A stretch of DNA of 32,412 bases, from positions 1 through 32,412 of the forward strand of contig CANJCM010000056.1 in assembly GCA_947472765.1 (NCBI GenBank). The letters are read 5' to 3'. Source of the stretch: Opitutia bacterium (GTDB lineage: Bacteria; Verrucomicrobiota; Verrucomicrobiia; Opitutales; Opitutaceae). The position numbers and the translations under genes are program-made. The notes beneath the pieces are model-generated. The model was not told the origin of the DNA. It made no database searches and saw only the letters and a program-made list of their open reading frames with translations. Positions within the stretch are counted from its first letter, which is position 1, and each line of letters starts with the position of its first letter. Of the stretch, positions 1 to 32,412 are shown piece by piece.

Positions 1-696
1 CTCGATCTGTATCGCGCGCTGCGGACCGTGAATCCCTCGCCGTATATGTTCATTCTCGAGGCGGGTGACTTCTCGATCGTCGGGGCCTCGCCCGAGGTCC
101 ACGTCCGGCTGACGGACGGACTGGTCGAAATTCGTCCCATCGCCGGCACGCGCAAACGCGGAGCCACCCCGGCCGAGGACCTCGCCCTGGAGAAGGAATT
201 GCTGGCCGACGAAAAGGAACGCGCCGAGCACCTCATGTTGGTCGACCTGGCGCGCAATGACATCGGCCGCGTCTGCCGCTTTGGCAGTATCTCCGTTCCG
301 GAATTCATGGTCGTGGAGCGGTATTCCCACGTCATGCACATCGTCTCCCAGGTGGAGGGCCAGATTGCCCCGGAGAAGTCCGCGTACGATCTGCTCCGGG
401 CCACCTTTCCCGCCGGTACCGTCAGCGGCGCACCGAAGATTCGGGCGATGCAGATCATCGCACAATACGAGCCGTCACAGCGCGGCTTCTACGCCGGCGC
501 GCTGGGCTACGTCGGCTATGATGGCAACATGGACACCTGCATCATGCTGCGCACCGCGCTGCTGAAGGATGGGAAGATCCATATCCAGGCCGGGGCCGGC
601 ATCGTGGCCGACTCCGTGCCCGCGTCGGAATACCAGGAGACGGTCAGCAAGGCCTCCGCCCTGCTGAAAGCCGTCGCCATGGCCGAGCAGTTCTAA
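1..696 (+). CDS. trpE: Anthranilate synthase component I, C-terminal part (5' end outside window)
   Basis: This is the C-terminal 231 residues of the chorismate-binding enzyme that makes anthranilate from chorismate and glutamine-derived ammonia, the first step of tryptophan synthesis. The frame is open from base 1, so the start lies left of the window. Family motifs appear in the usual order: [64 protein letters not shown] and [19 protein letters not shown]. The [10 protein letters not shown] and [10 protein letters not shown] blocks and the early PSPYMF favour TrpE over PabB or isochorismate synthase, but the N-terminal tryptophan-feedback site is not visible. No trpG or other trp gene follows; the next gene is a sigma factor after a repeat-bearing gap of about 400 bp. 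Confidence 0.95.
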
Positions 697-1099
697 GTCG
701 CTCCGACGCGCAAGCTGTTGCTCTCGAGGGGCTCCGGGAGGCGTTGGAGGGCCGGTGCCCCCACCAGCCTGTACCAGAACTTTAAGCCATCTGGCGGGTG
801 AGGACACCCGCCCTCCATTAGATAAGGAGTCGTTTCCTTCCCCCGGTTCATCGAATTTAGGGGCCCGCCTCGTTCGCGCCCGCCCATGTCTTTGTCGGCC
901 TCGCGGCAAACTTGGACGGCTACAGGGTCGTTTTGGCGGGTCTGTGCCACCCGTTGCGCCACATTTACGCGCTGAAAAGCGTGCGCCGATGCAACTCTCC
1001 TCTGGGAAGAGCCGTAGAAAGAGGTGGAACGGTTTCCGCTCCCTTTGCGGAACAAGCCACCCGCTCATTCCTCTAAACTGCAACGAGGTTCTTACCATT
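697..1099. other. Gap between trpE and the sigma factor gene, with repeat elements
   Basis: This 403-bp stretch has no supportable gene. Its first half holds a twin-arm repeat (745-819) and a solo arm of another intergenic family (about 858-884, core cgcctcgttcgcgcccgc). The open frame running through it into the sigma gene from 755 lacks any protein similarity I recognise and crosses the repeats. The last 200 bp should contain the sigma gene promoter and leader, but I cannot place -35/-10 boxes with confidence. A weak ribosome-binding-like acgagg sits at 1083-1088, eleven bases before the chosen ATG. Confidence 0.6.
745..819. repeat. Twin-hairpin intergenic repeat, family A
   Basis: The left arm (745-769) begins tggagggccggtgccccca and the right arm (793-817) ends acacccgccctcca. 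The outer ends are inverted repeats of each other, and each arm contains its own short palindrome. It matches the elements at 14391-14468 and 14511-14587 in reverse orientation. Confidence 0.8.
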
Positions 1100-2185
1100 A
1101 TGATTTCCAAAACGAAGTCCAACCGCCGCCCAGAGGCCACGGACGAGTCCGGCGCCAGTGAAACTCAATCCACGGCTCTCGCGGTCGCACCGTTGGATGC
1201 TCCTCCCTCCTTTTTGGAGAAAAACGAAACTGCCGCCGCCGAGCCCATCGCGCACGGCGAACGCAGCAACCTGCAACTCTACCTGCAGGAAATCGGAAAG
1301 ACTCCGCTCCTGACGATCGCCGAGGAAGTCACCCTCGCCCGGCGGATCCGCCGCGGCGACAAGGCCGCCCGCGATCACATGATTTCCGCCAACCTTCGTC
1401 TCGTCGTGAAAATCGCGATGGACTACAAGGACTTCGGCCTACCCCTGCTCGACCTGATCAGCGAGGGCAACATCGGCCTGATTAAGGCCGTCGAACGCTT
1501 CGACCCGCGCAAGGGCGGCAAGCTCTCCACCTACGCCGCCTGGTGGATCAAGCAGTCGATCAAGCGTGCCCTCGCGAACCAGAGCAAAACCATCCGCCTC
1601 CCGGTCCACTTGGTGGACAAGATCTCCAAGATGCGCCGCACGGCGATGACCCTGACCGAGCAACTGGGCCGCGAACCGACGGATGAGGAGTTGGCCATCG
1701 AGCTCCAAATTCCGACCTCGAAGGTCGCCCATCTGAAATCGGTCAGCGTGCGCCCGGCCTCGCTGGATGCTCCGATCGGCGAGGAAGGTGACTCCTCCAC
1801 CTTCGGCGAAATCGTCGGCGACGACAACGCGGTCAGTCCTTACGAGGGCCTGCGCGAAAAGAATCTCAACAGCGACCTCAGCGCGATGGTGGACTCCCTC
1901 GACAAGCGCGAGGCCGAGATCATCAAGCTGCGCTTCGGCCTCGAGGGCCGCGACGAACTCACGCTCGAGGAAGTCGGCCGCAAGTTCCACGTCACCCGCG
2001 AACGCATCCGTCAGCTCGAATATCTCGCGCTCACGAAAATGCGGAAGGCGATGACGAAGCACGAAGCCGTCCGGACCGTCGACGAGATCGATCAGGACAG
2101 GCGCCAGCGCGAGCGCATGGCCGTCATCCGCGAATTCGTCGAGAGCAAGAGCAAGAAGCAGCACGCCAAGCTCGACCGGAACTGA
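1100..2185 (+). CDS. rpoD: RNA polymerase sigma-70 family factor (RpoD/SigA-like, no region 1.1)
   Basis: The protein (361 aa from the ATG at 1100) directs RNA polymerase to promoters. Region 1.2 is near residues 56-90 (LQLYLQEIGKTPLLT). Region 2 spans about 91-165, with the -10-recognition helix YAAWWIKQSIKRALANQ. Region 3 spans about 170-240. Region 4.2 near 288-315 carries the -35 helix-turn-helix TLEEVGRKFHVTRERIRQLE. A disordered N-terminus of about 50 residues replaces region 1.1, so it could be a short primary sigma or a group 2 factor. The frame is open back to 755, but that extension crosses repeats and has no domain, so the internal ATG is preferred. It is monocistronic, with a strong terminator downstream. 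The symbol is by similarity only; more than one RpoD-like gene is possible. Confidence 0.9.
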   Translation: MISKTKSNRRPEATDESGASETQSTALAVAPLDAPPSFLEKNETAAAEPIAHGERSNLQLYLQEIGKTPLLTIAEEVTLARRIRRGDKAARDHMISANLRLVVKIAMDYKDFGLPLLDLISEGNIGLIKAVERFDPRKGGKLSTYAAWWIKQSIKRALANQSKTIRLPVHLVDKISKMRRTAMTLTEQLGREPTDEELAIELQIPTSKVAHLKSVSVRPASLDAPIGEEGDSSTFGEIVGDDNAVSPYEGLREKNLNSDLSAMVDSLDKREAEIIKLRFGLEGRDELTLEEVGRKFHVTRERIRQLEYLALTKMRKAMTKHEAVRTVDEIDQDRRQRERMAVIREFVESKSKKQHAKLDRN

Positions 2186-2208
2186 GCTTCCGCCCGGACT
2201 CCCCTTGC

Positions 2209-2236
2209 AAGCCGACCAGTCACGGTCGGCTTTTTT
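2209..2236 (+). terminator. Intrinsic terminator after the sigma factor gene
   Basis: A 9-bp perfect stem (aagccgacc / ggtcggctt) with a 6-base loop is followed by a run of six T, 24 bases after the sigma factor stop codon. Confidence 0.92.
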
Positions 2237-2316
2237 GTGTCCCTGTGCGCCGCTGCGCCCATGGACTAACTTATTGAGGCCCGGTCAATAGACTGAAGTA
2301 GTCGCAAGCCAGCTCT

Positions 2317-2374
2317 CCCGCCGCTCACGCAGCGGGCCACGACTGAAATGTGGCCCTGCCCGTGAGGGCAGGGA
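2317..2374. repeat. Twin-hairpin intergenic repeat, family C
   Basis: One arm (2317-2340) contains cccgccgctcacgcagcggg and ends gggccac. The other (2350-2374) starts gtggccc and contains the hairpin ccctgcccgtgagggcaggg. The same two arms, in the opposite order, recur at 22011-22087. Confidence 0.8.
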
Positions 2375-2449
2375 TTCGACACTCACGGTCAGCCTAATAG
2401 ACGAACCTCAATAGCGCAGACTAAGTTGAAGTGTCGCCGATCGGACATA

Positions 2450-2526
2450 GCGGGCGCGCACAAGGCGCGCCCCTACGATGCGACGTTGCAAGATCCGCTG
2501 TAGGGGCGGGGCTCGTCCACGCCCGC
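2450..2526. repeat. Twin-hairpin intergenic repeat, family D
   Basis: The left arm is gcgggcgcgcacaaggcgcg followed by cccctac. The right arm is gtaggggcggggctcgtcca followed by cgcccgc. The arms are imperfect inverted repeats about 77 bp end to end. Relatives lie at 7767-7828, 20383-20410 and 21927-21996. Confidence 0.8.
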
Positions 2527-2642
2527 CGGGCTACATCAAAAATTAATTCTCTCCCGTCCACCACCTTTGCCGTGCCGTCTGCGGCGCGGCAAAGGCGCCG
2601 GCAGGATTGTCAGCGCCCGCCAAGCCGCTTTGTTCAGCCGGC

Positions 2643-3755
2643 ATGCTCCCCGCCGCCCTCGAGGTCAGTGTCACGCAGGCTCGCCGTTTCATGCGGCGCG
2701 CCCTGCTCCTCGACACGCCCGCACCGTCGGTCGGGGCGGCGCTGGCGCACCACGGTTACATTCAAATCGACCCGATCAACGTCTGCGGGCGAATGCATGA
2801 TCTCATCGCTCGCAACCGCGTGCTTCATTACCGCGAAGGCGACCTGATGCGGCATCTGCACGGCGGGCCGGACGCGCTTCCCGCCGGCGAACGCCAGGCT
2901 TTCGAACATCACGTCCCGGACACCAGCATCCTGGTCGCCTTTGAACTGGAGGCCTGGCCTCACCTGCACGCGGCCATGCGGGCGCGCACCCGGCGCAGTG
3001 GCGCGTGGTCGGGCCGCCTGCTCAAAGCCGAACAGGAATTCTCGCGGAAGGTTCTCGAGGAAATTGCGGCCCGCGGGCCGCTCAACTCGGACGCCCTGAA
3101 CGACGGCCGCCCCGCGCGCCGCTCCATCTGGAGCCAGGGCACGCTGGCGAAGTCGACGCTGCAGAAGATGTTTTTCCATGGCCGGCTCCTCATCGCCCGC
3201 CGCGAGGGCGTCCGCCGTTTCTACGACCTGCCCGAGCGGGTCCTGCCGGCGTCCGTGCTCGCCGAACCCGAGCCCACCCGCCAGGCCACCGCCCGCTGGC
3301 TCGCGCTCCTCAAACTCCGTCAGCGGCGGCTCGCAATCCTGCGCCGGGATGAATTGCCGTGGATCGAAGACCTCGTCCAACCGGTGCGCGTGCCCAATTG
3401 TCCGCTGCTCTACTGCTTGCGAACTGACATTCCGCTTCTGAACGAAGTCGCGGTGGACGACCGGCCGACCACGCTGCACCTGCTCGCGCCGCTGGATCCG
3501 CTGATCTACGATCGGGTGGTCACGTCCCGCCTCTGGAATTTCGACTACATCTGGGAGGTCTACACGCCACCGCACAAGCGGGTCCGGGGCTACTACGCGC
3601 TGCCCGTCTTGTCGGGCACCGAACTCGTGGGCCACGTGGATCCCAAAGCTGATCGCGAGAAACGAAAACTCGTCGTCGTCTCACGCCGGCTTCGCCGCGG
3701 GCACCCCGTGCAGCCTGCGGTGCGGGACTTCGCGCGGTGGCTGGGCCTGAAGTAA
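2643..3755 (+). CDS. ycaQ: YcaQ-type winged-helix DNA glycosylase (HTH_42 / AlkZ superfamily)
   Basis: The protein is 370 aa and belongs to the HTH_42 (formerly DUF1006) family, whose characterised members excise bulky alkylated bases or unhook interstrand crosslinks. The family catalytic motif is QxD in YcaQ and QxQ in AlkZ; here IQIDPINV places Gln41-Ile-Asp43, which fits YcaQ. Further matches are LAPLDPLIYDR, the YTPPHKRVRGYYALPVL block and GHVDPKADR near the C-terminus. The ATG at 2643 gives the ARR-containing N-terminal helix directly; a TTG at 2607 would add 12 unsupported residues. No repair genes adjoin it, and it appears to be transcribed alone. Confidence 0.88.
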   Translation: MLPAALEVSVTQARRFMRRALLLDTPAPSVGAALAHHGYIQIDPINVCGRMHDLIARNRVLHYREGDLMRHLHGGPDALPAGERQAFEHHVPDTSILVAFELEAWPHLHAAMRARTRRSGAWSGRLLKAEQEFSRKVLEEIAARGPLNSDALNDGRPARRSIWSQGTLAKSTLQKMFFHGRLLIARREGVRRFYDLPERVLPASVLAEPEPTRQATARWLALLKLRQRRLAILRRDELPWIEDLVQPVRVPNCPLLYCLRTDIPLLNEVAVDDRPTTLHLLAPLDPLIYDRVVTSRLWNFDYIWEVYTPPHKRVRGYYALPVLSGTELVGHVDPKADREKRKLVVVSRRLRRGHPVQPAVRDFARWLGLK

Positions 3756-3936
3756 CATCCGGGCGAGGGACCGGCGTCGGCGACCCGCGACGCCCGTATT
3801 CGATTTTGCAGTAGCACGCTCCCCGGGGGTCACCTACAATTTCTCCGTTACGCTCCGCCCTCCGAAGTCGCTTGGACCCAACCGCTCCGTCCGCGCAGGC
3901 CTCTCGCACGTCCCTGATGTTCGCGGGTTCACGCTG

Positions 3937-4494
3937 TTGGATGTCGGACTCGGGATGCTGGTGGTTGCCCTCGCAGTGTACGTCTCAGTCGCGGAGATCC
4001 GGAAGCTGCAGCATCGCCGCCAGTGCGAGCGGTTCGTCTCCGACCTTCGCACGGTGGCGGGAATTTTCGAGAGTCACCGCGCGCAAAAAGGCGATTGGCC
4101 GGCAGCGACCAACGCGGACCTTCGCATCCCGCCCGGGATGGAAGCCGCACTCGCGGCGACGCCCTGGGTTTCCGGCCCGCCGTTCGGCGGCACCTATGAC
4201 TGGCTGCCTCCGGCACGAGCGGCGGTTCCGCCCCCCGAACCACCCGCCGACGTCGCCGACAAGGTCGCGGTGCCTGTCGCGACCGGGACCGAACCGCCCA
4301 AGGACTCGGTGCCCAAGCGCGCGCCCTCCGGTTTCATCAGCATCACGGCCTTTGCCCCGGAGCTGCCACTAGCGCTGACGCCGGAGGACCTGCGCTCCCT
4401 CGACGCCAAACTCGATGACGGCAATCTCGCGACCGGGCGCTTCCGCCTCGGTTTCAACGGCTGGCCGATCTACGAATTAAATTCGTCCCGGTGA
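3937..4494 (+). CDS. Pseudopilin-like protein (GspG-like), N-terminal start disrupted
   Basis: The first gene of the pseudopilin operon. The only standard start codon in this frame is the TTG at 3937, but the codons just upstream (3922-3936) read RGFTL, so the frame encodes RGFTLLDVGLGMLVVALAV: a class III prepilin cleavage site and hydrophobic helix, with Asp in place of the usual Glu at +5. The true start must lie upstream. Adding one G to the GGG at 3925-3927 would join this frame to the ATG at 3917 or the TTG at 3872 and give MFAGFTLLDV. The remainder is a globular domain with CERFVSDLRTVAGIFESHRAQKGDWP, a Pro/Ala-rich linker and a FNGWPIYEL ending, as in GspG-like proteins with a conserved Trp-Pro. 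Its stop overlaps the next start by 4 bp. Confidence 0.7.
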   Translation: MDVGLGMLVVALAVYVSVAEIRKLQHRRQCERFVSDLRTVAGIFESHRAQKGDWPAATNADLRIPPGMEAALAATPWVSGPPFGGTYDWLPPARAAVPPPEPPADVADKVAVPVATGTEPPKDSVPKRAPSGFISITAFAPELPLALTPEDLRSLDAKLDDGNLATGRFRLGFNGWPIYELNSSR

Positions 4495-5288
4495 GCCCGC
4501 CCATTTTCAGAACCACCGTGGTCAACCTCTCGTCCGATGGCCGGAAGGCCGTCGAGGGCGCCGGCCCCGTCGAGGTCGGGACACTGGATGCAGAGCAGCT
4601 GCACACTCTGCTCGAGACGTTCGCCGAACTCGATCCGGTGGAGAACACCCGCGCGGATCCCGAGATCCGGATCGTGGTGCGTCGCGATCGGTTCATCGTT
4701 CGCACCGGACAGAAGAAACTTTTCTTCCAGGATGTCCGGAATCTCGCGGAACCGACCTACGTGCTCAGCACGGAAGACGTCATCGCGGAACTCGACGGTA
4801 CGGCGGCCGCGAAACGCACCGCGCCGCCGTTCGCGATGGCGGCGGCTCCGGCACCAGAACCCGTCGTGGCAGCCTTGCCCCCACCGGAGGAAACGTCCCG
4901 GACGACCACCTCCATCCTTCTGGGGCTCGTCCTGCTGCTGGGCGGATACGCCGTCTATTCCGGCGTCACCCGCGGGAGCAAAGGCGACCTTCCGTCCCTC
5001 GCCGCCCTCACGCCAAGCGAACGCGCTGCCGAGGACTCCCATCTCACGGCCGTGTACATGACGGGGAGCCAGCCGGGCCAGCACGGGCTCGTGATTCTGG
5101 GCGATGGAAAATTGAAGCTCTTCCGCGTCCATGCCCAGGCCGCGCCGGGCGTGGTTTACGGCACCTATCAACTGGGACGAATCGAGGGCAAAGTTGCCCT
5201 CGCCACGGATCAGCCCGGCGGACTGATCCGGGTGCTCGATCGCGATTCGCTCTCCTACTGCGGCGAAACCTTCCGTCGCATTCCCTAG
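4491..5288 (+). CDS. Single-pass membrane protein of the pseudopilin operon, unknown function
   Basis: I do not recognise the family. The 265-aa protein starts with GTG inside the preceding stop codon. Residues 1-103 form a soluble domain (contains DPEIRIVVRRDRFIVRTGQKK and a VLSTEDVIAEL segment). Residues 110-135 are a Pro/Ala-rich linker, about 140-158 a hydrophobic membrane span (SILLGLVLLLGGYAVYSGV), and about 170-265 a second small domain rich in beta-type sequence (VILGDGKLKLF, YGTYQLGRIEGKVAL). The N-terminal domain would be cytoplasmic and the C-terminal one periplasmic, an arrangement suited to an assembly-platform or GspC-like coupling role. That role is inferred from position only. 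Confidence 0.8.
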   Translation: MSPPIFRTTVVNLSSDGRKAVEGAGPVEVGTLDAEQLHTLLETFAELDPVENTRADPEIRIVVRRDRFIVRTGQKKLFFQDVRNLAEPTYVLSTEDVIAELDGTAAAKRTAPPFAMAAAPAPEPVVAALPPPEETSRTTTSILLGLVLLLGGYAVYSGVTRGSKGDLPSLAALTPSERAAEDSHLTAVYMTGSQPGQHGLVILGDGKLKLFRVHAQAAPGVVYGTYQLGRIEGKVALATDQPGGLIRVLDRDSLSYCGETFRRIP

Positions 5289-5797
5289 TGGCTCCGAATC
5301 CGCACGGCTCCGGTGGCACCGGACGCGGCGACCGAACGTCGCGGCGTTCACGTTGTCCGGCGCGGCGAACGAAAGCGATCCGCGCTTTCACTCTCGTGGA
5401 GGTGGCCGTGAGCGTCTTCGTGCTGGCCCTCGCCATCACGACGGCGCTGACGACGATGCAGCGCGCGCTCGCGAGTCTCGACACGGCGCGCAATCTCTCG
5501 ACCGCGAGTTCGATTCTCCAGTCCGAGTTCGAAAACGAGCGGCTCTTCCCGTGGTCCAAGATCATCGATTCGACCTACCAGCCCGCGCTCGGGTCGGCCT
5601 ATCTGGGCAACCCCGCGATTGCCGGCCGGTTCTCGATTTCCCGATCGTTCGCCTATGTGCCCAATCGCTCCAGCCAGATGGTGCAGGTGACACTGACGGT
5701 GCGGTGGCGGAATTACGACGGCCGCAGCCTCTCCCGCTCGTTCACCACGTATTTCACCCAAGGCGGACTCAATGATCTCTTCGCCGCCAGATCGTGA
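5288..5797 (+). CDS. Type II secretion / type IV pilin-like minor pseudopilin (GspI/PilV-like)
   Basis: A 169-aa protein starting with GTG that overlaps the preceding stop by one base. After a long basic leader, the prepilin site is RA/FTLVEV (cleavage after Ala33, Glu at +5), followed by the hydrophobic helix AVSVFVLALAITTALTTMQ. The usual Gly at -1 is Ala, as in the next gene. The helix continues into a region resembling GspI/PilV (ASSILQSEFENERLFPW), and the C-terminal half is beta-rich (QVTLTVRWRNYDGRSLSRSF). It likely caps or primes a pseudopilus together with its neighbours. Which GspI/J/PilV/PilW member it is remains uncertain. Confidence 0.82.
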   Translation: MAPNPHGSGGTGRGDRTSRRSRCPARRTKAIRAFTLVEVAVSVFVLALAITTALTTMQRALASLDTARNLSTASSILQSEFENERLFPWSKIIDSTYQPALGSAYLGNPAIAGRFSISRSFAYVPNRSSQMVQVTLTVRWRNYDGRSLSRSFTTYFTQGGLNDLFAARS

Positions 5798-6353
5798 ACC
5801 AGGGAAGTTCGGTCGCCGGGCGTTCACCCTGACCGAGGTGATCGTGGCGGCCACCCTCAGCCTGATTGTCCTGGCGGGTGTCCTGTCGGCGAATCTCCAG
5901 GTCATCCGCGGCGGCGTGCGCATCGGTCAGTACGTTGAAATGGAAACCCAGGTGCGGCGGGCGCTGGATTTCCTCGGCCGGGACCTGAGAGCTGCTTCTG
6001 CCATCAAGTGGAACAGTGCCAGCGACATTACGCTCACCATTCCCGCCGCCAATGGCACGACTGCCCAGGTGACCTACGCCTGGACCTCCACGAGCCAGGC
6101 GTTCTTCCGCGTGGCCGGTGCCAGCAGCGCCACCATCGTCGGACGGCTTGAGTTGATTCGCGGCATCCCAGCCCAAGCGGGCGGAGCCTCCGGGGTAACC
6201 TTTGCCCGGTATGATCGCGACGGAGTCGCCGCGACGACGGACGCCGCGACCAAGAGTATTCAAATCACCCTGCGGGCCAGTCGCAGCGCGAAGACCGCCG
6301 TCAATACCACGGAAGCCGTCTCGGCGACGTTCGCCCTCCGGAGCAAGACTTGA
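5772..6353 (+). CDS. Minor pseudopilin (GspJ/PilW-like)
   Basis: A 193-aa protein whose ATG lies 26 bases inside the previous gene, implying translational coupling. The prepilin cleavage site is RRA/FTLTEV (after Ala17, Glu22 at +5), followed by a hydrophobic helix to about residue 38. The MAxTQxRRALDFLxRDLRxAS-type segment here reads ETQVRRALDFLGRDLRAAS, which is typical of GspJ/PilW minor pseudopilins. The rest is a beta-rich domain with a Thr/Ala-rich tail. It is part of the same operon and probably exported by the same prepilin peptidase, which is not encoded in the window. Confidence 0.85.
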   Translation: MISSPPDREPGKFGRRAFTLTEVIVAATLSLIVLAGVLSANLQVIRGGVRIGQYVEMETQVRRALDFLGRDLRAASAIKWNSASDITLTIPAANGTTAQVTYAWTSTSQAFFRVAGASSATIVGRLELIRGIPAQAGGASGVTFARYDRDGVAATTDAATKSIQITLRASRSAKTAVNTTEAVSATFALRSKT

Positions 6354-7711
6354 ACGTGCACTCGTTCCGCCGCCATTCCCCGGACTTTTTCTCTCAACGG
6401 GGCAGCGCCTTGATCACCACGCTGCTGATTGCGGCGGTGCTTGGCATCGGGCTGGTGGGTTACCTCTCGCTCGGCAAGACCGCCTTGAAGCTCGCGCAGC
6501 GAACGCTGTTCGTGAACGACGCCTCGAACCTCGCTGAGGCGGGGCTCGAGGAGGCCCTCTATGCGTTCAATCAGATGAACGCCGGCGTGGCTGCGGCCAC
6601 GGCCTGGAGCGGATGGACGCTATCGGGCGCCAACGCGACCCGCACTTTACCGACCTTCAACCGCGATCAAAACGGCATCGGTACGGTCAAGGTTTTCGTC
6701 AGCGGCTACGATGGCAGCAGTTCCGCCCCCTATGTCATTTCCCATGCCACCATCACCCCGTTCGATCGCAGCGCGCCCATCGTGAGGATTGTCCGGATCG
6801 GGATGGAAGCCTCCGGTGTTTTCGTGAACGGATTGGTCGCCCTGAGCGGCCTGACCTTCAAGGGCCAACCGGTGATCGACAGCTTCAATTCCAATCCCAC
6901 CAACAGCCCGACCGGTCCGTGGTCCGTCTACACCGCCGGCCTCAGCCGCAGCAACGCGTCCGTGATCGTGCCGTCCGGCTCCGTCGATCTGGGCAACGGT
7001 CTGATCAAGGGAAACCTCTACCTCGGCGCCGGCGTCAAGGCCCCACCGACCTCGCAGGTGACCGGGACCATCACCTCCGACTACACGGGGAAATTCACGA
7101 TGCCGGCCTACCCCACCGCGGCCGGCGTCAGCCAAAGTTACCAGCTTGGCTCCAAAGTCCCCAGTCAACTGCCGGCGAAAGGGGACAAGCCGGCGGCGGA
7201 CGGCCGGTATTACTACTTTGTTTCTGACGGAAAGATCGAGAAGACCACCATCGCCGCCGGCACCAACGTCACCATCGTCGGCAAGAAGACCGAAGTCTCA
7301 GGGGGTATCACGGTCAGCGGCACTGCGACCCTTGCCATCTATGTCGATGGCACCATCGCCGCCGGCAATAAAGACGCGCTCAACAACAGCAACTGGGCCG
7401 GTGCACTCCAAATTTATACGACCACCGCCGAAGATTGCACCATCAGCGGCAATGGCGAACTCCGGGCCAGTGTCTTCGCCCCCAACGCGGACCTGAAAGC
7501 GTCCGGCGGCGGCAACAAAGGATCAATCGTCGGATCGTTCGTCGCAAAGACCGCGACTTTCACCGGGGGGATGGAATTCCACTACGATGAAGCCCTGCGC
7601 TATCTGAACATGGGCGGAGGGGGGCGCTGGGCGCCTACGGGTTGGGAAGAGTTGCGCTACGGGTCGGACCTTTCGGCGCTGCGGACGGCGACCGGGAGCT
7701 TCCTCCCCTGA
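6350..7711 (+). CDS. PilX/GspK-like pseudopilin with large beta-rich C-terminal domain
   Basis: A 453-aa protein. The TTG at 6350 overlaps the previous stop; a GTG at 6356 is an equally possible start. The N-terminus has the PilX/GspK pattern RGSALITTLLIAAVLGIGLVGYLSLG, without a Glu at +5, followed by NLAEAGLEEALYAFNQMN, the usual amphipathic continuation. From about residue 160 the sequence turns into low-complexity Gly/Thr/Ser-rich beta repeats (VNGLVALSGLTFKG, SGGITVSGTATLAIYVDGTI, ASVFAPNADLKASGGG), resembling the passenger-like domains of PilX-type proteins that close surface pili. It ends the operon; no terminator with a T-run is visible after it. Confidence 0.8.
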   Translation: MNVHSFRRHSPDFFSQRGSALITTLLIAAVLGIGLVGYLSLGKTALKLAQRTLFVNDASNLAEAGLEEALYAFNQMNAGVAAATAWSGWTLSGANATRTLPTFNRDQNGIGTVKVFVSGYDGSSSAPYVISHATITPFDRSAPIVRIVRIGMEASGVFVNGLVALSGLTFKGQPVIDSFNSNPTNSPTGPWSVYTAGLSRSNASVIVPSGSVDLGNGLIKGNLYLGAGVKAPPTSQVTGTITSDYTGKFTMPAYPTAAGVSQSYQLGSKVPSQLPAKGDKPAADGRYYYFVSDGKIEKTTIAAGTNVTIVGKKTEVSGGITVSGTATLAIYVDGTIAAGNKDALNNSNWAGALQIYTTTAEDCTISGNGELRASVFAPNADLKASGGGNKGSIVGSFVAKTATFTGGMEFHYDEALRYLNMGGGGRWAPTGWEELRYGSDLSALRTATGSFLP

Positions 7712-7766
7712 GGCTCGAACCTGATCGGTCGGGTTTGGATCAGATGGACAATGAAGCCTAGCGGAC

Positions 7767-7828
7767 CGGGCGTGGACGAGCCTCGCCCGTACACGCATTT
7801 CGTAGGGGCGTGCCTCGTGCGCGCCCGC
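7767..7828. repeat. Twin-hairpin intergenic repeat, family D
   Basis: The arms cgggcgtggacgagcctcgc (from 7767) and gtaggggcgtgcctcgtgcg (from 7802, running to cgcccgc at 7828) lie between the convergent pseudopilin operon and the SDR gene. It is shorter (62 bp) than most copies. Confidence 0.75.
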
Positions 7829-7876
7829 GAAGTCTTCTCGGCAGCACTCCAACTTTAACCGCTCGGGCGTGCTGAA

Positions 7877-8635
7877 TCAGCCTCGCCCGATGTAGGGCAT
7901 CTTGGTCGCCATCACCATCAGGCTCGGAACATTCACTTCGAGGGGCAGCGAGGCCATGTAGACCACGGCGTCGGTCACGTGCTTCAACTGCATCGTCGCT
8001 TCCGGCGCGATTGTGCCGTTCGCCTGCAGCACGCCTTTGCTCATGCGGCCACCCATCGCGGTGTGGGCATTCCCAATATCGATTTGTCCGCAGGCGATGT
8101 CGAAGGCCCGGCCCTCGAGTGCCGTGGATTTCGTCAACCCCGAGATCGCATGCTTGGCCGCCGTGTAGGCGACGCCGTGCGGCCGGGGCACGTGCGCGGA
8201 AACCGAACCGTTGTTGATGATCCGTCCTCCACGCGGAGTCTGACTTTTCATGATCCGCACCGCCTCCTGCGTGCAGAGGAAACTGCCGTTGAGGATTGTC
8301 TCGACGACCTCGCTCCAGCGATCGAACGCGAGCTCCTCGAGCGGTCCCGGCGGCACGTTCATGCCCGCGTTGTTGAACAGGACGTCGACCCGGCCAAACG
8401 TCTCGCGCGTCCGGGCGAAGAGCGCCTGGACCGAGGACGGCTGGCGCACGTCGGTCTGACATGCCAGGACGCGATCCGATCCGGCTCCGGACTGGCGGAC
8501 GGACTCCTCCAGCGCGTCGAGCCGTCGGCCCGCGAGGACGACCTTGAAGCCGGCCGCGAGCAGGCCCTTGGCAGCTTCCCGACCGATGCCGGAGCCGGCA
8601 CCGGTCACGACGGCAACTTTAGCGAAGGTTTCCAT
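7877..8635 (-). CDS. Short-chain dehydrogenase/reductase (SDR) family oxidoreductase
   Basis: A 252-aa classical SDR of normal length with a Rossmann fold, likely an NAD(P)H-linked alcohol or carbonyl oxidoreductase of unknown substrate. The cofactor motif TGAGSGIG is at residues 11-18, NNAG at 88-91, and the catalytic triad is Ser144 (NNGSVS), Tyr157 and Lys161 (YTAAK). The ARG-Arg after beta-2 (AGRRLD) weakly suggests NADP. The C-terminus is somewhat atypical ([17 protein letters not shown]). It has no signal peptide. It lies 60 bp beyond the end of the PQQ dehydrogenase gene on the same strand, so it may be the third gene of that transcript. Confidence 0.92.
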
Positions 8636-8695
8636 GCCTGACTTTGTCGCGCCGCGGGGCGCGATGCCGAGGCGAATTTCCGCGACGGATTCAGC

Positions 8696-10327
8696 CTACT
8701 TCCGCACCGCGTAGGTGAAGAGCGCGCTGCCGGCGGAGACAGAAACATACTGCCGGCCGTCGACCGCAAAGGTCATTGGTCCGGACGCAATCGGTCCGCC
8801 GACGTTCGCCTTCCACAGGAGGGCGCCGGTCCGCGCATCGAGCGCGAAGAAATAGCCATCGCGGCCGCCGCTGAAGAGGACGTCGGATGCCGTGGTCAGG
8901 ATGCCGCCATCCGTCACATCACTCATCTTGAACTCCCACTTCCGCTCGCCGGTCTTGGGATCGACGGCCCGGACGGCTCCATAGCCTTCCTCTTCCTTCC
9001 GGTTGTTCACCTGCGCCGCGCGCAGGGACGGCACCGTCGAACGCGGCATGCCACCGGTGAAGGATTTCCCTTCCTCGTATTTGACGGGCGTCTTGATGAA
9101 GACGGTCGAGTAGTTCGCCCAGGTGGGAATGTAGAAGAGGCCCGTCCGCGGACTGTAAGAAGGCGAGTACCAGTTGGTGCCGCCCTGCACGCCCGGGTAC
9201 ACCAGAACACCATCGCGGGTCGGAGCCGTGCCGGCGATTTTAACCGGACGGCCGGTCTCATCGATGCCGCTCGCCCAGGTCACCTCGACGAACGGTTTAC
9301 CCAGGAGGAACTGGCCGTTCGTGCGATCGAGGACATAGAAGAATCCGTTCCGGTTCGCGAACATCATGACCTTCCGCATGCGGCCCTTCCACTCCATGTC
9401 GGCGAGCACCGGCACCTGCGTGGAATCATAGTCGAAGTCGTCGTGCGGTGTGAACTGGTAGTGCCACTTCAGCTTTCCCGTGTCGGCGTCGAGCGCCACC
9501 ACGCTGTCACTGTAGAGATTGTCGCCCAGGCGGACATCGCCGTTCCAGTCCGGCCCGGGATTGCCGATCCCCCAATAGGTCAGGTTCGTTTCCGGATCGT
9601 AGGATCCGGTCGTCCAGATGGAGGCACCGCCATGCTTCCAGGCGTCGCTGTCCGCCGGCCAGGTTTCGTGGCCGGGTTCGCCCGGACCGGGAATGGTGTA
9701 GAAACGCCAGGCCTCCTTGCCGGTCTTCGCGTCGTAGGCCGCGATGAAGCCGCGGATACCGTACTCACCGCCGGCCGTGCCGACGACCACCTTGTCCTTG
9801 ATTACGAGGGGCGAAACCGTGAGGGCGTAGCCGGCCTCGGGACTGGCCACGGGAATATTCCAGATCAGGCCGCCGTTCTTGGTATCGATCGCAATGAGAT
9901 GTGCGTCGATCGTGGCCATGTACAACGTGTCGCCGAGAATCGCGACGCCGCGATTGACGCGTCCGCAGCACGGACGGGCCGCCGGCGACGGACGGTATTG
10001 ATAAATCCAGAACACGCGCCCGGTCACGGCATCGATGGCGACGATGTCGTTCGGGGCCTGGACCGTGTACATGATGCCGTCGACGACGAGCGGCGTGGCC
10101 TCGAACTTCTCGAGAGAACGCGCCTGGAACACCCACTGAAGTTCCAGGTTCTTCGCGTTCTCGGGCGTGATGGCGGAGAGCGGGCTGTGCCGCTGGCCAT
10201 TGTAATCACCGGAGTAGGTCAGCCAATTCTGCGGCTCCTGCCGGGCGCCGAGCAGCCGCTCGGACGTGACCTCCGCCTGCACGGCGAGGGCACTGAGGAC
10301 GAAAAGGAAAAGGGCGCGGGTGATCAT
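8696..10327 (-). CDS. PQQ-dependent alcohol dehydrogenase (methanol/ethanol family), lanthanide-type signature
   Basis: A 543-aa periplasmic quinoprotein with a signal peptide (about residues 1-18, ending VQA). It should oxidise primary alcohols and pass electrons to the cytochrome c encoded just upstream. Propeller repeats of the type VVALDADTGKLKWHYQ recur through the protein. The adjacent cysteines Cys120-Cys121 match the vicinal disulfide ring next to PQQ in this family. The catalytic-Asp region reads PHDDFDYDST, with Asp299 followed by Tyr300 and Asp301. An Asp two residues after the catalytic Asp is the recognised mark of lanthanide-using (XoxF/PedH-type) enzymes; calcium enzymes have Ala or Ser there. 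The start codon overlaps the cytochrome stop (ATGA). There is no fused cytochrome domain. Confidence 0.93.
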   Translation of the reverse strand: MITRALFLFVLSALAVQAEVTSERLLGARQEPQNWLTYSGDYNGQRHSPLSAITPENAKNLELQWVFQARSLEKFEATPLVVDGIMYTVQAPNDIVAIDAVTGRVFWIYQYRPSPAARPCCGRVNRGVAILGDTLYMATIDAHLIAIDTKNGGLIWNIPVASPEAGYALTVSPLVIKDKVVVGTAGGEYGIRGFIAAYDAKTGKEAWRFYTIPGPGEPGHETWPADSDAWKHGGASIWTTGSYDPETNLTYWGIGNPGPDWNGDVRLGDNLYSDSVVALDADTGKLKWHYQFTPHDDFDYDSTQVPVLADMEWKGRMRKVMMFANRNGFFYVLDRTNGQFLLGKPFVEVTWASGIDETGRPVKIAGTAPTRDGVLVYPGVQGGTNWYSPSYSPRTGLFYIPTWANYSTVFIKTPVKYEEGKSFTGGMPRSTVPSLRAAQVNNRKEEEGYGAVRAVDPKTGERKWEFKMSDVTDGGILTTASDVLFSGGRDGYFFALDARTGALLWKANVGGPIASGPMTFAVDGRQYVSVSAGSALFTYAVRK

Positions 10328-11094
10328 GGCAGGTCGAGGCCTTTGAGGTTGGAAAGATAGCTGACCACGTCGGCCAGTTCCTGGGCGTTGAATTTATCGC
10401 GATAGGCCGGCATCGGCGACTTGGCGACGTAGCCCTGCTCGCGGAGGTCGGATTTCTGGAGGTACCGCAGGCGGTCCTTGGAATCGAGGAGTTGCACGCT
10501 GAACGCGTCCTGGTTGAGGAGCGTGCCGATGATCTCGGTGCCATCGGTGGCCACGGCGCGAAAGGCGCGATTGCCCGCCAGCACCTCGGCGTCCGGATCG
10601 AGCATGGCCCGCTCCAACTCCGTGCCGCGCCGCATCGCGCCGATTTCCGTCAGGTCAGGACCGCTGCGGGAGCCGGTGCCCTTCACGCGGTGGCAGGTGA
10701 AGCATTCGCCCTTGCCCGCAAACAGCGCCTTGCCGCGAGTGGCATCGCCCGCGAGGGCGCCCGGACGTGCTTCATCGGCCGCCATCGAGCGGAGATACGC
10801 GACAATCGTCGTCGCGCGAAATTCATCAAAGTTGTTCGCCGGCATCGGCGTGCCCGGAATCCCGTTGCGGATGATGCGAACGAGATCGGTGTCCGAGTAG
10901 ACCTGGCGGAAACGGCCGCGGCCGAGGTCGATCGTCGGAATCGCGTCGCCGTTCGGCCCGTGGCAGTTCGTGCAATTGGTGCGGAACAGGCGGCCGCCAT
11001 CTTCCACGTCGGCCGGAGTGTAGCTGTGCTGGGCAAGTAGTGAGCCCAGGGCGAAGCCATGGGCCAGGACGAGAACGAATAATTTCCGCCACAT
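10324..11094 (-). CDS. Di-haem cytochrome c, partner of the PQQ dehydrogenase
   Basis: A 256-aa exported protein with a signal peptide (residues 1 to about 21, ending LLAQ) and two haem c sites: CTNCH at 41-45 and CFTCH at 131-135. The N-terminal domain has a probable axial Met in GTPMPANNFDE. The C-terminal domain, with GPDLTEIG, a DG-GTLL pattern and a closing MPAYRDKFNAQELADVVSYL, resembles the putative haem-binding domain (TIGR02603 type) common in Planctomycetes and Verrucomicrobia. The frame extends upstream to 11355, but the ATG at 11094 is chosen because it sits directly before the signal peptide. Overlap with the dehydrogenase gene supports a role as its electron acceptor. Confidence 0.92.
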   Translation of the reverse strand: MWRKLFVLVLAHGFALGSLLAQHSYTPADVEDGGRLFRTNCTNCHGPNGDAIPTIDLGRGRFRQVYSDTDLVRIIRNGIPGTPMPANNFDEFRATTIVAYLRSMAADEARPGALAGDATRGKALFAGKGECFTCHRVKGTGSRSGPDLTEIGAMRRGTELERAMLDPDAEVLAGNRAFRAVATDGTEIIGTLLNQDAFSVQLLDSKDRLRYLQKSDLREQGYVAKSPMPAYRDKFNAQELADVVSYLSNLKGLDLP

Positions 11095-11445
11095 ACGAGT
11101 GCTCAAGGAGGGGTAAGCCGGCGTGCCCGGACAAGAAAGGGTTTCGAGCCCGGCACGCCGCCGACACAAACTTCGGCCGTACCCGTCGTCAAGGTACGAG
11201 ATGGCCGCGGCGCAACGCCGCGGCCTGACCGGTTCGCCGTCCCCTGATCCGGATGAACTTCCGGTCGGCAAACGTTTGGGCCGCCCAACCACCACGCGCC
11301 ATTTCGTGAATTGCGCCGGCTCATGCGAGCCATGGCCCGCATGTAATGAATTCATGCGGAGCCGGCGTCAGGCTCCGGGTATACAAACTGCTCCCCCGAC
11401 GCGGCTGTGGAGGTAACGCCAAATTTCCCCTCCAGCCGCCCACCC
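11095..11445. other. Divergent intergenic region between cytochrome genes, with hairpins
   Basis: This 351-bp divergent region must hold promoters for both directions, but no confident boxes are visible. It contains several palindromes: 11119-11130 with 11149-11160 (cggcgtgcccgg / cccggcacgccg, one mismatch); a perfect 10-bp stem with a 3-base loop at 11203-11225 (ggccgcggcg caa cgccgcggcc); and cggagcc / ggctccg at 11357-11377. They resemble single arms of the intergenic repeat families seen elsewhere in the window, although I see no second copy of these here. Confidence 0.6.
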
Positions 11446-11904
11446 ATGAACCCTCTTCCTAGTGCTGCTCCCATTCTTTTGATCGGTCTCATGTTCATTC
11501 TGGCCGGTTGTGCCCCGAAAAACACCGCTCCGACCTTCGACGCTTCGTCCGTGCCCACGAAGGCGAGTCGCCGGGTGACGCTCAAAGAGGTTGAACCGAT
11601 CTTTTCCACGAAATGCGCCGCGTGCCATAATCCGATGGGGATGGATGAGGGCGTCGCGGTCGGCGGACTCGTCCTCGTGCACGGCAGCGCGGCGGCGAAT
11701 CTCGTCAACGCCAAGAGCACCGAGAGCAAATTGCTCCGCGTCCATCCGGGTGACCTCGCGAAGAGTTACATCTATCACAAGCTCAACGGCACCTTCGCCG
11801 CGGTCGGTGGCACCGGGTTGAAAATGCCCCTGGGCGGCACGCTGCCGCCGGAAGAAATCTCGTTGATCAACGACTGGATCCTCAGCGGCGCGCCGCTCGA
11901 GTGA
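11446..11904 (+). CDS. Mono-haem c-type cytochrome lipoprotein
   Basis: A 152-aa protein. The ATG at 11446 starts a lipoprotein signal (hydrophobic residues 8-20, lipobox LAGC with Cys22), so an upstream GTG at 11407 is not used. One haem c site, CAACH, is at residues 57-61 in the context VEPIFSTKCAACHNP, followed by GGLVLVHG. This is the pattern of planctomycete-type cytochrome domains (PF07635-like). The protein should be anchored to a membrane and carry electrons. Its stop codon overlaps the GTG of the following flavoprotein gene by four bases, implying coupled synthesis and probably a shared redox function. Confidence 0.88.
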   Translation: MNPLPSAAPILLIGLMFILAGCAPKNTAPTFDASSVPTKASRRVTLKEVEPIFSTKCAACHNPMGMDEGVAVGGLVLVHGSAAANLVNAKSTESKLLRVHPGDLAKSYIYHKLNGTFAAVGGTGLKMPLGGTLPPEEISLINDWILSGAPLE

Positions 11905-13139
11905 TCGCCCAGCAATTTCCTCGGCCTCCATTGCCTAACGCCAAACCAACCGTGGATCATACGTCTCCCGCCTCCGCTCCCCCGCTCACTCCCGACTACG
12001 TCAAGGCCATCAACATCGGCGGCCTGACCCATGCGGGCTTCTCCGGCTTCCTGTATCCCGCGGTCCAGCGTCCGCTCGCGCAGTTCTTCCCCTTCTTCAC
12101 CGAGAAAAGGCAGACGTGGGTCAAGCCGCAGATCAGCCGCGACCACATCCAGTGCGTCACCGTGGGTCTGCGGCCGCACCGGGCCTCCGGGTTCGTCGTC
12201 CGCTCCGAGCCGCTCGGCATGAAGACCCTGATTCACAACTACGGCCACGGTGGCTCCGGCTGGTCGCTCTGCTGGGGCACGGCGCAACTCGTGGCCGAGG
12301 AACTCAAGAAGACGACCGCCACCAAGGTCGCCGTCATCGGTTCCGGAATCAACGGACTCGCCACCGCGCGACTGCTGCAGCGCTACGGCTACGAGGTCGT
12401 GATCTACACGAAGGACATTCCGCCGAACGTCATCTCGAACCGCGCCTCCGCCGGCTGGTCGCCGACCGCAACGCTGTGCGACGAGGGCAAGTACACCCCC
12501 GAGTTCAAGAAGCTGCTCACGACGACGGCCCGCATTTCCCACCGTTTCTGGCAGGACTTCGTCGGCATCGAGCGCTACGGCGTCGAATATCGCTTCAACT
12601 ACGCCGGCGACGATCTGCCGTTCGGCGCGCTGTCACCTGACGACATCGGCAGCGACATCATGGACCTCAACGGCGAAGTCATCGACGTCGCCGAGGCGGA
12701 CTCTCCCTTCAAATTCGCCCATATCCACAAGACCTGGACGCTCCGCTTCCAGGTGCCGGTCTTCATGCAGGCGATGCAGGACGACTTCGGGATCGCGGGC
12801 GGCAAGGTCGTGATCAAGGAATTCGGCAAGCCCGAGGATGTGGATGCGCTGCCCGAGACAGTGGTCATCAACTGCATGGGCCTCGGCTCCAAGGGCGTCT
12901 TCGCGGATCCCGAGTTGATGCCGATCCGCGGCCAGCTCACGCACCTCGTGCCGCAGGCTGACCTCAAGTACTCTTTCAGCTGGCGGACCAAGCTGGTGAA
13001 TTTCAACCCGCGCCACGACGCCCTGACCTGCGGCGGCAGCACGCTGCCGAATATCTGGAGCATGGAGCCCGACAAAACCGAGGTCGATCGCGTCATCGAT
13101 GGCCTCACGGAAATGGTCAACACCCGGTTCGCGTCGTAA
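11901..13139 (+). CDS. FAD-dependent oxidoreductase, circularly permuted D-amino-acid-oxidase-like (paralog 1)
   Basis: A 412-aa flavoprotein starting with GTG. The order of blocks is unusual. GLRPHR (89-94) and IHNYGHGGSGWSLCWGTA (111-128) match the segment that ends D-amino-acid oxidases, including the substrate-carboxylate Arg of the GFRP motif, yet here they come first. The FAD-binding AVIGSGINGLATARLL (about 144-159) follows, then WSPTATLCD, matching the early WQPYLSD region of DAAO. The protein closes with VINCMGLGSKGVFADPEL (322-339), RGQL and CGGSTLP, where normal DAAO would continue into GFRP. No signal peptide or twin arginine is seen in the 85-residue N-terminal extension. A typical oxidase would release peroxide, but the cytochrome neighbour suggests a dehydrogenase. 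The substrate is unknown. Confidence 0.85.
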   Translation: MIAQQFPRPPLPNAKPTVDHTSPASAPPLTPDYVKAINIGGLTHAGFSGFLYPAVQRPLAQFFPFFTEKRQTWVKPQISRDHIQCVTVGLRPHRASGFVVRSEPLGMKTLIHNYGHGGSGWSLCWGTAQLVAEELKKTTATKVAVIGSGINGLATARLLQRYGYEVVIYTKDIPPNVISNRASAGWSPTATLCDEGKYTPEFKKLLTTTARISHRFWQDFVGIERYGVEYRFNYAGDDLPFGALSPDDIGSDIMDLNGEVIDVAEADSPFKFAHIHKTWTLRFQVPVFMQAMQDDFGIAGGKVVIKEFGKPEDVDALPETVVINCMGLGSKGVFADPELMPIRGQLTHLVPQADLKYSFSWRTKLVNFNPRHDALTCGGSTLPNIWSMEPDKTEVDRVIDGLTEMVNTRFAS

Positions 13140-13157
13140 CCCGCCACCCCCACCCAC

Positions 13158-14377
13158 ATGGAAACCTTGAAACAGACTCCGGCGCCGCAGGTTCAGCCGG
13201 TCCAAAGCGGGAATACCCGCCGCGGCTTCCTCAAAGCAGCCTCGGCCGCCGCCGTCGGCGCCGGGCTCATCGCCTCGGGCGGACTGATTGCCCAATACGT
13301 GGAGAGCATGGAGCGCAAGCGCGCCTCCCGGAAACTCGACATCGTGTTGCCCCGCGTCTCGATGAACCGGCACATCCGTTCCACCGTCGGCCTGCGCCCG
13401 CACCGGCCGATCGGCTTCAAGCTCGAGAAGGAGATGCTCGGCAACAAAATCCTCGTGCACAACTGGGTCACGGCGGCAGCGGCTGGTCCCTCTGCTTTGG
13501 CACGGGCGAACTCGCGATCCGCATGGCGGAAGAAGCGGGCGGCGCGGACGACCACGCCGTGCTCGGCTCCGGCATCGTCGGCCTGGCCACCGCCCGGCTC
13601 CTGCAGCGCCGCGGCAAGAACGTCACCATTTATACCAAGGAGCTGCCCCCGCGCCTGACCTCGAACTACGCGGCCGCGCTGTGGACGCCCACCGCGACGC
13701 TGTGCGACCCGACGAAGATCACGCCGGAGTTCAAGCAGGTCTTCGAGCAGGCGGCCCGGATTTCCTTCCGGTATTGGAACGACTTCATCGGCCACCACCC
13801 GACCTACGGCGTGCACTACGTCGAAGGCCTTCAGCTCCGCGATCTGGCCAACCCGACGCCCCCGCGTGTCGTGCCACCCGACTTCTACGGCAACGTGATC
13901 GAGGATCTGCACCCGCAGCCGATCGAGCTCATGCCCGACCAGCATCCCTTCGAGGGCTACGGTGCCCGGCTCACGCTCGCGATGCGCTTCGAGGCCCACA
14001 CGTTCCTGTTCCGCACGCTGAATGATTTCTACGAGGCCGGCGGGAAGATCGTGATCAAGGACTTCAAACGTCCCGAGGACATCGACGCGCTCAAGGAGAA
14101 GGCCGTTATCGCCTGCATCGGCTTGGGAGCGAAGGAAGTGTTCAAGGACGAGCACCTCAATCCCATCCGCGGACAGCTCAACATTCTCGCCCCACAGGCG
14201 GACCTGCGTTACAGCGTCGGCCTCAGCGGCGCCTCGGCCGCTCCGCGTTGGGACGGCATCGCGGTCGGCAACTCGGCCCTCTACGGCATCTGGGACACCG
14301 AGCCCGACATGAAACTCGCGAAGGAGATGATCGACAACGCCGCCGAAACTTTCTCGAAGCTGCAGAAGTTCGTGTAG
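13158..14377 (+). pseudogene. Permuted DAAO-like FAD oxidoreductase (paralog 2), Tat signal, single frameshift
   Basis: The coding sequence is broken by one frameshift: frame one runs from the ATG at 13158 and the rest continues in another frame to the stop at 14377. The break is in aactgggtcacgg (GGG at 13465-13467). One extra G restores LVHNWGHGGSGWSLCFGTG and a protein of about 406 aa, close to paralog 1. The block order is again permuted: VGLRPHR and HNWGHGGSGW first, then VLGSGIVGLATARLLQRRG, LWTPTATLCD, and at the end VIACIGLGAKEVFKDEHL and RGQL. Unlike paralog 1 it has a Tat signal (NTRRGFLKAASAAAVGAG), so it should be exported folded with FAD. It follows paralog 1 after 18 bp. A base-calling error is as likely as a real pseudogene, because both halves remain well conserved. 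Confidence 0.82.
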
Positions 14378-14390
14378 GCGCGCCTGCCAA

Positions 14391-14468
14391 AATGGAGGGC
14401 GGGTGCCCTCACCCGCCTTTTCGTTTCGGACTCGCGTTCCCGGCCGGTGGGGGCACCGGCCCTCCATT
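14391..14468. repeat. Twin-hairpin intergenic repeat, family A, copy 1 of tandem pair
   Basis: The left arm is aatggagggcgggtgccctc then acccgcc. The right arm is ggccggtgggggcaccggcc then ctccatt. The outer 17 bases are inverted repeats with one mismatch, and each arm folds on itself (gcgggtg/cacccgc and gccggtg/caccggc). Total 78 bp. Confidence 0.9.
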
Positions 14469-14510
14469 TGAAAGGCAGAACGCTTCACGGCCTGATCATT
14501 GTCGTTCTCC

Positions 14511-14587
14511 AATGGAGGGCGGGTGCCCTCACCCGCCAAGGCGGTTCAACGTTCTATTCCTGGCCGGTGGGGGCACCGGCCCTCCAT
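14511..14587. repeat. Twin-hairpin intergenic repeat, family A, copy 2 of tandem pair
   Basis: The arms are identical to copy 1 (aatggagggcgggtgccctc ... gggcaccggccctccat), but the central spacer differs in sequence while keeping nearly the same length. Arms are therefore conserved and spacer is not. Confidence 0.9.
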
Positions 14588-14719
14588 GGAACTGCCCCGT
14601 GGCCCGCTGCGTGAGCAGCGGGATGATCATCCAAAATCGAAATTCCGGCGCGCCCTGCCACGGCTTATCATTCCGGCTGGCCGTAATCGCGGGAATCCTC
14701 CTAGGTTGGCGTTCCCTCT

Positions 14720-15643
14720 ATGAGCCACCCCACCCCGATTGCCCTGCCTCCTGGTTCCGCCGCGGTTTCCCGCCGCCTGACCAAGTTCGCGACCGCCGCC
14801 GCGGTCCTCGCTGTTGCGCTCTGCGCCAGCGTGCCCTCGCTCCACGCCCAGCAGCCGAAGGGCGCGGAGAAGAAAGCCGCCCAACCCGCCGTCGTCCGGG
14901 CCGGCTCCCAGACCTTCAACACCGTTCTCACGAAGCTGAAGGAAGGAAAACAGATCTTCTGCAATACGCTAATCGATCCGAATCTCGAGGCGGCGAAGAA
15001 GGCCTGCGAGGGCCAGGACTACATCTGGATCGAGATGCAGCACTCGACCATCACCTGGCGCGAGACCCAGCAGCTCATCAAGGTGATCGCCGAAGCCGGC
15101 TGCATCCCGTTCGTCCGCGTGCCTTCCGCCAACGTCGGTGACATCCAGAAGGCCGTCGATGCCGGCGCCCTCGGCATCATCGTGCCCATGGTCGAGACCG
15201 TGCAGGAGGCGAAGAACGCCGTCATGTTTGCCAAGTTCCCGATCGGCCATCGCGACAATCCCAACACGAAGCCGTGGGGCCATCGCAGTTCCGGCGGCGG
15301 CCAGGCCGGCAGCCTCTGGGGCCCGGGTTACGCGACCAACGCGAACAACAATATCTTCATCATGCTCCAGATCGAGAGCCCCGCGGGCGTCGGCATGATC
15401 GACAACATCCTCGAGGAAGTCCCGGGCATCGATGCAGTCATGGTGGCGAGCAATGACTTCGGCCTGCATGGCGGCGATCGCGACGGCGACGCCAGCTACA
15501 ACGCCCGCGAGAAGCTGGTCCGTGACTCGGTTCTCGCCCACGGCAAGATTCTGGTCGGTCCCTCGAGCTGGCAGGATCGTCCGGGCTACCGGATGTTCCA
15601 GGGCCGTCGCAACGCGGCCACGACGGGTTACGAGAAACAATAA
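14720..15643 (+). CDS. Exported HpcH/HpaI-family aldolase
   Basis: A 307-aa protein of the HpcH/HpaI aldolase / citrate lyase superfamily, which are TIM-barrel class II enzymes that cleave or form C-C bonds next to pyruvate or similar oxoacids using a divalent metal. The expected residues are present: His108 (WIEMQHS), Arg133 (FVRVPS), GALGIIVPMVET, metal ligand Glu219 (LQIESPAGV) and Asp246 (VASNDFG). Unusually, the protein begins with a typical signal peptide (basic RRLTK, hydrophobic ATAAAVLAVALCASV, cleavage after SLHA, about residue 43), so it should act outside the cytoplasm, where family members are rarely placed. It precedes a cytochrome c / PQQ dehydrogenase pair by 40 bp and may share their transcript. 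The substrate cannot be told. Confidence 0.88.
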   Translation: MSHPTPIALPPGSAAVSRRLTKFATAAAVLAVALCASVPSLHAQQPKGAEKKAAQPAVVRAGSQTFNTVLTKLKEGKQIFCNTLIDPNLEAAKKACEGQDYIWIEMQHSTITWRETQQLIKVIAEAGCIPFVRVPSANVGDIQKAVDAGALGIIVPMVETVQEAKNAVMFAKFPIGHRDNPNTKPWGHRSSGGGQAGSLWGPGYATNANNNIFIMLQIESPAGVGMIDNILEEVPGIDAVMVASNDFGLHGGDRDGDASYNAREKLVRDSVLAHGKILVGPSSWQDRPGYRMFQGRRNAATTGYEKQ

Positions 15644-15683
15644 GCCGCCACGGTTCCGGGCGGAGGTGCGAAGGAAGTGATCC

Positions 15684-16202
15684 ATGGGATCGCTTCCTCC
15701 GCTTCCGCCCGAAATATATTCCGACCAGATGACGCCTGCGCCCGGCCCATCCTTCCGCTTCCACCGCCTGCTGCCCGGCATCCTGCTGGGCCTTGGCCTC
15801 GCCGCCACCGGCACCGTTTCGCTCGTCCTCGCAGCGGAGCCTCCTCCTTCGCAGCGCTCCGTGCTCGACGGCGTATTCTCGAGTGCGCAGATCAGCCGCG
15901 GCAAGAAAGGTTACGAGTCCCTCTGCGCCCGCTGCCACGGCGATGCCCTCGGCGGCGGCGAGGATTCACCGGCGCTGGTCGAGGCGGATTTCCTCAACAA
16001 CTGGTACGGCAAGACCATCGGTGCGCTGGTCGAATACACGCGGGAAGAGATGCCCTCGGACGGACCCGGCGATCTGACCCGCAAGGAGAGCACCGACATC
16101 ACCGCGTTCGTTCTCAGCTCGAACGATTTTCCCACCGGCTCCGCTGAGCTGGCCCCCGAATTGAAGGTTTTGAATCAGATTTTAATCACCCCTCGCAAAT
16201 GA
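15684..16202 (+). CDS. Mono-haem cytochrome c, partner of the second PQQ dehydrogenase
   Basis: A 172-aa protein from the ATG at 15684, which has a good ribosome-binding site (aaggaag, 15671-15677). A later ATG at 15729 would give 157 aa with the signal helix nearer the N-terminus. The hydrophobic stretch LLPGILLGLGLAATGTVSLVLA (about 29-50) is a signal peptide or anchor. One haem c site, CARCH, lies at 81-85 with GYESL before it and GDALGGGEDSPAL after it, as in class I cytochromes that accompany quinoproteins; the axial Met is probably in EEMPSD. The stop overlaps the start of the PQQ dehydrogenase (ATGA), so it is the likely electron acceptor. Confidence 0.88.
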   Translation: MGSLPPLPPEIYSDQMTPAPGPSFRFHRLLPGILLGLGLAATGTVSLVLAAEPPPSQRSVLDGVFSSAQISRGKKGYESLCARCHGDALGGGEDSPALVEADFLNNWYGKTIGALVEYTREEMPSDGPGDLTRKESTDITAFVLSSNDFPTGSAELAPELKVLNQILITPRK

Positions 16203-18259
16203 GTCACCCCAGCCTCCGCTTCCTGCTTTGCCTGCTGTTGCTTCCCGTCTCGGGACTTTTCGCCCAACAGGGCGCCCAGAAAGGCGAGTGGCGCTTCTAC
16301 GGCGGCGACGCCGGCAACACGAAGTACTCGTCGCTCGACCAGATCAATGCGGACAACGTCGGCGAACTGAAAGTCGCCTGGCGTTGGAAGTCCGAGAACT
16401 TCGGCCCGCGTGCCGACTACCTCTGGGAAGTCACCCCGTTGATGATCGACGGCGTGCTCTATTTCACCGCCGGCTCCCGCCGCAATGTCGTCGCCGTGGA
16501 TCCCACGACCGGCGAGACGCTCTGGATGTACCGGATCGACGAGGGCGAACGCGGTGATCGCGCCGTCCGCACGCAAAATCGCGGCCTCGCCTACTGGACC
16601 GACGGCAAGGACGACAAGCGGATCATCCTGATCACGCCCGGATTTCAGCTCATCGCGCTCAACGCGAAGGACGGCCGCCCGGTTTCGAGCTTCGGCAAGA
16701 ACGGTGTCGTCGAACTGACCGACGGGCTCGACCGCGATGTCGTCCCAGCCGGCGTGATCGGTTCGAGCTCTCCCGCCGTCGTGGTCCGTGACACCGTTGT
16801 AGTCGGCGCGGCGCTGCTGCCCGGCACGGCACCGTCCTCGAAGACCAACGTCCCCGGCTACATCCGCGGCTTCGACGTCCGCACGGGCAAGAAGGTCTGG
16901 ACCTTCCGCACCGTGCCGCATCCCGGCGAGGAAGGAAACGAGACGTGGGAGAAGGACTCCTGGAAGTACACTGGCAACACCGGCGCGTGGGCGCCACTCG
17001 CGGGCGATGACGAACTCGGCTACGTCTACATTCCCGTCGAGGCCCCCACCGGCGACTTCTACGGCGGGCATCGTCCCGGCAACAATCTGTTCTCCGGCAG
17101 CCTAGTCTGCCTCGACGCCAAGACGGGCAGGAAGGTCTGGCACTTCCAGATCATCCACCACGACATCTGGGACTACGAACCCTCGTCGCCGCCGGTGCTG
17201 ATGGACCTCACGGTCGACGGCAAAAAAATCAAGGCCGTCGCGCTCGTGATGAAGATGGGGTACACGTTCACCTTCAATCGAGTGACAGGCGAGCCCGTCT
17301 GGCCGATTCCGGAAGTACCGTTCCCCGCGTCCGACGTCCCGGGCGAATGGACCTCCCCGACCCAGCCGATCCCATCCAAGCCGGCGCCGTTTGACCGCAT
17401 CGGAATCACGCCCGACATCCTGATCGACTTCACGCCGGAGCTGAAGGCCGAGGCCCTGAAGATCCTCGAGCAGTACAAGTACGGCCCGCAGCTCTACATC
17501 CCGCCGATCGTGCGCGGGACGGATGGCAAGCTCGCCACCCTGCTCCTGCCGCATCACACCGGCGGTGCGAACTGGCCCGGCGGCGCGTTCGACCCCGAGA
17601 CGAATCTGTTCTATATCGCCTCGCTGACGAATCCGGATCCGATGGCGCTCTCGGCTCCCGATCCGCGTCGCTCCGACATGGCCTATGTCGGTGGTGGCGG
17701 TGGCGCCGCCGCCGCGGCCCGCGGCAAGGCCGGTCCGGCCGCCGGTGCGGCCAAGGGCGCTCCCGCTCCCGGTGCCGCGAAGGGCGCGCCCGCACCCGGC
17801 GCAGGCGGCGAAGGAGCGGTCCGGGGCAACATCGGGCCGCGAGGCCTCCCGTTGATCAAGCCGCCGTGGGGCCGGATCACCGCGATCGACATGAATCGCG
17901 GCGAACACGCCTGGATGGTGCCGAACGGCGCCGTGCCGGATGCCGTAAAAAATCACCCCGCGCTCAATGGCATCGACATCGGCAACACCGGCCGGCCTGA
18001 ACGCGCGCCGCTCATGGTGACGAAGACCCTGCTCTTCGCGGCCGACGGCGCCGGCATGTTTAACTCGGGCCCCGGCGGCGGCGGCAACAAGTTCCGCGCC
18101 CTCGACAAGAAGACCGGCGCGACGATTCACGAATTAACGCTCCCCGCGAACGCCACCGGCATTCCCATGACCTACATGGTCAAGGACCGTCAGTACGTCA
18201 TCGTGGCCGTCGGTGCGCGCGGTTACCCTGCGGAGTTGGTGGCCTTGGCGCTGCCGTAA
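16199..18259 (+). CDS. PQQ-dependent dehydrogenase, glucose-dehydrogenase-like (soluble, periplasmic)
   Basis: A 686-aa quinoprotein with a signal peptide (about 1-22, ending LFAQ). The beta-propeller starts with the usual WRFYGGDAGNTKYSSLDQI and VGELKVAWRW. The segment HHDIWDYEPSSPPVL (Asp325 as the expected catalytic Asp), the HRPGNNLFSGSLVCLDAKTG block and the HHTGGANWPGGAFDPETN block resemble membrane-type glucose/polyol dehydrogenases, but the five N-terminal membrane helices of Gcd are absent. Unlike the 8696-10327 enzyme, no vicinal Cys pair and no DYD motif are seen; the residue two after the Asp is Glu. A low-complexity Gly/Ala/Pro insert at about residues 497-542 includes a duplicated AAKGAPAPG unit. 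The substrate is unknown: a sugar or alcohol. A strong terminator follows. Confidence 0.92.
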   Translation: MSHPSLRFLLCLLLLPVSGLFAQQGAQKGEWRFYGGDAGNTKYSSLDQINADNVGELKVAWRWKSENFGPRADYLWEVTPLMIDGVLYFTAGSRRNVVAVDPTTGETLWMYRIDEGERGDRAVRTQNRGLAYWTDGKDDKRIILITPGFQLIALNAKDGRPVSSFGKNGVVELTDGLDRDVVPAGVIGSSSPAVVVRDTVVVGAALLPGTAPSSKTNVPGYIRGFDVRTGKKVWTFRTVPHPGEEGNETWEKDSWKYTGNTGAWAPLAGDDELGYVYIPVEAPTGDFYGGHRPGNNLFSGSLVCLDAKTGRKVWHFQIIHHDIWDYEPSSPPVLMDLTVDGKKIKAVALVMKMGYTFTFNRVTGEPVWPIPEVPFPASDVPGEWTSPTQPIPSKPAPFDRIGITPDILIDFTPELKAEALKILEQYKYGPQLYIPPIVRGTDGKLATLLLPHHTGGANWPGGAFDPETNLFYIASLTNPDPMALSAPDPRRSDMAYVGGGGGAAAAARGKAGPAAGAAKGAPAPGAAKGAPAPGAGGEGAVRGNIGPRGLPLIKPPWGRITAIDMNRGEHAWMVPNGAVPDAVKNHPALNGIDIGNTGRPERAPLMVTKTLLFAADGAGMFNSGPGGGGNKFRALDKKTGATIHELTLPANATGIPMTYMVKDRQYVIVAVGARGYPAELVALALP

Positions 18260-18278
18260 GCAAAGGCTCTCTAAAAAG

Positions 18279-18306
18279 GGCCCGGCCGAAACGCCGGGCC
18301 TTTTTT
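18279..18306 (+). terminator. Intrinsic terminator after the PQQ dehydrogenase
   Basis: The stem ggcccggc / gccgggcc with loop cgaaac is followed by six T, 20 bases past the stop codon. A-rich bases before the stem may also let it act on the opposite strand. Confidence 0.93.
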
Positions 18307-18314
18307 GTGTCCGC

Positions 18315-18390
18315 GTGGCACGGGTCTCCCGACCCGTGAGAACAATCTCGCTCATCGTACGGTATTCACGGGTCAGGAGACCCGTGCCAC
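18315..18390. repeat. Twin-hairpin intergenic repeat, family B
   Basis: The left arm gtggcacgggtctcccgacc continues cgtga; the right arm is its reverse complement with one mismatch (tcacgggtcaggagacccgt then gccac). Each arm has its own acgggtc/gacccgt palindrome. Length 76 bp, the same plan as family A but unrelated in sequence. Confidence 0.88.
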
Positions 18391-18524
18391 CCCCGACCCG
18401 TACCGCCGTGCCTCCCACCGGCGAAACGCCGTTACCCTCGTTCTCGTAATCGTTTGCTCCTCTCCGAAGCCGTTCTCCCCAGTGCCATCGCCGAGAGCAC
18501 GAGAAGGACGAACCATCCATAGTT

Positions 18525-18566
18525 CCCCTCTACGAGAGGGGTGGCGCGAAGCGCCGGGGTGTGTCG
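18525..18566. repeat. Double-hairpin repeat, family G
   Basis: cccctctacgagaggggtgg followed by cgcgaagcgccggggtgtgt. Two adjacent hairpins (cccctc/gaggggt and ggcgc/gcgcc). A near-identical copy lies at 29568-29608. Confidence 0.85.
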
Positions 18567-18767
18567 CCATCCGCCGTCCGACGTCTGCCGTCTGCCCTCC
18601 GACCCTCCGCTAGGAGAGTGCCACTCACTCACACTCGCAGCCACGAAGTGGCCGATTGGTTCGTGGCTTCATGGCTTCAGGCTCAAAGCAATCCTCACGT
18701 TCCTCGATCCGACACTCGCCAATTCGCCCCGCTTGGCCCAGCTTCCGCGGAACCCACTGTGATTTCC

Positions 18768-20285
18768 ATGCGCTCGAAACTCCTCCCCTGGTTACCTGCT
18801 CTGCTCGGGCTTTTCCTCGCCACCGTCCCACTCATGGTTCGCGCCGCCGGCGCGAACCAGCCGAACATCATCCTGCTGCTCGGCGATGATCACGGCTGGG
18901 ACGAAACCGCCTACAACGGGCATCCCTACCTGAAGACACCCGTGCTCGATCAGATGGCGAAGACCGGGCTCCGGTTGAATCGCTTCTACTCGGGCGGCTC
19001 CTCGTGCTCTCCGACGCGCGCGACGATCATGACCGGCCGCCATCACCTCCGGTCCGGGGTGTACACGCCCGGCTGGTCCACGCGCCCCGAGGAAATCGGA
19101 CTCGCCTCAATCATGCGCCAGGCCGGCTACGCCACCGGCCACTTCGGCAAGTGGCATCTCGGCGCGGTCAAGGCCGGCTCGCCCCTGAATCCCGGCGCGC
19201 TCGGCTACGACACCTGGCTTGGTCACGACAATTTCTTCGAGCTGAATCCCACCTTCTCGCGCAACGGTGGCCCACCCGAAAAATTTCAGGGCGAGAGCTC
19301 CGAAATCCTCGTCGCCGAAGCCATTCGGTTCATCGCCCAGGCGAAGCGCGAGGGAAAGCCCTTCTTCATCACGATCTGGTACGGGTCTCCCCACGAGCCC
19401 TATAGCGCCCTGCCGAAGGATCTCGCGGTCTACGACAATCTCCCCGCCGACTTCGGCAACAAGCAGGTGGCCCTGACCTCGAACGAGACCGGCAAGGTCA
19501 TCCGTCGTCAGCAGCGCGACGTCTTGCGCGAGCGTTTTGCCGAGATCACCGCCATGGATCGCTCGATCGGCCAGCTCCGCGACTACCTGAGCCAGCAGCA
19601 AGTGCGGGACAACACGCTCCTCTGGTACTCCGGTGACAACGGCACCCCCGAGGAAGCCGTTGCCACGGTTCCCTTCCGCGGCTGGAAGGCGGACGTCTAT
19701 GAAGGCGGCATCCGCGTGCCGGCCGTGCTCGAATGGCCCGCGCGTATCCCACGGCCGGTGACGAGCGACGTGAACACGGTGACGACCGACATGTTCAACA
19801 CCCTCTGCGAAATTGCCGGCCAGCCGGTCCCCGCCCGCCCGCTCGACGGCATCAGTCTGCTCCCGCTGTTCGACGGCAAGATGAAGAGCCGCCCGCAGCC
19901 GATCGCATTTTGGAATGGCGACCTGCTGGCGAGGCAGAAAGGCGAACCGTACCTCGATCCGGAACTGCAGCGGGGCACGACCCCGGTCGTGAAACTCGCC
20001 CCGGGCGGATCCGGACTCTTTACGCGGGACTTTCTCAATAATCGCCATCCGGAGATTAAGCCCGCCGATTTCAACGGCGCCCGCGCCCTGCTCGACAACC
20101 AGTACAAACTCGTCGTCGACGGCGAGGACAAGCCCTCGAAGGAACTCTTCGACGTCCGCGCCGACCCCGCCGAGAAGAAGAACATCATCGCCGATCATCC
20201 CGAAGTCGCCGCCCGGATGGAGCAGCAGCTCCGCGCGTGGCAGGAGTCCGTCCTGAAGAGCCTCACGGGCGCAGATTACAAGTAA
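18768..20285 (+). CDS. Sulfatase (formylglycine-dependent arylsulfatase family)
   Basis: A 505-aa exported sulfatase that would hydrolyse sulfate esters, probably on polysaccharides. A signal peptide covers residues 1 to about 26 (LLPWLPALLGLFLATVPL...VRAA). The metal-binding start is NIILLLGDDHGWDE (Asp40, Asp41). The modification motif is CSPTRATIMTGR with Cys80, the residue converted to formylglycine (C-x-P-x-R), so an FGE-type maturase is needed and is not encoded in the window. GHFGKWHLG supplies the conserved Lys/His pair, and WYSGDNGTPEE the later metal ligands. The ATG at 18768 is chosen because it directly precedes the signal peptide; a GTG lies nine bases upstream. The substrate class cannot be assigned by eye. 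Confidence 0.94.
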   Translation: MRSKLLPWLPALLGLFLATVPLMVRAAGANQPNIILLLGDDHGWDETAYNGHPYLKTPVLDQMAKTGLRLNRFYSGGSSCSPTRATIMTGRHHLRSGVYTPGWSTRPEEIGLASIMRQAGYATGHFGKWHLGAVKAGSPLNPGALGYDTWLGHDNFFELNPTFSRNGGPPEKFQGESSEILVAEAIRFIAQAKREGKPFFITIWYGSPHEPYSALPKDLAVYDNLPADFGNKQVALTSNETGKVIRRQQRDVLRERFAEITAMDRSIGQLRDYLSQQQVRDNTLLWYSGDNGTPEEAVATVPFRGWKADVYEGGIRVPAVLEWPARIPRPVTSDVNTVTTDMFNTLCEIAGQPVPARPLDGISLLPLFDGKMKSRPQPIAFWNGDLLARQKGEPYLDPELQRGTTPVVKLAPGGSGLFTRDFLNNRHPEIKPADFNGARALLDNQYKLVVDGEDKPSKELFDVRADPAEKKNIIADHPEVAARMEQQLRAWQESVLKSLTGADYK

Positions 20286-20287
20286 GC

Positions 20288-20363
20288 TGTAGGGCCGGCG
20301 CTCGTCGCCGGGCCTGATCGGCCATCGGAAAGACGAGGCCCGCCGGCGAGCGGCGGCCCTACA
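20288..20363. repeat. Twin-hairpin intergenic repeat, family E
   Basis: The outer ends tgtagggccggcgctcgtcg ... cgagcggcggccctaca are inverted repeats with a few mismatches; 76 bp, three bases after the sulfatase stop codon. Confidence 0.82.
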
Positions 20364-20382
20364 AGGGCAATCCGAAATCCAT

Positions 20383-20412
20383 CGTAGGGGCGCGCCTCGT
20401 GCGCGCCCGCGC
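20383..20412. repeat. Solo arm of repeat family D
   Basis: cgtaggggcgcgcctcgtgc followed by gcgcccgc. It matches the right arm of the 7767-7828 element almost exactly; no second arm is seen nearby. Confidence 0.75.
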
Positions 20413-20441
20413 CTGCTTATCGGCCTTCGAGCGAAGCTCGT

Positions 20442-20469
20442 GAATTCTTCGCGTCGCTCAGAATGACAG
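20442..20469. repeat. Solo arm of repeat family F
   Basis: gaattcttcgcgtcgctcag followed by aatgacag. It matches the right arm of the 32108-32184 element. Confidence 0.75.
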
Positions 20470-20559
20470 AGATTGGTTCCTGATTTCCTGGCTTCAGGCT
20501 CAACCGGCCTGGGCAATGTTCGATCTTCTCGTCGGCGCTCTGCGGGCTACGCTGCCCGC

Positions 20560-21867
20560 ATGGACTCCCCCGCCGACAACACCCTCACGCGGCGTCAGGC
20601 GCTCGGCTTGATTGGCGTGCTCGCGCTGCCTTGGGAAAACGTGCTCGCGCAGACCGCGCCCTCGGGCGGCGCCGCCGCGGTCCCGGCCCCGGCGCCTTTC
20701 GTTCCACTCGATCCGAATCTGCCGCCGGACCTCGCCAACTTCGACGGGCTGTTCCAACAGATCGCCCGCGACCACGGACCGCGGCTTTCGTTTCTCGAAG
20801 ATCGCTTCCGCTCGCTCGACGAATGGAAGCAGGTCGCGCGTCCCGCGTTTCGCGACTTGCTCGGCTACCAACCGAAGCCACTCCCGCTCGCCGCGGAGTT
20901 GATCAACCGCGAGGATCGCGACGGCTACGTGCTCGAGACGGTGCACATTCACGCGACCGCGGCCTACCACATCCCGGCCCGGGTCCTTGTGCCGAAGGGA
21001 CGCAGCGGCCGGTTGCCCGCAGTCCTCGCATTGCATTGTCACAGCGGCCGGTACACCTGGGGCCATGAGAAGGTTATCTCGAGTCCGACCGACTCCGCGA
21101 CGCTGACCGAATTCCGCACCAGCCGCGATGGCCGGCCGTGGGCCGAGTCGCTTGTGAAGCGCGGCTATATCGTGATTTCGATCGACGCCTTCTATTTCGG
21201 CGAACGCCGATTGCGCGTGGAGGATCTGGTCCCGTCGCGGGTTTTTCCGGAGGTGAAGGACGCGTTCGAAGCCTCCCGGCAGGCGAAGCCGGGTTCACCG
21301 GAGTGGATCGCCGCAACGAATCGCGTCTGCAGTTTCTACGAGCACCACACCGCGAAAACGATCCTCGCCACCGGCGCGACCTGGCAGGGCATCCATGCGT
21401 GGGACGAAATGCGCACCGTCGACTATCTGCTCAGCCGGCCCGACGTGGACGGCGAACGTATCGGCTGCATCGGGCTTTCCGGCGGAGGCTTCCGCACGGA
21501 CCTGCTCATCGCCTCGGATTCACGGATAAAGGCGGCGTGTGTCACGGGCTGGATGACGGCATTCCAGCACCAGCTTCGCCATCATGTCCGCCACACTTGG
21601 ATGGCGTGGCTGCCGGGCCTGTATCGCGTGCTCGATTTGTCCGACGCCGCGGGTCTCCACGCGCCCGGCGCGCTGCTCGTCCAGCAATGCCGCCGCGACC
21701 TCCTCTACCCCATGTCAGGAATGCAGGCCGCGGTCGACAAACTGACCCGCATCTATGCGAAAGCCGGCATCCCCGAACGCTTCCGCGGCTCGTTCCACGA
21801 TGTGCCGCATTCGTTTAATCCGACGATGCAGGACGAGGCGTTCGACTGGATGGATCGCTGGCTCTAG
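20560..21867 (+). CDS. Exported alpha/beta hydrolase (acetyl-xylan-esterase / dienelactone-hydrolase-like)
   Basis: A 435-aa protein with a Tat-type signal (TRRQALGLIGVLALPW, residues 10-25). The alpha/beta-hydrolase fold shows LPAVLALHCHSG (oxyanion region, about 152-163), the nucleophile elbow IGLSGGG with Ser307, and a C-terminal FHDVPHSFN (His413 or His417 as catalytic His). Such long, exported hydrolases in Verrucomicrobiota often act as carbohydrate esterases; that role is inferred, also from the sulfatase just upstream. The ATG at 20560 is preferred over an earlier start at 20473, because the extra residues come from repeat sequence and precede the Tat motif. Confidence 0.85.
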   Translation: MDSPADNTLTRRQALGLIGVLALPWENVLAQTAPSGGAAAVPAPAPFVPLDPNLPPDLANFDGLFQQIARDHGPRLSFLEDRFRSLDEWKQVARPAFRDLLGYQPKPLPLAAELINREDRDGYVLETVHIHATAAYHIPARVLVPKGRSGRLPAVLALHCHSGRYTWGHEKVISSPTDSATLTEFRTSRDGRPWAESLVKRGYIVISIDAFYFGERRLRVEDLVPSRVFPEVKDAFEASRQAKPGSPEWIAATNRVCSFYEHHTAKTILATGATWQGIHAWDEMRTVDYLLSRPDVDGERIGCIGLSGGGFRTDLLIASDSRIKAACVTGWMTAFQHQLRHHVRHTWMAWLPGLYRVLDLSDAAGLHAPGALLVQQCRRDLLYPMSGMQAAVDKLTRIYAKAGIPERFRGSFHDVPHSFNPTMQDEAFDWMDRWL

Positions 21868-21892
21868 AGGCCCGGCGTTTCACGCCGGGCCT
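21868..21892 (+). terminator. Hairpin after the esterase gene, possible terminator (no T-run)
   Basis: A perfect 10-bp stem aggcccggcg / cgccgggcct with a 5-base loop begins right after the stop codon. It lacks a T-tract, so it may act as an mRNA 3' end protector or a weak terminator. Confidence 0.5.
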
Positions 21893-21926
21893 GAGGAGAA
21901 ACCGGGGACGACGAACTGGATTCCTT

Positions 21927-21996
21927 CGGGCACGCCTCGTGCGCGTCCGATTCGTTTCCGTCGGATTTCAATCGGGCGTGGACGAGCCACGCCCCA
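21927..21996. repeat. Twin-arm intergenic repeat, family D (diverged)
   Basis: The arms cgggcacgcctcgtgcgcgt (21927) and tcgggcgtggacgagccacg (21972) are divergent relatives of the family D arms. Confidence 0.65.
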
Positions 21997-22010
21997 TGGG
22001 GCGCTTCGGT

Positions 22011-22087
22011 GTAGCCCTGCCCGTGAGGGCAGGGACCACCGCACTAATTCCCTGCCAGCCTCTCCCGCCGCTCACGCGGCGGGCCAC
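22011..22087. repeat. Twin-hairpin intergenic repeat, family C
   Basis: The first arm contains ccctgcccgtgagggcaggg; the second, cccgccgctcacgcggcggg then ccac. The arms are those of 2317-2374 in the opposite order, 77 bp end to end. Confidence 0.82.
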
Positions 22088-22103
22088 TCTCACTTCGCCA
22101 CGA

Positions 22104-22838
22104 TCACTTCCCAGCCGGCAGCTTGACGAAGTCCGCGGGCGGCAGCACCTCGTGCGTGAAACGGGCCCACGCCACGGCGCCCTTGAAGTAATTCACCTTG
22201 TTCATGCGCACGCCGACCGCCGCACGGCCGGGCAACTGCGGCTTGTAGGTCGTGACCTCGGCCTGACCCTGCAGTTCGCCATTCACGTAACTGCTAAACG
22301 TCTTTCCGTCGAAAACCTGCGCGACGTGGTACCACTTTCCGACCGGGTAGACCTTGTTCTTGAACATGAGGGCCTTGTTGTAGCCCGGTCCGTTCATGAA
22401 CGCGTCGAGGTACCACTGGTCGCCCACGACACGAATCTCGAAGAGGAAGCGGGCATTCGGTTCCTGCGTCGTCTTGGTCGGGCTCGTGGAAAGTCCGGTC
22501 TTTGGATCGATCTCCGCAAGGTGGAACCAGCGCTGCTGGTTCTCGCCGCCGTCGGGACGGAAGATCGCCTCAAAGGTGAACTTCTCGGCGCCCGCGAGCG
22601 GATGCTGCTCGATCAGGAGCATGTCACCCACGCCGTCGAACTCGACCGCCTTGCCAACGGGGCTGCTCACGACCTTCGGGTGTCCTTCGACGGTGGTCTT
22701 TACACCGCCGATGTTATCGAGGCGGTCGAAATTCCAGACAATCTGCCGTGACGGCGCGGCCGCCGCGACAAGGAAGCAGGCGGCGCCAACCGCGAATAGG
22801 GAGAGAGCAATGAGCTTATTACCGGTGAGATGATTCAT
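22104..22838 (-). CDS. LamG-like (concanavalin A-like) exported protein
   Basis: A 244-aa exported protein with a signal peptide (about 1-28; LIALSLFAVGAACFLVAAAA). The remainder fits a LamG/concanavalin A-like jelly roll used for binding carbohydrate or other surface ligands: GKAVEFDGVGDMLLIEQHP, FTFEAIFRPDGGENQQRWFHLAE, WYHVAQVFDGKTFSSYVNGELQGQ and a final KGAVAWARFTHEVLPPADFV. No catalytic residues are evident. The ATG at 22838 directly precedes the signal; an upstream in-frame start at 22892 would add an unsupported extension. It is transcribed divergently from the lactonase gene, and its 3' end abuts a repeat element. Confidence 0.85.
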   Translation of the reverse strand: MNHLTGNKLIALSLFAVGAACFLVAAAAPSRQIVWNFDRLDNIGGVKTTVEGHPKVVSSPVGKAVEFDGVGDMLLIEQHPLAGAEKFTFEAIFRPDGGENQQRWFHLAEIDPKTGLSTSPTKTTQEPNARFLFEIRVVGDQWYLDAFMNGPGYNKALMFKNKVYPVGKWYHVAQVFDGKTFSSYVNGELQGQAEVTTYKPQLPGRAAVGVRMNKVNYFKGAVAWARFTHEVLPPADFVKLPAGK

Positions 22839-22982
22839 GGGGACTTGATGGGGTGAAGCCGGAGCGTGGTGAATGCGGGCGGCGACGTCCACCGGGATTA
22901 TTTATACCCTCTCGTCGGCAGACCTTCGCAGAGACGGGAAATCCACGCTTGGTTCTCCTTCGACGAGTCGTCTAATAAACCC

Positions 22983-24104
22983 ATGCGCCCCTCCCGCCCC
23001 TTCCTTCTGATCGCTTCGATGTTGCTCTCCGCGGCCGCGCTGCGGGCCGAAGTCTACCAAACGTACTTCGGCACGACCGGCCGGAACACGAAGGGCATCT
23101 ATCGCGCCACGTTTGACACCACGACGGGCAAATTCGGCGTGCCCGAACTGGCGGCCGAGGTCGGCGCCCCCGGCTTCCTTGCGGTGCATCCGGACGGCAA
23201 GAAACTCTACGCGGCGGGACGGGTTGAGGGCGGCGACGGTGTCGCGGGCTATCGCATCGGCGCCAATGGCACCCTCGAGTTGATCAATACCTCACTCACT
23301 GGCGACGGCAGCGGCTCGCATATTGCCGTCCACCCGTCGGGAAAATTCATCGTGACGACCCAGTACGGCACCGGCTCAGTCGCAGTATTTCCACTCGATG
23401 CCGAGGGACGTGCCGGCAAGGCCACCCTGACGAAGCACGAGGGTGGCTCGAAAGTCGTGCGGCCCCGGCAGGACGTCCCGCATCCGCATAGTTGCTTCTT
23501 TTCCCCCGACGGGCGCTTCGCCCTCGTCTCCGATTTGGGCAAGGACGGCATCGTGGTCTATCGCGTCAACGAGCAGGTCCCCGCGCTCGAACCGCATGGC
23601 TTTATCGCGTCGGTACCCGGCGGCGGCGCCCGGCACATGAAATTCTCGCCCGACGGAAAGTTCATTCTCTCGCTGAACGAAATGACCCTTTCCGTAACGA
23701 CCTTCGCGTGGGACGCCGCGGCCGGCACTGCCAGGCTCTTGCACACCGTGCCGGCGTTGAGCGAAGAGGCAAAAGCCGGTGAGCCTGCCAACTCCGCCGC
23801 GGAAATCGTGGTCCATCCGAACGGCCGGTTCGTTTACTCGTCGAACCGCGGTCACGACACCGTTACCGTCTATTCCCGCGATCCGGCGACCGCCGCGCTC
23901 GGCGTGATTCAGGTCCAGCCGGTCCGTGGCGCACATCCGCGCAACATCAACCTCGCTCCGGGCGGCGCCTGGCTGCTCACCGCGGGTCAGGATTCCAGCA
24001 CGATCGCGGTGCATAAGGTGAACCAAGAGACCGGCCGGCTCACCTATCAGACCGCGAGTGTCATTAATGTGCCGATGCCGATCTGCATCGTCTTCGCGAA
24101 ATAG
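22983..24104 (+). CDS. Exported lactonase-family seven-bladed beta-propeller protein
   Basis: A 373-aa protein of the Pgl-type lactonase family (PF10282-like), whose cytoplasmic members hydrolyse 6-phosphogluconolactone. Here a signal peptide (FLLIASMLLSAAALRA, ending about residue 20) sends it out of the cytoplasm. Repeating blades are visible as AVHPDGKKLYAAG, AVHPSGKFIVTTQYGTGSVAVF, FSPDGRFALVSDLGKDGIVVY, FSPDGKFILSLNEMTLSV, VHPNGRFVYSSNRGHDTVTVY and LAPGGAWLLTAGQDSSTIAVH. PHPHSCFFSPDG corresponds to the central conserved segment. Export makes a sugar-lactone role, for example with products of PQQ dehydrogenases, conceivable but unproven. The ATG at 22983 is chosen because it precedes the signal. 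Confidence 0.88.
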   Translation: MRPSRPFLLIASMLLSAAALRAEVYQTYFGTTGRNTKGIYRATFDTTTGKFGVPELAAEVGAPGFLAVHPDGKKLYAAGRVEGGDGVAGYRIGANGTLELINTSLTGDGSGSHIAVHPSGKFIVTTQYGTGSVAVFPLDAEGRAGKATLTKHEGGSKVVRPRQDVPHPHSCFFSPDGRFALVSDLGKDGIVVYRVNEQVPALEPHGFIASVPGGGARHMKFSPDGKFILSLNEMTLSVTTFAWDAAAGTARLLHTVPALSEEAKAGEPANSAAEIVVHPNGRFVYSSNRGHDTVTVYSRDPATAALGVIQVQPVRGAHPRNINLAPGGAWLLTAGQDSSTIAVHKVNQETGRLTYQTASVINVPMPICIVFAK

Positions 24105-24126
24105 GATTGGGCCGTCGGCCCAATCC
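24104..24126 (+). terminator. Hairpin at the end of the lactonase gene, possible terminator (no T-run)
   Basis: A perfect 10-bp stem ggattgggcc / ggcccaatcc with a 3-base loop starts at the last base of the stop codon. No T-tract follows. Confidence 0.5.
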
Positions 24127-24281
24127 GAGTCGGTACTTGTTTAGTCACGATTTGTGGCCTTACTTCTGGGTGTCTTGTTGGCCGCCTTACCCCGGGCTGC
24201 CGGAGACGCCACTGCCGCGCTACCCCACTTTTCGCGACGTGCGCCGGCTTATCTACTCCCCGCCTTTTTCCTGCTCCTGAC

Positions 24282-27167
24282 ATGAATGCTCGCCCCGATC
24301 GCCTCCCCACCCGCCGAATGTTCGCTGCGCTCGCGGTCGGCACGTTAGTTCTGACCGCGGCTCTTCCGCTGTCCGCGGCCACGCCCGGACTGAGCGAGGA
24401 CGTCATGTCCTTCACCGAGCGGCATTGCTCCTCCTGCCACAACGACGTCGACAAGGAAGGCGACCTCGACCTCACGAGTCTGGCCTACGATCCCGCCGAC
24501 CCGTCTAATTTCGCCACCTGGATCAAGGTGCACGACCGCGTCCAGAATGGCGAAATGCCGCCGAAGGAAAAAAAGCGCCCGGCCGCCGCTGAACTCGCGA
24601 CGTTTGTGAAGACGATGGACGCCACGCTGACGTCGGCCGACCAAGCCCGTCTCGCGCGCACCGGTCGTTCCCTCTACCGCCGGCTCAACCGGACCGAATA
24701 CGAGAACACCCTGCGCGATCTCTTCCAGGCGCCGTACCTCCTCGTGCAGGACCAGCTGCCGCAGGACGGTCTCGCCGAGAGTTACAACAAATTGAGCCGC
24801 GCGCTCGATGTGTCGTACGTCCACATGCAGAAATACATGGAGGCCGCCGAATACGCGATCAAGCAGGTCATGACCGCGAGGTTCGTGCAGCCGGAGTCGA
24901 AGGTGACGCGTTACTGGGCCCGGAATAATTTCAACTTCACGAATCAGGACGGTAATCCGAATCGCGGCCGTTTCCCGGTGCTCGATCACGGTCCCGATCC
25001 GGAAGTGATGGTCACCTACGGCTTGGGCGGCCGCGGCGGCAATATCTACGCGGGTCGCAGCGACAGTGCCGAACCCAAGGGTCCGCAGATCACCGGCATC
25101 GGGGCCACCCAGCCGCTGTTCGCCGGCGATGACAACCCGGCGCGTCGCGACAAGGAAGCGATGGGCTTCACCGCGAGCATGTATCGCACCGGTTTTCAGT
25201 CGGAGTGGAACGGCTTCGCCGCCCCAGTCACCGGCCGGTACAACATCCGCCTTTCCGGCTACACGATCTGGGTTGGCCCGTGGGGCACCATCGTACCGAC
25301 GAACTCAATCTTCGCGAAAAGGGGTGAAGGTGCCGTCGAGTACGGCAGCCTCCCGCCCGAGTGGCAGGTGCCGAATCACTGGGATGTTTCCCGCGGCCGG
25401 AGGAATGAACCGATTCACGTCTACGCGACGTACTTCCCCGTCTCCGGTGCCCATCGCGTCGGAACCCTGGACCTCACGCCCGACGACACCACGGTCGAGC
25501 TCAAGAACGTGTTTCTCGCGGCCAATGAAAAAATCACGGTGGATGCGGTTCGCTTTTTCCGCTCGCGCCCGGGCTTCTCGGGACAATTCAACGGCTACGT
25601 CAACAAACTCGCCCAAGTCGACGGCACGCCCGGCGTGGCGTTCAAGTGGATGGATATCGAAGGGCCGCTCTACGACGACTCCACGACTGCCGGCTATCGT
25701 CTGATGTTCGGCGACCTTCCGGTCCAGAAGGCGACGGGCAAGGCGGGCGTGGAAATCGAGGTGGTGACACCCACGGCCGGTGGCGCACGCGGCGGTCGCG
25801 GGGGCGCCCCGCAACCCGGAGCCGGACGCGGCTTCACCCGCAATGCCAAGGTGCTGGTCGAGGTCGAGTCGAAGAACCCGGTTCAGGACGCGGAAAAGCT
25901 CATCCGTAATTTCCTGCCGGTCGCCTATCGCAAGCCCGCCGAGGAAACCGAGGTCCGCCGGTTGATGAATCTCTTCCAGAGCCGCTACGATCGCGGGATC
26001 GGTTTCGCGGGCTCGATGATGGCGTGCTACACCGCCGCGCTCGCGTCGCAGAAATTTGTTTACCTAGATCAAGGGGAGCCCGGCCGGCTCGATGACAATG
26101 CCCTCGCGACGCGGCTCGCGCTGTTCTTGTGGAACAGCCAGCCGGATGCCGCCCTGATGAAGCACGTCACCGCCGGCGACCTGCACCAGCCCGAGGTGCT
26201 GCGCGAGGAGACGAATCGCCTCCTCGCGGATCCGCGGTCGCGCCGCTTCGTCGATGCCTTCTGCGACTACTGGCTCGAGTTGCGGAAGATGGATGAAACG
26301 ACGCCCGATCTGAATCTCTACAACGACTACTTCATCGACGACGCGCTCGTGGAAGACGCCGCCGAGGAGACGCGGCTCTTCGTCAATGATCTCGTTCAAC
26401 GCGATCTGCCGGCGCGCAACATCGTCGACTCCGATTTCACTTTCATCAACGAGCGCCTCGCCACGCATTACGGGCTGCGCGGCGTGAAGGGCGTCGCGTT
26501 CCGTCGCGTTTCCCTGCCGGCGAAGAGCGTGCGCGGTGGCCTGATGACGCAGGCCTCGATCCTGAAGGTCACCGCCAACGGCACCACGACTTCACCCGTG
26601 CTGCGCGGCAAATGGATTATGGAACGGATCGTCGGCTACGAGATTCCGCTGCCGCCCGCGTCCGTGCCCGCTGTCGAACCGGATGTCCGTGGCGCCACCA
26701 CCATTCGCGAGCAGCTCGACAAGCACCGCGCCGACGAAAGCTGCGCCATGTGCCATCGCAAAATTGACCCGGCCGGCTTCGCGCTCGAGAGCTTCGATGT
26801 GCTCGGTGGCTATCGCGATCGCTACCGCGCCATTGCCGACAAAGGCCAGACGCCGGTGGTCGGCTTCGGTCACAACGGCTGGCCGTTGCGCTACTTCCTC
26901 GCCCGCCCCGTCGACCCGAGCGGGCAATTGCCGGATGGCCGGGCCTTCCAGGATGTCCGCGATCTGAAGAACCTCATTCTCGCCGACGAGTCAGTCATCG
27001 CCCGCAACGTCGCACGCAATCTCGTCATCTTCGCGACCGGCGCACCCATCAGCTACAGTGACCGAGCCAAGCTCGATCGCATTCTCGAAGACACCGCCAC
27101 GAAGCAGTACGGCGTCCGCAGCCTCATCGATGCGATCATCCAAAGTGATCTGTTCCTGAACAAATAA
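24282..27167 (+). CDS. DUF1592-family planctomycete-type cytochrome c protein
   Basis: A 961-aa exported protein typical of Planctomycetes and Verrucomicrobiota. A signal peptide covers about residues 1-33. The first haem site, CSSCH (49-53), lies in a PSCyt-like domain, followed by GRSLYRRLNRTEYENTLRDL (DUF1587, about 127-147). A central region of some 300 residues may bind carbohydrate (GRYNIRLSGYTIW, YATYFPVSGAHRVGTLDL). A Gly/Arg/Pro-rich linker lies near 500-516. Then follow DUF1595 (LPVAYRKPAEETE, about 543), DUF1592 (ALATRLALFLWNSQPDAAL), DUF1588 (LMTQASILKVTANGTTTSPV, about 752) ending in the second haem site CAMCH (821-825), and a DUF1585 tail. It is paired with the DUF1552 gene 41 bp downstream. 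The biochemical function is unknown. Confidence 0.95.
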   Translation: MNARPDRLPTRRMFAALAVGTLVLTAALPLSAATPGLSEDVMSFTERHCSSCHNDVDKEGDLDLTSLAYDPADPSNFATWIKVHDRVQNGEMPPKEKKRPAAAELATFVKTMDATLTSADQARLARTGRSLYRRLNRTEYENTLRDLFQAPYLLVQDQLPQDGLAESYNKLSRALDVSYVHMQKYMEAAEYAIKQVMTARFVQPESKVTRYWARNNFNFTNQDGNPNRGRFPVLDHGPDPEVMVTYGLGGRGGNIYAGRSDSAEPKGPQITGIGATQPLFAGDDNPARRDKEAMGFTASMYRTGFQSEWNGFAAPVTGRYNIRLSGYTIWVGPWGTIVPTNSIFAKRGEGAVEYGSLPPEWQVPNHWDVSRGRRNEPIHVYATYFPVSGAHRVGTLDLTPDDTTVELKNVFLAANEKITVDAVRFFRSRPGFSGQFNGYVNKLAQVDGTPGVAFKWMDIEGPLYDDSTTAGYRLMFGDLPVQKATGKAGVEIEVVTPTAGGARGGRGGAPQPGAGRGFTRNAKVLVEVESKNPVQDAEKLIRNFLPVAYRKPAEETEVRRLMNLFQSRYDRGIGFAGSMMACYTAALASQKFVYLDQGEPGRLDDNALATRLALFLWNSQPDAALMKHVTAGDLHQPEVLREETNRLLADPRSRRFVDAFCDYWLELRKMDETTPDLNLYNDYFIDDALVEDAAEETRLFVNDLVQRDLPARNIVDSDFTFINERLATHYGLRGVKGVAFRRVSLPAKSVRGGLMTQASILKVTANGTTTSPVLRGKWIMERIVGYEIPLPPASVPAVEPDVRGATTIREQLDKHRADESCAMCHRKIDPAGFALESFDVLGGYRDRYRAIADKGQTPVVGFGHNGWPLRYFLARPVDPSGQLPDGRAFQDVRDLKNLILADESVIARNVARNLVIFATGAPISYSDRAKLDRILEDTATKQYGVRSLIDAIIQSDLFLNK

Positions 27168-27208
27168 GCCTCCGCCCACTCCCCTTTTCGCCCCAACCCG
27201 CCTCCTCC

Positions 27209-28561
27209 ATGAAAGCATCCCCGCACTCCCCGACCGGCCAAGCGCCCTTCATCTCGACCCGGACGCCACTTTCGCGCCGCCACTTCCTCCGCGGTTCCGG
27301 CGTCGTCCTCTCGCTGCCGTTCCTTGATGCGATGCTCCCGAGCTTCGCCCGCGGTCAGCAAGCGTCTGCTTCGCCGCTCGCCCCCGGCGCCACCCCGCGA
27401 CGGCTGGTCGCGGTGGAGCACAACCTCGGGTTCGTCCCGAGGAACTTCTTCCCCACGACGGCCGGCCGCGACTACGCGCTCTCGCCCTATCTGGAATTGC
27501 TGAAGGGGCACCGGCGCAATTTCACCGTCATTAGCGGTTCGTCGCTCCCGAACGTCGTCGGCAGTCATCCGACCGAAGTGGCGTGGTTGACCGGCGCGCC
27601 GCATCCGGCGAGTGGCTCGTTCAAGAACACGATCTCGCTTGATCAGATGGTGGCGGCGCACCTCGGCACGCTCACGCGCTTCCCGTCGCTCACGCTTTCG
27701 ATCAACGGCAACACCGGCCTGTCATTCACCGGCGGCGGCGTTGCGATTCCGCCCGAGCAGAAGGCCGCGAACGTCTACAAGCAGCTCTTCGTCCAAGGTT
27801 CGCCCGAGGAGGTCGAGGCCCAGTTGCTGCGCCTCGAGACGGGCCGCAGCATTCTCGACACGGTCACCGACCAATCGAAGGACCTGAAGCGCAAGCTCAG
27901 CACCGAGGATCGCGAGCGCGTCGACCAGTTCTTCACCAGCGTGCGGTCCTTGGAGCGGAACCTCGAAGCCACGCAGGGCTGGGAGCGGAAGCCGAAGCCG
28001 GTCGTCACGGTTCCGACGCCCGTGGATCCCGCGAGCAACGGCCTGTTGATGGAAAAGGAGAAGGTGATGTTCGATATCATCCGGCTCGCGATCCAGACCG
28101 ACTCCACGCGCGCCATTACGCTCTTCGTCAGCGGCACCGGCACGCCCGTGATCGAGAGCAAACTCGGCCTCACGATCACCGAGCAGTACCACGGTCTCTC
28201 CCACCACGGCAAACAGCCGGAGAAGCTGACGCAGCTCCAGGCGATCGACATGCAGCATTTCAAAAACCTGAACACCTTCCTCGACGGCCTGAATGAATCA
28301 AAGGAAGGCAGTGAGTCGCTGCTCGATCGCACGCAGGTGCTGTTCGGCTCGAATTTCCACGATGCCAACTCGCATCTGACGACCAACCTCCCGGTGTTGC
28401 TCGCCGGCGGCGGCTACAAGCACGGCCAGCATCTGGTGTTCGACAGCATGAACAATTACCCGCTGTCGAACCTGCACCTCACGATGCTCCATCGGATGGG
28501 AATCACGGAGAAGAGTTTCTCGTCCTCGACCGGCACGTTCCGCGGTCTCGAGATGACCTGA
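27209..28561 (+). CDS. DUF1552-family exported protein
   Basis: A 450-aa protein of the DUF1552 family, regularly encoded next to DUF1592 cytochromes. It carries a Tat motif LSRRHFLRGSGVVLSLPFLD (Arg23, Arg24), so it is probably exported folded. Conserved-looking blocks include RLVAVEHNLGFVPRNFFP, SLDQMVAAHLG, DTVTDQSKDLKRKLSTEDR, GLSHHGKQPEKLTQLQAID and GSNFHDANSHLTTNLPVLLAGG. The His- and Asp-bearing segments near the C-terminus resemble metal-hydrolase-like folds such as DUF1501/sulfatase-type proteins. The function is not established. The context implies one complex or pathway with the preceding gene. Confidence 0.93.
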   Translation: MKASPHSPTGQAPFISTRTPLSRRHFLRGSGVVLSLPFLDAMLPSFARGQQASASPLAPGATPRRLVAVEHNLGFVPRNFFPTTAGRDYALSPYLELLKGHRRNFTVISGSSLPNVVGSHPTEVAWLTGAPHPASGSFKNTISLDQMVAAHLGTLTRFPSLTLSINGNTGLSFTGGGVAIPPEQKAANVYKQLFVQGSPEEVEAQLLRLETGRSILDTVTDQSKDLKRKLSTEDRERVDQFFTSVRSLERNLEATQGWERKPKPVVTVPTPVDPASNGLLMEKEKVMFDIIRLAIQTDSTRAITLFVSGTGTPVIESKLGLTITEQYHGLSHHGKQPEKLTQLQAIDMQHFKNLNTFLDGLNESKEGSESLLDRTQVLFGSNFHDANSHLTTNLPVLLAGGGYKHGQHLVFDSMNNYPLSNLHLTMLHRMGITEKSFSSSTGTFRGLEMT

Positions 28562-28588
28562 GCGAATTGCCCGCCAACGCCCTCTCGC

Positions 28589-29218
28589 ATGAATCTGGAT
28601 TGTCGTCTCGCTCGCATCCTCCGGCCACGGACTGCGGCCCTGCTGCTCCTCTGTCTCGTTCGGCTGCCGCTGTTCGGCGCAGAGGAACCAGCTGCCGCCC
28701 CTGACCACGCCGAGGAACGCAAGGTCCTCGAGATGGATCTCGCCCGCTTCTACAACCTGTTGAAACAGGATTCCGATCCCCGGACCAAGGTGACGCTGAT
28801 CGGCTATCAACGCGATTACGCGGCCCGCGCCAACAAGCTCCTCGAGAATTTCGACTCCGCGAAATACGACGAACTGCGCTACGACATTAACCTTCAATGC
28901 CAGCGGCTCGCGCGGAAACTCGCGCCGCTGCTGACCCCGCCGGCCAGTGTCGCGAACGAAGCCGGGCTGGAGATTGCGGTTTATGAGCTGACGCCGTCGC
29001 CCACGGATCCCGCGGAAGTGAAGGCGGCCCTCAACATCGTTGATCTCACCATCAAGCAGCTTGAAACGAAGCTCGGCCGGATGAGCGCCGGCACGTCACA
29101 GTACGCCGCCGAGCAGAGTCGCCTCCAGCGCGTGAAGGAACGTCGCGCCGCGCTCGGCAAGGAATTCACCCAGGCCGGTTGGGACGGACTCGCGAGCGAA
29201 CTGCGGCCGCAGGGTTGA
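28589..29218 (+). CDS. Exported helical protein of unknown function
   Basis: A 209-aa protein that I do not recognise. A signal peptide covers about residues 1-31 (ALLLLCLVRLPLFGAEE). The mature part is mostly charged helix: EERKVLEMDLARFYNLLKQD, GYQRDYAARANKLLENFDSA, LNIVDLTIKQLETKLGRMS and QSRLQRVKERRAALGKEF, with probable coiled-coil stretches and no haem or catalytic motif. It begins 27 bp after the DUF1552 stop and is likely the third gene of that operon, perhaps a structural or chaperone-like accessory. Confidence 0.78.
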   Translation: MNLDCRLARILRPRTAALLLLCLVRLPLFGAEEPAAAPDHAEERKVLEMDLARFYNLLKQDSDPRTKVTLIGYQRDYAARANKLLENFDSAKYDELRYDINLQCQRLARKLAPLLTPPASVANEAGLEIAVYELTPSPTDPAEVKAALNIVDLTIKQLETKLGRMSAGTSQYAAEQSRLQRVKERRAALGKEFTQAGWDGLASELRPQG

Positions 29219-29403
29219 GGGCTATCGGCTCTGTCGCCAGCACACCCCGCCCTGGCCGGCACCCCTCTCCAGCCGGAACCATGCAGTTGGATGCAGGGCC
29301 GTCGCTTGTCGACGGGCCGCTTCTCGAATGAAGACCGGAGCTTGCCGACGCGCGGCAGCACGACACCGAAGGGTGAAAGATTCAGCTCGCCCGAATGCAG
29401 TCA

Positions 29404-29504
29404 TGGACGGTGAGGGCACCGTCCCTCCATGGATTGCTTTCGGACTGGTAAATCGTCCGATCTGAAGAAGCCGCCAGCCATGGAGGGCGGGTGCCCTCAC
29501 CCGC
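29404..29504. repeat. Two family A arms in outward arrangement
   Basis: A right-type arm (tggacggtgagggcaccgtc, 29404-29429) precedes a left-type arm (tggagggcgggtgccctcac, 29481-29504). This is the reverse of the order in complete elements, so these are remnants or two half-elements. Confidence 0.75.
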
Positions 29505-29567
29505 TGATTCGTTCCTAGTGCATCGTTCCGGCTCCAGCGGGCCCTTTTGGCCGGGCTGATCGAAGGT

Positions 29568-29608
29568 CCCCTCTCGAGAGGGGTGGCGCGCAGCGCCGGG
29601 GTGTGTCG
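29568..29608. repeat. Double-hairpin repeat, family G
   Basis: cccctctcgagaggggtggc followed by gcgcagcgccggggtgtgtc. It differs from 18525-18566 at only a few bases, one of which lies in a loop. Confidence 0.85.
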
Positions 29609-29736
29609 AGCGATCCCTGACGTCTGTGAGACAGAACCAGCCACATTGGCCCGCACACAAAACTTCCACCGGGATTTAAATTAGCATCGGCATCGACCGC
29701 ACCTTGGGCACGCTTCCGCCCGTCAATCCAGCGAAC

Positions 29737-30777
29737 ATGACGAACAAAACCTATCGCGCAGGAGTTATTGGTCTCGGAATGATCGGCGGAGCCGATCCGA
29801 TTTCGGCCGACGCCCTCGGACAAAAAGTGGAGAACATGGACGGCACGCACGCCGTCACCTACCAGAAGAACCCGCGCGTGAAACTCGTCGCCGGTTCCGC
29901 CCGTGATGCCGGCCGCCGCGATCGTTTCGCGGCCCGGACGGGTGCGAAGACTTACGCCGACTGGCGCGAGATGCTGGACAAGGAGTCCCTCGATATCGTC
30001 AGCATCGCGACCTACTCCCCGTCGCACGCAGAAATTGCCGTCGGCTGCGCGGAGAAGGGCATCAAGGTTGTCTATTGCGAGAAGCCCGTGGCCACCAAGC
30101 TCGCCGACGCCGAGCGGATGCTGGACGCCTGCCGGAAGAGCAAGACGCTCCTCCTCTTCAATCACCAGCGCCGCTTCGACCCGAATCACCGCCGGTTGCG
30201 CCAGCTCATCGCCGACGGCCGCCTGGGCGAGATCACTTCGGCTGTCCTCCAGTGGTCCACCGGCCGCCTCGGCAACGTCGGCACGCACGTGCTCGACGGC
30301 CTGATGATGGTGACGCAGAGCCGCTACCGCAGCCTCTCCGCCACGCTCGATCTGTCCGGCAAGCCCGATTGCCGCGGCACCGAGTTTCAGGATCCGGGTG
30401 GCTGGGGCACGCTCCGCCTCGCGAATGGCACGGTCGCCGTCGTCAACGCGCCTGATTATTCCAAGACCGGCTTTCAGACGGAAATTAACGGCACCAAGGG
30501 CCGCGCCTGGATCAAGGGGATGTCCGTAACGGTCGAGGCCGACGGCAAGACGGAGAACTGGCCCGCGATCGCGGACGGCTCCACGAACATGGATCGCGCG
30601 CTCGTCGAAATCATCGACTATCTCGACCAGGGAACGCCGTTCTCGTGCTCCCCGGACGATGCGGTTCACATTCTCGAAGTGATCGTCGGCTTCCATGCGT
30701 CGCACGCGCACGGCTCGACCTGGCTCAACCTCCCGCTGAAGGGTCAGGATCGCGACATCGAAGTGAAGACGGGCTGA
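29737..30777 (+). CDS. Gfo/Idh/MocA-family NAD(P)-dependent oxidoreductase
   Basis: A 346-aa cytoplasmic enzyme of normal length for the family, which oxidises or reduces sugars and cyclitols. The Rossmann motif VIGLGMIGGAD (Gly12, Gly14, Gly17) is at the N-terminus, and the catalytic-lysine motif CEKPVA (Glu115-Lys116-Pro117) is in place. The usual active-site region follows (FNHQRRFDPNHRRLRQLI, then GRLGNVGTHVLDGL with Asp-x3-His-like polar residues). The ATG at 29737 places the Rossmann strand directly; an upstream TTG at 29704 would add 11 residues. No signal peptide is seen. It is followed after 146 bp by a sugar-acid-dehydratase-like gene. The substrate is unknown. Confidence 0.92.
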   Translation: MTNKTYRAGVIGLGMIGGADPISADALGQKVENMDGTHAVTYQKNPRVKLVAGSARDAGRRDRFAARTGAKTYADWREMLDKESLDIVSIATYSPSHAEIAVGCAEKGIKVVYCEKPVATKLADAERMLDACRKSKTLLLFNHQRRFDPNHRRLRQLIADGRLGEITSAVLQWSTGRLGNVGTHVLDGLMMVTQSRYRSLSATLDLSGKPDCRGTEFQDPGGWGTLRLANGTVAVVNAPDYSKTGFQTEINGTKGRAWIKGMSVTVEADGKTENWPAIADGSTNMDRALVEIIDYLDQGTPFSCSPDDAVHILEVIVGFHASHAHGSTWLNLPLKGQDRDIEVKTG

Positions 30778-30923
30778 GGGTTCGCGCGTCGCGCGAACCT
30801 GAGGACACAAGTCAGGTAAGGTTTGGCCAGCCGTCTGTTTTTTCGTGCGCTGCGAAAGCAGCTCCGTGGATTCGCGCCCGTCCAACACTTGGCATCCGCC
30901 TGATACTCCATCATGCGTGCTGG

Positions 30924-32012
30924 ATGGACCCGACCCGGATCACCTCGCTGCGATTCTATGAGGCGACCTCGCCGCTCTCGCGGCCGATCGCTGACGCCAC
31001 CCATCAGATTCCCGGCATTCGGTTCGTCATCGCGCGGGTCACGCTGGCGGACGGAACCGTTGGCGAAGGCTACCTGCTCGCCTTCCACTTCCAGCCGCAG
31101 ACGCTCCGCGCCGCGTTGCTCGAAATCGGCGCGTACGCTCTCGATCGCCCGGCGGATGCGACAGCCGAGTTCAACGCGGCGTGCGATCACGCCTCCGAAT
31201 ATCTCGGGCAGAACGGCCTGCTGCGGTGGGCGCGAGGCGTGGTCAACATTGCGATGTGGGACGCCCGCGCACGTCACCACGGCGTCCCGGTTTGGAAGCT
31301 GCTCGGTCCAACGGCGAATCGCGTCCCGACCTACGGCAGCGGCGGCTGGCTCTCCTACAGTCTCGATGAACTGCTCGCGGAAGTACGCGGCTACGTCGGC
31401 CGCGGATTTACCGCGGTCAAAATCAAGGTGGGTTCGCCGGAGCTCGAACGTGACGTCGAGCGCGTGACCAGAGTTCGGGAGGCAGTGGGCCCGAAAGTCC
31501 GGGTCATGATCGACGCGAACCAGGGCTGCGATCTGCCCGCCGCGCTGGCCCTCGCTCAACGCGTGCGCCCGCTCGACATCGGCTGGTTCGAGGAACCGTT
31601 GCCGCACACGGATTTTGACGGCTACGAACAGCTCCGGCGCGAAGGCGGCATCGCGATCGCGATGGGTGAACGGGAGTACGACCTCGTGCCGTTGCGTGAG
31701 CTCGCGCGACGTCAGGCGATTGATCTCTGGCAACCGGACATCCTTCGACTCGGCGGCGTGGAGGACTGGCTCGCCTCGGCGAAGCTCGCCCAAACCCACG
31801 GCATCCCGGTCCTCGCCCACTACTACAAGGAGTACGACACGCCGCTGTCGGGCGTGATTCCGAATGCCCGCGGCGTGGAGTCATTCGACTGGGTCGACGG
31901 TATCGTCGACCGGCCCGTGCGAATTGAGAATGGGTTCGCGTATCCGTCGGACGAGCCAGGCTGGGGCTTTCGGTTTCGGGATGACGCGCTACGGGAAATT
32001 GCGGCGATCTGA
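30924..32012 (+). CDS. Mandelate racemase / muconate lactonizing enzyme family protein (enolase superfamily)
   Basis: A 362-aa enzyme that would abstract a proton alpha to a carboxylate, most often as a sugar-acid dehydratase or racemase. The KxK motif is FTAVKIKVG (Lys166, Lys168). The metal ligands are Asp197 (MIDANQ), a Glu of WFEEPL (223/224) and Glu249 (AMGEREYD). DLWQPDILRLGG and His299 (LAHYYKE) complete the usual Asp/His site of the MR subgroup. The ATG at 30924 begins the capping domain; the upstream extension of the frame overlaps the previous gene and is not used. It likely works with the neighbouring oxidoreductase in sugar or sugar-acid catabolism; the substrate is not assignable. 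Confidence 0.92.
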   Translation: MDPTRITSLRFYEATSPLSRPIADATHQIPGIRFVIARVTLADGTVGEGYLLAFHFQPQTLRAALLEIGAYALDRPADATAEFNAACDHASEYLGQNGLLRWARGVVNIAMWDARARHHGVPVWKLLGPTANRVPTYGSGGWLSYSLDELLAEVRGYVGRGFTAVKIKVGSPELERDVERVTRVREAVGPKVRVMIDANQGCDLPAALALAQRVRPLDIGWFEEPLPHTDFDGYEQLRREGGIAIAMGEREYDLVPLRELARRQAIDLWQPDILRLGGVEDWLASAKLAQTHGIPVLAHYYKEYDTPLSGVIPNARGVESFDWVDGIVDRPVRIENGFAYPSDEPGWGFRFRDDALREIAAI

Positions 32013-32107
32013 GGCCATTACTCGACTCAGGTTCAGAGTGTCCACCGCTTCATGGCTTCGCGCTCCAATCCGCTTGAGCCCGAAACCAGGAAGGCGGGAA
32101 AACGTCC

Positions 32108-32184
32108 GTCATTCTAAGCGGAGCGAAGAATCCTTGTGCGAAGCTCCCTCGAAGACATGGATTCTTCGCTGCGCTCAGAATGAC
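32108..32184. repeat. Twin-arm intergenic repeat, family F
   Basis: The left arm gtcattctaagcggagcgaa continues gaatcc. The right arm ggattcttcgctgcgctcag continues aatgac. They are inverted repeats with two mismatches and span 77 bp. Repeats with this tcagaatgac core are common in intergenic DNA of many bacterial phyla. Confidence 0.88.
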
Positions 32185-32265
32185 AGCAGAGGTCGAGCGG
32201 CTTGAGTTTTTCGAGATTCCTGACTTCAGGCTCCCATCCGGCGCGATCCCGGATCCATCCGGGCA

Positions 32266-32298
32266 CAAAAAAGCCGCCCGGATTGCTCCGGGCGGCTT
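32266..32298 (-). terminator. Intrinsic terminator for the minus-strand gene at the right edge
   Basis: The 12-bp stem aagccgcccgga / tccgggcggctt with loop ttgc is preceded on the plus strand by an A-run (acaaaaaa), i.e. a U-run on the minus-strand transcript. It lies about 65 bp past the partial gene's stop. Confidence 0.9.
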
Positions 32299-32318
32299 GT
32301 AAGTATTTCAGCTCCTCG

Positions 32319-32363
32319 GGCCGGCAGCTGCCGGCCTAGAGAATGGCTGCTGCAGCCATTCTC
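32319..32363. repeat. Two adjacent perfect palindromes
   Basis: ggccggcagctgccggcc (18 bp, perfect) and a 25-bp odd palindrome beginning gagaatggctgc and ending gcagccattctc. They lie between the partial gene and its terminator and could form stable RNA hairpins, or be one more repeat family. Confidence 0.7.
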
Positions 32364-32412
32364 ATTCCTTCTTCGAGGCCTCGTCGAGAATGTCGCCGAG
32401 GTTCATCATGTC
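32362..32412 (-). CDS. C-terminal end of a minus-strand gene (partial), unknown product
   Basis: Reading the minus strand from the window edge gives 16 residues, DMMNLGDILDEASKKE, and a TGA stop (32362-32364). A palindrome and a strong terminator follow, which supports a real gene end. The acidic-then-basic helical tail is too short for a family call. Confidence 0.65.
   Translation of the reverse strand, partial: DMMNLGDILDEASKKE

Follow-up and report, generated by a model that had tools for sequence, protein, structure and literature searches.

The window, a stretch of 32,412 nucleotides that covers positions 1 to 32,412 of contig CANJCM010000056.1 of an Opitutia bacterium (Opitutaceae; assembly GCA_947472765.1), encodes on its minus strand a PQQ dehydrogenase of the methanol/ethanol family (8696..10327; TIGR03075, PF01011). 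The protein, referred to here as the query dehydrogenase, has 543 residues and an ATG start, and its first residues, MITRALFLFVLSALAVQA (10274..10327, minus strand), read as a probable Sec signal peptide. Directly upstream on the same strand lies a di-heme cytochrome c gene (10324..11094; PF00034/PF13442; TIGR02603 at 80.6 bits, cut-off 68.15) that overlaps the start of the dehydrogenase by 4 bases and encodes two c-type heme motifs. The length of 256 residues given for this cytochrome is counted from an internal ATG, and its open frame extends to 11355. The next gene downstream of the query dehydrogenase encodes a short-chain dehydrogenase (7877..8635, minus strand; PF00106).

The plus strand of the window carries several further genes. 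A DAO-type FAD oxidoreductase (11901-13139) is followed by an open reading frame that is similar to it by eye (13523-14377). A second, glucose-dehydrogenase-like quinoprotein (16199-18259), whose best profile is TIGR03074 at 358.8 bits, under the cut-off, has a small cytochrome c gene directly upstream (15684-16202). Farther along, a sulfatase, an abhydrolase-type protein and a seven-bladed lactonase lie on one strand at 18561-24104, and 24282-28561 holds a planctomycete-type cytochrome/DUF1592-DUF1585 protein and, after it, a DUF1552 (HXXSHH) protein.

Conservation of the cytochrome neighbour

The cytochrome is the neighbour that recurs at other loci. Sequence of 900 bases or more ahead of the dehydrogenase was available for 43 relatives and fell short in two more; among the 43, a CxxCH-encoding frame lies upstream in 35, is fused to the dehydrogenase in one and is missing in seven. 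A search with the window cytochrome gives matches at 39 of 47 relative loci; two of these 47, L127 and L128, probably duplicate L089 and L046 and enter no other count. Two quinoproteins of the host genome, L021 and L023, carry N-terminal di-heme cytochrome fusions, and the window cytochrome aligns with these N-terminal parts at 31% (E 5e-32) and 29% identity (E 1e-24), respectively. The conserved adjacency and the homologues fused to paralogs suggest that the cytochrome takes electrons from the query dehydrogenase, of which it is the probable acceptor.

The remaining neighbours behave differently from the cytochrome. The short-chain dehydrogenase lies beside none of the 47 relative loci, so its membership in the same unit is doubtful. 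A wider conserved operon was considered and rejected, as the short-chain dehydrogenase, the DAO-type oxidoreductase, an HpcH-like protein and a small PSCyt-like protein were each found beside 0 of 47 loci at E <= 1e-10, some of these loci containing little flanking sequence. The glucose-dehydrogenase-like neighbour matches all 47 loci; among the 12 matches listed, 11 coincide with the dehydrogenase homologue, so that the two cannot be told apart there, and the twelfth, at L065, is at another place in its locus. The preliminary description had placed the enzyme in a verrucomicrobial, carbohydrate-degrading context. The verrucomicrobial setting is borne out by the closest relatives, which are Opitutae/Opitutaceae proteins at 78-79% identity, and by orthologs at 78% in genomes of the same genus. 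The case for a carbohydrate-degrading setting is weak: the window does contain a sulfatase and a lactonase, but four of the five neighbours compared, the cytochrome aside, do not travel with the dehydrogenase.

Active-site residues and family placement

The residues of the query dehydrogenase were compared in a MAFFT alignment with MxaF (1lrw), XoxF (4mae), PedH (6zcw) and ADH-IIB (1kv9), together with two XoxF5 proteins and one cytochrome-fused protein encoded on plasmids, 21 host paralogs and 75 relatives. Residue counts refer to 42 of the 45 near relatives (L046-L090), L084, L086 and L090 having been dropped as broken or shorter than 350 residues; nearly all of the near relatives are labelled as acidobacterial groups or Opitutae, and one as Acidimicrobiia.

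The stretch HDDFDYD (residues 295-301; 9425..9445, minus strand) spans the alignment columns of MxaF D303 and A305. Translation places Asp299 at 9431-9433, Tyr300 at 9428-9430 and Asp301 at 9425-9427, exactly where the preliminary description had read them. Asp299 aligns with MxaF D303, the catalytic residue, in a column that is Asp in 42/42 near relatives, 33/33 farther relatives and 21/21 paralogs; a different catalytic Asp, which would have undone the assignment, was looked for in the alignment and did not occur. By this alignment, HDDFDYD is an active-site position and not a chance string. Asp301, two residues on (the +2 position), falls in the column occupied by Ala305 in MxaF, Asp in XoxF and PedH, and Thr in ADH-IIB. 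The rule given in the preliminary description for this position, Asp in lanthanide enzymes and Ala or Ser in calcium enzymes, needs widening, since calcium types may also have Thr, as in 1kv9, 1kb0 and 1yiq, which we take to be Ca-using enzymes. The +2 residue is Asp in all 42 near relatives and in all 16 alcohol-type paralogs of the host, whereas the 33 farther relatives divide into 20 with Asp, 12 with Thr and one with Asn. The signature is thus ordinary, expected and common in its clade.

The rest of the metal and PQQ site is also retained. Glu188, in the pair Gly187-Glu188 (9764..9769, minus strand), and Asn256 (9560..9562, minus strand) occupy the columns of MxaF Glu177 and Asn261, which we take to be metal ligands, and Arg326 (9350..9352, minus strand) and Trp238 (9614..9616, minus strand) occupy those of Arg331 and Trp243, presumably the active-site Arg and the PQQ-stacking Trp of MxaF. 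The adjacent cysteines Cys120-Cys121 (9965..9970, minus strand) align with MxaF C103-C104 and, by likeness to the family, would form a disulfide at the PQQ site. Arg126 and Asn385 are kept as well, and C120, C121, R126, W238, N385 and R326 are each conserved in 40 to 42 of the 42 near relatives. Before Glu188 the query dehydrogenase has the Gly of XoxF and PedH, which 39 of the 42 near relatives also have; MxaF and 1kv9 have Ala there. At the column of MxaF Trp476 the query dehydrogenase has Asp473 (Asp in 23/42 near relatives), which probably makes its pocket more polar. Among the alcohol-type paralogs, the adjacent-cysteine pair has been lost in 7 of 16 (L010, L016 and L021-L025), with both Asp residues retained.

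Profile and structure comparisons agree on the kind of protein. The query dehydrogenase scores 571.1 bits on TIGR03075 (cut-off 480.05), and its top sequence matches in the PDB are the type II quinohemoprotein 1kv9, with the best score, followed by PedH 6zcv, 1kb0, 1yiq and PedH 6zcw. An AlphaFold2 model built from 24 sequences has a mean pLDDT of 86.3 and a pTM of 0.88, and is weaker around residues 291-300 (mean pLDDT 75). When this model was compared by Foldseek and VIA-align 2, PedH 6zcw ranked first (Z 48.2, rmsd 2.1, 510 residues), less than 1 Z unit ahead of XoxF 6dam (47.5) and 1kv9 (47.4), a lead so small that the predicted structure gives the kind of fold and no choice between metals.

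The position of the query dehydrogenase was further examined in a maximum-likelihood tree of 87 rows, from which the motif columns had been removed. It is a quick tree with several long branches and no inferred root; 13 of the 75 relatives were left aside, 11 to thin the set and two because of their length, and one of the five glucose-dehydrogenase-like paralogs is represented. Support is 100 for the grouping of the query dehydrogenase with two Opitutae/Opitutaceae proteins, and the starred clade around them numbers 41 proteins, mostly acidobacterial. It lies apart from another starred clade (100), which unites three XoxF rows with one MxaF row. PedH, represented by a single row on a long branch of this quick tree, joins the type II quinohemoproteins at 87, with the query dehydrogenase elsewhere.

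These comparisons make the query dehydrogenase, as judged from its sequence, a further member of the PQQ methanol/ethanol dehydrogenase family, and narrower labels were considered in turn. It shares with XoxF (4mae, 6dam, 6oc5) a ligand set that includes the +2 Asp, and has a gap at Trp540, which XoxF and MxaF have in common. Membership in XoxF was rejected on its position outside the XoxF/MxaF clade of the quick tree and on the failure to find XoxJ: at E <= 0.001, TIGR03871 was not found in the host genome or in the genomes G004 and G010 of the same genus, while both XoxF plasmids used as controls were positive. Type II quinohemoprotein alcohol dehydrogenases carry a C-terminal heme domain. 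The query dehydrogenase shares with 1kv9, 1kb0 and 1yiq a D-Y/F-x-S/A-T-Q stretch; its open frame contains no CxxCH and it has Asp in place of Thr at the +2 position, which rules out this identity too. TIGR04528, named 'acido-empty-quinoprotein group A', matches strongly over the full length at 548.2 bits, yet TIGR03075 scores higher, and assignment to TIGR04528 was rejected at its curated cut-off of 650.

The top structural match is to PedH/ExaF, as exemplified by Pseudomonas putida PedH (6zcw), with which the query dehydrogenase has in common the metal ligands, the +2 Asp, the GGE motif and the Cys-Cys pair. Identity over the structural alignment is 39%. The two proteins stand apart on the quick tree (supports 85-87), and they differ in the Asp at the Trp476 position and in the di-heme cytochrome gene that the query gene adjoins.

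Predicted metal preference of the query dehydrogenase

The reading we consider likely, if well short of certain, is that the query dehydrogenase is a secreted PQQ alcohol dehydrogenase that most probably uses a lanthanide, passes electrons to the upstream di-heme cytochrome and draws its PQQ from the environment. The enzyme would act in the periplasm on an alcohol, or on an aldehyde or polyol, with an eight-bladed propeller holding PQQ and one metal ion. Asp299 would serve as the base, and Glu188, Asn256, Asp299 and Asp301 would hold the metal, in the cell most likely a light lanthanide. The di-heme cytochrome c would receive the electrons from PQQ.

Use of a lanthanide is a fair prediction because the metal- and PQQ-site residues are present and the top structural match is PedH. 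PedH, which has the Asp, is reported to be active only with lanthanides, whereas PedE, which has Ser, used Ca (PMC5487730), and a PedE-type enzyme that lacks the Asp kept 60-80% of its activity in 10 mM lanthanide (PMC10409515). The Asp is described as essential by Good et al. 2020, as cited in PMC11996626. In weathered granite and soil, XoxF3 systems, another lanthanide-type branch, are reported from Verrucomicrobia and Acidobacteria (PMC10875860).

The +2 Asp may, alternatively, be an old feature of the family that imposes no lanthanide, in which case the query dehydrogenase would be a Ca/Mg or metal-promiscuous enzyme in the manner of membrane glucose dehydrogenase. Escherichia coli Gcd, which we take to be a Ca/Mg enzyme, reads HHDLWDMD at the site, so the D-x-D arrangement is no proof of a lanthanide requirement. 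Among the five glucose-dehydrogenase-like paralogs of the host, four likewise have Asp at +2 and one has Glu, the latter being the neighbour in the window (L026; HHDIWDYE). Over all rows of the tree Asp is the commonest +2 state and at least five changes are needed, with gain and loss of the Asp indistinguishable because the root was not inferred. Set against this reading is the record of the alcohol branch, in which lanthanides are the metals of the characterised enzymes with the Asp (XoxF, PedH), and Ca is that of the enzymes with Ala, Ser or Thr; for enzymes other than PedH and PedE, the metals are general background or taken from PDB titles. The Gcd-like protein L026, moreover, scores best on TIGR03074, whereas the query dehydrogenase scores best on TIGR03075. 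In favour of the metal-promiscuous reading, Ca, Mg, Zn and Sr are listed as metals accepted by m-GDH, which is called promiscuous and also predicted to be facultatively lanthanide-dependent (PMC11996626). Weighing these points, we regard a Ca/Mg or promiscuous enzyme as unlikely. The earlier proposal that the enzyme may need a rare-earth metal thus survives as a prediction of lanthanide use, carried by the signature, the remainder of the metal and PQQ site and the match to PedH; the Gcd site weakens it as a statement of need.

PQQ supply and the quinoprotein repertoire of the host

In the host genome (95.9% complete, 157 contigs), 13 proteins pass the TIGR03075 cut-off and four more match at E <= 1e-100, which gives 17 alcohol-type quinoproteins (L009-L025). 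Such numbers occur in few of the 27 genomes of the genus that were searched: with up to 20 candidates scored per genome, three (the host, G004 and G010) have between 11 and 17 matches at E <= 1e-100, six show a single match and 18 show none.

The host appears, from profile searches, to lack the genes to make PQQ. PqqC was not found in its genome, both control plasmids being positive, and the matches to PqqE (63.3 bits, cut-off 381.35) and PqqB (43.6 bits, cut-off 245) are weak. Across 57 genomes, the host included, PqqC was above cut-off in none and weakly matched in two. The survey was extended to 39 genomes, which by their record names cover all 45 near loci, six of these sharing an assembly already included, and to the genomes of 10 of the 33 farther loci. 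PqqC was above cut-off in five of the 39 near-relative genomes (G061, G068, G083, G085 and G088) and in six of the 10 farther ones; the other 34 near-relative genomes, whose completeness is unstated, have no PqqC above cut-off, seven of them showing weak matches. Seventeen quinoproteins in a genome without convincing PQQ synthesis are more unusual than the +2 signature.

Import was addressed with E. coli PqqU, minus its last ~12 residues, as the search query. Six matches were obtained in the host genome, of which the two full-length ones are L138 (25% identity) and L144 (23%). In these two and in three receptors from other genomes there is no aromatic residue at Y99 and no Arg at R365, and L138 alone of the five has Arg at R304; at 23-25% identity the alignment behind this check, which covers two of the six host matches, is unreliable. 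PqqU is reported in 22 phyla, PQQ biosynthesis is reported to be absent from the five PqqU-bearing Verrucomicrobia and import to be common in bacteria that lack the pathway; for Acidobacteria and Bacteroidota without PqqU, the suggested sources are PQQ made by the cell itself or soil PQQ that diffuses in (PMC12124388). The absence of PqqC, the weak PqqB and PqqE matches and the missing PqqU signature in the two best receptors together indicate that PQQ presumably comes from outside the cell. Diffusion or an as yet undescribed importer would be the simplest account.

With no convincing PQQ genes in the host, the query dehydrogenase could also be an empty quinoprotein that has kept the fold, binds no PQQ and either has another role or is idle. 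Besides the PqqC, PqqB, PqqE and PqqU results, the existence of the related TIGR04528 family, whose cut-off is passed by the host paralog L025 (732.6 bits), is in keeping with such a protein. The query dehydrogenase itself lies below that cut-off (548.2 against 650), and its six conserved PQQ-site residues have been kept where an unused site should drift. PqqC in five near-relative genomes and the reported frequency of PQQ import in bacteria without the pathway (PMC12124388) also speak against it, and we consider an empty protein quite improbable. Literature searches returned nothing on 'empty-quinoprotein', nor on rare earths combined with quinoprotein, Acidobacteria and PQQ biosynthesis.

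The preferred reading, a PQQ-loaded enzyme with a lanthanide-type site, may be extended to the whole repertoire. Under this tentative and somewhat unlikely proposal, all 17 quinoproteins would be of the lanthanide type, with PQQ and lanthanide both scavenged, PQQ perhaps by an uptake route yet to be described. The system would be a trait of few species of the genus, held in common with soil Acidobacteria and perhaps acquired by gene transfer.

The query dehydrogenase is a known kind of enzyme, and its lanthanide-type site and probable cytochrome partner are ordinary in its clade. The host emerges as a soil-type bacterium with a putative periplasmic alcohol-oxidising enzyme that has a rare-earth-type metal site. 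We know of no characterised member of the large Acidobacteria/Opitutaceae clade to which the protein belongs, and of no assay of any of its members. The apparent lack of PQQ synthesis makes these proteins well suited to testing how cofactors are shared in soil, and if the predicted lanthanide use is true, rare-earth enzymes would extend to this large clade.
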